Shown here in pieces: positions 1 through 64,000 of a stretch of DNA of 64,000 nucleotides. The first letter of the stretch is position 1. Every line of letters starts with the position of its first letter. This DNA comes from Beroe forskalii (lineage: Eukaryota > Ctenophora > Nuda > Beroida > Beroidae): NCBI GenBank assembly GCA_011033025.1, contig WFMF01000397.1:62001-126000 (forward strand). The letters are read 5' to 3'. The notes under the pieces were generated by a model, which was given only the letters and a program-made list of their open reading frames with translations, was not told the DNA's origin and searched no databases. Made by a program: the position numbers and the translations under genes.

Positions 1-25
1 GTTTTATGCCAAAAAAGAGTGATAT

Positions 26-714
26 GGATAGCCAAAAACAATTGAAAATTGTTTGAGTTTCGCAGCCACTCCAGTACCAAAAATTATACGATTAAAAATG
101 TTGATATGACTTTTAATCGCAGCCCGTCCGTGGCGGTGTGCTTTGAGGCTTTGGTTACTAAGAAATGAGCAGAACTTAACATTCAACATCGCACTGCCGT
201 TTGAATCATACCTCTTTCAATTATCTAATGAAGCGTGAGTTAACGCGTAAAGCAAGTACCTATAATTTTTAGCATTCTATTAAGTCTGATTTCACGTGAA
301 AGGGCTTGAGAGCATGCTAAAATTAATCGTAAGTTCATCCCTATTTGATGATTTAAATCGCCAATTTGCAGCGACTTTGAGGGTCATAAAAATTTAAAAC
401 ATGAGTCCACTACTTTGATAATTTATGATTTTAAGCCGGTAGGAAACACGCCGTCCCACTTATTATGGTTGGCAGGTTGCAGTGACAGCATCACGATTGT
501 AAAGATGTTCGACAAAAAAGAAGTGAAAAGTTTTCACGAGTGTACAATTCAATAAGTTCACATCATATGCGTGACCAAGATATTTTTTCGTTACCAAAGC
601 ACGGCGCCACGGACGGGCTGCGATTAAAAGTCATATCAACATTTTTAATCGTATAATTTTTGGTACTGGAGTGGCTGCGAAACTCAAACAATTTTCAATT
701 GTTTTTGGCTATCC
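26..714. mobile_element. 689-bp terminal-inverted-repeat element (non-autonomous)
   Basis: The left end starts GGATAGCCAAAAAC at 26 and the right end is its reverse complement, finishing at 714. The inverted arms stay closely matched for about 120 bp (26-148 against about 600-714), each containing a CAGCCCGTCCGTGGCG segment. The flanking triplet TAT on both sides (23-25 and 715-717) could be a target duplication. No transposase frame is visible inside. An inverted, partial relative lies at 47,745-47,992. Confidence 0.8.
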
Positions 715-719
715 TATAC

Positions 720-1650
720 TTATATACTTATAGCTGATAATTTAGGACCAAATTTGAATCGCTGAGATATCGAGAACCACAAATGGTAGAGCCTTGATCG
801 AGGGCGCGTTTTTTCGGCAAAGATGGGGAGAATGTAATAGGCTATGTAGGAAGTTTCGCGGATCGATTTTTTTGCTGTTATGACGTCATCAAAATCGATA
901 AAATCACGATTTTTAGCGAAAACGTTATTTTGGACCACTTTGAAGCACTGTATCTGAAAAGTTTTCTACCGCGTCATGTTTTCCCGACTTATGTAGCATC
1001 TAGACCTCGAGATTTAGCCACAAAAGAAGTTTTATGGTGATTGGTGAAAAATGAGGTCGTGGGGGCCTCCAAAAATCGAGGATCTTTACTAGGCCAAAAA
1101 TATGGTGACTTTGAGCATCTATATCTCAGCTCACCAACATTGCTCCATCTTTTCCAGGCGTATCAATGTTCTTTCTCAGTCAAATATCAAGGGTAAAAAG
1201 TTTCAAGTCATCCCGATTTAAGGGAAAGGTGTGGTGGCCCCTCAAAAACGTAAATTTGAGCCGCGCGAAAAAGTCGAAAATTTGGCTAAGTCCAATTTCA
1301 GGCCGAATTCCAAAAGTGCAGGGCTGTTGTGCTATACGATAGTGACTGAATCAACATTTTGATCTACTTGGTACTTGAATATAACAAGAAATGGCCTATG
1401 GAAATGAAGTGCACGTGAGTTCACGTGGACGTTTTGTAGAAATTAGGCAAATTTGAAATTTGAGTCTTAAGACCGAATTTTCGACTTGATTTGATTGAAA
1501 CAAGTCACAATGCAATAGAGAAACATGATTCCGGGTCCATATAACAAATTTTGCACGTGAGTTCACGCGGACGTTTTGTAGAAATTAGGGAAATTACTAT
1601 TTCAACGATTTTAACGAATGATTTCTTTTCGAACGCCTAATAACGTATGT
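720..1650. repeat. diverged relative of the hairpin/minisatellite repeat family
   Basis: This stretch resembles the family copies at 1,785, 42,755, 47,990 and 51,200. It has the opening GCTGATAATT, the segment AATGGTAGAGCC, the ATGACGTCATCAAAATCG block at about 880, and two copies of GGACGTTTTGTAGAAATTAG (about 1,430 and 1,570). It lacks the 15-bp minisatellite and the terminal 143-bp hairpin. No gene is visible. Confidence 0.6.
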
Positions 1651-2407
1651 TTAGATCGTAATAACCTCAAACAATTAAAAAGCGGCGCCCCTGTGACTCT
1701 GTGAGGGGGTTGCTATGACGACCGCTTGCGGTTTTGTCTGAGGTATATATTAGACGAACGAGTGTCACAGGGTGATATAATATACATGATAATTGGGAGC
1801 AAATTTGGAAAGCCGAGATGTCAAGAACGGGAAATGGTAGAGCCATGATCGAGGTCAGGTTTTGTTGATCTAAGATGGGAAAATGTTATAGGCTATAAGA
1901 GAAGTTCTGGTGACGTCATTTTCACGTCACTATGACGTCATCAACTTAGTGAAATTCTATTGCTTTTTCAGCGAGAATAGGCCATCTTTATGCGCATTTT
2001 TCACCAAGAAGGAATGGAGATAGCTCAAAAATGTTGAAAAATCGTTGGTTGGAAATTTAAAGAGCTTTCAGAAAATCACACGGATCATTGGGCTATCTCG
2101 ATTTTTCATCGAGATATACGCAATTTTCTAAGGTACGGTGAAAAATCAATTTCAAAATTTAGGAGAAAAACTTAAACGAGTGATATGTCAAGAACTGCAG
2201 CTTATCTTGAGCTGAGACCGGTCAAAGTATGTTGTACTAAGGCGGAATTGTCTTATTGGCTATATGGGAAGTTGGTTTGAGCTTATTTGGGTGCTGTGAT
2301 GACGTCATCAAAATCGCGTAAAACCACTAAAATAGCGTATTTTGTGATAAAACGCTATTTTGCGCTACTTTTACATCTCCAACTCATAGAGTTTTCATCG
2401 GATTATG

Positions 2408-2625
2408 TGGGTCCGAATAACGGGGGTCCAAATAACGGGGGTCCGAATATCGGGGGTCCGAATAACGGGGGTCTGAATAACGGGGGTCGGAGTAACGGGG
2501 GTCCGAATAACGGGGGTCCGAATAACGGGGGTCCGAATATCGGGGGTCCGAGTAACAGGGGTCCGAATAACGGGGGTCCGAATAACGGGGGTCCGAATAA
2601 CGGGAGTCCGAATAACGGGGAAATA
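2408..2625. repeat. 15-bp minisatellite (GGGTCCGAATAACGG)
   Basis: About 14 near-identical 15-bp units of GGGTCCGAATAACGG, with occasional variants such as AATATC for AATAAC. The unit length is a multiple of 3 and lacks stops, so it creates long spurious open frames on both strands. Confidence 0.9.
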
Positions 2626-2870
2626 TACGATGGACTAGTGAAGCACGTGAGTTCACACGGACGTTTTGTAGAAATTAGGGGATTTGAAGAAATTGATATT
2701 TACGCAGGATTTTCGACTTGATTATGTTGAAATGAGTTTAAATACGACTAATGCACATGAAATTAGATCTGGTTGCCATATTTTTAGCACGTGAGTACAC
2801 ACGGACGTTTTGTAGAAATAAGGTGATTTGAAGAAATTGATATTTACAAACTACATACATCTCAGATATC

Positions 2871-3013
2871 ACCACCAAAACCGTTGGACGGTTGGTCTAG
2901 TAACCCCCTGCGGGTTTGGATGTGACAACGGAACCTGAAAAGAGACAAAATGGGCTGATCACATCCAAACCAGCGGGGGGTTACTAGACCAACCGTCCAA
3001 CGGTTTTGGTGGT
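2871..3013. repeat. 143-bp hairpin, copy 1
   Basis: An inverted repeat with arms of about 53 bp, beginning ACCACCAAAACCGTTGGACG and ending in its reverse complement, around a spacer of about 36 bp. It has the same length and position at the end of the repeat family as the hairpins at 44,189, 51,045 and 52,591. Confidence 0.9.
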
Positions 3014-3720
3014 GTATAGATTTATGGAAAGTACAGCAAAATTTTATGGTCTTCATCAAGCCCTCCATGTTCAAGCAACCAATTGGCACACACAAATTTG
3101 CATTATGCATAACAACTAATAAACAAGTAAGAATTTCATATAATATAATATCTCATAGACTAGGATATCAGTATCAATTAACTCCAGCATTTTGAGAAAA
3201 CTCCTTGATTGTTTGATTCATAAGCTAAAAATATTGTCCTCATTTCTACTATAGAGGGCATCAATAATAAATCATATCAATCAAAATTCTCAAATAATAT
3301 AATATCATATTAAATATTCACCATTAAAAAGAATGCCCTCTTGAAAATATTTTCTTGAGCTGATGTAAAATATTCTGCTGTTTATGATATAGTAGCTGGT
3401 TCATAGAATTATTTTTGGATAAAATAGGCCAACACTTCTATGCAATGATGTCAATTTTACCATAAATTGGGCAATGCCATAGGGCATAGGTCCAAAAAAT
3501 CTTCACGAACAAATTTTCTTCATCATTGACATTTAACCTTTGTATCATGCTAAAGGAAATAAAATTATAGGACATCTTTGTGAGTTCCAACTTTATAGCA
3601 ATTCCAAACTGAATTGACTGTCATATCTTGGAATGGGTCCTCTTAAAATAATATGAAGATAACATGTTGAGATCAATAACACCTTCAAATCACTCCATTA
3701 TAGATCTTGCAATGACATTC
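3014..3720. other. AT-rich spacer downstream of the THAP gene
   Basis: Low-complexity AT-rich DNA between the hairpin and the THAP stop codon. No repeat family or exon is recognised. It probably includes the 3' untranslated region of the minus-strand THAP gene, but no convincing poly(A) signal was seen. Confidence 0.5.
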
Positions 3721-3723
3721 TCA

Positions 3724-4290
3724 CTATTTCTGATCTTTGACCTTCTTTATTTTTCTTGAAGCACTTTTTGTTTTAGGTTTGACCAATGGCTTCCCCAACA
3801 GAACCTCATTATCAAGAATAATTTCATTTATATTTTGCAATATAAGGGGATTTGAAGGATGAAGACCCTCTCCTTCCTGTGAGTTAAGTTCAGTTGCCAA
3901 TTCACTGAACAATTGTCTTTTCAATGCCTTTTCTGCAATTGGGGCACCAATCCTTATAAGTCCAGTACTCCTATCCACATTAGGAATAGCATCCTCTTTC
4001 AAATGTATTTTCTTTCTGCTGATTTCACGGTGTCTTCCTGATGAAAGCAGCAAATCTACTCGAAGAAGACTGCTATACACAAAATCATCATCTTCAAAGT
4101 GGTCACTACAAACATGCATTGTTTTCACATTCACATCACCTGTTGGTCTATTGACACTTTCAATCCATTTCTGTTGCATAACTGGCTCAGATGGAAACTT
4201 ATACCACCTTATGAAACATCGAAAATCACTTCCCCCATTTGAACCTGATCCCCTCTTCTTGTAACAACCACCAACACAACAGAAAGACAT
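3724..4290 (-). CDS. THAP-domain protein, single exon
   Basis: A 188-residue intronless frame starting with the methionine just before the zinc-coordinating segment. The N-terminal 90-odd residues are a THAP zinc finger (C2CH type, sequence-specific DNA binding). The first cysteine pair is in FCCVGGC. The invariant Trp is in QQKWIESVNR, a KFP segment stands in place of the usual HxFP, the Cys-x2-His pair is in VCSDHF, and an AVPTLF-like end appears as DAIPNV. Residues about 100-188 are charged and end in a Lys/Arg-rich stretch that could be a nuclear localisation signal. THAP domains are shared by P-element transposases and host transcription factors. With no transposase core, this looks like a host or domesticated gene, or a fragment; its target is unknown. 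It lies about 4.4 kb beyond the TPR stop, on the same strand. Confidence 0.8.
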   Translation of the reverse strand: MSFCCVGGCYKKRGSGSNGGSDFRCFIRWYKFPSEPVMQQKWIESVNRPTGDVNVKTMHVCSDHFEDDDFVYSSLLRVDLLLSSGRHREISRKKIHLKEDAIPNVDRSTGLIRIGAPIAEKALKRQLFSELATELNSQEGEGLHPSNPLILQNINEIILDNEVLLGKPLVKPKTKSASRKIKKVKDQK

Positions 4291-4801
4291 CTAGCTGTTG
4301 CTGAAACACTTGCTATTAATGATAGGTTTTTAAAATGGTATTATGTAATAACCAAGGGAGACAAGAATATTTAAATGATTATGTTACATGTCATTGAAAA
4401 AAATCAATACCTCCTTACTATGACAGCTATGCTGATAAATGCCAATGTGTTTAAAGGTTGTTTGCACAGCTTTTAAGAGAAAGGGGATATTGATATCTGA
4501 GGCAAAATAAACTGCTATAAACATGATTATAGAGGTGAGATCAAAAATCATGGCAAAATATATTGTTGATTATATGAGAGCTGTCCCAGGTCCCTTGCTA
4601 CATATCCAAAGTTTTTTTAATCAATAAAAATGATGTTGTAACACATATTGTAGTTCTTAAACAATATTCTAATGAGAGCAGTTATAGGTTGGGGTACCTC
4701 ATTATTGGACAGTCTAGATAAGGCATGACCCACAAAAGCAAACATTAGGTAGTTTTGAGTGCAAATGTGGACATAATTTAATATAAGTATAATAATTTTA
4801 A

Positions 4802-5055
4802 TATACGCTTAGAGCATGGCTGGGAATGCGCTAATATAAATTATTGCACGAGGGGTAGCCGAGTGCAATAATTTGTATTTCATACGAGGAGCAGGCAGTG
4901 CGACAATACCAAATTATTGCACGAGGCGGCCGAGTGCAATAATTTTATTAGCGTCATGACCATTTGCCATGCTCTTAGTGTATTAGCCAATGTGAGGAGT
5001 GCAATACTACTTATTATTGCACGCCTACAAGTACCCTCAAAATTGGCTAATACAG
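4802..5055. mobile_element. palindromic MITE with nested inverted repeats
   Basis: Outer arms match as inverted repeats: ATACGCTTAGAGCATGG near 4,803 against CCATGCTCTTAGTGTAT near 4,968-4,984. Inside are two smaller palindromes of the form ATTATTGCACGAG...GCCGAGTGCAATAAT (about 4,840-4,873 and 4,912-4,943). A third TTATTGCAC copy follows at about 5,010, between inverted ATTAGCCAA/TTGGCTAAT ends. No coding content. Confidence 0.65.
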
Positions 5056-5252
5056 AATGTTAGCTAGTAAACTACATCCTTTGTTTCCACACCTCATATC
5101 CAAGGTGTCCAAAATAGAATAAAATCCCACAATTTTAACCCTCACCCTTTTCCTCATTTTACTCAGGATGATTAAAATTCACACGGAGATCCTGAAGATG
5201 GAATATTAAATTCCGAAACTGTCAGTAGATTTGCGTGTTTGTGTGAAATTGT

Positions 5253-5456
5253 TACCTTACGAGACAAATTTATAAGGTACGAAATTTGGGGATTTTTCTA
5301 AAAAATCCCCATATTTTCGTTCCCCACAAAATTTCAAAATGACGTCATTATCATACGTTATCATGTGTAATATTACCAAAAATATCCCCAAATTTCGTAC
5401 CCCCAAAATTTCGATCCCCAGAATTATGGGTCCATGTAAATTTATTTCGTAAGGTA
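5253..5456. mobile_element. 204-bp MITE, TACCTTACGA ends
   Basis: Terminal inverted repeats of about 20 bp run from TACCTTACGAGACAAATTTA at 5,253 to TAAATTTATTTCGTAAGGTA ending at 5,456. The interior holds inverted GGGGATTTTT/AAAAATCCCC segments and a TGACGTCATTATCAT block. The MITE at 13,240-13,441 has the same layout and is a relative. Confidence 0.8.
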
Positions 5457-6060
5457 GATTCATTCCATTCATTATCATCATTGAGTTTCACTTGTATCTC
5501 ATTCACTTGATATCATGAAGGATCACATTAAATATTCCACAATCTAAATTCTAATACCTCCCTATTATTACATACCTTCACAAAAGCAGACCTATAATTG
5601 TTCAACTCAAAGGTGGAAACTGGACATTTGTATAAAGGTATAAATCTGCTTTAAAACCATATATCTGCTTCGAAAGCATATATTTGAGTTGTGATCACTG
5701 ACCACCATGAATGATAAGGCATATGTGTACAGACTGCTCGATTGACAAAGGCCTCAATAAAGACTCACGGATTATCTCTCCACACTTCAACTTTCTATAT
5801 AAATTCTGTCTACTACTAGAAGGGGATGGGCCAGCAAGGGCCAGGCGGCACCCAGGAGAGGAAGCTACTGGCCGAGACAAGTGCTTCTGAGCTCCCAGGC
5901 GCCCGGATGTCAAAAGCATGCAATTTTGCACGTCTTTATTTTATCGAGGCCTTTTTCAATCGAGCAGTCTGCACAAATATGGGTTACCCAGTGTGCTTGC
6001 ATAATTGATAAAATGATGGCAAGGAGTAGGAAAAAGGTTGTCAGCCGTTGAGAAAAAGAT
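5457..6060. other. intergenic spacer
   Basis: Unique-looking sequence with short open frames only. It contains inverted matching segments (AGACTGCTCGATTGACAAAGG near 5,731 and CAATCGAGCAGTCTGCAC near 5,957, each beside ATATGTGTAC or ATATGGGTTAC), suggesting an old foldback element of about 250 bp. No gene is recognised. Confidence 0.4.
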
Positions 6061-6620
6061 GATCATCCACCTGTTTTTTGCTCAACACATATATCCCTGT
6101 TAAGGTCGTGTACACACACCTATGCGAGTATGCGGGTTTGAGAAGCGAAACCAAGGCATGGCTCTTGGTATGTCTCCGATGTAAACGGGGCTGAGTGACG
6201 TCACAGATCTAAACGTCAATTTTTCTGTATCCTAAACCTAACCATAGCCCTAACCAAAACCCTAACCTTAATCCTAACCCTAACAAATCCTGACCAGAAC
6301 CCTAACCCTAGTCCTTGCTAAACATGTATATCCCTGTCTGCGTTGCGGGCTTAGGAACCCTAGTCCTTAAAGCGCTAGGTGCGCTTAATTATATTTTCTG
6401 AGTGACATCATTGTCATACAATAGATAATGAAGGCTCCCGTTTACATGGGAGACTGACCTGGCTCTTTGCTAAACACGTATATCCCTGTTTGCGTTGTGG
6501 TGCGCGCGTACACACACCTGGCCTAATATAGCTATGCGGGCTTAGGAATCGACGGACGTTGCCCATGCCGGTCTATTTTTTCCGACTGGATGGCTTGCGG
6601 GCGAGAGCGCTAAGCCGCTA
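6060..6620. repeat. three dispersed copies of a TATATCCCTGT repeat with a telomere-like insert
   Basis: The motif AACAC/TATATCCCTGT followed by a (TG)CGTTG/GTGTACACACACC and ATGCGGG segment occurs at about 6,088, 6,323 and 6,475. The first two copies are separated by the CCCTAA-like tract at 6,235-6,320. No coding potential. Confidence 0.5.
6235..6320. repeat. degenerate interstitial telomere-like (CCCTAA) tract
   Basis: About a dozen CCCTAA, CCTAAC or AACCCT units with point variants, in one orientation. This matches the canonical animal telomere repeat TTAGGG read on the complementary strand. Degeneracy and surrounding unique sequence mark it as interstitial, not a chromosome end. Confidence 0.65.
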
Positions 6621-6760
6621 AGTGACTTCCAAATGTGGAACGTTGCGCCGCGTGCGACGCGAAGGTAGGGTAACATCCGATCCTACGATTGCAATTGCTA
6701 AATTGTATGTCCTGTGCATGTGTTCGTGTCGCGCTTCATCAGGGAAGCGCGCGGCGCGTT

Positions 6761-6785
6761 CACACACACACACACACACACACAC
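6761..6785. repeat. (CA)n microsatellite
   Basis: A run of about 12 CA dinucleotides. Confidence 0.9.
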
Positions 6786-6911
6786 CTATATGGCCTTAGG
6801 AACGCAAACACGCGTGGTCTGACCCAGTGACCCCGGCCCTACGCCTTCAGCGGGTGCGCGCGCGAAGCGCACTTGTCCGCTGAAATAATGGTCAGACAAC
6901 GTCCGCGTCTG

Positions 6912-7868
6912 ACAAAACACGCGCTCGTCGCAAACACGTGCTTAACTTGACGCTAACAAGTGCTTGACGCAAACAAGTGCTTGACGCAAACAAGTGTTTG
7001 ACGCAAACACGTGCTTGACGCAAACACGTGCTTGTCGCAAACATGTGCTTGACGCAAACACGTGCTTGACGCAAACACGTGCTTGACGCAAACACGTGCT
7101 TGACGCAAACACGTGCTTGACGCAAACACGTGCTTGACGCAAACACGTGCTTGACGCAAACACGTGCTTGACGCAAACACGTGCTTGACGCAAACACTTG
7201 CTTGTCGCAAACACTTGCTTGTCGCAAACACGTGCTTGTCGCAAACACGTGCTTGTCGCACACATGTGCTTGTCGCAAACATGAACACGTGCTTGACGCA
7301 AACACGTGCTTGACGCAAACACGTGCTTGACGCAAACACGTGCTTGACGCAAACACGTGCTTGACGCAAACAAGTGCTTGTTGCAAACCTGTGCTTGACG
7401 CAAACACTTGCTTGTCGCAAACACTTGCTTGTCGCAAACACGTGCTTGTCGTACACATGTGCTTGTCGCAAACATGAACACGTGCTTGACGCAAACACGT
7501 GCTTGACGCAAACACGTGCTTGACGCAAACACGTGCTTGACGCAAACACGTGCTTGACGCAAACACGTGCTTGACGCAAACGCGTGCTTGACGCAAACAC
7601 GTGCCTGACGCAAACACGTGCTTGTCGCAAACACGTGCTTGACGCAAACACGTGCTTGACGCAAACACGTGCTTGACGCAAACACGTGCTTGACGCAAAC
7701 ACGTGCTTGACGCAAACACGTGCTTGACGCAAACACGTGCTTGACGCAAACACGTGCTTGACGCAAACACGTGCTTGACGCAAACACGTGCTTGACGCAA
7801 ACACGTGCTTGTCGCAAACATGAACACGTGCTTGACGGAAACACGTGCTTGTCACAAACACGTGTTTG
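6912..7868. repeat. 17-bp minisatellite carrying a CACGTG E-box in most units
   Basis: About 950 bp of tandem ACGCAAACACGTGCTTG units. Variants replace GACGC with GTCGC or CACGTG with CAAGTG. Three units carry a 6-bp insertion (CATGAACACG context) at 7,281, 7,474 and 7,820; the first two sit in duplicated blocks about 193 bp apart, showing higher-order amplification. The 17-bp unit has no stop codon on the minus strand, so all three minus frames stay open for about 300 codons. That is a by-product of the repeat, not a gene. CACGTG is the core site of many bHLH transcription factors; any binding here is inference. Confidence 0.92.
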
Positions 7869-8070
7869 TGTCTCTTTAGTCTTTGGACTTTCGAGCTGGA
7901 GAAAAGGCGCGCGAAAAAACAGGGGACAACTTTCTTTTCAATGTAATCATGTTAATTACATGATAACATTGAAAGTTGTAATGGTTATGCATGTTTGAAC
8001 GCTATTTTATTCAACGTAAAGATAAAATTTGAACATGAAATCGAAAAATTACATTCTTACGGTGGCGTGT

Positions 8071-8212
8071 CGAACTTCTAAGTGCGCTGCGTGGATTTTT
8101 CATGCGCAGCTCAAAGACAGATAACAGATAATCATAATGCATGACAGGTAATAAGCCGCGCACGATTACGCCACGCATGAAAAATCCGCGCAAGTAGCAC
8201 TTGAACACGCCC
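8071..8212. mobile_element. MITE, GGCGTGT...ACACGCC family, copy 1
   Basis: Inverted ends GGCGTGTCGAACTTCTA and TAGCACTTGAACACGCCC flank inverted TTTTTCATGCGC/GCATGAAAAATC segments. It is a diverged sister of the element at 9,723-9,857. It lies 3' of the TPR stop codon. Confidence 0.7.
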
Positions 8213-8359
8213 AAAACATTGTCTTTTCTACCGCATGCATTACTGGAAGTGGGGAAGACACCGGTGTAAAATGTCATCAGACTCATTGAAAGTTACACCC
8301 CTTAATCTGTCATGGCTTCATAGAAAAGTTTCTCTGGTTCGAAAATGACCAGCCAGGCG

Positions 8360-8365
8360 TTTATT
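8360..8365 (-). promoter_or_regulatory. candidate TPR poly(A) signal
   Basis: TTTATT on the plus strand reads AATAAA on the minus strand, about 310 nt past the TPR stop codon. It is the best-placed hexamer seen; cleavage there is inference. Confidence 0.35.
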
Positions 8366-8671
8366 CCAATACCATATTCCGATTCAAATTTAATGCATGT
8401 CACAGCTCACAGTCACAACCCGAACTGCTAGTTACTTTGAAATGATAATTTAAATACTTTTAGAAAATGTTTTTCATTATAAAAAGGTAAAAGCAAGTGC
8501 TTGATAGCATTGGAAATAGTCAATATATTAATCAAATACTCCATTGTTTCGTCAATGACAAGATACACAGCTGATCTCATTCAGCACAATATTAAGCCTA
8601 ATATCGGTACTTGACGGGACACTTATCCACAGTCTACAATGGGACACAGTTCCAAAACTTTGTCCTCATGG

Positions 8672-8751
8672 CTACTCCTTTTTCGGGGGCGGTCTCCGGA
8701 TTTTCCTGATACTCCGTACGTTGCTGGATGATGAAGGCTGAGCTGTTGTAT
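8672..8751 (-). CDS. TPR: TPR terminal coding exon (31) with stop
   Basis: Acceptor AG at 8,752-8,753. The reading frame completes a codon split after one base and ends with Ser-rich sequence and a basic RSIRKIRRPPPKKE tail, then TAG. Vertebrate TPR also ends in a basic stretch. Confidence 0.85.
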
Positions 8752-11700
8752 CTGAAATCGAATGTGAGTTAGTGGTGTTGGTGTGTGGTGTCAGAGAAGT
8801 CCCAGGTGTGTCACAGAGACAGTCGGGTTTGGAAAACCTCAAGTCAACTCGTCTAAAAAATGGCCACAAGCTTTCTAGTGTCTCAAGCATAATAACCACC
8901 AAAGTTCTGTAACAAAATGGCTATCAGGCTAGAAGTTACCTGAGGCTGGTGGAGGAGAGGGGGAGTCGTTAGGACGGAGGACCGGAACTGTGAGTACTGT
9001 GGTGGAGGAGGCACCACCAGCCACCTCCACACTCCCGGGGTCTTCAAGCAGAGATTCGTGGTCATCCTGCAACGAGGGAGGAGTTAGGGGGAGGATACTG
9101 GAGTTCAATGGTCAAAAATCTTACAAAAACTTAAAAAATCACAAAAATCATCGATATTATAATCTCTGGCACTCACGGAATCTGGCATGACATCCATAAC
9201 AGGATCAGTCCCCGAGGACTGAACGTATGAGAACTGGAGTTGCTTGGAATCCTCCTCGACTTCCTCCAACCCCGAGTAAACATCTTCTTCCTCCTCCTCA
9301 TCCTCATCTTGATTACTCGTCTCGTCCGAACACTCCGACGAGTCACTTCCGATATCAATCACAACACGACCCTGGCTCGAAACTTGGCCTTGGCTCGAGA
9401 CTTGTCCTTGACTCGAGACTTGTCCCTGACTGGAAACCTGACCGTGACTTGACACTTGACCCTGACTGGAGACTTGACCGAGGGTCGTCACATGACTCGT
9501 CATCTGGCCCTGACTCGTGACTATCTCCTCGTTCATGAGCATGTCCTCGTCTTCGTCCTCCGTGATAACCATGGTCTCAGTGATAGTGGTGGCGGGAGTT
9601 GCCTCGTTACCTTCCCCTCCAATGTCTCGGTCTATGGGGGCTCCAGCCTGGACAGAGATGATAGAGTGAAATAGCAGATCATTATAACTCGGAAGTTTTC
9701 AGAATCGCAAAATTTACAGTCCGGGCGTGTTGAACTCCTACGTGCGTGGCTTTTTCATGCGCGGCTCACTGCCATTCATTGATTTTAACAGCCAGTGAGC
9801 CGCGCACGATTAAGCCGCGCTTGGAAAAGCGCCGCACGTAGGAGTTCTACACGCCGAAAAAGAAATCCAAAAGAACCGCATATAAGGTAACCAAGGAATT
9901 CATATCATTAAGTAAGTTATGCAGTAAAGAACAAACCTGGCTGGAAGACACATCAGCAGTATCAAAGAGCAGTGAGTCGAATGATGAGGAGGAAGCTACT
10001 CCCAGGTCTGATACAGAGCGCTCACTGCTGCTGACTAGAGAGATGTGTTGCTTGGAGGCTGGGTGCTTGTTGGAGGGCCCGGCGGAGGAGGAGGCGGGGC
10101 CAGCAGAGGAAGAGGGGCCAGTACTCTGGGAGACTGAGCTGGGCACTTCACCAGTCGACTGAGACACTTCCGAGCTGGTCTGCGGAGCGTGCTGAAATCG
10201 TGATGAGATTTGAGCAATCATCCCGCGAGGTGACAATGTAGAAAATGTTAGAATCATTCAAAATGTGGCCATACAGCTACGATAATACGATATCATTTTA
10301 ATACGCCACATTAATACTGCTATTCCTCACTATTTAAACCAATAGCTCCATAGATAGCACCTACCTCCAGAGCATGATGCACGTGGGCACTAGATGTAAC
10401 CATAGCGATCTTAGTGCTGGGTCCCGGTTGCTCCCCATCATCATCCTCCACGTCACACCGCGACCTCTTGAAACCTGCAGAGCTGACGGGCTCGTCTCCG
10501 CGACTGGAGACGCGCGGAGAGCTGCGCACCATGGCGCGCACCTCCCCCGTCGTTACTTCCTGGTCTGCGCGGGAAGAGGAAGAGGATTCACCCTGACTTT
10601 GTACGCTGCTGGATGACACCTGGGGAGGGGTATGGGGTAGGAACTCGGAACATGGAGTGGGGAATGGGAGTAAAGTGCGACGCTAACCAGAGCCTTCTAG
10701 TTCTTAGTTAAAATAACCAGGAGTATTTAGGATAAGAGTTCGAAGTGAAAGACGAAAATCCTGTGACTCCTGACCTGAGTGGTAGTGACAGTAGAGACAT
10801 TAGGTAGAATGACAGCACTAACCTGTGTCGTGGTAACAGTAGAGACATTGGGCAGGATGACAGCACTGACCTGTGTCGTAGTGACAGTAGAGACATTGGG
10901 CAGGATGACAGCACTAACCTGTGTCGTAGTGACAGTAGAGACATTGGGCAGGATGACAGCACTGACCTGTGTCGTAGTGACAGTAGAGACATTTGGCAGG
11001 ATGACAACACTAACCTGTGTCGTAGTGACAGTAGAGACATTGGGCAGGATGACAGCACTGACCTGTGTCGTAGTGACAGTAGAGACATTGGGCAGGATGA
11101 CAGCACTAACCTGTGTCGTAGTGACAGTAGAGACATTTGGCAGGATGACAGCACTGACCTGTGTCGTGGTAACAGTAGAGACATTGGGCAGGATGACAGC
11201 AGGAGAGCTGGAGGAGGTGGGGATGTGGACGCTGGTGGTGGGCGTGACTGCCGCCATCCGGGGAGGCATGTCCGGAGCAATACTCGTCGGACGGACTGCA
11301 GCCGTCGGCGTCGTGATGTCTGAGGGGGAAATTAGTGTACACCACCAAGATGCTATATCATTTACAAGTCTCAACCCCCAGTCTCAATTACTGAGGTATG
11401 TAAACCTGTATGCAGAGCATGGGATGACCCCAATAAAACCGGATCTGTCTCCTGCGACTTACTCTGGGAGTGGGAAGCGGTGGGTTTAACAGAGGCTGAG
11501 GCAGTGGGTTTCACGGAGGCAGTGGGGGTGTCCTCAGTGTTAGTGAACTGGTCCAGTGTTACCATGTCCGTGTTAGTCTCCACTGAGCGGGTCTCCCTGT
11601 CAGACAGCTGGTCTGACAGACGTCCTATCTCTTCTTCCTTCGTCTGCAGGGATTTCAATGCTCAGAATGAAACGTTATTGGTCTCGTAACATGTCGTGAC

Positions 11701-14700
11701 ATCAGCACTCCATTCTGTTACTCGACAAAGAACTACTCATACATATGCACTGCATATGTAAGTAGTTATTGGTTGAGTAATGACTACAGGCGCCTGTATA
11801 TTATGCAGGAATCTAGCGCAGATAACCAGTCGTATAGGTTTGATAATATGATGTTACTACACACTATTGAGGTGTGGATTGGTGAATATTCCTCGAGGCG
11901 AAGCCGAGTGGAATATGGGAAATCCATACCGATATCCGTGTGTAGTAACATTATTATTTAACGATCCGAAGAAAGTACGAGGCCGCTCCGTAATCTGGAT
12001 TTCAAACTCGGCGAACGGGCTGTGAGTTAAATAATAAGTGTTGCTGAAGAGACTGTAATATTATGTTGCCATTTGTAACTTCGAGACATGGATGGATCAG
12101 ACTACAACACTTCTGTACTGTAGTTTGTAGATTAAAATACCTGAAGAGTGTTGTTGAGACTTGCTATCTGAGTATCAGCCCTATCAATCCTATCTTGCAG
12201 GTCAGTGTTTGAAGCTGTCAAAGTCTCCAGCTTCTCCTCTGACTCTGACTTCTGCGACTCCAGGGCAGACTTCAGCACTTCAACGTTAGAGTTACTCTCA
12301 CCTAACTCCTGCTCCAACTCTCTAATCCTTAATCTGAAAGAGACGTGAATCCTTAATAAGAGATCACACAACTTGAAAACTCAAAAATGTCGAAACATAG
12401 AGTTCAACAATATTGTGCTGATTGATATGATTCAATACCAATTATGGATAGAATAACACTAATCTGTAGACTTACGTGAGAGCCTCGATCTTAGATTTGG
12501 CTTCCTTTATAGCCGTTATCATTTTTGCCTCTAATTCCTTTTCTTTGGTATTGTCAGTCGGAGCGGCAGATTGTCCAGATTCCATGGCTTTAGCTGCAAA
12601 TTAACAACTACATTAATCCGCTTTATGACAAGGTGAATTTACCGGACGATATAGATTTCCTGTCGAAATGGAAATCATGAAACAGAAAAGTTAAGAGATA
12701 TGTCTTTTATGATTGTTTACGTTTGCATATCATAGTTCAGTATTTAAAAGGCTTTAGTTTTGTATTTTTTGGCGAGTGTCCTCAGCTTGGCTATGATATT
12801 ATCCTTGCTATCCTTATCGGCTTGATCCAACTCCTTCTGCTTTGCCATTTCCTCCTTCGTATCCGCTAGTTCTTTAGTCAGGATAGCCTGCGACTTCCTC
12901 AGTTTCTCCACCTCAGCCTTCTGGGCCAGGAGTTGGGTGTTTGCCGTCTTCAGCTCAGCGCCCACATTGGTCAGCTCCATCCGGAGTTTGGTGCCCTCAG
13001 CTTTCATGCTGAGGTGATATCACAGTTACACATTGTTCAAGGGATTAGGTATTCAGGTCTTGTGGTACGTTGGGAAAACGTGCAAGGCTACAAATATACT
13101 GAAAGAATGGCAATAAGAAGAAGGTTAACGCTGATTACAATCATACCCGTGTGCATGACAACATGCATATTGCATGTACCCAGTACCCCTCCTCTTACCT
13201 GTTCATAGTGTACAATGTACATGACTATGTACAAATGACTACCTTAGGAGGTGTATTTATGTGGGATAAAATTTCGGTGTTTCAAATTTTGGTAAGTTGA
13301 AAAGATGGGGATTTTTCGAGTTATTACTCTCGTTAACATATGATAATGACGTCATTTCGAAATGTCATGGTGGGTGATAAAATGGGGATTTTTCTGAAAA
13401 ATCCCCAAATTACAACCTATATAAATAAACCTCCTAAGGTATATAGAAATCCAGACTAATCAACCCTCCTCTAACCTGTTGATAGTGCCGAGTAGCTGTC
13501 TCTTCTCCTCCCCAATCCTCGCACCCTCCTCCTCAGACTTGGCTTGTTTCTCCTGGACTCCTGCCAACTCCACCAAGTGGTCCTCCTGCTTCTTCTTCAG
13601 CTGGGCACGCAGTTTGGCAGTCTCTGTCTGGAGCCGGGCGAACTCCTTAGCATCCACCTTGTTGCACTGCTCGATTAGCTCGTTACACCGGTCAGACCAA
13701 CGCTTCACGTCCTTAGCTAGTCCTTCCTTCTCTGCCTGGGGGAAGAGGAGGGTTAAAACTTTAAATTACGATATAAATTGTATATGCTTTACTATGGGAA
13801 TTATATGTTGAGAAGTTCACGATTTCGGTGATGAGACAAATCGTTTCGAGGAGCGGAACTGTTTTGACGTTGTGCGAAATTGATATAAATTCAAGAGCAG
13901 CAATTTCGTGATTTTGTGTGATTTTCAGTAATGATTTTAGTGACTCAGAATAATTCGCAAATTCTTGAAGATTTGAAATTTGAACCAATATTGATTTTAT
14001 TCTCCACTCTCCAGTGTTAACATTACATTATTACATGGCCTTATTGTTATGGTGCACGTACACTGTACAGTCCACAAATTCACACAGAGTCGAGTAGTGT
14101 CAACTTGCGTCAACTATTCAAATATTGACAAATTTCTTAGACACACGCCAGCAACAGCTGCCCGTAGTCATTATTACCTGCATTTCATTAGATTCACTAA
14201 TTGACAATTTGCTCGTGTTATCATATTAGAGGCAAGGGAATCATAAGTCATCTGTGTTGAGCGTACGTGGTCAGTGTTTTAGTAGCATCTCTTACTGTTT
14301 TGTGCATCACAGGTTATTCTTCTTAATTTTAATTCCGGTATAATAGATACCAGTCTATTGTTTCCGTATAAAATGTTCCTTTTAAATAAGTGGACAATTT
14401 TTTTAAAATAGTGGTTGAGTTTGTGCTGAAATTTTGCGGCTATATTCTAATCTTTTTTGTTTTTGATGTAATGTTAAGTTCGAAAGATGCCCCTATTCAG
14501 AGTCGCGTTGGAAAAGTGAATTTACAGCCGATTCAGAGTTTACAGGGTACTTACACACGCGAAATCTTCACTTACACAGATACACGCACATCCAAGTGTT
14601 CCCAAATCGGCAAAAACTCGATTGCCTTTGTGAGTAGGGAACACGTACATACGGACCCCCTGCAATGTATGGAAACGGCCACGTATTATAGCAGGGCTGT

Positions 14701-17700
14701 ATATAACCAAGAAGTCATTGCTCAGTCAGAATTCCATGTTGGTGGTCAAAACGTTCATTGAGGGAGGCAGGGATTGACTATTTCTCAGAAAAAGCGTTCT
14801 CTACTCAGAAGAAGACGCATCACAAGGCAGTCACATACGTTATTAAGGCCGTTACGATATTAGTAGCCCCTAAAATTTAAAAACTTTATCATCGTACTAT
14901 TCAGCACTAGATGGGGAAGCGAACATCCACACCTGAATACAGTGTCTGTTTACTGGGGACATCAATGACACGAACCAATCAGCAGAAAGTTCGTCTTCCA
15001 GCGAGTATTTAATAAAAAGAGCTTCTAAATGATAGCAGCTACTAGCTAGGCATAATTATAGAATAGATGAGACTATCCTGTATAATGTATATAGTACAGT
15101 CAAAATTGGATTTAAAAGTGGACAAATTCGACTCCAAGCGATTTTGCGTGGTTTCCATGGTTTTTTGCATGAAAAATCGATCTAGCAACTTTCCACATCT
15201 CTCCGAGTTGTGGAAAGTGCCTAAAAATCGATTTTTAGCCGAGGCGCAGCCGACTGATATGTAAAAATCGTATCTCGGCTCAGGAAGGTCGTAGAGACTT
15301 CATCTTGGGCGGAAAATGTGTGTAATGGCCATGTTTATATACAACTTGTTAATAAACATATGCTCTAAAATGCTCACAAACTGAGTTATGGGCCAAAAAC
15401 CATTTTTGGGGCACCCGCATGGCCTAATTTAGGCTATTTCGATATCTTGGCTCAGGAAGGTCGTAGAGACTTCATCTTGGGCGGAAAATGTGCGCAATGA
15501 GCATGTTTATGCATAATTGTTCATAGACAAATGCCTCTAAAATACTCAGGAACCGAGTTATGGGCCAAAAACCATTTTTGGGGCACCCGCATGGCCTAAT
15601 TTAGGCAATTTCGATATCTTGGCTCAGGAAGGTCGTAGAGACTTCATCTTGGGTGGAAAATGTGCGCAATGGCCATGTTTATATACGACTTGTTAATAAA
15701 CATATGCTCTGAAATGCTCACAAACCGAGTTATGGGCCAAAACCATTTTTTGGGCACCCGCATGGCCTAATTTGGAGTATTTCGGTATCTTGGCTCAGGA
15801 AGATCATATAGACTTCATCTTGGGTGTAAAATGTGCGCAATGGCCATTTTTATATACGACTTGTTGATAAACATATGCTCTAAAATGCTCACAAACTAAG
15901 TTATGGGCCCATAATCATTTATGAGGCACCCTCATGGTTTAACGCAGGGTATTTCAGTATTTCGGTGCCTTGCCTCTTGGCTCAGGAAACATGCAGATAT
16001 TTGGTTTTGGAGTTTTGGGTTGTGTGTGCGCAGTTTATTGACAACTTTTTATTAAGAAACTTGCACCATAAAATGTTCGAAGGCCGAATTATGAGCCAAA
16101 ACTGGTCTCAGGACACCCATGAGGTGAATTCCATGCTTCAGCTAAGGAAGGTCGTAGAAAATTCATTTTCGGTGTGAAAACTATATGCATTATGCAATGG
16201 TCATGTTTCTTATATAAGTCATGATTTGCTCATAAAGATTTGCTTTGGAATACCAACAACTCAAAAATTAGGTTTGAGTCTAGTAGGAGTCGAATGCCAA
16301 GGCTGCGAACCAATATATATGGGCCAACCCAAATCAAAATATCTACGGCTTTACTGAGTCAAGACGCCGAAATACCCTGAATTAAACCATGAGGGTGCCC
16401 AAAAATGGTTATGGGCCCATAACTCAGTTTGTGAGCAATCTATAGCATATGTTTATTAACAAGTCGTATATAAACATGGCCATTGCGCACATTTTCACAC
16501 CGAAAATGAATTCTCTACGACCTTCCTTAACTGAAGCATGGAATTCACCTCATGGGTGTCCTGAGACCAGTTTTGGCCCATAATTCGGCCTTCGAACATT
16601 TTATGGTGCAAGTTTGTTTCAAAGTTGTCAATAAACTGCGCACACACAACCCAAAACTCCAAAACCAAATATCTGCATGTTTTCTGAGCCAAGAGGCAAG
16701 GCACCGAAATACTGTAATACCCTGCGTTAAACCATGAGGGTGCCTCATAAATGATTATGGGCCCATAACTTAGTTTGTGAGCATTTTAGAGCATATGTTT
16801 ATCAACAAGTCGTATATAAAAATGGCCATTGCGCACATTTTCCACCCAAGATGAAGTCTATACGACCTTCCTGAGCCAAGATACCGAAATACTCGAAATT
16901 AGGCCATGCGGGTGCACAAGAAATGGTTTTTGGCCCATAACTCGGTTTGTAAGCATTTCAGAGCATGTGTTTATTAACAAGTCGTATATAAACATGGCCA
17001 TTGCGCACATTTTTCACCCAAGAAGAAGTCTTTACGACCTTCCTGAGCCAAGATATCGAAATTGCCTAAATTAGGCCATGCGGGTGCCCCAAAAATGGTT
17101 TTTGGCCCATAACTCGGTTCCTGAGTATTTTAGAGCATTTGTCTATTAACAATTGTACATAAACATGCTCATTGCGCACATTTTCCGCCCAAGATGAAGT
17201 CTCTACGACCTTCCTGAGCCGAGATACGATTTTTTACATATCAGTCGGCTGCGCCTCGGCTAAAAATCGATTTTTCGGCACTTTCCACAACTCGGAGAGA
17301 TGTGGAAAGTTGCTAGATCGATTTTTCATGCAAAAAACCATGGAAACCACGCAAAATCGCTTGGAGTCGAATTTGTCCACTTTTTTGGCTATTTTTTGCC
17401 AGATTTGACTGTACTAATACTATTTCAAATAACCAATCTCTTCTGTATTGCCTTTGAACCACAATACTCTTCTGACTTCAGCATACAATCAATCTCTTAT
17501 GAGACTTTGAGTCGCTTTTGTCCTTAATAAGGGCCAATAAGGTTTGATTGAATGGAAAAGTCATGAAGTCTACACCTCAAACTCCGTAAAACTTCATTTT
17601 CTAAGCATTTCAGCATGGTATTGATGAAGTTCATTTTTCATTTCATGTTTTGCATCAGCATTTACACATCCGATAAAAGTTTTTGATATACGATTGGTAT

Positions 17701-20700
17701 GTGACCGATTTATGCCGCTGATCAATACACAGCGGTCTAGAAGACGGTAAAACCACTCTTTGTCTTGCCGCTCCCATGGGTACACTCTTCAGCGGCTTAT
17801 CACACTTGTATTCGTAGGAATACGGAGCAGGATTCTGGATCATGTGACCGACCAATCCTGGTCACGTGACCGATCAGATCGTCACGTGACCACAGAATCA
17901 GCTCAGAGGACCATATTCACTGGATTCTTCATTCCATGAGGCATCTTAATATGTTAGATACACAAAGGAGAGAGGTCCTATAGTTGTGTTTGCCGTGAAT
18001 TGTGTGCTCGTTGCAGTCCCCAGTAACAGGGACCGTATGAGGATACGACGGGAAACGTTGTTTGAAAGCCAACAATGGTACATGTTGATATATTGTTGCA
18101 GTGAGCTTCTTGGAATTTCATGTGCCGTACAATGGAATTTCACAACTTTCACTTCGAAATGGCCGCATCCGGACAAAGAAATGATTTCTGCTTTTCAATT
18201 TTCATTGATGAATCATTGAGTCACCTATTTAAACATTTCGAACCACGTTAAATTTGACCTTAACCTGTGAGTTTAGAAAAAAATGTTAGGTACCCAATGA
18301 TTTCTTATCATTTCAGCGATATTATTTCAATTTATACTCTCAAAATTTATAAATGAAGTCCAGGTCATCACAGTAAAATTCAGGTTTGGTGTACTGTGCT
18401 TGTCGGCTGTATCACTGTCTGTCAGCCAGTAAGTTTTTTCCGCGAAAGAGAGAAAAGCGATGAACGACCAGTCGTGTAATTGTAGTGTAAACCTCTAGCA
18501 AATTCTTTTTCTCTCTTCTAAAATAATATAAATGACATTACTTGAAGAACAAGTAGGAGAAATGGAGAACATGTTGAATATGAAACGTCTTTCATTTAAC
18601 AATTGCTTATCATTCGCAGCCGACTAACGTCATTCTGTGAGGGGCCTGCAACAGCTGGTGATAGGCATCAACGTTACAATTGTTTTTACTCTCTAGCAGC
18701 TCGTTAATTTGAACGTTGTTTTTTCCGTATGTAAGAGTGGCTGGCAATGGCGCAACTATATGAGGCGACTTTGTCATTATCGATATGTTTTGAGTTGCTT
18801 CTTTGTGCTTCCTATCTTAGTATCTTGTGCTTTCGTTGAATTTCATGTCGTGTCCGTTAAATACAACTGTAAAATTTGACCGATATATGATTCATCACAC
18901 ATTCGACATAAAATTATTATTTCAGGAATGGAGAATTTTACCATGCACAGTGTTATTCGTTGTTTGAGCATCATATACTCGAATCCGGTTGAGAGTCAGT
19001 TCAAACCCACGAGTTGCAATCAACAGTTTGATGACCAGAGTGTCCCACTTCAAAGTGAGGAGTATCGGGTCCAGGAATGGGAGCTAATGGCAGACTTGGG
19101 AATCACAGACTTGTACCAGACACCGATATCGGCAAATATTACATCTGACAACAGCCTCGAAACAGATCCGAACACACTGCCTTACCAAGGATTGATTGAG
19201 GAAAACACATCACCGCATCAGGATTTGATTGAGGAAAACACATCACCGCATCAGGAACACACATCAGCCTTCAAGCGCCTGCCCATCACACCCCAAAAAG
19301 AAGTAGCATCACCCTTGCTTTCAGTGACAACACCACCCCTGAAAACACCACCCTTGACAACAGCACCCCAGACAACACCACCCTTGACAACACCACCCTT
19401 GACAACACCACCCTTGACAACAAAGTCCCTGACAACACCATCTCTGACAACACCACCCCAGTTACCCTCCTTGAGTCCTGAGAACCTCCTGCTCCCTGAC
19501 TCTCTGAACCCTAACGTAACTCCCTGCCTCTCCCTCTCCTCCTCTCCTGAGAGTAACGAGGCTTCACCTCCTAGTTCTGAAGATCACGAGGGGGCACCCT
19601 CCTCTCCTTCTCAGGGGAAGAGGAGCAGTGACTCGGGCTACCTCGTGTGTCCGGAGTGCGGGTACAGCACGATGCGGAGATGTCGTATGGCCGAACACCT
19701 CCTCGTGCACTCGGACGAGAGACCCATCTCGTGCGACAAGTGCGACTACAAGTGTAAGAGGAAGGGGGATTTGAGGAGCCACATCATGCACAGACACTCG
19801 ACCAGCAAGCCCTACCAGTGCAATAAGTGCCCGTATAGCACCGTGAGTAAGATGCAGCTCAAGAAACACAACCAGAAGAATGCTCACCGGAAAATCTATT
19901 GCTACAAGTGCCCGAACTGCGAGTTTACCAGCAAAGTCAAGTCCAGGATAATCCAACATACCTTAGTTCACTTCGTGGAGAAAACCCTTCAGGAATGAGC
20001 GAGATTAGGAGTAGAATAGCGTGACCCCGCCAGAAGTGATAAAGTGATCATCGAGTTGATGAATAGAATTCTAATATCGTGACCCGATTGTTAACTCGCG
20101 AAATGCAAGTCAGAGGAACATTGGACAATGGCGATAATTGTTCTAGTTTTGAAGTAATAGGGTAATAAATTTTCAGACAATCTTAGGAGTAATCCTTTAC
20201 AGGCTGCCTTTACATAAACAGGGCTAAATCTTAAACATTGATGGTATGCTAGTCTCTTTTTAGCTGGAAGAGAAGAATTATAATGGATTAATGGGCAATG
20301 GCCTTTGCTTCATAGGAACAAGCAGTGTGAAAGTGAAATGTGACTATGTAACGAATTCATATGATATTCTTGATAAATGAGTGAAAATATGATAAGAAAT
20401 AGAATTGGATTTCGAGTAGTTTTAATTTTGATAAAATTTTGAACTCAAAATGACTTTTCATTCTTAGATTTAAATTATGCAATAAAAAATTATAAAAAAG
20501 TTGTGTAGATGGGATAACATAAAACAGGAAACAGGAGTGACATTCAATTTGAGGTTTCGATAGACCAAAAAATAATAGCCACGTCAAATCCGTTCAAATT
20601 ATATTCCGAATGATTAGATAGCATGTAAAGGTACTTGTGATAAAAAGTAATTAAAGTTTTAAAGGTAATTAAGTATTAAGTAACCTAATTATGTGACGTA

Positions 20701-23700
20701 ACGTTGACCAATATGATGAAAGAGTTGGAGTTCGTTAAAGATGATGGTCATTGGGTTTGGATGATGTGGGTAATCTTCTCTACGTCCTTCAGAAATATGC
20801 GAATGATCTAGCAAGGGCCAGCAACCACTGGTTTAGCTCATTTGAATATGTCTCAAATGACGAGAAGTTACCAATCCTAAGTCGTTGATATTATATCCTC
20901 AGAGGAGATGAAACATTCATTACTCTGTACATATTCAGAAATTCTACAATACAAATGAAGAGCCGCAGATCAAAAAGATTCAGGAGAACTTGGCATCAGT
21001 CTTACGTTAACATGTGCACACTCGAACGGGCGAGGTTACACAGTGGTTCGGTGTTTATTAGAGAGAATATGCTGGTTTAAGAGCACAAATGCACAAGCTT
21101 CTCGCAGGTTCCTCAGAGGCAAACTCATGCCCGCTCCATCCCAAGGAATCCCAAACTGCGATAAATCAATCATGATTAAATAGCTTTGTAAATCATGGAT
21201 GACATTTGCTCCAGACAGTCACCGTTTTTTTTTTGCGATGGAAAAAGCAGAACCCATGTAACATGTACACCATGTACATTGTACAGTCCATGTTGGAATG
21301 TATTGTTTAAAATTTCCTGGAATTCGCTGGATTTTCGGATCATTTATTATAAATCCAACCAAAACGAACACACGGGAAGTTTTTTAAGATGACAAACTCA
21401 GCTAGCAGGTTCCTCATATTCTGCAGTGCCTTCATCACTTTCAAGGATGAATCGTTCATCAGTTATGAATCTTCCATGTTATTTTGCATTTGACTATGTT
21501 CTGATTCCTTCTAACTACAAAATCTAGACAAGGGTTGATCATAGTATCCTGCATTACAGCTCCTCTGTACGTGGTGTGAAGAAAAAGATGAAGTTGCTCA
21601 CATTTTTTCCTGGAAATCTTGAAACAACATTACACGATTCATGAGAAGTGCAACTAAATATAACGGATAACCTAATCATGAATTATAATAAATCGTAATT
21701 ACATATTATGATAAATAAGATAATGGATGTAATGCTGAATGTCTCCTCTTCCACAATCGTTTCTTTTGTTTTGCAAACGACATCGTGGCAATATTGCTTC
21801 TTGTCAGGGGGGCGAAGACTGAAGAGTATCCTTCTATGTGTAGACTTTGTTATGCGAGGAGTTTTTGTGTGTAGAATGCAGATTGCAGGTAGAATACCAC
21901 CTTTTTTCGTAATGTTTGAAATGTGTACTCAATTTTCAGTGGTCGTCTGTCGAGGGATTTTTCTATCCCTAACACCCTTGTTCCATATGCATATTTTTAG
22001 TCGAATTTTTACTCGAATATCCGCGAGAGGAAATTCGAGTAAAAATTCGAGTCGAATTTCTGGGATATTCGGGCAAATATCCGCGCAAAATATCTGTCAA
22101 CGTGTTTACAGATTTTCTCTGCTGTACTCGAATATTTGCGGTAATTGATACCTTGATTAGATCAGGCACCAATGCTAATTAGTCGGATATTTGGGTGAGA
22201 TATTTGCTCTTGGTTCCATATGCATATTTTCTGTGAGATTTTCTCATGACGAACTTAATGAGATAATTAATATACCCACACAACCTATTACACGGCTGTG
22301 TTCTGCGTACAGTGTGTACCTACACACTCTTTGAATTAGAAACACACACGGACTTGCGTCGTTCGAAGAAGTGGATATTGGATAAATTTCTGCTTCTCTC
22401 TCAAAATTCATATAGATACTGACAATTGTACTCCAGTACTCAATACTTCAATAGTACCCCCTCAATAATTTACGATGACAAAACTAATTGTAAAACTTAA
22501 GTTTAAATGATACGACTGGAACAGTTGGTATCGCTATTAAAAAGCTATCAGCTATCTTAACTTAAATCAAATCTTGTATAATGAATTAATCAAATCATGA
22601 GATTATCGTAGTGCGTCATCTCATGACCAAGACTTGAGCATACATTATGAAAGTATGAAAGTATAGTACGGGGGAGCCCTGATAGTACAGAGGAGCCCAG
22701 ATTGTACCGGGGAGCCCAAATTGGTACGGGGGAGCCCGAGTTGGTACGGGGAGCCCAAGTTGGGATGGGGAGCCTGATAGTACGGGAGACCAGATAGTAC
22801 GGGGAGACCAGATAGTGTGGGGAGACCAGAATACCAGATAGTACGGGGAGACCAGATAGTATGGGGGAGACCAGATAGTATGGGGAAACCAGATAGTACG
22901 GGGGAGACCAGATAGTATGGGGGAGCCCTGATAGTACGGGGGAGACCAGATAGTACGGGGGAGCCCAGATAGTATGGGGAGACCAGATAGTACGGGGGAG
23001 ACCAGATAGTACTACGGGGGAGCCCAGATAGTACGGGGGAGACCAGATTGTATGGGGGAGACCAGATAGTATGGGGGACCCAGATAGTACGGGGGAGCCC
23101 AAGTTGGCATGGGGGAGCCCACGTTAGTACGGGGGAGTCCAGATAGTACGGGGGAGCCCAGATAGTACGGGGGAGACCAGATAGTACGGGGGAGCCCAAA
23201 TAGTACCGGGGAAACCAGATAGTATGGGGGAACCCAGATAGTACGGGGGAGACCAGATAGTACTACGGGGGAGCCCAGATAGTACGGGGGAGACCAGATT
23301 GTATGGGGGAGACCAGATAGTATGGGGGACCCAGATAGTACGGGGGAGCCCAAGTTGGCATGGGGGAGCCCACGTTAGTACGGGGGAGTCCAGATAGTAC
23401 GGGGGAGCCCAGATAGTACGGGGAGACCAGATAGTACGCGGGAGCCCAAATAGTACCGGGAAACCAGATAGTACGGGGGAGACCAGATAGTACGGGGGAG
23501 CCCAGATAGTACGGGGGAGACCAGATTGTATGGGGGAGACCAGATAGTGTGGGGAACCCAGATAGACGGTTTGTCCCGTACGTTTAGGGTTGTTTGACTG
23601 GGCGTGCTCAGGACATCTGCGTCATGCGCGTCTCCTTCCAGCTCAGCAATGAGTTGTTGTTCATAGCTGTGTACCCCGGAACAGGTGGCGTGTCCGGGAA

Positions 23701-26700
23701 CTGCTCAAGGAACCTGCCCAAACCGATCTTGAAGCTTTCAAGTGAAATCAGTTGTGAGACGTCATGCGGCAAGATATTCCAAAGCTGAGCTGCTTTAACA
23801 CCAAAAGAACTGTCATAGTCACTACGAACAGATAGCTGGGCTTTGGTGTTGATCTTTGGGATAGTTGCCTTGACCCCAAGCCGAGGATGGTGCTTGAACT
23901 GCATTTGTACATCATTTGGGGCATGTCTGTTGATTATCTTCCATACTTGGATGATGCAGTATCTCTCTCGCCGGCGCTGAAGTGACATCAATTTGAGCTT
24001 CTTAAGTCGGTCCCAATAGCTCATGTCTGATAATCCAGATATTTTACGGACAAAGCATCGCTGAACATTTTCGAGCTTCTGAATGTCTGATATCTTAACA
24101 GGATTCCAAACAGGGCAACAGTATTCGAGTCTGGAACGAACCATAGACTTATATAGAGTGAGCATGACAACAGGAGATCGATCAGCGAAGGCACTGAGAA
24201 CCCAGGATGCCATTTTACGAGCACCTTGTGTAATTTGTTCGATATGGGGTGACCATGATCTATCACTTGAAACAAGGACTCCCAGATCCCTGACCGTCTC
24301 TTTCAGTTCTATAACGTGTCCTTTTGGCGTTTTGTAGTGGAAATTCTCCAAATAGAATGGGAGCTGCCTTAAATAGTAAGAACTATTAAGTGGATAGTTT
24401 AGGAGCTGAAACTTGTCTTCATGAAGCTCCATGTTGTTGATGGTAGACCAATCAATAACAGTAACACTAGTACAAAGGTCTTCTTGTATGGTGCTTTCTA
24501 TCCCAACGACTTGAGATATAAGCTTGGTGTCGTCAGCAAAGCACAGTCCTTTACAGTTTTTAAGAGTAGGAATAAGGTCATTTATGTAAAGGAGGAACAG
24601 TATAGGCCCCAAAACTGTACCTTGTGGCACTCCACTGATCACAGGTTGGGCCGATGACAGAGCCCCTTCCACCTGAACAGTCTGAGTGCGGTTAGTGAGG
24701 AACTGTTCGATCCAGGACAATACCTTTCCCCCGATGCCATAACGCTTCAGTTTCTCGAGCAAGACTTGGTGGTCGACTTTATCAAAAGCCTTGGAGTAGT
24801 CCAGGTATATGACATCTACTTCATCATTGCTGTTGAGACAGCTGTAGATGAATTCTATGTGACTAAGCAGCTGGGTCAGGCAACTGCGCTTTTTCCTGAA
24901 CCCATGCTGGTTGTTGCTTATCAAATTTGCCTCTTCAAGATAGGTTTATGGCATCGTTCATTACAGCGGCCAATGCATTAACAAAACAGTCTAATTGAGT
25001 GACAATTGAGCTAAGGAATATCTGATTAGATTGAAATTATAGCTATAAATGCTATCAAAACACGTTGGTATCAATTTGTAATGTTCACGATACAAAATAA
25101 GGAATGCTGGTACTCCTTCTAGCCTATACATCATCACAAGGACCCCAAGAAAAATAATAATTTCAATCGCATTCATTCCCTTTTCGCACTGATCTTTCCA
25201 GATTCGGATCAGAAGTTGAACGCCATCAACCATATTGCGTGTATGATGCAAGTGTGTACATATAAGTCATTATACTATTACTCTATTAGAATACACTGAG
25301 GTGATTATGATGTGCTCACCCATCGATATCATTCTGCAGCCGTGTCGTCTTTCAAAATTGAATTACGATTCACCCTGCGTGCCAAAAGTTCGACTGGAAA
25401 ATATGCATATGGAGCCCAGAGCGTCTCTGGGATTTTTTCAAGGTCAAATATTCGACTCGAATATTCTAGTCGAATATATCAATATGGAACAAGGGTGTAA
25501 CATGTTTAACGTGTTTAATACGTTAAAAAACTCAACCAATAGCAACGGGATCGATTTCACATAACACCACTCACTTATGGTGTACCTGTAATGTATACTT
25601 AGACCCATTGTGTACTACTTCGTGTCAAACAGATTATTGTTATGACGTTCCAGAGTGTTTGTTTATCGTATGGGGCCTTTGAAATTATTGCAATTCTACC
25701 GATTGCCCCTGCTTGTTGATTGCTTATCATATTGGATAGTGCTGATCAAGTTTTATGTAGATGTTTGGTTGGTGCCTTCCTAGTGAGCCGGTGTTGGATT
25801 ATTGATTTAGTGTACGAAAGTCAAAATTGCTCATTCTGTTCGAATTTCCGTCGTACAATCGTTGAAACCTCCCAAATCGTTTAGATATTGTGAAAACATC
25901 CTCGAATGAACAGAGCTCCAGGAATAACCATCAGAACGTTAGCACGTGTTTATAGTAGCTCTCATAGCAGGAACAATAGCAGCAAAAGTAAAGGTGAGTA
26001 AAGGGCACCGGGCTTATTTCATTGCATATTAACGAGAAACTTCACTGAGTTGACAGTGAAATTCGGATTCGATTTAAGATTTAAATCTCTTCTTGCGTGA
26101 GTTAAGGCTTCTGACAGTTCGATTATCACGAGAGTTTTACATCTGGAATTCTCGTATGAGTCAGCATTTCTAACTTCCATTCCTAACCCCCTTGTTTGCT
26201 CCCCAGGTTGAGTGTGATAACCTAGCTGAGCAGTGCTTCCCGGGACTAAACTTCACAGAACCAGTTGACGTGGTCTACACATGGGTCAACGGATCCGACC
26301 CTGCATGGCAGCAATCCTTCAACCTTCACAAACACCTCACTCGGCTGCGTCTCACCAAGTCAAACGACGGCTTCCATCGGTTCTGGGATAATGACGAACT
26401 CAAACACTCCCTGAGATCGGTGTACAAACACGCGCCCTGGGTACGGCGGGTGTTTATCCTGACAGCAGGACAAACCCCACGCTGGTTGGACGACAGCTAC
26501 TCACGCGTTAGCGTGATCCCTCACGCAGCCGTCTTCAAAAACACCTCCCACCTGCCCACCTTCAATTCAGCAGCCATTGAGACCAACCTCCACCGGATTC
26601 CAGGGCTCTCCGAGCACTTCATCTACTTCAACGATGACGTGTTCCTGGGACGCGATGTGACACCTCAGGTAGCAAACGATCGGTTACCATTTCTCAATGA

Positions 26701-29700
26701 ATCCGGTTACGGTAACTCTTTCGGTTGGCTAAAGACGCCCGGTAAACCGGTATTTCGGATGTGGTTCGGTTAACCCACCGTTTCCTAACCTCAGGACTGG
26801 GTCACGTCAGACGGACGGTACAAGATCTTCACGGCAGCCCTACCGGAACCTAAGCGGGAAGTGGTGGGGGATGCTTTGGTGGTAAGCAGAGACGCATAAA
26901 ATTTGAAAACGCCAGTTTTATGCTCTTCTTCGATTTCCGATTTCCACAAAACTTGATAATATTGTGCACGTTGATGACATTAAGTGAATTGCCAAAAAGT
27001 TTAGCAGAATCTCACTTTATCCCAATTTAATAAGCAGTTCAATTTTCGCCACTTCGTCCTTAACGTCTCTACTAGGTGGAGGTATCCGGGAAGAAGAGTG
27101 ACAATGTGGCAGAGGAGTCCCGGAGGTTCGTGAACCGAGTGTATGATGCGGAGTACGGGAGGGGGAGCAGGGAAGCCATCCCTCACATGCCACATTTCAT
27201 GAGCAGGAGTGTACTCGAGAACTTGCAACAGAGGTGAGTCAGTAGGGGGTCACCAGGGGGGGGGGGTCATCAGGGGGGTCAATAGGGGTACACCGGGTGT
27301 ATGATGAGGAGTACGGGAGGGGAAGCAGGGATGCCATCCCGCACATGCCACATTTCATGAGCAGGAGTGTACTCGAGAACTTGCAGAGCAGGTTAGTCTG
27401 TAGGGGGTCACTAGGGGGGTCACTAGAGGGTCATCAGGGGGACACTGGGTGTATGATGCGGAGTATGGGAGGGGGAGCCGGGATGCCATCCCTCTCATGC
27501 CACACTTCATGAGCAAGACTCAAGAGTGTATTCGAGAACTTGCGAAGCAGGTTAGACGCATGGGCATTAAGTCGCTATCTTTACATTTCAAATATTTATC
27601 GATTAGATTTATAGTAACAAAATTGGATGATGACCGATGAAAACCACTCTGTTCTCCAAATTACACTCATGATATGATGCTACCCGAGTTAAGATGAAAC
27701 TATTGCAGGTTTCCGAAGGAGTTCAGCGAAACATCGTCTCACAAATTCAGATCACCGCAGGACATGCAGTATCCTTTCTCGTACTACTACTTCATACAAC
27801 ATGAGAAGAAAAGACCCACACAAGTGGAGTTTCTCAGTCTTTTCGACAAAAACAACGACGAATCATTCGATTTTGAGGAACTTCACACTCTAACGAAATC
27901 TTTGATTTCTCCCAGTCATAATCCAGGCAATCCGACAAAGATTTGGCTGGGTTACGAAAAGTGTATCCAAAAGAACCACGTTACTGCACTAAACCCAGAT
28001 CTTCTTTCTCAGTGCAGTGGCATAAGGAAAATAATCGAGAACTCATTGTCGACTATCAAAATACCGAGATTTGCCCATGAAATTGTCACAGACAGATCAG
28101 ATATTAACTATGTTGATATCAAAGGTTCATATAAAGACGTATCAGCTCGATTGGACCGATTGGTGAAGTCTCCGACTAAGTTCGTATGTCTGAATGATGG
28201 TTTGAAACACTCCGCAACGTCCTCAGAAGGGGAGATATTGAGAAAGTACGCTCAGACATTACATCAGCTCTACCCCGAGCAAAGCCCATTTGAAGTGCCA
28301 TCAGGGAACACCAGATACTATAACAATACGACATCATGGCTCATGGTGGTGTTAACTTTAGGTTTATTGCTGTCTTTGAGGAAATTCAGTCGATATTTAG
28401 TGGGTGGGCCTGGGTTTAGATATACTGTAGCGAAAGTGTGCCCCACGGTTTATTACAGCTATCAGAATTTGAAATATTAAATCTTTGTAATTCCGATACT
28501 CAGTCTATGATAAAACTTTGCATGCTCCCAGTACCACAATAATTGTTTACATCATTTGTTATTATATGAAGATTTACCGTTCAAAAGGGGTATATTATTT
28601 AAACAATTTCTAGTAAGTTACCATATGTTTCAAAAGACAATTTACCGCATCAGACGCATACCTGGACTCTGGAGTAGCATACCATTTCACAAGACAATCT
28701 ACTTCAAAAGACAGTCAATATACAGGAAGAGACGCATACCTGCAAGACGCTGACTTTGTCGGTTAGCTCCCGGTTGGTTGCTTTCATCGGTTTCACTTGC
28801 TTTTCCGTAACGGCAATTTGCTGTTTGAGCAGTGAGTTGAGACTGTTCATCTTGTTGACTGACTCCATCAACTGATTGACTTTCTCAGTCAGGGCTTGGG
28901 ATTCCTCCACTTTCTTCAGCATGTCCTGGAATGTGGAATGTTTTGGGAGAGAGTTCATTTCACTGTACAAAAATCACTTATTCAATGTATACTAGATACC
29001 TAAACTTAAGACTTCACTGCGCGTACAAAAACTACGTTCTTTCAATTTTTAATTATCACGAGATGTTCAGTTCACATCATTATTTATGTGAATATCGGGA
29101 TCTTGTAATGTCATTTGTAGAAGTTCTTATTTCTGTATCATATAAGTCCTGAAATGAACTGCACTTTGTAAATTAATTAAAGCTGCCTCTTGTTCCCAGC
29201 TGTTTCACTGAGATCCAGCCACAAGATTATGATTGGAAACGTCACGTGACAAATGTTACAGCTCGAAACAATCAGGAATTAGTAGCCATATGTTGTGGGC
29301 TTTAGGGTAAAGCACCTGCTTTTATCCTATCTTAGGAAGCAATCATTAAGATTAAACCTAAGTGACGAATCAAGTGTGGTTTGTTCAGCAGGAGCGTTTT
29401 ATCAAGTGGATCGATTTTTACGGTGTACTGTACTTAGATTTGCTGGTTTTTTGATCATATACTTGGAGACATCAGCACGATGGTTTTAGGACGGATTTCC
29501 AAAATACTTCATCGAATGTATTAGGGCTCAAGATAAAATTTCCAAAATCGCTCTGAAAGTAAGTTCGCTATATTTTGCACAGATAACAAAAAACCGAGTC
29601 TTGTAAAATATCCTCAGAATGTTGTCAGCCTATTAATAGATTAACTTGGCATGTCAGCTACACCACCAAATACCTGGTGTTGTTCCAGCGACATGATGGA

Positions 29701-32700
29701 AGAGTGGGATTTGCTCCTCTCTTCTTCCAGCGTCTTACGACTCTCTTCCATCTGCTTCTCCAGGAAGGCACACCGGTTCTTGTACCTCACTGCTTCGCTG
29801 TCTGTTACTTCCATCTTAGTAGAGAGGATGTCCTTTTCACGGCGAACGTATCTAGGGTTTTTAGTTTCATGTGATTTTGAAATTAATCGATTAAGGTGCC
29901 CGGACAAGAAACCGCCTTATAAAGCTCCAATACAGAACTTAAATCGTACGTCAGGGAAAATTGTGCGACAAACGGTTACGTTGTATGAATATGAGTGGCC
30001 CAACAATCCCAACGCACAATTTGAGCTCTTAGGCGAAGTTATTTCCGGGCGGTTTTGTGTCGACAATTATTCATTTGTAGTTTTGTCTTAGGTCTGTGTC
30101 TGTATTTGCTACAATGTGCCTTTATTCAGACTGTCAAAATTTTGAATCAGACAGTTGATCGAATCAGACTATTCGATCAGTAGAACGCACCTAATTATTT
30201 CCCACAACTCTTCGGTGGATTTGTCCTCGACAGCCTCGCTACTTTCTTTCAGCGGCTGTTCACTCGCTAGTGCTTTCTGCAGCTCGACAACATCTGATAG
30301 AGGGGGGAATTTAATAAATGCTCTGTCACAGAATCAAGAATAATCATTGACGTCATCGTCACTACAGTGGTAGATTTGCGTTTGTTGACGGGCAGAATGG
30401 TAGACGCCTATTATCAACATTGCGAATTGGACAATCCATCCAGACACAGATAATCAACGTATTGCCCTAAATGCCAGATACCCCTCATTCAATCATCTTA
30501 CAACTTCGAGACCAACTTGAGACCACTGATTATATGTTGTTAACATCATCGTCACTACAGTGATAGATTTGTTTATGTGCATGGGGAGAATAGCAGTATG
30601 TGATCTGGTTAAACAAATCGCAGACTGCCCTCATTCAATCAATAATCATTCACAATCCTAATACCAACTTAACATCAACTTGTGACCACTGACTAATAGA
30701 CAGTGGTCACAAGTCAGTGACTATATGTTGCACTCCATTGAGTGACTTCGACAACATCTTTGCTAAGGGAAGCTAGTTGGGAATGTAGCAAAACATTCTG
30801 TTGGTCCAGGTCTTCAGTTCTTTCTTTCAGCGTGTCTCGGTCTTGCTGCAAACCCACCTTCTCCGTGTACCAAACCTTGGATTCTTCCTCCAGTTTCAAC
30901 TCTGGAGAGGGAGGAGTGATAACAGCTGCTCACGGCTAAGAATTTATTTTTACAAAGAATTAATTTTATCAACAAAACCCGCGAAATTTACAGAATTCCT
31001 CCTTAAATTCTACAAAACTAGAATAAAAACGTCCGTGCGCTAAATTCCTTACTAAGACATATTCGCTATGCGCGGTACGTCTATGGCAGAAAACTGTGTG
31101 ACCGTCCCACAATGTCACTTTAGTACCCGTAAATCAAGCAGGATTAGGGTCTAACATTGCATACGACCCTTCATGGATAAGTTTCAAGCTACCCTCGAAG
31201 CGTTTAATTTCAACAATCTGCAAAAGAGCATCTTCCCAGACTAAGGTTTATGTCACATCTATAGAGAAACGCACTCAACAACGCCTCTAAAGCGTAACTG
31301 TATTTTAGATCTGTACACATGAATGCAATGTGCATGGAGCGAAGTGACACGTTCGTTTTGAGTTAAGTTTCTGAGGGGCAATGACCATTGACCCCAGAAG
31401 ATAACTCTGTGGAGTTGGAGATAACTGCGGTGTTGGGTTTTCCATTCAGAAATGGCAAGCTGAAGCTTATTCCAGGAAAATTTCATAAGACTGACATTCG
31501 ATAGAATGTCATAGGCATATTTGGAACCAGTAGTAAAGTGTGATGCAATGTTTAAATGAGCGAGACGTGGCTAGACGAACTGGTATGGGGACATTCAGTA
31601 TGGCTTACAGTTACTGATATGCGAGATTTACTGGTATGAAATGAAGTCTGACAAGCTGACATTATGGAGCCTGAGGTGTCAAAAGCACGTAGCAGTATGT
31701 AGTCTGACGTAGAAGTGTCACGTAATTCTGTTTCATTTCGTAGTGGTTTAAAAAGTTTTTTCAGTAGTGTTGTTAGTTGCTACTTTTAAAAGGGACTGCT
31801 TAACTTCACTTTTACAGCTGCATACAGGCATATTTTGCTCGCCTACGCGCTTAATAGTGCAATTTAATGTGGCCGGTTGATAATGCTCAGTGCATTGATG
31901 TGCCTTAGGCAGTTCAGTTAGTTCAAGGGTTGGCTGGTTTCTTAAAAGCCACGTCAAGGGGCCAGTATTTGAATACAATCATATTGTTATTAGGATTGTG
32001 CAACAGTTCGATACAATCAAATCAGTTTTAACTCTGCACTACTTTTAGCCGACATCAGTTCGCCCACTTGCTCCTGATAGGCCACAGCTTTCTGCGTCAA
32101 GTCTGACACCTTGCCCTCCAACGTCTCAATAGATCCTTTGTGTTCCGCGATACTGTGAAATGTTAAATTGCCGTCATAAGACTTGATTTGAAAACCCAAG
32201 ACTCAAGTCTCAAACTTGATAAAAATAAAATTATGGGGCGTCAGCATTGCTTCGAAAGGACCATCAAAGGTTACTTGACATTTGCCACAACGTGCATCAC
32301 AGATTGTATAACACAACACCTTTCCCCGTTTCCTGACTCAGTTGCGAATACTTGAAGTGTTTTACCTAGTTTGAGCATCTTCGTAGAGAGCATTGAGTTT
32401 GTTGAACTGCGCGCGGATGTCGTGTTCCAGGGATATAGCGGACTCTTCCTTCTGTCTGGCTTCCTCTAGTTGATGCTGAGTCTTGGTGAGAGCAGCACTT
32501 AGTTCCCTCAACTCCGCTGAACCTGTGAAAACAGAATATCAATCATTATTCACTATTCAGGTATTGATACACCGGAAAACCCATCAAGAGGTTTTACCGA
32601 AACAAATTAAAGACCAAACGACAGAATTACAGAATTTGTTCTGAATTAGATAACGAATCTTGAGATAGTGATGGGTTGGAGCACATATTTCGTTTCACAG

Positions 32701-35700
32701 AAAGTCCCAACAACTCTCCAAGTAACAACTTTAGTCGTATTATAGTATTATGAATTATTCCGTGATTTCACTGAATAAAAGCGTTTCCAATGAAAGTTAA
32801 ATCCTCATAAAAGTTCCAGCAAAATGTCACATTCCAATATTTAATTGTTCTTCAGTCCATCTTCATTGAGCGCAGTCAGCAATTGATTCTTAGAAAAACT
32901 AGGACCATGCTCAAACTTGGCCAAAGCTTTCCCTTTTAATTTACTGCCAAATTCTACGATTGTCTTGAATAATATTAATGACAATATTCATTGCTACTCG
33001 TTCATCTGACAGCTCAAGCAAGTAATGAATTAGCGCGTGGGGAGACGAGCCGTTCCTCACACGTATCATACCATCTAGTTGATGCAACGTGGAGTGAAGA
33101 TGATAACATTAGGGCGCTAATGGGCACATGGCAGAAGTTACAAAAGTGCGAACAATTTAGGGAAATTATTCGTATTATCATCTACGGCATCTTTTCCTAG
33201 AAACTTGAAGTTTTGAGTGCCGCAATGCCAATTTTATCGATAAAATACGACACATATAACTGTCACATATTTCATTATTTTCTTTATTGGATTGCGTGTT
33301 CAAGTCCCTATTCACCCGCACGTATGTCATTCCACAACCTGTGTAGCCCAATGTAGAACGTGTATTTATATAACATCCTGTTGCTAATTGGTGTGTCAAA
33401 AACCCAACTGTTGAGCTGCTACAGCTGCAGCTTTATAATAGAAGTGTCGAATGTTAGGAATGCACAGTACGTGTCACATAAAAATTGGATACACATGCAC
33501 TTCACCATCATCAATTCCCCATTAAATCTTATGATAATAACATCATTTTCACCGCATATTTCCCCCGCACGTGCAGCACATATTGTTACGTTGCCCTGAT
33601 ACTCTGATATAGCATCAGATCTCCCCACGAGCTCCCTACCTTTGGTCTGGTGCTGCCCCAGCCTTGCCGCGCCTCGTTGACACACATTATATATTATATT
33701 TAAATTGTCAGATCTCAACCAATTCCTACCTTTGCTCTGGTGTTGCTCCAGCTCCGCTTGCAAACTCTGCCTCGCCTCGTTAGCTGTCTTCAGCTTCTCC
33801 GTCAGAGTGGCGATCTCCTCCCAGTTCTGAGATATCAGTTCCTCCGACGCGCTCTTCACGGACTGCTCGCTCTGACTTAGCTCCCGCAGTGCTAGCTCGT
33901 GCGCTTCGCTAATCTCTTTGTACTAAGAGGGGTAAATGAGTGTTAATTGTTTTTTAAATTACCACGAATAAAACGTCAAAGTATGACGTCAGAGAATTAG
34001 AAATTGTTAACGTTTTAATGGGTTTGACGTACCATGTTCACATATGGTATATCGGAAGTAATGAAACGTAATTGGTTTTCGATATTTCGCTATAAATGTT
34101 CTACCTTAATACTTTGTCGTTTTATTCGTCGAAAAATTAGCTAAGAATGTTAAATTCAATGTTTTTAATTGTTTTAATTCGAAAGCAAATTAATTAGCGA
34201 AGGTGAGCTCCGTTTTCCGGGTACAAGGTGGTTTCATGTTTAGATGTTCTCTTGAGGCATGTCACGTGACATGCACATTATACCACGTGGTCACAAGGTT
34301 AATTTAGCGTACAGTTACGCAGTTGGTGTCATTTGAAACCTGTTCGTTATATTATGTTTTATATCAAACCGTTTTATAGTAAAACCACTTTAAACCCATT
34401 GAATTTTAAATGCAATATGCAAGGTGTATCATGTACCGAAAAGAATAGTTTCGCTTTCGTGGGAATTTTCGTTAATATATAACCGAGAAATTTATATCGT
34501 TCAAGAAAACGTGTTTCATGTAAAAAGATATATAATGAACAAGGCGTACCATATGCGAATTATGAAACCAGTCTCACTAAGAGTGTCTCCTTGGAGCCAG
34601 CAGGCCCCACCTTACCTCCATATAGTCTAGCTACCTTCCTACCACCAACATAATTTATTGTAACCAGTTTCGTTTTGCTTAGGAGTGAGGAAGGCAAAGA
34701 GCAACTAGAACTCTTCCTTTCATGTGTTCTCCGAGCATTCTTCCCTCACTCAAAATTTCTTAAATTTGATGAAAATATACAAAAATTTGTGCTGTGGACG
34801 CTGTTATAGCCACCTACATCGCCTCTTTCACCTGTTGAGCGTGTTGTTTAGCGAGGACCACTTGGGATTGCAGACTTTCCTCCCGGGCAGTCAACTCTAT
34901 GATCTTGTGCTGCAAGTCCGTTATCTTAGCTGTCTGCTCCTTCAGCCGTGAGGCTTGCACTGATATAGTCTCATCCGTCTCTGGAAGATTAGGAATTCTT
35001 CTTAGGAGATGTTTAAACGATTTACTGATATACGACAGCAATTTTCATCAGAAGCTTTCGAAAATCCTGTGATTATCGTCGTCAGCTCTAATTTTATTAG
35101 AGCTGATAAGGCATGGATGAATTACGTATTGATGGTATTTTATCTTGATTAATTCGGAATTCCCAATTCCCATCACCAAGATAGATTTCGTGAATACTGA
35201 AACCAGGCATTGGGATTTGGGATTTGGGAAATGGGAATGGACCAAGGTTAGTCTCATTGCTATGGCTTGTGAGACACAGCAATATCGGAAGAGCATAATA
35301 TATCCTACTATTTAAAATAGTTTGCGACATTGTCTCGAAAGGCTCGGAAAAATGCACATAACCTGCATGTCAACAGGAACATTTCCGAGACAGTGTTTGT
35401 ATAGAATCCCATAATGCCGACTAGTAAATCGTTCTGTTTCTGGGGCATGTCTTAGTTGGCCACACAATCGAAATAAAAGCGTTTTACGTTTACTAATTCT
35501 TAACCGGGAAAAACATAGACCGATAGAATTTTATTTTTCTGGGAAAAATTCCTTTAACAGTTCTAAGAACAGCAATTGAGTGCATGCAGAAATTTTCATG
35601 AAAAGCATTCTAATAATCTAACGTCATCGTTTTTCATCCGATTAAAACTTTAAAAGCGAGATTAAAATACTAATATAATCACCACGAAGTCATGAAATCG

Positions 35701-38700
35701 TCTCGGAAATGAATAAAATAATTACAACTTGATAAAAGTCAGGCGGCAAGATAAGACCGGATTTGCGTTCTCCCTCTCACGGCTTCTGCTACTTACCTTA
35801 ACATTTTATTTTCTAAAGCTTCTAGGAATCTAGGCTTAAATGTTTTTGATAAGCAACATGCTCTTTTTGATCGTTTGTTTCACTTTGGTAATGATGTGAG
35901 TGTGTCTCGTCAGGGTTTGTGTTGAGAAACACAGTTTGTTTAAACCAACATTTGAAACAGTAGCCGTTCGGTCTGATGTTTGCTTACCTTGATCAGGAGA
36001 CATTGTAGACCCCCCATGATCGGACCCTCCCTCCTCACTACTCCTCCTCTCCGCACTACTCTGGAAGTGTTGTAAACTGGATACCCTCGCCCGTAGTTCC
36101 CCACACTCCGTTAGCAGAGTGTTGTGTTCCGCTTGTAGCGCATCTAACTTCTCCTGTCGTTCTCGGAGTGTCTCGCGTTCCTTGTCCACCGCACTCTGCG
36201 GAGAGTGATATATAATGACATAATCATCCTAAGTGCCGTCATTAGGTGTTTTTAAGCATTGTGCTGTGACTCATGGGCCACCATTATAGTATTATCATAA
36301 GCCCCTCGAACTTCTATAATGATGAATATATTATGTCATCCCTGGCCCTTGCAGCTATTACAATAACACTGGACAATGGTGTCCGATTAACAGCAATTAT
36401 TGACTAAACTAGAGGGCTACTGTCCGCTATATCATCATTTACCACTTTACTAATTTATTTCATGCACACCACACCAAGACACATACCCATTAATAGAACT
36501 CCTGCACAGTTCTGCGTAATTATTAACTATTCCCACCCCTCTAGAGGTCGGTGTTATAAGCATTATGATCCTACAGACATATATCCTGCCACTTTATGTG
36601 ACAGTGTGACATGCACACCACAGAACACGGGATGAAGTGCAGCTGTATCGCAGCTACAATATACGTTATTATCGTAGGTGGTAGCTGGTATCTCTCAATA
36701 TTGCGAGGGGAGGAGGCTGCGTGCTTCGTGTTAGATATCTCACTGTTATAACGATACTTTCATCATTTTGTTACTGCTTAAGGTATCTCACTGTTATAAC
36801 GACACAAACTTTCATTATTTGTTATAGCTCCTAAAACTTTTACAGCCTTAGGTATCTCAGTCTCACTGTTATAACGACAAACGTGCATCATTTCGTTACT
36901 GCTTTTACAGCATTAGATATCTCACTGTAAAAGCGACACAAACGTCCCTCATTTTGTTACTGCCCTTAAGACCTCTACAGCCTTAAGTATCTTATTATTA
37001 GTTCCTTATTTTGTTACTGCCCTTAAGACTTTTACAGCATAAGATATCTTACTATTATGACGAAAAACTTAAATCATTTTGTTATATGGACACAGCCCTT
37101 AATAATACTTTTAAAGTCTTAAAACCTCATTTTTCTCAAAATTAAAACCTCACTTATGGCTTATGTGATGGTCAGAGCCTATAAATAACCCTTCCAATCG
37201 ATTCAGCGCCCCAAAACATGGGTTTAGACACCTAACATGCCACAGTTTGACTTGGAAATATATCACGTGAAATTGGCTCAAAATTCCACGATCAGCAGGG
37301 CGTGGGTCACTATTTATGTGATTGTCAGAGCATAAAAATAACCCTTCCAATCGATTCAGCGTCTCAAAAACATGGGTTTAGACACCTAACATGCCACAGT
37401 TTGATTTTTGAAATACATCAGGTGAAAATGACTCAAAATTCCCACGATAAGGTGGGCGTGGTCACTAATGGCTTATGTGATGGTCAGAGACTAAAATAAC
37501 CCTTGCAACCGATTCAGCGTCCCAAAAACATGGGTTTTAGACCATCATGTGCTATATATGTCTATAAATATTTTTCGTTCTGCATCCATGAATTTTCCCA
37601 CGGTCAGAAAATGGTCAATTTTCGAGTTTCAAGGTATTTTTTAACTGGTTTTATATGTTTTCTAACATGATAAGAAGCACAAATAACATAGTGGGATACG
37701 TTAACGAATTTTTGCAGGGTACATGCATATACTGACCAGACTAAAAAGGTTATTTGACATTTGCCACAACGTGCATCACAGATAGTATAACCACAACACC
37801 GTTCCTTAGTTGCGAATATTCTTGAAGTGTTTTACCTAGTTTGAGCATCTTCGTAGAGAGCATTGAGTTTGTTGAACTGCGCCCGGATGTCGTGTTCCAG
37901 GGAAATAGCTGATTCTTCCTTCTGTCTTGCTTCCTCTAGTTGGTGCTGAGTCTTGGTTAGCGCAGCACTCAGTTCCCTCAACTCCGCTGAACCTGAAGGC
38001 ACAAAGATATCATTCGGATAACAGGTATTGATGTTATTTAAGATAATACACCGAACAAGTCAACAAGAGGTTTTACCGAAACATCAAAACGACAGAATTA
38101 CATAATTTGTTCTGAATTATTTTGATATAGTGATGCCGATGGGTTGAAGCACATATTTCGTTTCACAGGAAGTCCCAACAACTCTACAAGTTACAACTGT
38201 AGTCGTATGATGAATTATCCTGTGATTTCACAGAATAAAAGCGAATCCAATGAAAGTTAAATCCTGATAAAAGTTCCAGAAAAATGTCACATTCCAATAT
38301 CTAATTGTTCTTCAGCCCATTTTCATTGAGCGCAATCAGCAATGGATTCTGAGAAAAACTAAAACCATGTTCAAACTTGGCCAAAGCTTTCCCTTTTAAT
38401 TGACCGCCAAATTCTACGATTGTCTTGAATAATATTAATGACAATATTCATTGCTACTCGTTCATCTGACAGCTCAAGCAAGTAATGAATTAGCGCGTGG
38501 GGAGACGAGCCGTTCCTCGCACGTATCATAATATCAAACTGATGCTACGTGGAGTGAAGATGATAACATTAGGGCGCTAATGGGCACATGGTAGAAGTTA
38601 CAAAAGTGCGAACAATTAGGGAAATTATTCGCATTATCATCTACGGCATCTTTTCCTAGAAATCTGAAGTTTTGAGTGCCGCAATGCCAATTTTATCGAT

Positions 38701-41700
38701 AAAATACGACACATTTGACTGTCACATATTTCATTATTCTCTTTATTGGATTGCGTGTTCAAGTCCCTGTTCACCCGCACGTATGTCATTCCACAACCTG
38801 TAGAATGTAGCCCAATGTAGAACGTGTATATTTATAACATCCTGTTGCTAATTGGTGTGTCAAAACCCAACTGTTGAGCTGCTACAGCTGCAGCTTTATA
38901 ATAGAAGTGTCCAATGTTAGGAATGCTCAGTACGTGTCACCCAAACTTGGATACACATAAAGTTTAACATAAGAAATTCCCCATTACATCTCATGATAAT
39001 AACATCACTTTCCACTGCCTATTTCCCACGTGCGCGCAGCACATATTGTTACGTTGCCCTGATACAATTAATATAGCATCAGATCTCCCCACGAGCTCCC
39101 ACCTTTGCTCAGTCTAGAGCCCCTGCCGCGCCTCGTTGATACTTTGATACATACATAGCATTGTCAGATCCCACACAATTTCCCACCTTTGCTCTGGTGC
39201 TGCTCCAGCTCAGCTTGCAAGCTCTGTCTCGCCTCGTTAGCTGTCTTCAGTTTCTCCGTCAGAGTGGCGATCTCCTCCCAGTTCTGAGATATCAGTTCCT
39301 CCGACGCGCTTTTAACGGATTGCTCGCTCTGACTTAGCTCCCGCAGCGCTAACTCGTGCGCCTCGCTAATCTCTTTGTACTGAGAGGAGTAAATGAGTGT
39401 TAATTGTTTTTTAAATTACCAGTGAATAAAACGTCAAAGTATGACGTCAGAGAATTGAAAATTGTTAACGTTTTAATGGGTTTGACGTACCATGTTCACA
39501 TATGGTATATCGGAAGTAATGAAACGTAATTGGTTTTCGATATTTCGCTATAAAAGTTCTACCTTAATACTTTGTCGTTTTATTCGTCGAAAAATTAGCT
39601 AAGAATGTTAAATTCAATGTTTTTAATTGTTTTAATTCGAAAGCAAATTAATTAGCGAAGGTGAGAGCTCCGTTTTTCCGGGTACAAGGTGGTTTCATGT
39701 TTAGATGTTCTCTTGAGGCATGTCACGTGACATGCACATTATATCACGTGGTCACAAGGTTAATTTAGCGTACGTGCTACGCAGTTGGTGTCATTTGAAA
39801 CCTGTTCGTTATATTATGTTTTATATCAAACCGTTTTATAGTAAACCACTTTAAACCCATTGAATTTTAAATGCAATATGCAAGGTGTATCATGTACCGA
39901 AAAGAATAGTTTCGCTTTCGTGGGAATTTTCGTTAATATATAACCGAGAAATTTATATCGTTCAAGAAAACGTGTTTCATGTAAAAAGATATATAATGAA
40001 CAAGGCGTTTCCCATGCGAATTATGAAACCAGTCTCACTAAGAGTGTCTCCTTGGAGCCAGCAGGCCCCACCTTACCTCCATATAGTCTAGCTACCTTCC
40101 TACCACCAACATAATTTATTGTAACCAGTTTCGTTTTGCTTAGGAGTGAGGAAGGCAAAGAGCAACTAGAACTCTTCCTTTTCATGTGTTCTCCGAGCAT
40201 TCTTCCCTCATCAAAATTTCTTAAATTTGATGAAAATATACAAAAATTTGTGCTGTGGACGCTGTTATAGCCACCTACATCGCCTCTTTCACCTGTTGAG
40301 CGTGTTGTTTAGCGAGGACCACTTGGGATTGCAGACTTTCTTCCCGAGCAGTCAACTCGATGATCTTGTGCTGCAGGTCAGTTATCTTAGCTGTCTGCTC
40401 CTTCAGCCGTGAGGCTTGCACTGATATAGTCTCATCCGTCTCTGGAAGATAAGGACTTCAGCTTAGGAGATGTTTAAACGATTTACTGATATACGACAGA
40501 ATTTTCATCAGAAGCTTTCGAAAATCCTGTGATTATCGTCGTCAGCTCTAATTCTATTAGAGCTGATAAGGCATGGATGAATTACGTATTTATGGTATTT
40601 TATCTTGATTAATTCGGAATTCCCAATTCCCATCACCTAGATAGATTTCGTGAATACTGAAACCAGGCATTGGGATTTGGGATTTGGGAAATGGGAATGG
40701 ACCAAGGTTAGTCTCATTGCTATGGCTTGTGAGACACAGTAATATCGGAACAGCATAATATGCTACTATTTAATAATATAGTTTGCGACATTGTCTCGAA
40801 AGGCTCGGAAAAATGCATGCATGTCAACAGGAACATTTCCGAGACAGTGTTTGTATAGAATCCCATAATGCCGACTAGTAAATCGTTATAACTGTTTCTG
40901 GGGCATGTCTTAGTTGGCCACACAATCGATATAAAAGCGTTTTACCTTTACTAATTCTTAACCGGGAAAAACATAGACCGATAGAATTTTATTTTTCTGG
41001 GAAAAATTCCTTTAACAGTTCTAAGAACAGCACTGAGTGCATGCGCAGAAATTTTCATAAAAAAGCATTCTAATAATCGAACGTCATCGTTTTTCATCCG
41101 ATTAAAACTTTAAAAGTGAGATTAAAATACTAATATAATCACCGCGAAGTCATGAAATCGTCTCGGAAATGAATAAAATAATTACAACTTGATAAAAGTC
41201 AGGCGGCAAGATAAGACCGGATTTGCGTCCTCCCTCTCACGGCTTCTGCTACTTACCTTAACATTTTATTTTCTAAAGCTTCTACGAATCTAGGCTTAAA
41301 TGTTTTTGATAAGCAGCATGCTCTTTTTGATCGTTTGTTTCACTTTGGTAATGATGTGAGTGTGTCTCGTCAGGGTTTGTGTTGAGAAACACAATTTGTT
41401 TAACCAACATTTGAAACAGTAGCCGTTCTGACTGATGTTTGCTTACCCTGATCAGGGGATAGAGTGGACTGCCCTGAGAGTGATGTTTGCTTACCCTGAT
41501 CAGGAGACATTGCAGACCCCCCATGATCGGACCCTCCCTCCTCACTACCCCTCGTCTCCGTACTACTCTGGAAGTGTTGTAAACTGGATACCCTCGCCCG
41601 TAGTTCCCCGCACTCCGTGAGCAAGGTGTTGTGTTCGGCTTGCAGCGCATCTAACTTCTCCTGTCGTTCTCGCAGTGTCTCGCGTTCCTTGTCCACCGCA

Positions 41701-44700
41701 CTCTGCGGAGAGTGATATATAATGACATAATCATCCTAAGTGCCGTCATTAGGTGTTTTTAAGCATTGTGTTGTGACTCATAGGCCACCATTATAGCATT
41801 ATCATAAGCCCCTCCAAAGTCCTAATGATGAATATATTATGTCATTCCTGGCCCTTGCAGCTATTACAATAACACTGGACAATGGTGTCCGATTAACAGC
41901 AATTATTGACTAAACTAGAGGGCTACTGTCCACGCTATATCATCATTTACCACTTTACTAATTTATTTCATGCACACCACACCAAGACACATACCCACAT
42001 AGAACTCCTGCACAGTTCTGCGTAATTACTAACTATTCCCACCCCCTAGAGGTCGGTGTTATAAGTATTACGTGATCCTACAGACATATATCCTGCCACT
42101 TTATGTGACAGTATGACATGCACACCACAGAACACGAGATGAAGTGCAGCTGTATCGCAGCTACAATATACGTTATTATCGTAGGTGGTAGCTGGTATCT
42201 CTCAATATTGCGAGGGGAGGAGGCCGCGTGCTTCGTGTTAGATATCTCACTGTTATAACGACAAACGTGCATCATTTTGTTAAGTTTCTTTTACAGCCTC
42301 AGAGTTAGGTATCTCACTGTTATAACGACAAACGTGCATCATTTTGTTACTGCCCTTAAGACTTTTACAGCCTTAGGTACCTCACTGTTATAACGAAAAC
42401 CTTTCCTCATTTTGTTGCTTCCCTCAAGACTTTAACAGCCTTAGATATCTTATTATTATGACGGGAAACTTTCATTTTGTTATATGGGCACAGCCCTAAA
42501 TGAAACTTTTAAAGTCTTAAATATCTCACTTTTGCATCGATTCCCTCCCTGGCCAGGGAGGTAACCCCCCGCGGAATAAAAAAAACTGGCCAGGGGTATA
42601 AGTTAGACATTTCAGTGTCACAGGGTGTATAATATTAATTCCCGCCCTGGCCAGGGCGGTAACCCCCCGCGGTAAAAAGAAAACTGGCCAGGGGTATAAG
42701 TTAGAGATTTGAGTGTCACAGGGTGTTAATATATAAGAATAATAATATATATCATGATAATTGGGAGCAAATTTGAAACGCTGAGATCTCGAGAACGGGA
42801 AATGGTAGAGCCATGATCGAGGTCAGGTTTTGTTGATCTAAGATGGGAAAGTGTTATAGGCTATAAGAGAAGTTCTGGCGACGTCATTATCACGTCACTA
42901 TGACGTCATCAACTTAGCGAAATTTTATTGCTTTTTTAGCGAAAATAGGTCATTTTCGAGCGCATTTTTGACCAAGAAGGAATGGAGATAGCTCAAAAAT
43001 TTTGAAAAATCGTTAGTTGGAAATTTAAAGAGCTTTCAGAAAATTATACGGATCATTGGGCTAAGAAGGAATGGAGATAGCTCAAAAATTTTGAAAAATC
43101 GTTAGTTGGAAATTTAAAGAGCTTTCAGAAAATTATACGGATCATTGGGCTATCTCGATTTTTCATCGAGATATACGCGATTTTCCAAATTATAGGACAA
43201 AACTTAAATGAGTGATATGACAAGAACTGCAACTTATCTTGAGATGAGACCGGTCAAAGTATGTTGTACTAAGGCGGAATTGTCTTATAGGCTATATGGG
43301 AAGTTGGTTTCAGCTTATTTGGGTGCTGTGATGACGTCATCAAAATCGCGTAAAACCACTAAAATAGCGTATTTTGTGATAGAACGCTATTTTGCGCTAC
43401 TTTTACATATCCAACTCCTAGATTATGTGGGTCATAATAACGGGGGTCCGAATAACGGGAGTCCGAATAACGGGGGTCCGAATAACGGGGGTCCGAATAT
43501 CGGGGGCCCGAATAACAGGGGTCCGAATAACGGGGGTCCGAGTAACGGGGGTCCGAATAACGGGGGTCCGAATAACGGGAGTCCGAATATCGGGGGTCCG
43601 AGTAACGGGGGTCCGAATAACGGGGGTCCGAATAACGGGGGTCCGAATAACTGGGAAATATACGATGGACTAGTGAAGCACGTGAGTTCACGCGGACGTT
43701 TTGTAGAAATTAGGGGATTTGAAGAAATTGATATTTACGCAGCATTTTCGACTTGATCATGTTGAAATGAGTTTAAATACGACTAATGCGCATGAAATTA
43801 GATCTGGTTGCCATATTTTAGCACGTGAGTACACACGGACGTTTTGTAGAAATTAGGGGATTTAAAGAAATTGATATTTACACGGGATTTTCGACTTGGT
43901 TACGTTGAAATGAGTTCAAATACGACTAATGCACGTGAAATTAGATCTGGTTGCTATATTTAAGCACGTGAGTACACACGGACGTTTTGTAGAAATTAAA
44001 ATATATCAATTCTAGTAATTTCAAGTTAGAATAACTTAGTTTTGGACTTCCTCAGGGTGATTTATGTGGGTAAGACTTGCGTATGGGCTAGTAACGAGGG
44101 TTCGGACTACGTGAGGCAAGTTACGTGGGTCGAAACTGCCTTTGGGCAAGTAACATGGGTTCAAACTACATACATCTGTCAAGATATCACCACCAAAACC
44201 GTTGGACGGTTGGTCTAGTAACCCCCCGCGGGTTTGGATGTGACAACGGAACCTGAAAAGAGACAAAATGGGCTGATCACATCCAAACCAGCGGGGGGTT
44301 ACTAGACCAACCGTCCAACGGTTTTGGTGGTGTAATTCCCGCCCTGGCCAGGGCGGTAACCCCCCGCGGTAATAGAAAAGACTGGCCAGGGTATATATTA
44401 GAGATTTGAGTGTCACAGGGTGATATAATAATATCAGGGCGCTGGCAAGCGCCCGCAGCCACGGAAAAAAAAAACCCGAGGGCATCTGCCCGAAGGGCAG
44501 ATGCCCTCGGCCCGAAGGGCCGAGGGCAGCCCAACAGGCCAGCAGTCCCGGCCCGAAGGGCCGGGACTGCTGGCCAGACACTCCTAACAAGCCAGTAGTA
44601 CCAGCATGAAGTGCTAAAAGTGGTAGCGGAACCGTTTTTCAAGTATTGAAAAATACGTTTGCCAGCGCCTATTATATAAAATTATAGTGAATTGCGAAAA

Positions 44701-47700
44701 TCGCGATTTTCGAGCCGTGCTTTCAACCTGTTAATTTGATCCGTTGGTCACGAAAATTCACAGAGACGTAGTCCATGACTCGAACAACAAATCCTGAAAA
44801 TTTCATGAAAATCGACCGCGTCGTTTTCTCACAATAAATTACCAAAAAAATGCTATTTTGCCAAAAATTAGAAGATGGACTACGACGACCCGACTCGATG
44901 ATAAAAATTATGTTTGAGTGTTCTCGAAAACCATAAAAAATAGAATCATAATCTAAACGGCATAAGAAACTTCAGAATGATGTACGTGCATTAGGCCATA
45001 TTAAATTTTAAAATGATAATCGCTTAATTGGTTAATTGGCCAATTAAAGTAATTATCGCGTATAACTCAAAAAGTAAAAATGATAACGTCTTAATTTTAA
45101 CGGCATTATTAACTGACGTCGAAACTACGATTAATTCGTTTCATTCAAGTATCGGTTGCCAACCGCTTAATTAGTTAATTGGCCAATTAAAGTAATTATC
45201 GCGTATATCTCAAAAAAGTAAAAATGATAACGTCTTAATTTGAACGGCATTATTACCTTTTACGTGAAAACTACGATTAATTCGTTTCATTCAAGTATCG
45301 GTTGCCAATCGCTTTATTGGTTAATTGGCCAATTAAAGTAATTATCGCGTATAACTCAAAAAGTAAAAATGATAACGTCTTAATTTTAACGGCATTATTA
45401 ACTAACGTCGAAACTACGATTAATTCGTTTCATTCAAGTATCGGTTGCCAACCGCTTAATTAGTTAATTGGCCAATTAAAGTAATTATCGCGTATAACTC
45501 AAAAAGTAAAAATGATAACGTCTTAATTTTAACGGCATTATTAACTTACGTCAAAACTACGATTAATTCGTTTCATTCAGGTATCGGCTGCCAATCGCTT
45601 AATTAGATAATTGGCCAATTAAAGTAATTATCGCGTATAACTCAAAAAATAAAAACGATAGCGACGTAATTGCAACGGTATTATTTACTTAAGCTAAAAT
45701 TACGTTTTATACGTTCAATTTGAGTACCGGTTGTCAACTGCTTGATTAGATACTTGACCAATTAAAGCAATTATCGCGTATAACCTAAAAAGTAAAAATG
45801 ATAGTGACTCTATTCCAACGGTATTATTTACTTGAGCCAAAATTACGTTTTGTATATTTAATTTGAATACCGGTTGTCAAATGCAGAATCGGAAAAGTAG
45901 GGTGGGCCTTGGTTTTTTTGGTTTTTTTGGTATTTTTGGTTTTTTGGTATTTTTTGGTATTTTTTGGTTTTTTTGGTTTTTTTTGGGTTAGGTTTTTTCA
46001 AAAATTTTGACTTTTTTCATGCCAATATGGATTGTTGATGCTATTAATGTGTTGTTATTGATATTACTATAGTTTCAAACAATATTCATTAGTTTTATCG
46101 ATGTTTTGGGTGATTTGTGGTGTTTTATATGACATAATCAGTACATTAAGGCATTGTTTTGGTGAACTATCAGCAAAGCACTGCTCAAGAGTTGCCGAGG
46201 GTCAGCCAGCATGATCAGCAGGGGGTTAATAATGGTCAGACTTGAATCACCAGGCCAGGGGGCCACTCAGTGCTGAAATAAGGACATAGGGGCCCTGCAA
46301 ACTGCCAAGTGCTAGTGAACCAGGGGGTTTCTTAGGGCTCACTGGTTTGCTCATGGCTGATAAAGTTCAGACTAGTGTCATCTGAGATCAACAAGGTGTT
46401 TTGGAAAAGTCACCATTTCAAAGGATAGCCAAGGGTCGCCAGGGAGACAGTCACTTATGATTGTCCAATATCAAGGTACTGTAATGGTCAGAAGGAGCCA
46501 GGAGTTAGACAAGGTTAAGCAACGGGTCGCCATGCTACTATGGGATCAAAAGGCTTTTGAGGGAAGAAGTTGAGTGAGGACAATTAAGACATCAGATAAT
46601 CACTCATTCAGTTGTTATTAAGGGACAGCCAAGGTTCAGCATGAAGTCAGCCAATGGTCATGAAGGGACCACTATTGCAGTCAGAAGAGGCAAGAAGGTC
46701 ACTCAGGTTTTAACTTCTTGCTAGGGGTAAGTGAAACGTCAAATAGGTATCAGGAAAAGGTCAGTCAAATTTTCTCTGGGGTTGGTAAGGGTTTGCCAAG
46801 TGCAGTTTCGCCCTTGATTCACCTACCCTCCAAAGCAAAAAAAGAAATATTTCCTGTGTGCTGGCGGTATATAATATGCAACTTATGTCCATGCTGGAGT
46901 GGAGAGAACCTACATGTCTTTAATGAGCCATGCAGCTAGGACATCCACCACATTCAGCCAGGCAAGACTCTTGCCTGGCTGAATGTGGTGGATGTCCTAG
47001 CTGCATGGCTCATTAAACAAGGAACTGAAAACCGTAGGGCTCCATACAGGGCTAGCGCTGCACCTTCTGGTAATAATGTTGCGATGTATATGCATTTAGT
47101 TATAATATGCTCAAAATTAAGGGCCAGAAAAGGTTCTGTAAAGTATCCCCAGGGGTTAGGGTCACTCAGTCAGGTAGTGTTAGAATATGATTGTCTTGGT
47201 TCAGCAGGGAGGAATGTTAGGCCCAAAAAAGGTCTTCCAGGACTCAATAAAGCAGGAGCAATAAAGCTGAGGATAAGCCTAAGTATGTACATAAAATACA
47301 ATTGACAAGAAGCTCAGATAAGCTCATAACTCTATAATAAGGACCATGTTCAAACAGCTTTTGATAAACATTTATGTCCTAGAACAGTAATATGACCCCT
47401 TAGGCTAAGCTCGATTGGACCTGACCTGGAAAAAGTACCCACCAGACTCCAGTGTAAGGAGTTAAGGACCAATTTCAGAACGATTAGATGAGTGAAAATA
47501 TTCAATTATATTCAGTAAATTACACAATTATAGGTCGTTTAGGCTACATACCAAGCTCCTGTGGATCTACAGTCATATGGTAGACATCATAAAACAATCG
47601 AATTTTAACCTAAAAATCGTTTGGAAAGGTGCTAGAAATTAATAAAATGTAACCCAAAAAAACCTAAAAAACCTAAAAAACCAAAAAAACTAGGGTGGGG

Positions 47701-50700
47701 CTTGGTTTTTTTTGGGCTTCATCCCCCCCATATGAGTTTAAACCGCAGCCTGTCCGTGGCGGTGTGCTTTGGTAACTAAGAAATATCTTGGTCACGCATA
47801 TTATCTTGCTAAACATCTTCACAATCGCTATTGCCTAAAATCATGCCTTATTAAAGTCTATAAGTGGATTCATGTTTTAAATTGTAATAGCCCTCAAAGT
47901 CGCTGCAAGTTTTCAATCATCAAATAGAGATAAACGTACGATTAATTTTAGCATGCGTTCAAGCCCTTTCACGTGAAAACATAATTGGGAGCAAACTTGG
48001 AAAGCCGAGATGTCAAGAACGGGAAATGGTAGAGCCATGATCGAGGTCAGGTTTTGTTGATCTAAGATAGGAAAATGTTATAGGCTATAAGAGAAGTTCT
48101 GGTGACGTCATTATCACGTCACTATGACGTCATCAACTTAGCGAAATTTTATTTCTTTTTTTAGGTCATCTTTGTGCGCATTTTTCACCAAGAAGGAATG
48201 GAGATAGCTCAAAATGTTGAAAAATAGTTAGTTGGAAATTTAAAGAGCTTTCAGAAAATCATACGGATCATCGGGCTATCTCGATTTTTTCATCGAGATA
48301 TACGCGATTTTCTAAGGTACGGTGAAAAATCGATTTCAAATTATAGGTCAAAACTTAAACGAGTGAGATGTACAACGTATCTTGAGATGAGACCGGTCAA
48401 AGTATGTTGTACTAAGGTGGAATTGTCTTATAGGCTATATGGGAAGTTGGTTTGAGCCTATTTGGGTGCTGTGATGACGTCATCAAAATCGCGTAAAACC
48501 ACTATAATAGCGTATTTTGCGATAAAACGCTATTTTGCACTACTTTTTGAACATCTCTAACTCAGAGAGTTTTCATAGGATAATGTTTTACGTCGATATT
48601 TTGCTTTTAGACCTCGAGATTTAGCTATAAAAATAGTTTCAAGGTGATCGGTCGAAAAATGTCGTCATGTGAAGCCTCTAAAATTGAGCCGCAAAATGGT
48701 TGAAATTGCGTTTATGACGAAAAAATTGTACTGTTGCCCTATTCTGTGATACAATGGTGAACTAATAATGGTTTCTTCATGTCTCGCAGTGACTAAATGT
48801 GGGAAATATACGATGAAATAGTGAATCACGTGAGTTCACGCGGACGGTTTGTAGAAATTAGGGGATTTGAAGAAATTGATATTTACACGGGATTTTCGAC
48901 TTGATTACGTTGAAATGAGTTCAAATACGACTAATGCACATGAAATAAGATGCATGTGCTATACTTCAGCACGTGAGTACACACGGACGTTTTGTAGAAA
49001 TTAGAGGATATGGACACCTTCATGTAAAAGTGGCAATTTTGCCTGATTCCAAGTTTTGTCAGAGAATGTGATTTTATTATCATTAGACAAAGTTTACACA
49101 ATAATTGACCTTGACCTTCGTTAAATAGAGTGGTGGTGGCATACAATGTCGAAAAAATCAAAACCAAAATTGATCTGTGAAAAGAATTAGAACTAAATTA
49201 ATCTCGGCCATTTTAATGATAACAGAAACACAGGCCTCAAGCAATGAAGATGATAACGTGGTCTATAATCCGAATTTCAACCACTTTTATCAATATCTAA
49301 CTACCAGATAATTGAAGCACTGGTACACTGGACCATACCTACTGAAAATTGTATTGATTTATTAATCATGATAACAAAAACACGAGTTTAAAGTTGATAC
49401 AAGCCTCTTCTTAGAGAGACTGCAATTCCAAGCCAGGCCTGAATTGAGGCTTCCAAGGCTGGTAAAAAATGTGAGGCACTACATAATTGATGGCTTAGCT
49501 AGGATAAAAATTCATATCATAAGCCAAAATGGAGCATTAAGACACATTTCCCTGTGGTACAACTTGCTTCTCTATTGCTAGAACGTGTTTTTGAAACCTC
49601 ATTTTCGATCTTTTTAGTGATTTTCGGTTATTTCTTGGTTACCAAATGCTTTGGATTGATCTTGCAGTGATTTTAAGGAATTATAGAAAACAGAATATTC
49701 ATTATCTGGCCGAATTTGGATAATTTTGTCACTATCATACCGAAGTGTGTGTAAATTATCAGTTTTGAGCACAAATATAATCATTAGCCACATTTCAATG
49801 AATAGGATGACAAGAGTAACCCTTTTACAATCATCTTGACAGGAGTTGCCAATCCTATAGCCAAAGTTTATGGTTATAAAGACACAATTCTATTATTTTC
49901 TCTCCAGAATTCACAACTTTGTGTTTTTTAAACCTATGTAAGTGGTTGATAGTTAAATCTTCACTTTATTTGGCGAGAATTTTAGGTACTGCTATGCAAT
50001 AAAGAACCAATTAGTAATCATATCAAAAAGAAATGTAATGTTAGTTGGCCAAGAAATGGATTAGAATATCACAATTGTGTATAAATTATCATTTTCGGCC
50101 ATTTTAACTAATTCAGATAAATTTTTTGATTTGTATGCGATAGCAAACATTTTCACTATCTCTTATACAAGAAAAAGGCATAAATGCTGCTAAATTATTG
50201 ATAATAACAACACATTTAGCTTTGTGTGTTGAAATTACCATATTGAGGCGATTTATGCGTGTTTCCATGACCCCAGATCAGCCACATATTGAGAAGTGAC
50301 ATATCAACAGGGCTAGTTACCTCCTTTAGCCTCTATGGTTATATTCAGTGTTCCAATGGATAGCAAAGTCACAAAAGTGTTTTTGTATCAAATCGGGCCT
50401 TATTAATGAAATTTTGTATTTTTAGTGATTCCATTATCCTCAAATTACCCACTTGCTGATATCTGAAAAATTTCAACTGATTATCATGTTAATTGTCAAA
50501 GATATTCAACATTTTCGATTTTAACCAATTTCTGAAAAGCGGGAAATTGCCACTTTTACATGAAGGTGTCCATTTAAAGAAATTGATGTTTACACGGGAT
50601 TTTCGACTTGATTATGTTGAAATAAGTTTAAATGCGACTAATGCACGTGAAATTAGATCGGTTGCTATTTTTCAGCACGTGAGTACACACGGACGATTTG

Positions 50701-53700
50701 TAGAAATTAGGGGATTTGAAGAAATTGATTTTCACACGGGATTTTCGACTTGCTTACGTTGAAATGAGTTCAAATACGACTTATTCACATGAAATTAGAT
50801 CTGGTTGCTATATTTTAGCACGTGAGTTCACGTGGACGATTTGTAGAAATTAAGAAATATATCAATTCTAGTAATTCCAAGTTAGAATAACGTAGTTTGG
50901 AACTTCTTCTGGGTAAGTTGCGTGGGTTAGACTTGCGTGTGGGCTAGTAACGTGGGTTCGGACTACGTGAGGGCAAGTGACGTGGGTCCAAACTGCCATT
51001 GGGCAAGTAACATGGGTTCAAACTACATCATCTGTCAAGATATCACCACCAAAACCGTTGGACGGTTGGTCTAGTAACCCCCCGCGGGTTTGGATGTGAC
51101 AACGGAACCTGAAGAGATACAAAATGGACTGATCACATCCAAACCAGCGGGGGGTTACTAGACCAACCGTCCAACGGTTTTGGTGGTTTATATAATAATA
51201 AGAGCTGATAATTCGGGACCCAATTTATAAAGCCGAGATCTCAAGAACGGGAAATGGTAGAGCCATGATCGAGGTCAGGTTTTGTTGATCTAAGATAGGA
51301 AAGTGTTATAGGCTATAAGAGAAGTTCTGGTGACGTCATTTTCACGTCATTATGACGTCATCAACTTAGCGAAATTTTATTGCTTTTTTAGCGAAAATAG
51401 GCCATTTTTGAGCGCATTTTTCACCAAGAAGGAAAGGCGATAGCTCAAAAATTTTGAAAAATCGTTAGTTGGAAATTTAAAGAGCTTTCAGAAAATCATA
51501 TGGATCATTGGGCTATCTCGATTTTTCATCGAGATATACGCGATTTTCTAAGGTACGGTGAAAAATCAATTTCAAAATTTTAGGAGAAAAACTTAAACGA
51601 GTGATATGTCACGAACTGCAGCATATCTTGAGATGAGACCGGTCAAAGTATGTTGTACTAAGGCGGAATTGTCTTATAGGCTATATGGGAAGTTGGTTTG
51701 AGCTTATTTGTGTGCTGTGATGACGTCATCAAAATCGCGTAAAACCACTAAAATAGCGTATTTTGTAATAGAACGCTATTTTGCGCTACTTTTACATCTC
51801 CAACTCATAGAGTTTTCATCGGATTATGTGGGTCCGAATAACGGGGGTCCGAATAACGGGGTTCCGAATAACGGGGGTCCGAATATCGGGGGTCCGAATA
51901 ACGGGGTCCGAATAACGGGGGTCCGAATAACGGGGGTCCGAATAACGGGGGTCCGAATAATGGGGTCCGAATAATGGGGGTCCGAATAACGGGGTTACAA
52001 ATAACCGGGGTCCAAATAACGGGGGTCCCAAATAACGGGGGTCCAAATAACGGGGAAATATACGATGGACTAGTGAAGCACGTGAGATCACGCGGACGTT
52101 TTGTAGAAATTAGGGATTTGAAGAAATTGATATTTACGCAGGATTTTCGACTTGATTATGTTGAAATGAGTTTAAATACGACTAATGCACATGAAATCAG
52201 ATCTGGTTGCCATATTTATGCACGTGATTACACACAGACGTTTTGTAGAAATTAGGGGATTTGAAGAAATTGATATTTACACGGGATTTTCGACTTGGTT
52301 ACGTTGAAATGAGTTCAAATACGACTAATGCACGTGAAATTAGATCTAGTTGTTATATTCCAGCACGTGAGTTCACGTGGACGATTTGTAGAAATTAAGA
52401 AATATATCAATTCTAGTAATTCCAAGTTAGAATAACGTAGTTTTGGACTTCGTCAGGGTGAGTTATGTGGGTTAGACTTGCGTGTGGGCTAGTAACGTGG
52501 GTTCGGACTACGTGAGGGCAAGTTACGTGGGTCCAAACTGCCTTTGGGCAAGTAACATGGGTTCAAACTACATACATCTGTCAAGATATCGTCACCAAAA
52601 CCGTTGGACGGTTGGTCAAGTAACCCCCCGCGGGTTTGGATGTGACAACGGAACCTGAAAAGAGACAAAATGAGCTGATCACATCCAAACCAGCGGGGGG
52701 TTACTTGACCAACCGTCCAACGGTTTTGGTGATATAAACTTTATAAGTTCATTTAGTACCCCTTTTGATCTCCACATCGGTTATTCGGTTAGCGTTGAGT
52801 ATAAAGGAGTAAAGACATAATGCCGTAGTCACACATCATTGTCCTTGGTCTCAATAATAAACTTCAAACAACATCACTAGTTTTAAGACAGTACAGTGTG
52901 TACACAGACCTTGAGGTCTCTGCTCTGTGAGTTCTGTATAGCCTCCGCTGTTTTGTATCTGAGTTCTGTGCTGGTCAACTTGCGTCTAGCTTCGCATAAC
53001 TCGCTCTCCAGAAGAGAAATCTTCTTGTCTGTGCGTTCCTTCTTCTCAAACTCCTGAAGCGGGGTTAGGGTAATTATTTGCGGGCTTTCTCAACAGCCAA
53101 TACTTTTCTGCAAGTTTGTAGGTGCCGCTTATTACCTGATTAATTACAACTATGTTCAGTTTCGACGATAATATTGAATTACAGTGAGCGCGTTTTTCTT
53201 ATTTCTTGACGTTTATGAACGATGTTTCTTGGAGCTTTGATATCAGAACTTAAAGGGTGTGGTCACGGACTACGCTGTGGTCAAGCTAATTGTAACGATG
53301 ATGGGAGATGTCATCCATAAACTCGAGGAAGTATGGACTATTGAGAAATAGAGGAATATCTGAACATTCCAGTGTTTTATCTTCGGTTTCTGTTGAATAA
53401 AGGAGCTCAGATATAATAGTTTGCAGACTTCAGAGTTCAGACCTGAATTTCAGGCACATCTCACGAATCAGTGAATCTAATTTCAGATCAGTAATTAAAC
53501 CAGGCTGTCTCCGTTGTCAGAAATAATTAGCTGTCTCTTCTCACTTCCCAGAAGTGAGAAGACTAAATGGTAAATAGTGACCAATACACCATTACACCAT
53601 AGTCATTGGTAATGGACACTATTGGCAGACAGAGCGATCGATAACCAGGGTCAGTGAAATTCATTAGCCCGCAACCCATCCCATTGTGTAGCTAATAACT

Positions 53701-56700
53701 TCCTGAAAATAGCAGACAACCACGCACCTTAATTGATAACCCCCTCCCTTCTCACTCATCCTATTCCTCTCCCTTCTCACTCAGTTGCCCTCCCCCGGCC
53801 CTTTCCCTCGGCCCCTCTCACTCACTTGTCTCTCCAGGTTATTCTGGATGGTCTGCAGGTTTCCCAGCAGGACGTTTTGGGTCCTACTCTCCCGAATTAA
53901 GGCCTCGTTTTGGGTCCTCTGCTTGATCTCCGTGACCTTGAGCAGCTCGATCGTCTTACGTTGTCCCTCGAGGGAGTGCCGGAGTTTATTTAGCTCCTCT
54001 CGCGAGCAGAGAGCCTCGTTCTGAAGCCGGTCGTTGGTGAGCTGGAGGCGGGTTACTGCCGTGCTCAGCTCCGAGCACTTGTCTTTGTACTGCTTCACCT
54101 GGAGGGAGGGGTATTGTCAGTGGCAGGGATGATGTTGGAAGGGACATGGTGGAAGGGACATTTTCAGCATATTATCATCAGGAGATAAATCATAAAGGAG
54201 TTCCCAGTTCCTTTATATTTCTAAGTTCAAACAATCACTGGAAAAGCTATTGAATAGTGAAAATGTTCACAAAACACATCTCAATCTAAGTTATACTTCG
54301 CGTATTAGTAATCCGCTGGGATATGCATCTTTTTTAGCGCGCAGCAGTACTAAGTGACGTCATATGCCCGGCGGATTACTAATACGCGAAGTATAGTGAG
54401 GTAAGCAATCTCACCTCAGCAGTGTTGTTATTCTGCGAGTTCTCCAGCAACTTATACTTCTCCTGTGCGAACTCCAGCTTGCTAGCCAGCTGTGTCTTCT
54501 CTGTCAGCATGGCACTGTGTTCTGCCCGGGCCGTGTCTAACTGGTCCTGAACCAGGGCTATCTGATCGCGCTTCTCCGTTTTGTAGGCCGTGAATTCCTT
54601 CTGGAGCTCCGATAGGGCCATTTCGTGTTGGTTGACGGTTTCAGTCTCCGCAGACTTCTTCTTGTTCTTTTCCTTGGGGTCCTCTGCGTTACCTGAAAGG
54701 AAGGGGGCGTGTCAAATTCTGTGTTACCACCGTCACTCGCGTAAGCGGTGGCGTGTGGTCTGTGGATTTAGCACAAAAAATTCTGTGTTACCTGAAAAAA
54801 TGGGGGCGTGTCAAATTCTGCGTTATCTTAAGGGTGGTGCCACATCACACGTATCATATTTATGCAGTGTTACAGGAAAAAGAAGAAAGTTGAATATCAC
54901 CCAAGTGAAACCCCCGACGCATGAAACCCACCATGGTTAGGTTTCCTGACGATGATTAGCAACTCACGGAGCATGGTCAATAAGGTCATCAATAGCTCTC
55001 GTATGATAACAGTCATCAATAATATGTTTCCAGCAAATTGGAGTGTTGTCAACACACAATCTCCACACGGATGACAAATACTACACAAGAGTCTAGTACG
55101 GACTAGTTTATAATCCAGCATTTTACGAAGTATATCGTTTATTACCCATGGTATGTCCGGCTTGAGCCAGCAGGACTCGGTACATGTCTCTTTGTCTAGC
55201 GACTGCTTCCACCATCTCAACTTGTCGGAGCTGGGCATCCTTCAGCTCCCTGATCTGCTCTGCGGCGCTGTCCAGCTTAGCTCGAAGCTCCACCACCTGA
55301 GATTTGGAGATCACGTGGTGTTGTCATGGTCACGTGACATGCGTTGTCATGATCACGCGTGATTCACGATGTCACGTGATCTGTGATGTCACGTGACGCA
55401 TGAAGAACAACGTGCGTGAGATTGGCGTAGTCATATGTGATTTAGGCTGTCATACTGTTCCTCGAACTTTGAAGATCTGTCGTTTTACAGCATATTGTGA
55501 CATATAGTTTGGCGTGCTGTAAACTTTTTTCGCCAAACATTTCCCTTTCTCGGAGGTGTGAAAAGGAAGTAGTGCAAGGCAAACTCTATTTTTGCGTCAA
55601 CCCGGAGAACTTTAAACCCATATAAGGGTAAATCAAACCCATAAAACAATAGCTACTTCAGCGGCAAGAAGGAGTTATGATAAATCGTTATAGGTGTAAG
55701 GTCCACATACACGATAAACCAGCCCGTGCAGTCTAAAAATAACCCGTTGCCGTTTATACGAAGGGTTACGTAAACTTTCATTTTATAATTGCTCTGTTTT
55801 GTTGTTGCATTAGGACGTGTAGGTGTGACATGATGTGATATTTCCCGCCATAAAATACCCGTCATGGTTATTTCCACCCGTTCTGATAATAACCCCTTTC
55901 TTCCCGCCGTTTTCCCCGGGGGTTTTACCTTAGGATCCTCCTCCTCAACTTCTCTTCTTTCCTGTTCCTCGCTCAACTCCCGCACCACACACAGCAACTT
56001 CTGGTTCTGTTGCTGGAGCTCGGAAACGGACCGGAAACTGACCAAGTTGTCACTGATCACCTGTTTTTGGAGGAGAGTGAATTAGTGAACAACGTTAGAA
56101 CTAATAGCATGCGTTAATCAACCAGGATGCTATTTATACGTCTTATCTAATGCACACTTTATATTACTTTATTATCATGTGGGCTTATTGGAATAAACGC
56201 TGGAATATATAATTCATATTAATATTAAGGGGAAGAAGTGGCGTCCTATTTTAAGTTAGGGTGTTTAATTACACTGCAATATAGGTATGTTGGACCTCAG
56301 TATATCATGGTCCTATATTGAAATATGTTGTACGCTTGCCCAGACTCCAGAGTAATTCTCAGTTTACACTTTATCAGTTTACTGTTTGTGTGAGTGCCGT
56401 GCTGATAAAAATTACACATTTACACCCCCTAGAAACGCTGCTGCATCATATTATATTTTGTTACTTTTTATATTTCCTCTCACAAATATATTCGACATAT
56501 TGTCTCCATTTGACACACTGATATGTCGCAGTTTGCACAGCATGTGATATGTACGGCATCACAGTGTGACGCAACACACTGTGGTTTGAACTTTCTCGAT
56601 ACTTAGTGCATTAATTGCTGCATTTTTCGCATTTGATACTTAGATAAAACTCATCGGATGATTTCATTTAGCAGTAGTACGAACGTACACGTATCAATCT

Positions 56701-59700
56701 TATATATTTGTCCATTGACGCAGATCTTAGTTTGACTCTAGTACTGATTCTTTAAGTTACCCATCTAGAAATTTGACGATTCAGTTCCTTGACTCTAGTA
56801 CTGATTCTAAGCTACCCATATAGCATTTGGCGATTCCTCTGAGTTTGTGTTACTTACTTGAGATGAGGAGGAGACTCTACTGGAGTTGTGAGTAGGAGAG
56901 GAGGATCTAGAACTGTGTCGTGACATCCGACCTGCCCTTGCGTCCTCTACTTCTTTCAGTAGCACCTGGGGGAGGTTTTAGAGTTTCGTAGCACTGAGTT
57001 CTGAGGTGGTTTTAGAGATTATATCGGTACCTGGAGAAATTGGGTCTTGAAGGAATAATTATCGCCCATTAATAGCGGTAATGAGCGTAGAACGCTAAAT
57101 GCTGAATATTCTAGCTTACTGATATTAGGTTCAAGCTTCTTCTTGGCCTTTTATAAAGTCCTGTACGGTTATAGAACCTTCAACCTACTTAATGACCATT
57201 TATCAGGAAAAGGCCTACGGTTTTCCAAGAATTAGTCATTCCTGCTTAGGGTTTTACCAATTTAGAAGCATCAACACCTCATACAAGCAAGTTGAGTAAT
57301 CCAAACGCCACAAGCAGGCAGATGCTTTGCTTTTAACAGGAAGGCGGAACAATGAAATACCTCAAGTATTAAAATTCTATTTTTATATTTCTTGAAAAAC
57401 TTGAGTGCTGAGGTATATAATTACGAGACACGGAGACAGATATTTTTCAAACCTCTGACAAAAATTCTTAAACTGACAATGACCCTAGATTACCTAATAA
57501 CAATAACCGAGCCTAGAAGTTGCCTGTACCTAACAAGCAATGTCTATTTGGGCAAGTTTTCAGCTTCCAATAATCAGTTTCCAGACAAGCATTTTCTAAA
57601 ATATTTCTCAATTCTGAGTTTCTGAGAGTTAAAAAAGGTTCCAAGCCGGGCAGCAGTCTCACACGGTAGTTAAAAGAATCTTCACAATCTCCTATATAAA
57701 ACCCATGCACACCCACAGAATTTAAAATAATGTAGAACTTACTGAGCAATCAGAGTGAGTTAATGACTTTTTGTTAACTAAACTTATTGAGCTGATCGGT
57801 CGATTTTATGATGATTTTGGGGCCATATGAGATATGGGAAAGCTTTCGATTGTAGATGTGTATTGATATTACCTGGACTTGTTGGCTGAGGTCTTTGAGT
57901 TGTGTCTTGTGTCTCTCGTTTTCTCGTTTGAGAGCTCTGCTGGTGTTTTGGTTCTCCTCACACGCTATCCGGTAACTCTCAACCTGCTTCATTGACTTCT
58001 CCAGCTTATCTGCCAGATTATCCTGCCGGAAAACAAACAACCATCAATCATCATGTAACAATGTCCAAACTTTGGAAGCAAAAACTTATGTCTTATCACC
58101 CCTGTTTATGATATCCCAAAATGATACCCTGGGCCCTGCCTATGAAACTTCTGACGCAGTCAGGGTAAAGAAGATCTTCATTGGTGACATGTAACTTAAT
58201 AAATTGCAACTAACAGTTGCATTGAGTGCTCGGTCGTCAGCTCAACTCAAATGCCCGATATAGCGCAATAAAATGCCCAATACCAGTGAATATATCCCGG
58301 ATCATGTGACCAGTCCAACACAGATACCCCTCATTACAATCTGTGTCTCATTACCTGATTGAGGAGTGCGTTCTCGTAGTCAGTCCGTTGCTGCTGGAGA
58401 AGAGGAGCTTTCTCCTCGATCTCCTTCAGGATTTGGTCCAGGTACTGAGTTTGGAGGCGGTTCTTGTCCTTTCTCCAGGGCCAGCTGTTCCGTGGCTTCC
58501 ACGTAGGAGCTGTAGATCTGGAGAATCGTCATACCCGACTTCATCAGACCTGTTATTGAGGGTGTTGTTAGGATAGGTGTTGTTAGAACATGATCAGACC
58601 AGTAGAGGGCTGTTAGGATGAACCTAATCACATATATTGGGGTGACAGGAGTTGTGGTAGACAGGAGTTAGCAATAGCCTCGATCAATTCATAGCTAGTG
58701 TGATAAGTTAGGTTTAATTAATTGTGGACCTGCTAACGACTGTATTTTGGGACTAGGAATTTAGAAACCACAATTCATGAAATATCGTGGATCTCACGAT
58801 CTGCAGCTCTCACGTGCGACTCTATGACTTGGCATTGATCATGAAACAATGACCCACCGTACTTATGTGAAGATGTGGGACCCATGTTGCAAATTATTAC
58901 TAATCAAACTGGAGGGACATAGTATGGTACTAATATACGGGCAGATCCTTAGCGGCATAATTTTAACACATATTATCACTTCAGAAATAGGGAGCCCCAT
59001 TATATAAGTCTCATGAGTTATATGTCCTGGAAAGGCAGCCGCCAGTCACAAGCTCATTGCCTACCAAAATAGCCATCTTCGATGACTGTTCCAATATCCA
59101 AAAGTCGAAAGTATGAACCCTCATGGCATGATAAGGTGACTCGAACATAATCTAATTTAATTAATGCGACCGTTAGGCTAAGACAAAACAGACGGGGATG
59201 ACACATTGTTGCTTTTTTTGCTTTTAAAATTTCCTTATCACATGATTCGTTAAAAACGATTTGCGTGGGTTTATAACTGCTGGCTTGGTCTGCCTTTTAT
59301 GTCAAATTTGAGTTAGAACTTTCCGTGATGCCACTAAACTTTTCGATATGGCTGGCATCATTCTGGCACTACCTTTCAGCGTTTTGACCCAACTCACCTC
59401 CGACTGTGACAGCAGTTGATGAGAGCTGTGACACGTCCAGGCTGTTTGAGGAGCCCTCTGCCGTATTACTCTTCCTTGTACTCATAATGAGGTCGTTAGC
59501 ATTGTCCAGCTCGTTCTGCATGCTCGCGATCTTACCTTCCAGCTCCTTTATAACGGCAACATGCTGCGGGGGAGGGGGTAACGTTTAATATATTTCTTTA
59601 TTTGGCATCTATTTCTTTGGCACATCATAGGTTACAAAACCCAATATCGCCGGCGTATTAGGATCCCGAATTTATTGTCATGACATTGACCAATCAGCGC

Positions 59701-61667
59701 GCGAGTTTAAATGTTCAACTCGCTTGCTGACTGGTCATTGGTCAAAGTCAAATAGACCTATGGGTAAGCTAATACGCAGTCGATATAATAGGCAGCACAA
59801 CAGTAATAGATACTTCATTTAGTGAAATATCATTATCAGGGGGTTTACTAATAGACTCTTCATTTAGTGAAATATCATTATATCGGGGGTTCACACTGCC
59901 CCAAAACAGCCATTATCTTCCAGGTTCACGCTAGAGTAATTTTCTGAAAATGCCCGGCAACCGTTTAGCGGGGAGGGGTTGCGCTTTGTAAAACCATGTT
60001 GTATTCAATTTATAAATAGGTCGTCGTCCCGTGACATTATATGATGACTCAGATGCGTTACCTTCTTAAATAGTTAAATCTCAATGCCGTATTTCGCTGT
60101 TTTCGAGCCGATAACCAACGCAATGGCACGGTATTGCTATTTTGAATAAACATTAGTGGTAATCCGCGATTCGTTGACGTAATTTCTATTCTTAGCATCG
60201 CGTAGATTCATGAATGTATTCCTCGATTAACTATCTCAGGTAATAGACTGAGACGTGAGAAGAATAGAATTCAAATTACAGCTCTTTTAAATGCAAATTA
60301 CATTTCAATTTATCCGTAACAGTTAAATTCATGCGATTTAAACTATTAGCTTATCTCCCACCAGAGATTAATAATTAGATGGATTTATGTATGAAATAAC
60401 GTGAGAATTTGCATAATCAACTGATTAACCGCGGCAAGACTACGTTGCTCTTGCTTTAGCTCATGATTTGCAATGTAAATCAGTGTTCCGATCACGTGAT
60501 TCTTGCATTGGTGTGCGTGCAGTGCAGAATGGAGCCGATAGTCGACTAATAATAACCTAAACAGGGGGGCCACGCCATACGGTATATATAATACCCCATG
60601 GTAAGCAGAGACTAGAACAAGATTACTGATATTACGTCAGAATTTATAGATCACGGAGACAGGAATAGCAGAATATAAGGCGTGATAAATCATTCTCTTA
60701 GTACAGGTTTAGTAATCTCTATGGTTATATTCTCTGACCTTGGCAATCTCGTCGCTGCTCTGTTGTTCGAGTACCAGGTTGTCTTCCTGAGCCTTGGTCA
60801 GCATGGCTTGCATTTCCGTAACGGCAGTTGTCAGATCCTTGATCTTACCCTGAAATAAGTTATGTGTGAGAGGCAATAAAAGTTTCAAAAACTTTCAGCC
60901 GCGATTTGATATGTAAATGAATTTTATCCCAATATCTCAATGATGTATTTTAAAGTTTTTCTTTCAAAAACTGTTACTGTCATCCACAGAATAAGCCCAT
61001 GAAAACCCTTTCTAAGCTTAGCAGGTTGCACAAAACCATATAAGCGCATTCAAACCCTACCGTGGTTTCGGCTGAATACAAATTAACATAGCCTAGAAGT
61101 CGCTCCGTGCCAATATTAGTAACATGGTATCATTATAAGTCAGCTACAATTTAATGACATAAGTTATGCAAATTGCAGCAACCTATATCGCGGTATGTGG
61201 GCTAAAACAAAAGAATGTGTCTGCTTTCCGACTCCAATTACAGGCCGTATAAATACCAATTACAGGCCGTATAAATACCAATTACAGCCAAAAGTACACC
61301 CACTTATCCCGTTCTAAACGCGTGTAACTACCTCGAACTAAACCCTCCTCTCCTGAAGCACTAAGATCACGGCACGAAAATAGCTCGCTTTCTCTCCTCT
61401 GTACGATGGTTGGTTGGCACAGCACACGACACTCACGCGCTATATCTCTATTAATAACCCTCGTGCTCTCTCTGTCTAATATAGTACCTGGTATTCCTCG
61501 CAGTTGTTGTTGTACAACTCCGTGAGTCGTTCCTGTTTGTTCAGCTGAAGGCGGATGTTTTCCAACTCTGCAAGGTGAGATGAGTCCTTGTCCTGGAGTT
61601 TTACAACCAACTCGTTAACCCGTTTATCCATTTTAGTGCTGTGGTCTTTGAGCGTCTTTTGGGATGC
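8672..61667 (-). CDS. TPR: Nucleoprotein TPR (nuclear basket), 3' part of gene, multi-exon
   Basis: TPR is the long coiled-coil filament of the nuclear-pore basket, acting in mRNA export control, chromatin exclusion and the spindle checkpoint. The exon series listed separately reads in frame from 61,667 to the stop at 8,672-8,674. Using one copy of the duplicated block, and discounting one extra base in exon 4, it totals 6,051 nt (2,016 codons plus stop). Vertebrate TPR is about 2,360 residues, so roughly 300 N-terminal residues are missing beyond the window. Diagnostic matches to the family include LQQQNQKLL, VARQRDMYRVLLAQ, LGNLQTIQNNLERQ, RREKDIL, AEKEGLAKDVKRW and KYKTK, in the correct order. 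After the coiled coils comes a Ser/Thr-rich region, an acidic tract (VVIDIGSDSSECSDE then poly-Asp/Glu) and a basic end. The gene spans over 53 kb; intron sizes range from about 160 nt to 15 kb. Confidence 0.95.
8940..9066 (-). CDS. TPR: TPR exon 30
   Basis: 127 nt, phase 0 to 1, flanked by CAG acceptor and GTAACT donor. It encodes an acidic then Val/Pro/Ser-rich stretch (DDHESLLEDPGSVEV...). Confidence 0.8.
9177..9647 (-). CDS. TPR: TPR exon 29: GQVSSQ repeats and acidic tract
   Basis: 471 nt, phase 0 to 0, with a GTGAGT donor at 9,176. It encodes TEDEDEDML, then about seven tandem GQVSSQ hexapeptides (18-bp period), then VVIDIGSDSSECSDE followed by a run of Asp/Glu. The VIDIGSD-plus-acidic block corresponds to the DVIVIDSDDEEE region of vertebrate TPR. 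The hexapeptide repeat is a local expansion. Confidence 0.9.
9723..9857. mobile_element. MITE, GGCGTGT...ACACGCC family, copy 2, in a TPR intron
   Basis: The terminal inverted repeat starts GGGCGTGTTGAACTCCTACG at 9,723 and its mirror ends at about 9,857, with inner GCGGCTCACTG/CAGTGAGCCGC arms. It lies wholly in the intron between TPR exons 29 and 28. Confidence 0.8.
9937..10191 (-). CDS. TPR: TPR exon 28: Ser/Pro-rich
   Basis: 255 nt, phase 0 to 0, with a GTTTGT donor. Low-complexity Ser, Pro and Gly-rich sequence (PSSSAGPASSSAGPS), then SERSVSDLGVASSSSFDSLL. Probably disordered, as in the TPR tail of other animals. Confidence 0.85.
10365..10619 (-). CDS. TPR: TPR exon 27: Ser-rich with KRSR cluster
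   Basis: 255 nt, phase 0 to 0, with a GTAGGT donor. It encodes FKRSRCDVEDDDGEQPGPS. The basic-then-acidic cluster recalls the LPKRTREEEED part of the vertebrate tail, which lies in the region of the TPR nuclear import signal. Confidence 0.85.
10775..11319 (-). CDS. TPR: TPR exon 26: nine tandem 16-residue repeats
   Basis: 545 nt, phase 1 to 0. After a Thr/Pro-rich start the exon consists of about nine copies of a 48-bp unit encoding AVILPNVSTVTTTQVS. The repeat stays in frame throughout and the last CAG is followed by a GTCAGG donor at 10,774. Each unit also contains CAG followed by GTTAGT or GTCAGT, so every unit could serve as a 5' splice site. The corresponding vertebrate region is Thr/Pro/Val-rich and unstructured, without this repeat. 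Confidence 0.85.
11463..11643 (-). CDS. TPR: TPR exon 25: end of coiled coil
   Basis: 181 nt, phase 0 to 1, with a GTAAGT donor. It encodes TKEEEIGRLSDQLSDRETRS, then Thr-rich sequence with a duplicated ASVKPTAS. It marks the change from coiled coil to the disordered tail. Confidence 0.85.
11834..11970. repeat. inverted repeat in TPR intron
   Basis: Inverted GATGTTACTACACAC/GTGTGTAGTAACAT arms surround a smaller palindrome with the GAGGCGAAGCCGAG core (about 11,894-11,907). It is probably a MITE. Confidence 0.6.
12141..12333 (-). CDS. TPR: TPR exon 24: coiled coil
   Basis: 193 nt, phase 2 to 0, CAG acceptor and GTATTT donor. Encodes heptad-rich LRIRELEQELGESNSN...NTDLQDRIDRADTQIASL, fitting the last coiled-coil segment of TPR. 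Confidence 0.88.
12476..12593 (-). CDS. TPR: TPR exon 23
   Basis: 118 nt, phase 1 to 2, with a GTAAGT donor. It begins CTAAAGCC after a TTTGCAG acceptor and encodes KAMESGQSAAPTDNTKEKEL then KMITAIKEAKSKIEAL. Its upstream partner intron has an unusual donor (see the 12,594-12,757 entry). Confidence 0.85.
12594..12757 (-). other. 164-nt TPR intron with CT-AG ends
   Basis: Exon 22 must end at or before 12,758 because its frame runs into TAA nine codon positions or fewer later, and no GT lies near. Joining exon 22 to exon 23 in phase places the donor at CTAAAG, one base different from GTAAAG. The same eight bases CTAAAGCC also start exon 23, so the intron lies between 8-bp direct repeats. It may be a base error, a damaged donor or a true non-GT intron. 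Confidence 0.6.
12758..13008 (-). CDS. TPR: TPR exon 22: coiled coil with KYKTK motif
   Basis: 251 nt, phase 2 to 1. Encodes a long coiled coil ending AKLRTLAKKYKTK, matching the conserved KKIGRRYKTQ region of vertebrate TPR. The 5' end is a clear CAG acceptor; the 3' end lacks GT. Confidence 0.88.
13240..13441. mobile_element. 202-bp MITE, TACCTTAGGAGG ends
   Basis: The inverted ends are TACCTTAGGAGGTGTATTTA and TAAATAAACCTCCTAAGGTA. The interior holds paired GGGGATTTTT/AAAAATCCCC and a TGATAATGACGTCATT block. Same layout as the MITE at 5,253-5,456. It ends 34 bp from the donor side of TPR exon 21. Confidence 0.8.
13476..13735 (-). CDS. TPR: TPR exon 21: coiled coil with KRW motif
   Basis: 260 nt, phase 0 to 2, GTTAGA donor. 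It begins AEKEGLAKDVKRWSDRCNEL, matching vertebrate [20 protein letters not shown], and continues directly from exon 20 (ending SVLQ), although 14.99 kb of intron separates them. Confidence 0.95.
13736..15094. other. start of the 15-kb TPR intron, no gene recognised
   Basis: AT-rich intronic DNA. A 123-codon plus-strand frame at 14,390-14,761 begins with a hydrophobic stretch but has no recognisable domain and no splice or homology support. Confidence 0.5.
15095..17413. mobile_element. 2.3-kb foldback element with Tc1/mariner-type ends
   Basis: Ends read TA-CAGTCAAA (15,095) and TTTGACTG-TA (17,413), so a TA target duplication and CAGT termini as in Tc1/mariner elements. The two arms are inverted copies of each other for roughly 1 kb (15,097-16,200 against about 16,340-17,411). 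Each arm contains a terminal block and 4-5 tandem units of about 172 bp, each with GGCTCAGGAAGGTCGTAGAG (starts at 15,277, 15,449, 15,621, 15,792). No transposase is present. It sits in the 15-kb TPR intron. Confidence 0.88.
17415..18927. other. TPR intron, upstream region of the zinc-finger gene
   Basis: No repeat family or exon is certain. It includes several TCACGTGAC motifs (about 17,860-17,890) and, just before the zinc-finger frame, a TTATTTCAG acceptor-like site (about 18,917-18,925). This suggests a 5' untranslated exon of that gene somewhere upstream. Confidence 0.4.
18928..19998 (+). CDS. C2H2 zinc-finger protein, nested in a TPR intron
   Basis: A 356-codon open frame starting at the first ATG after an acceptor-like TTATTTCAG. 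Residues 1-235 are low complexity: a duplicated IEENTSPHQ segment, a run of TTPPL-type repeats, then Ser/Pro-rich sequence. Four C2H2 fingers follow at about residues 241-261, 269-290, 298-320 and 328-348, joined by regular seven-residue linkers. Cys spacing is C-x2-C-x12-H with x3, x4, x5 and x3 between the histidines. The arrangement (CPECGYST, CDKCDYKC, CNKCPYST, CPNCEFTS) resembles REST/polydactyl-type nuclear DNA-binding fingers, but I cannot name an orthologue. It is transcribed opposite to TPR. An AATAAA lies at 20,164-20,169. Confidence 0.82.
   Translation: MENFTMHSVIRCLSIIYSNPVESQFKPTSCNQQFDDQSVPLQSEEYRVQEWELMADLGITDLYQTPISANITSDNSLETDPNTLPYQGLIEENTSPHQDLIEENTSPHQEHTSAFKRLPITPQKEVASPLLSVTTPPLKTPPLTTAPQTTPPLTTPPLTTPPLTTKSLTTPSLTTPPQLPSLSPENLLLPDSLNPNVTPCLSLSSSPESNEASPPSSEDHEGAPSSPSQGKRSSDSGYLVCPECGYSTMRRCRMAEHLLVHSDERPISCDKCDYKCKRKGDLRSHIMHRHSTSKPYQCNKCPYSTVSKMQLKKHNQKNAHRKIYCYKCPNCEFTSKVKSRIIQHTLVHFVEKTLQE
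20164..20169 (+). promoter_or_regulatory. candidate poly(A) signal of the zinc-finger gene
   Basis: AATAAA about 166 nt after the stop codon at 19,998, the expected strand and distance. Confidence 0.5.
20170..21960. other. TPR intron, nothing recognised
   Basis: AT-rich DNA with short open frames only; no family or structured repeat stands out. Confidence 0.5.
21968..22225. mobile_element. palindromic repeat with CATATGCATATTTT ends
   Basis: It begins ACACCCTTGTTCCATATGCA and contains matched inverted segments of the TCGAATTTTTACTCGAATAT type. A second TTCCATATGCATATTTT occurs at about 22,212. A shorter relative at about 25,396-25,498 ends ATATGGAACAAGGGTGT, the mirror of this start. Confidence 0.55.
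22655..23572. repeat. 19-bp minisatellite abutting the LINE 3' end
   Basis: About 48 units of AGATAGTACGGGGGAGCCC, with 18-bp forms and GAGACC/GAGCCC alternation. A block around 23,011 is repeated around 23,261 (offset about 250 bp), a higher-order duplication. It lies immediately 3' of the minus-strand LINE, so it may have grown from the LINE tail. Confidence 0.88.
23608..24945 (-). mobile_element. 5'-truncated non-LTR retrotransposon (LINE) reverse transcriptase
   Basis: An open frame of 438 codons covering the last two thirds of a LINE reverse transcriptase and its C-terminal domain. Visible motifs: NQHGFRKKRSCLTQLL, YLDYSKAFDKVDH, GVPQGTVLGPILFLLYINDL, the catalytic FADD in LCFADDTKL, and GVLVSSDRSWSPH. 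These fit the CR1/Jockey group. The endonuclease part is absent; similarity stops at about 24,945, the usual 5' truncation. The frame has no stops, so the insertion is fairly young. It is in the same orientation as the host TPR gene, inside the 15-kb intron. Confidence 0.92.
24946..25905. other. TPR intron between LINE and GNPTAB-like gene
   Basis: Unique AT-rich DNA plus the short CATATGCATATGGA...ATGGAACAAGGGTGT repeat at about 25,396-25,498. It presumably contains the promoter of the GNPTAB-like gene; no core promoter element is clear. Confidence 0.4.
25906..25993 (+). CDS. GNPTAB: GNPTAB-like exon 1, probable signal anchor, one-base frame problem
   Basis: ATG at 25,906 and a GTGAGT donor after 25,993 give 88 nt (phase 1), but exon 2 reads only in phase 0. 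Near 25,950 the frame ending correctly at the donor encodes FIVALIAGTIAAKVK, a good signal-anchor helix, whereas the ATG frame encodes polar sequence. One extra base near CGTGTTT explains both. The alternative is an undetected exon. Confidence 0.55.
25906..28480 (+). CDS. GNPTAB: GNPTAB-like Stealth-family GlcNAc-1-phosphotransferase, five exons, nested in TPR intron
   Basis: A short homologue of the alpha/beta subunit of UDP-GlcNAc:lysosomal-enzyme GlcNAc-1-phosphotransferase, the Golgi enzyme that makes the mannose-6-phosphate tag. Exons: 25,906-25,993, 26,207-26,668, 26,795-26,881, 27,076-27,233 and 27,709-28,480, about 520 residues. Stealth blocks appear in order: CR1 (VDVVYTWVNGSDPAW), CR2 (DNDELKHSLRSV, APWVRRVFILTAGQ, FIYFNDDVFLG), CR3 (HMPHFMSRSVLENLQ) and CR4 (KFVCLNDGLKH). 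A canonical EF-hand loop (DKNNDESFDFEE) precedes CR4 and a membrane segment (SWLMVVLTLGLLLSL) closes the protein. Unlike human GNPTAB (1,256 residues), CR2 joins CR3 through about 45 residues, with no Notch-like repeats, DMAP-binding region or long spacers. Exon 1 is out of phase by one base. Confidence 0.88.
26207..26668 (+). CDS. GNPTAB: GNPTAB-like exon 2: Stealth CR1 and CR2
   Basis: 462 nt, phase 0 to 0, acceptor CCCCAG and donor GTAGCA. Holds VDVVYTWVNGSDP, the DNDELKHSLRSV segment, LPTFNSAAIE and FIYFNDDVFLGRDV, all strongly conserved with animal GNPTAB. Confidence 0.92.
26795..26881 (+). CDS. GNPTAB: GNPTAB-like exon 3: short linker
   Basis: 87 nt, phase 0 to 0, acceptor CCTCAG and donor GTAAGC. 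Encodes DWVTSDGRYKIFTAALPEPK and a few more residues. It replaces the several hundred residues between CR2 and CR3 in human GNPTAB. Confidence 0.8.
27076..27233 (+). CDS. GNPTAB: GNPTAB-like exon 4: Stealth CR3
   Basis: 158 nt, phase 0 to 2, acceptor CTACTAG and donor GTGAGT. Encodes ESRRFVNRVYDAEYGRGSRE and HMPHFMSRSVLENLQQ, matching the DSLRYVNK and HMPHMIDR part of human GNPTAB. Two partial copies follow in the next intron. Confidence 0.88.
27295..27551 (+). repeat. two partial tandem copies of GNPTAB-like exon 4
   Basis: About 97 bp of exon 4, from VYDAEYGRG onward, together with the start of its intron, recur at about 27,295-27,390 and 27,446-27,551 (period about 152 bp). The coding frame is kept (VYDEEYGRGSRDAIPHMPHF in the first), but neither copy has an AG acceptor next to it. 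They are probably unspliced duplicates. Confidence 0.8.
27709..28480 (+). CDS. GNPTAB: GNPTAB-like exon 5: EF-hand, CR4, C-terminal membrane segment
   Basis: 772 nt including stop, entering in phase 2 through TTGCAG. Encodes FPKEFSETSSHKFRSPQDMQ (as in human [20 protein letters not shown]), the EF-hand, KFVCLNDGLKH and the terminal hydrophobic helix with a basic tail. TAA ends at 28,480. Confidence 0.92.
28740..28925 (-). CDS. TPR: TPR exon 20: coiled coil
   Basis: 186 nt, phase 0 to 0, acceptor TTCCAG, donor GTATGC. Encodes DMLKKVEESQALTEKVNQLM...ATNRELTDKVSVLQ, matching the ELMKKTETMN...EANAELSEKSGMLQ region. Its donor opens the 15-kb intron. Confidence 0.93.
29674..29851 (-). CDS. TPR: TPR exon 19: YVRREKDIL motif
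   Basis: 178 nt, phase 2 to 0, acceptor CCCTAG, donor GTATTT. Encodes YVRREKDILSTKMEVTDSEA and EKQMEESRKTLEEERSK, closely matching the [20 protein letters not shown] segment. Confidence 0.94.
30191..30282 (-). CDS. TPR: TPR exon 18
   Basis: Ends AG before a GTGCGT donor (phase 2). The 5' border is ambiguous. With a GTCGAG acceptor the exon starts at 30,282 (phase 0, LQKALASEQPLKESSEAVED...STEELWEIIR); with the TATCAG acceptor it starts at 30,293. Either gives the same DVVELQ protein because exon 17 ends with the same 11 bases. Confidence 0.75.
30747..30901 (-). CDS. TPR: TPR exon 17
   Basis: Starts after a CTCCAG acceptor (phase 1). Encodes LKLEEESKVWYTEKVGLQQD and LDQQNVLLHSQLASLSKDVV, matching [20 protein letters not shown]. 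The proposed 3' end at a GTCACT donor gives 155 nt and phase 0. The donor is weak and its position uncertain by up to 11 nt. Confidence 0.8.
32043..32152 (-). CDS. TPR: TPR exon 16
   Basis: 110 nt, phase 2 to 1, acceptor CACAG, donor GTAGTG. Encodes IAEHKGSIETLEGKVSDLTQ and further coiled coil. It accepts the phase-2 end of exon 15 from either duplicated block. Confidence 0.85.
32366..32522 (-). CDS. TPR: TPR exon 15, copy A
   Basis: 157 nt, phase 1 to 2, acceptor TTCACAG, donor GTAAAA. Encodes SAELRELSAALTKTQHQLEE and EHDIRAQFNKLNALYEDAQT. Identical in frame and splice sites to 37,836-37,992. Confidence 0.88.
33640..33690 (-). pseudogene. decayed partial copy of the 3' end of TPR exon 14
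   Basis: ACCTTTGGTCTGGTGCTGCC and GCGCCTCGTTGAC resemble the donor end of exon 14 about 90 bp away (33,730 onward), but with gaps. Copy B has an even more decayed version near 39,100. It shows an older local duplication. Confidence 0.5.
33730..33922 (-). CDS. TPR: TPR exon 14, copy A
   Basis: 193 nt, phase 0 to 1, acceptor TCTTAG, donor GTAGGA. Encodes YKEISEAHELALRELSQSEQ and ISQNWEEIATLTEKLKTANE. Differences from copy B checked here are synonymous. Confidence 0.88.
34832..34980 (-). CDS. TPR: TPR exon 13, copy A
   Basis: 149 nt, phase 1 to 0, acceptor TTCCAG, donor GTGAAA. Encodes TDETISVQASRLKEQTAKIT and LTAREESLQSQVVLAKQHAQ. Confidence 0.87.
35988..36195 (-). CDS. TPR: TPR exon 12, copy A
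   Basis: 208 nt, phase 0 to 1, acceptor CCGCAG, donor GTAAGC. Encodes VDKERETLRERQEKLDALQA and FQSSAERRSSEEGG before ending SPDQG. Copy B differs at several residues here (FQSSTETRGSEEGG). Confidence 0.88.
36735..37130. repeat. tandem repeats of a TATCTCACTGTTATAACGAC unit
   Basis: Four to five degenerate units of roughly 80-90 bp, each with TATCTCACTGTTATAACGA, CATTTTGTTACTGC and TTTTACAGCCTTAG segments. The counterpart in copy B (42,240-42,530) has fewer units. Confidence 0.7.
37157..37545. repeat. 156-bp tandem repeat between the two duplicated blocks
   Basis: About 2.5 units beginning GGCTTATGTGATGGTCAGAG at 37,157, about 37,313 and 37,469, each with ACCCTTCCAATCGATTCAGC and ACACCTAACATGCCACAGTT. 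It is found only at the junction of copies A and B. Confidence 0.8.
37836..37992 (-). CDS. TPR: TPR exon 15, copy B
   Basis: 157 nt, phase 1 to 2, same acceptor and donor as copy A. Its phase-2 end can join exon 16 (phase 2) but not exon 12 of copy A (phase 0); the latter join meets a TAG after 17 codons. Confidence 0.85.
39187..39379 (-). CDS. TPR: TPR exon 14, copy B
   Basis: 193 nt, phase 0 to 1, acceptor TCTCAG, donor GTGGGA. Same protein as copy A where compared; several third-position changes. Confidence 0.85.
40293..40441 (-). CDS. TPR: TPR exon 13, copy B
   Basis: 149 nt, phase 1 to 0, acceptor TTCCAG, donor GTGAAA. Same encoded segment as copy A. Confidence 0.85.
41447..41494. repeat. 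48-bp duplication of the exon 12 donor region
   Basis: The segment around GCTTACCCTGATCAGG occurs twice (41,441-41,456 and 41,489-41,504). This gives copy B two identical GTAAGC donors 48 nt apart and in the same phase. Use of the distal donor would add 16 codons. Copy A has one donor. Confidence 0.8.
41495..41702 (-). CDS. TPR: TPR exon 12, copy B
   Basis: 208 nt with the proximal donor, phase 0 to 1. Alternative end at 41,447 (256 nt, same phase). It reads in frame from exon 11 (52,910-53,053), across an 11.2-kb intron filled with repeats. Confidence 0.86.
42541..42725. repeat. two tandem CTGGCCAGGG-palindrome units
   Basis: Two units of about 100 bp, each with an 18-bp perfect palindrome around CCCTGGCCAGGG (42,544-42,561 and 42,642-42,659), then GTAACCCCCCGCGG, ACTGGCCAGGGGTATAAGTT and GTGTCACAGGGTG. 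A third unit is at 44,336-44,425. Confidence 0.85.
42755..44331. mobile_element. repeat-family copy 2 (minisatellite plus terminal hairpin)
   Basis: Same order of segments as copy 1: ATAATTGGGAGC start, TGACGTCA blocks, 15-bp minisatellite (about 43,430-43,655), three GGACGTTTTGTAGAAATTA repeats and the 143-bp hairpin at 44,189-44,331. A 110-bp internal segment (GGAATGGAGATAGCTCAAAA) is tandemly duplicated at about 42,980-43,150. Confidence 0.85.
44189..44331. repeat. 143-bp hairpin, copy 2
   Basis: Same arms as copy 1, ACCACCAAAACCGTTGGACG and mirror, ending the family copy. A CTGGCCAGGG palindrome unit follows directly. Confidence 0.9.
44437..44575. repeat. GC-rich run of four hairpins, three with a C(GAA)G triloop
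   Basis: Stem 1: GGGCGCT/AGCGCCC (44,437-44,454, loop GGCA). Stem 2: 16 bp perfect, 44,476-44,491 with 44,495-44,510. Stem 3: 12 bp perfect, 44,502-44,513 with 44,517-44,528, sharing an arm with stem 2. Stem 4: 18 bp perfect, 44,537-44,554 with 44,558-44,575. Stems 2-4 each close on CCC-GAA-GGG. An A10 run precedes stem 2. The block is far richer in GC than its surroundings. Confidence 0.9.
45021..45880. repeat. 143-bp tandem satellite, about six units
   Basis: Units start CGCTTAATTAGTTAATTGGC at 45,021, 45,164, 45,310, 45,453, 45,596 and 45,739 (spacing 143-146 bp), each with TTGGCCAATTAAAGTAATTA and ATCGCGTATAACTCAAAAAG. The last units are the most diverged. Confidence 0.92.
45895..47725. 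other. uncharacterised repeat-bounded block
   Basis: Bounded by direct copies of TAGGGTGGGCCTTGGTTTTTT (45,898) and TAGGGTGGGGCTTGGTTTTTT (47,690), with T-rich GGTTTTTTT arrays inside the left end and AAAAAACC arrays inside the right end. The interior has loosely repeated GGTCAGCCAAGGGTC-like words and a 99-nt perfect palindrome at 46,919-47,017. No protein is recognised. Confidence 0.55.
46919..47017. repeat. 99-nt perfect palindrome, 48-bp arms
   Basis: Left arm 46,919-46,966 is the exact reverse complement of 46,970-47,017; the loop is ACT. The arms contain GGACATCCACCACATTCAGC and GCCAGGCAAG. Confidence 0.95.
47745..47992. repeat. partial inverted relative of the 26-714 element
   Basis: GTCCGTGGCGGTGTGCTTTG and AATATCTTGGTCACGCATAT match the arms of the first element, and GCCCTCAAAGTCGCTGCAAG with TTTTAGCATGCGTTCAAGCC is the reverse complement of its interior (about 300-390). 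The ends are missing. Confidence 0.75.
49010..50573. mobile_element. 1.56-kb non-autonomous TIR transposon nested in copy 3
   Basis: Ends ATGGACACCTTCATGTAAAA and its exact mirror TTTTACATGAAGGTGTCCAT; the inverted match covers about 30 bp. The host sequence joins across it without a clear duplicated target. The interior is AT-rich with no transposase frame. Confidence 0.82.
51045..51187. repeat. 143-bp hairpin, copy 3
   Basis: Same arms as copies 1 and 2, closing family copy 3; copy 4 starts almost immediately after. Confidence 0.9.
51200..52733. mobile_element. repeat-family copy 4 (minisatellite plus terminal hairpin)
   Basis: Starts GCTGATAATTCGGGACCCAA, then the conserved 5' block, minisatellite at about 51,830-52,055, GGACGTTTTGTAGAAATTAG repeats and the hairpin 52,591-52,733. 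Confidence 0.85.
52591..52733. repeat. 143-bp hairpin, copy 4, with compensated changes
   Basis: Left arm starts GTCACCAAAACC and contains GTCAAGTAACC; right arm contains GGTTACTTGACC and ends GGTTTTGGTGAT. Against the other copies, both arms changed so that pairing is kept. Confidence 0.9.
52910..53053 (-). CDS. TPR: TPR exon 11
   Basis: 144 nt, phase 0 to 0, acceptor CTTCAG, donor GTCTGT. Encodes EFEKKERTDKKISLLESELC and ARRKLTSTELRYKTAEAIQN, coiled coil after the NLQTIQ region. Confidence 0.85.
53054..53825. other. TPR intron, nothing recognised
   Basis: Unique AT-rich intron; a short CACTTCCCAGAAGTGAG palindrome at about 53,541-53,558 is the only structured element seen. Confidence 0.5.
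53826..54098 (-). CDS. TPR: TPR exon 10: NLQTIQ motif
   Basis: 273 nt, phase 0 to 0, acceptor CTCCAG, donor GTGAGT. Encodes YKDKCSELSTAVTRLQLTND and RTQNVLLGNLQTIQNNLERQ, matching vertebrate RGQNLLLTNLQTIQGILER. Confidence 0.95.
54292..54395. mobile_element. 104-bp MITE 20 bp from a TPR splice donor
   Basis: Perfect 25-bp terminal inverted repeats, TATACTTCGCGTATTAGTAA followed by TCCGC and its mirror. The interior has ATATGCAT and TGACGTCATATG. It ends 19 bp from exon 9's donor. Confidence 0.9.
54415..54692 (-). CDS. TPR: TPR exon 9
   Basis: 278 nt, phase 1 to 0, acceptor TTTCAG, donor GTGAGA. Encodes NAEDPKEKNKKKSAETETVN, ALSELQKEFTAYKTEKRDQI and TQLASKLEFAQEKYKLLENS, matching the STQLDFASKRYEMLQDN segment. 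Confidence 0.94.
55146..55296 (-). CDS. TPR: TPR exon 8: RQRDMYRVLL motif
   Basis: 151 nt, phase 0 to 1, acceptor TCTCAG, donor GTAATA. Encodes ELRAKLDSAAEQIRELKDAQ and EAVARQRDMYRVLLAQAG, the most conserved TPR block. Confidence 0.96.
55310..55410. repeat. cluster of TCACGTGAC motifs in a TPR intron
   Basis: Five CACGTG or near-CACGTG sites in about 90 bp (GATCACGTGG, GGTCACGTGAC, TGTCACGTGATC, TGTCACGTGACG), alternating with GTTGTCATG. Degenerate tandem structure; regulatory meaning unknown. Confidence 0.6.
55929..56060 (-). CDS. TPR: TPR exon 7: LQQQNQKLL motif
   Basis: 132 nt, phase 0 to 0, acceptor AAACAG, donor GTAAAA. Encodes VISDNLVSFRSVSELQQQNQ and KLLCVVRELSEEQERREVEE, matching [20 protein letters not shown]. 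Confidence 0.96.
56858..56965 (-). CDS. TPR: TPR exon 6
   Basis: 108 nt, phase 0 to 0, acceptor CCCCAG, donor GTAAGT. Encodes VLLKEVEDARAGR then a Ser-rich stretch, matching VLLMELEEARG. Confidence 0.92.
57873..58022 (-). CDS. TPR: TPR exon 5: KDLSQQVQ motif
   Basis: 150 nt, phase 0 to 0, acceptor GGCAG, donor GTAATA. Encodes DNLADKLEKSMKQVESYRIA and RENERHKTQLKDLSQQVQ, matching RDNRRMEIQVKDLSQQIR. Confidence 0.96.
58355..58549 (-). CDS. TPR: TPR exon 4, with a one-base frameshift
   Basis: 195 nt as given. The 5' half reads LMKSGMTILQIYSSYVEATE (as vertebrate KPGMKLTELYNAYVETQ) and the 3' half, in another frame, reads QYLDQILKEIEEKAPLLQQQ (as [20 protein letters not shown]). They join if one T of the TTT at 58,470-58,472 is absent, giving 194 nt, phase 1 to 0. 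Probably a homopolymer sequencing error. Confidence 0.85.
59398..59563 (-). CDS. TPR: TPR exon 3
   Basis: 166 nt, phase 0 to 1, acceptor CCGCAG, donor GTGAGT. Encodes HVAVIKELEGKIASMQNELD and NANDLIMSTRKSN, matching LENANDLLSATKRKG. Confidence 0.9.
59650..59788. mobile_element. MITE-like inverted repeat in a TPR intron
   Basis: Inverted GGCGTATTAG/CTAATACGC ends with inner ATTGACCAATCAGCG/TGACTGGTCATTGGTC and GCGAGTT/AACTCGC arms. Non-coding. Confidence 0.6.
60739..60849 (-). CDS. TPR: TPR exon 2
   Basis: 111 nt, phase 0 to 0, acceptor TTTCAG, donor GTCAGA. Encodes GKIKDLTTAVTEMQAMLTKA and QEDNLVLEQQSSDEIAK, matching [20 protein letters not shown]. Confidence 0.9.
61488..61667 (-). CDS. TPR: TPR exon 1 of this window (internal exon)
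   Basis: 180 nt, phase 0 to 0, acceptor TTTCAG, donor GTACTA. Encodes ASQKTLKDHSTKMDKRVNEL and NKQERLTELYNNNCEEYQ, matching the HIKLSNLYKSAADDSE region near residue 290 of human TPR. The true first exons lie beyond the window. Confidence 0.9.
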
Positions 61668-64000
61668 CTGAAATTGGACTAGATGCATATTTTCAGAATT
61701 TCCTGTTTCGAACTGTTAACATTTCGATTGACCGTATATAACAATAACATTGTGGGCTCAGCCTATATGGGTCTTATTGGCCCATGGGCCAGCAAGTAAA
61801 CATGGAAAAAGGAACATTGAATCAGTAGAAGTGCTGTAACTAATGAGCCAAGGAAGACATTATTATCGCGCAATGCTACCCCTCACTCGTTAGTTTGCCG
61901 CTCAAAATAGACGCCGAAACCGGATGTTACTGCTCAGTTCTGTCAAACTTTGGAGATAAATAAAGCAATTATTTCGATTATACATCATGTCAAATATCAA
62001 CGACATGGTCCAAAATAATAATATATGAGAATATAATCTAATGATTTATTTTGCAATAATTGTTTTCCGAGCGAATTTCCATGTACTTAATTTGATAAAT
62101 TGTGCTGATGACTTTACACATGTTCGACATATAGAATTCTTATCACATTCTATACGGTATTACATCATGGTTGATGCTAATAATAGGTCCCTAGTAGCGG
62201 AGAGAGTGTCCTAGAATAGGCTCACATATCAACAGTTCATCGGACAATCATTTGTTGATGGACACATGCCGTTCTTTTTCGTACACATCGGTAGCGTTTG
62301 AAATACTATATAGTTCGGTGGTATAATTGCGTAATTCTAGAGTTTTTGTGTGCCGAGTTTTCTTTATTTGAGTCGCCTCCGTTTGGTATGTTTACCGTAA
62401 TCACACACTCGTCTTTACGAAAATAGAATAGAAGCAGACATTGACTATAAATAATAGGAATAGAATTATTAGAAATCAAATCTAGATACCGTTAATTGAT
62501 ACCTTATACGGCCTTATCGAGTAATGACTTCCAATGAGTCTGACTGTAAAACGGATTTAACAATTTAGGAAACGAAATGACGGTTCTTGTTTTGTTTGTC
62601 AGGTCGTCCTGTATGCTTCCTTATCACGTACTATGCTTTTATCTCGTTATATCATCATTTAACTTCTTGAAGATTTATCCCTCCAATATTTCGTTCATTG
62701 GCAATGTTTTATTGCTACAATAAACGATGTTTGTGACAACTCTGCTCGTCCTATTTATCATAAAACTGCAATGTTTTTATTGTCATTGATTGAACATCGT
62801 GACTACTGGTGTGATCCCAAATCCCATAGAACAGTAGAATCCGGGCAGCCAATCACCAAATCAGTCGTTCTAGTGATGGTCATGGCGTTATGGGCGAGGG
62901 ATGGAGACAACTGACCATTAGAAGCGGGGAGCCGACGACATCGTCAATATTCTCTAAATAAACATGATTAATGATGCAAGAAACAGATCTTTGTCTTACT
63001 TTCAGAGAAATACTAATCCTATAGATGCCGTTGATAATGCTGATCAGGCTTACTTCATTCTCGTAACCTCCAATATATGATTTAACGCACAACCCTGGAT
63101 AATCCTCGTACAACATAATATTATAGCTACCTATCCATGTCTTCAGGTGGCCACATATATAATATTCATCGCATGATTAAGAATTTACAGCTGATTGCCG
63201 TGGGTTTGGTCTAAACACGGTAAGAAGTGGTGTCCATTAAGAGTTTTATTAAGATATTACTAGCCCAGGTTAAACGAACAGATTCGTGCAGTTACTGCCG
63301 ACTTAGTGTAATGTTGATAGCACAGCGCCAAGCCACCATCCATCTAAATTTGTTACAAAATTAAATGCATTTAAATGCATTTAATGAACAAAGTGCATTA
63401 ACTAACTAAACCTACAACTGACAAGAACGTTCGTTGACTATGCAAGCCATCTTATATCCCAGATGATTCTAGTCGAGCATTTAGATTTCTTGGGATTCAT
63501 CATCAAGTGTTAAGTAATAGGTATATAAGCTTGTGTTTGACAATTTATTTATAACTCACATTACTTATCATCGTTTGAATCCATTATGTTTTGCATCTTC
63601 AATCCTGAGCTTGAAACTGCGCACGAGATGTAAAACGAATCCATTTTCACGATTTAACTGTTATTAATTGATGATCTACTAAAATCTGACTGCTGCAAAC
63701 TGGAACAGTGGTATTACATTCATCGATTTGCATAATATAGCCATTTCAAGAACATATGTTTTAGACTTATTGGCTGCGTTACTTTTGCGTTACTTTTGAT
63801 AGTTAGACCTGTTGATTAGTCCAAGACACCTAATTTCATTCAAAGGCGCATATGAATGTCTGGACACTTTCGTTTATACAAATTGAACATTTTGTTTAGA
63901 ATATAAGTTTTCTCAACAAATTTTCCCCGTTTTGTATTGACATTATCTAACCCACACCCTTTTGTCCAGGAAATGTCAGCTAACAACACGACCTACGCTA
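61668..64000. other. TPR intron running off the right edge
   Basis: No further TPR exon is recognised; only short open frames and AT-rich sequence. The preceding TPR exon must lie beyond 64,000. Confidence 0.6.

Follow-up and report, generated by a model that had tools for sequence, protein, structure and literature searches.

The window is a stretch of 64,000 nucleotides of Beroe forskalii DNA, corresponding to positions 62001-126000 of contig C466, which is 166,520 bases long and belongs to an assembly of 216 Mb in 1134 contigs. Coding-like exons of a nucleoprotein TPR (Mlp1/Mlp2/TPR) gene are found on the minus strand of the window, between about 61.7 kb and 11.5 kb, possibly reaching 9.2 kb. 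A match to PF25785 (1.6e-12, 48.2 bits) lies above the cut-off of 27; a match to PF07926 (8.3e-5, 23 bits) lies below the cut-off of 36. The best relative of the part of the protein that was searched is the TPR of Lingula anatina (5.9e-56, 29% identity). Judged by the PF25785 match and by the similarity to TPR proteins along the searched part, the predicted gene is TPR, as an earlier reading made from the sequence only, which took it for this core nuclear-pore gene, had proposed. A second TPR gene was not found in the assembly, where three other matches to PF07926 are weak and all fall below the cut-off. An Rfam search of positions 28000-54000 for structured RNA in the introns gave no match at the gathering score.

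Within this gene, a block of four exons is present twice in tandem. Because the gene runs leftward on the minus strand, the right-hand block B (37742..42530) is the 5′ copy and block A (32262..37130) is the 3′ copy; both were delimited by self-BLAST and full alignment. In the self-BLAST, 32266-35997 aligns with 37745-41456 at 92.8% identity over 3772 columns, and 35974-36897 aligns with 41481-42416 at 91.6% identity over 948 columns. The length and identity of this match rule out a chance origin. The exons of B, all on the minus strand, are exon 1 (41495..41702, 208 nt), which begins at a codon boundary and leaves 1 nt, exon 2 (40293..40441, 149 nt), exon 3 (39187..39379, 193 nt), and exon 4 (37836..37992, 157 nt), which leaves 2 nt. 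Those of A, on the same strand, are exon 1 (35988..36195, 208 nt), again beginning at a codon boundary, exon 2 (34832..34980, 149 nt), exon 3 (33730..33922, 193 nt), and exon 4 (32366..32522, 157 nt), again leaving 2 nt. Exon lengths and start and end phases are equal in the two blocks, and all eight exons have GT-AG splice sites. The alignment through introns and exons therefore confirms the tandem 4.8-kb block with four TPR exons of the sequence-only reading, together with the equal lengths, phases, and splice motifs that it reported. Just downstream of exon 1, B carries 48 nt of its own (41433..41480, minus strand) that repeat the donor-site region. The TPR exon upstream of the blocks (52910..53053, minus strand) ends at a codon boundary and fits both A1 and B1, and the exon downstream (32068..32152, minus strand), whose own donor is weak, takes 2 nt from the preceding exon and fits both A4 and B4.

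When 40 of 1075 first-look candidates in the 216-Mb assembly were scored, no further copy of the block was found; the matches comprised only the block itself, its twin, and a short dispersed repeat of about 70-110 bp. A whole-genome protein search with the block and the start of the next exon returned nine matches (55 of 55 candidates scored), all on C466, which are the eight exons and the next exon. This search reveals no retrocopy or paralogue that could be the source of the exon differences. The block matches no solved structure at a threshold of 0.001. In five of six TPR relatives tried, its best alignment starts at 823-883, with 21-25% identity and weaker coiled-coil matches elsewhere, and in the sixth, a partial sea-anemone protein, it starts at 1012. 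None of the 120 TPR relatives listed of 513 found, which are mostly vertebrate, is internally duplicated over 100 aa or more with >40% identity, a threshold that would miss an old duplication.

The exons of A and B differ by 37 substitutions, of which 33 are synonymous and 4 are replacements, and the block proteins accordingly differ at 4 of 235 residues. All four replacements lie in the low-complexity end of the block's first exon, where SAERRSS faces STETRGS and one further T/A difference occurs. The sequence-only reading had noted mostly third-position differences and this cluster, and its description holds with the addition of the T/A. Across the sites compared (155.8 silent, 549.2 replacement), about 58 replacements would be expected if one copy had been neutral throughout, against the 4 seen (Poisson 2.8e-20). 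The possibility that one copy is a decaying pseudogene was rejected, as neutrality for one fifth of one lineage is already unlikely (P 0.0098), although a spell of one tenth of one lineage would escape the test (P 0.31). A shift of codon usage between the copies was also rejected, because GC3 is 0.596 in each. With 33 silent changes, 4 replacements, and no stops in either block, the copies behave as alleles would. The preponderance of silent changes thus shows that each copy has functioned as coding sequence during most of the time since the two separated. Such constraint is compatible with a pair of alleles, or with cassettes of a single gene that are used singly, and does not fit a long-dead copy.

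The four exons of each block total 707 nt, which is not divisible by three. When the eight exons are joined, B and then A, the reading after EDAQT continues through 17 foreign residues to a stop. Over the tested stretch, the joined reading contains 16 stops, compared with none for block A alone or block B alone. In contrast to this double inclusion, the frame is kept by all five paths that begin with B exons and cross to A at a matching junction, a set that also counts each block on its own. The B4 donor is identical to the A4 donor over the 10 intron bases shown, and the A1 acceptor is identical to the B1 acceptor over the 25 intron bases shown. Therefore, nothing visible prevents the frame-breaking join of B4 to A1, across an intron of 1640 nt. 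Because this join shifts the frame, the blocks cannot be a simple tandem duplication read in frame as long as the standard splice sites are used.

Between the blocks lies a spacer (37150..37744, no strand assigned) that is one end of a dispersed DNA transposon. It has a true terminus flanked by TA beside B, and beside A it is truncated within subterminal repeats about 155-163 bp long. The spacer is a dispersed repeat with 76 matches, including the window's own, from 40 scored of 155 candidates. Copies of the family often form inverted pairs about 3-4 kb apart, and the constant terminus TAGTCTGGTCAG... with TA at its edge is present in seven of seven copies aligned. From these features we infer that the family is probably a terminal-inverted-repeat DNA transposon. 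At the matching outer flank of A, the alignment, read by eye, has no transposon, and the outer flank of B runs into different repeats. No second copy of the spacer of at least 500 bp exists on the whole of C466, nor one of at least 300 bp within 15 kb, lengths at which shorter remnants could be passed over. The only other match to the spacer query on the contig is an internal repeat of block A (query 6-185). Copies of the transposon at the outer flanks, as recombination within one chromosome would leave, were thus not found at the lengths searched.

This layout, in which the joint carries a transposon and the outer flank of A is empty, needs a single step if two haplotypes were joined once. 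Had the block been duplicated in tandem inside one chromosome, an additional excision or deletion would be required. The single join could come from the assembler or from unequal crossing-over in the animal, and the layout is the same either way. The sequence-only reading mentioned neither the frame shift of the B4-A1 join nor the transposon in the spacer, nor that both copies are constrained.

The silent sites of the TPR exons have diverged far more than the introns. Silent divergence in the exons is 0.21 (33/156 sites, or 21%; dS 0.25), and aligned intron sites differ at 6.1% (242/3980; 235/3970 in a second alignment). For exons 1-3, 24 of an estimated 122 or so silent sites differ, against 47 of 1904 in the two introns between them. 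The Fisher value for this comparison, 3e-13, overstates the evidence because sites are taken as independent, an assumption broken by conversion tracts. The introns form a mosaic: A substitution-free run of 328 bases (34552-34880, not counting indels) has its end within exon 2, and identity drops to 80-89% in windows such as 32444-32684 and 33430-33923. The suggestion that the duplication is recent would suit some introns, but it does not fit the exons. Patchy gene conversion that by chance left unconverted patches on exons would yield silent divergence above intron divergence, as would constraint on introns.

Two further genes that are normally single-copy, RPS8 and CCT3, are locally doubled in the assembly, and their coding differences are silent only, an observation on the side of haplotypes. 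RPS8 occurs twice in tandem on C466, with starts at 14077 and 19392; each copy is one open frame, the proteins are identical, and the pair differs by 11 silent and no replacement changes. The joint of this tandem, read by eye, is clean, with about 2 bp of common sequence. The family search found only these two at such strength, and a third match, on contig C530, scores lower and is presumably NSA2. The two copies of CCT3 lie about 36 kb from each other on contig C558 in inverted orientation, and the eight exons compared differ by 30 silent and no replacement changes. Among the chaperonin matches, where the comparison covered these CCT3 fragments, it is the one gene seen doubled. None of 13 proteasome loci is doubled, in a search that gave 25 matches and scored all 34 of its candidates. 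The assembly thus contains single-copy genes that are doubled locally and differ as alleles would, but such doubling is not general. The RPS8 and CCT3 cases cut both ways, since they resemble leftover haplotypes within contigs, whereas the RPS8 joint and the CCT3 inversion resemble real rearrangements. As controls for the silent excess, these two pairs do not settle whether it is a property of the whole genome. CCT3 is reversed (silent 9.9%, introns 156/1081 aligned sites), and RPS8 is mixed (silent 7.6%; noncoding sites 20/755, or 2.6%, adjoining the gene and 7% in two further aligned stretches).

The likeliest explanation for the A/B repeat, in our judgment by somewhat better than an even chance, is that two haplotypes were placed in tandem during assembly. 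A and B would then be alleles of a single stretch of TPR with four exons, standing in series in the assembly. The real gene would carry the block once per chromosome, and each copy would be intact as the sole copy of its own haplotype. Probably, the assembly followed haplotype 1 through block A and a transposon fragment in the intron upstream of it, and then crossed into haplotype 2, where the same transposon family would lie beside block B. That A and B are alleles and that the join is a product of assembly are both things we infer. The earlier choice between a real duplication and two haplotypes in tandem still stands, and three things tilt it toward haplotypes: the frame break, the constraint seen in each copy, and how the transposon is placed. 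Several observations bear on this account from either side. In its favor, no alternative haplotype was seen elsewhere, as neither another copy of the block nor a second TPR gene was found. Against it, the joint has no gap (C466 contains no N), and the RPS8 joint and CCT3 inversion look unlike overlap errors. The undoubled state of the 13 proteasome loci argues that haplotype duplication is not general, and the shared transposon stretch, at about 600 bp, would be a short overlap if long reads were assembled. For alleles, a divergence of 21% at silent sites is also very high, being two to three times that of RPS8 and CCT3. Silent diversity reaches near 10% or more in Ciona savignyi and Caenorhabditis brenneri; 21% is extreme even there, although single loci vary.

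If the duplication is instead real and old, the blocks might serve as mutually exclusive cassettes, with an mRNA taking B, A, or the first k exons of B and the rest of A, and with double inclusion leading to nonsense-mediated decay. This account is unlikely. It accommodates constraint on both copies and the intact splice sites of eight exons, and the five in-frame switch paths beside an out-of-frame double inclusion are as is common for mutually exclusive exons. A silent divergence of 21% would indicate long coexistence if the copies are paralogous. However, proteins that differ at only 4 of 235 residues leave little to be gained from a choice, and four exons must be skipped together. The 1640 nt between B4 and A1 impose no steric limit, the GT-AG splice sites are alike in both copies with none unusual, and the listed TPR relatives have no internal duplication above the threshold given. 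A cassette that is genuine and long kept would have a protein held near-identical while exon silent sites diverged about three to eight times faster than introns, which strikes us as improbable; the introns could, for instance, be repeatedly homogenized or carry signals for splice choice.

A similarly improbable origin is unequal crossing-over in which two diverged haplotypes paired at copies of the spacer transposon that are not allelic, giving one allele, probably damaged, in the sequenced animal. Such an exchange predicts the one transposon at the joint with none at the outer flanks, as well as allelic divergence and constraint on both copies. Nevertheless, the allele would give a truncated TPR under default splicing and so should be rare, and the assembly would need to have picked it. 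Counted together with the assembly account, this origin makes two alleles of one block in series the most likely cause overall. A duplication that lengthens TPR is very improbable. It would join B4 to A1 through an acceptor 2 nt downstream of the standard one, which restores the frame, opens the entire eight-exon chain, and lengthens the coiled coil by about 235 residues. This acceptor (GAG|T) is poor, scoring -3.5 against 3.6 for the standard acceptor, and it lies behind a good AG. It would also be needed in A but not in B, even though the surrounding sequences are identical.

If haplotypes stand in tandem, then gene models of TPR, RPS8, or CCT3 are open to doubt, and the assembly should be screened for duplicates within contigs, which a purge of entire redundant contigs would miss. 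A real duplication would mean that a core nuclear-basket protein is made by an all-or-none choice between two near-identical cassettes of four exons each, and the greater divergence of silent sites than of introns would then call for an explanation.

Like mutually exclusive tandem exons, the blocks consist of homologous tandem exons of the same phases whose double inclusion is out of frame and not viable. Among human mutually exclusive clusters, 377 (60%) contain exons not divisible by three (PMC5740500). Here, unlike those systems, a four-exon block stands on each side, the proteins are almost identical, and the arrangement is predicted from genome sequence. A near case to a four-exon swap (PMC9741552) is a human tandem exon substitution in which two tropomyosin exons are swapped for one homologous exon. 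A literature search on multi-exon exclusive splicing and on TPR splicing found no papers. Segmental duplications made by unequal exchange between transposons likewise have a transposon fragment at the joint, but the outer flank of A has none, so such an exchange would need to involve two different haplotypes. The preferred reading, haplotypes in series, has its counterpart in the heterotype false duplications of bird and platypus assemblies, where, according to PMC9516828, divergent haplotypes produced false tandem gains of exons and genes, some adjacent. As in those cases, adjacent doubled exons of one gene are both intact and the outer flanks are single; the present case, known from the assembly, differs in a joint that has no gap and a silent divergence that is very high.

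The two blocks of TPR, a nuclear-pore gene on the minus strand, each carry four exons, located at 32366-36195 in block A (the 3' copy) and at 37836-41702 in block B (the 5' copy). When these intervals are compared, the silent-site divergence of the exons is several times that of the intervening introns. Two other genes, RPS8 and CCT3, are also locally doubled in the assembly.

An RPS8 region of about 5 kb is present twice in tandem in the left part of the same contig, outside the window (C466:14059-23769). Each of the two genes is single-frame, and they specify an identical protein, with 11 silent differences between them. The joint is clean, with about 2 bp of sequence common to both sides, and several large stretches have no match between copies. 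On another contig, two CCT3 copies (C558:175200-178200 and C558:214100-217100) lie in inverted orientation with about 36 kb between them. Across the eight exons compared, there are 30 silent and 0 replacement differences, intron identity is patchy, and the next 5' exon is absent from the matching place at the first copy.

Repeats in the window include an element of ~1.1-1.3 kb, whose copies are about 90-93% alike. Three carry an array of the 15-bp GGGTCCGAATAACGG (1787-2848, 43063-44329, and 51426-52731), and another is partial (47981-48586). There are also two long minisatellites, with 53 units of 17 bp (6946-7868) and 46 units of 19 bp (22663-23565).

Several ORFs reside in one TPR intron. 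Inspection by eye revealed a reverse-transcriptase-like ORF (23608-24945) and, on the strand opposite to TPR, a C2H2 zinc-finger-like ORF (18880-19998). Also opposite to TPR is a GNPTAB-like Stealth gene, with Stealth CR3 and CR4 in one part (27698-28480) and a further part recognized by eye (26174-26773). This single intron spans ~15 kb (13736-28739), and the exons on either side of it are contiguous in Lingula and rat TPR.
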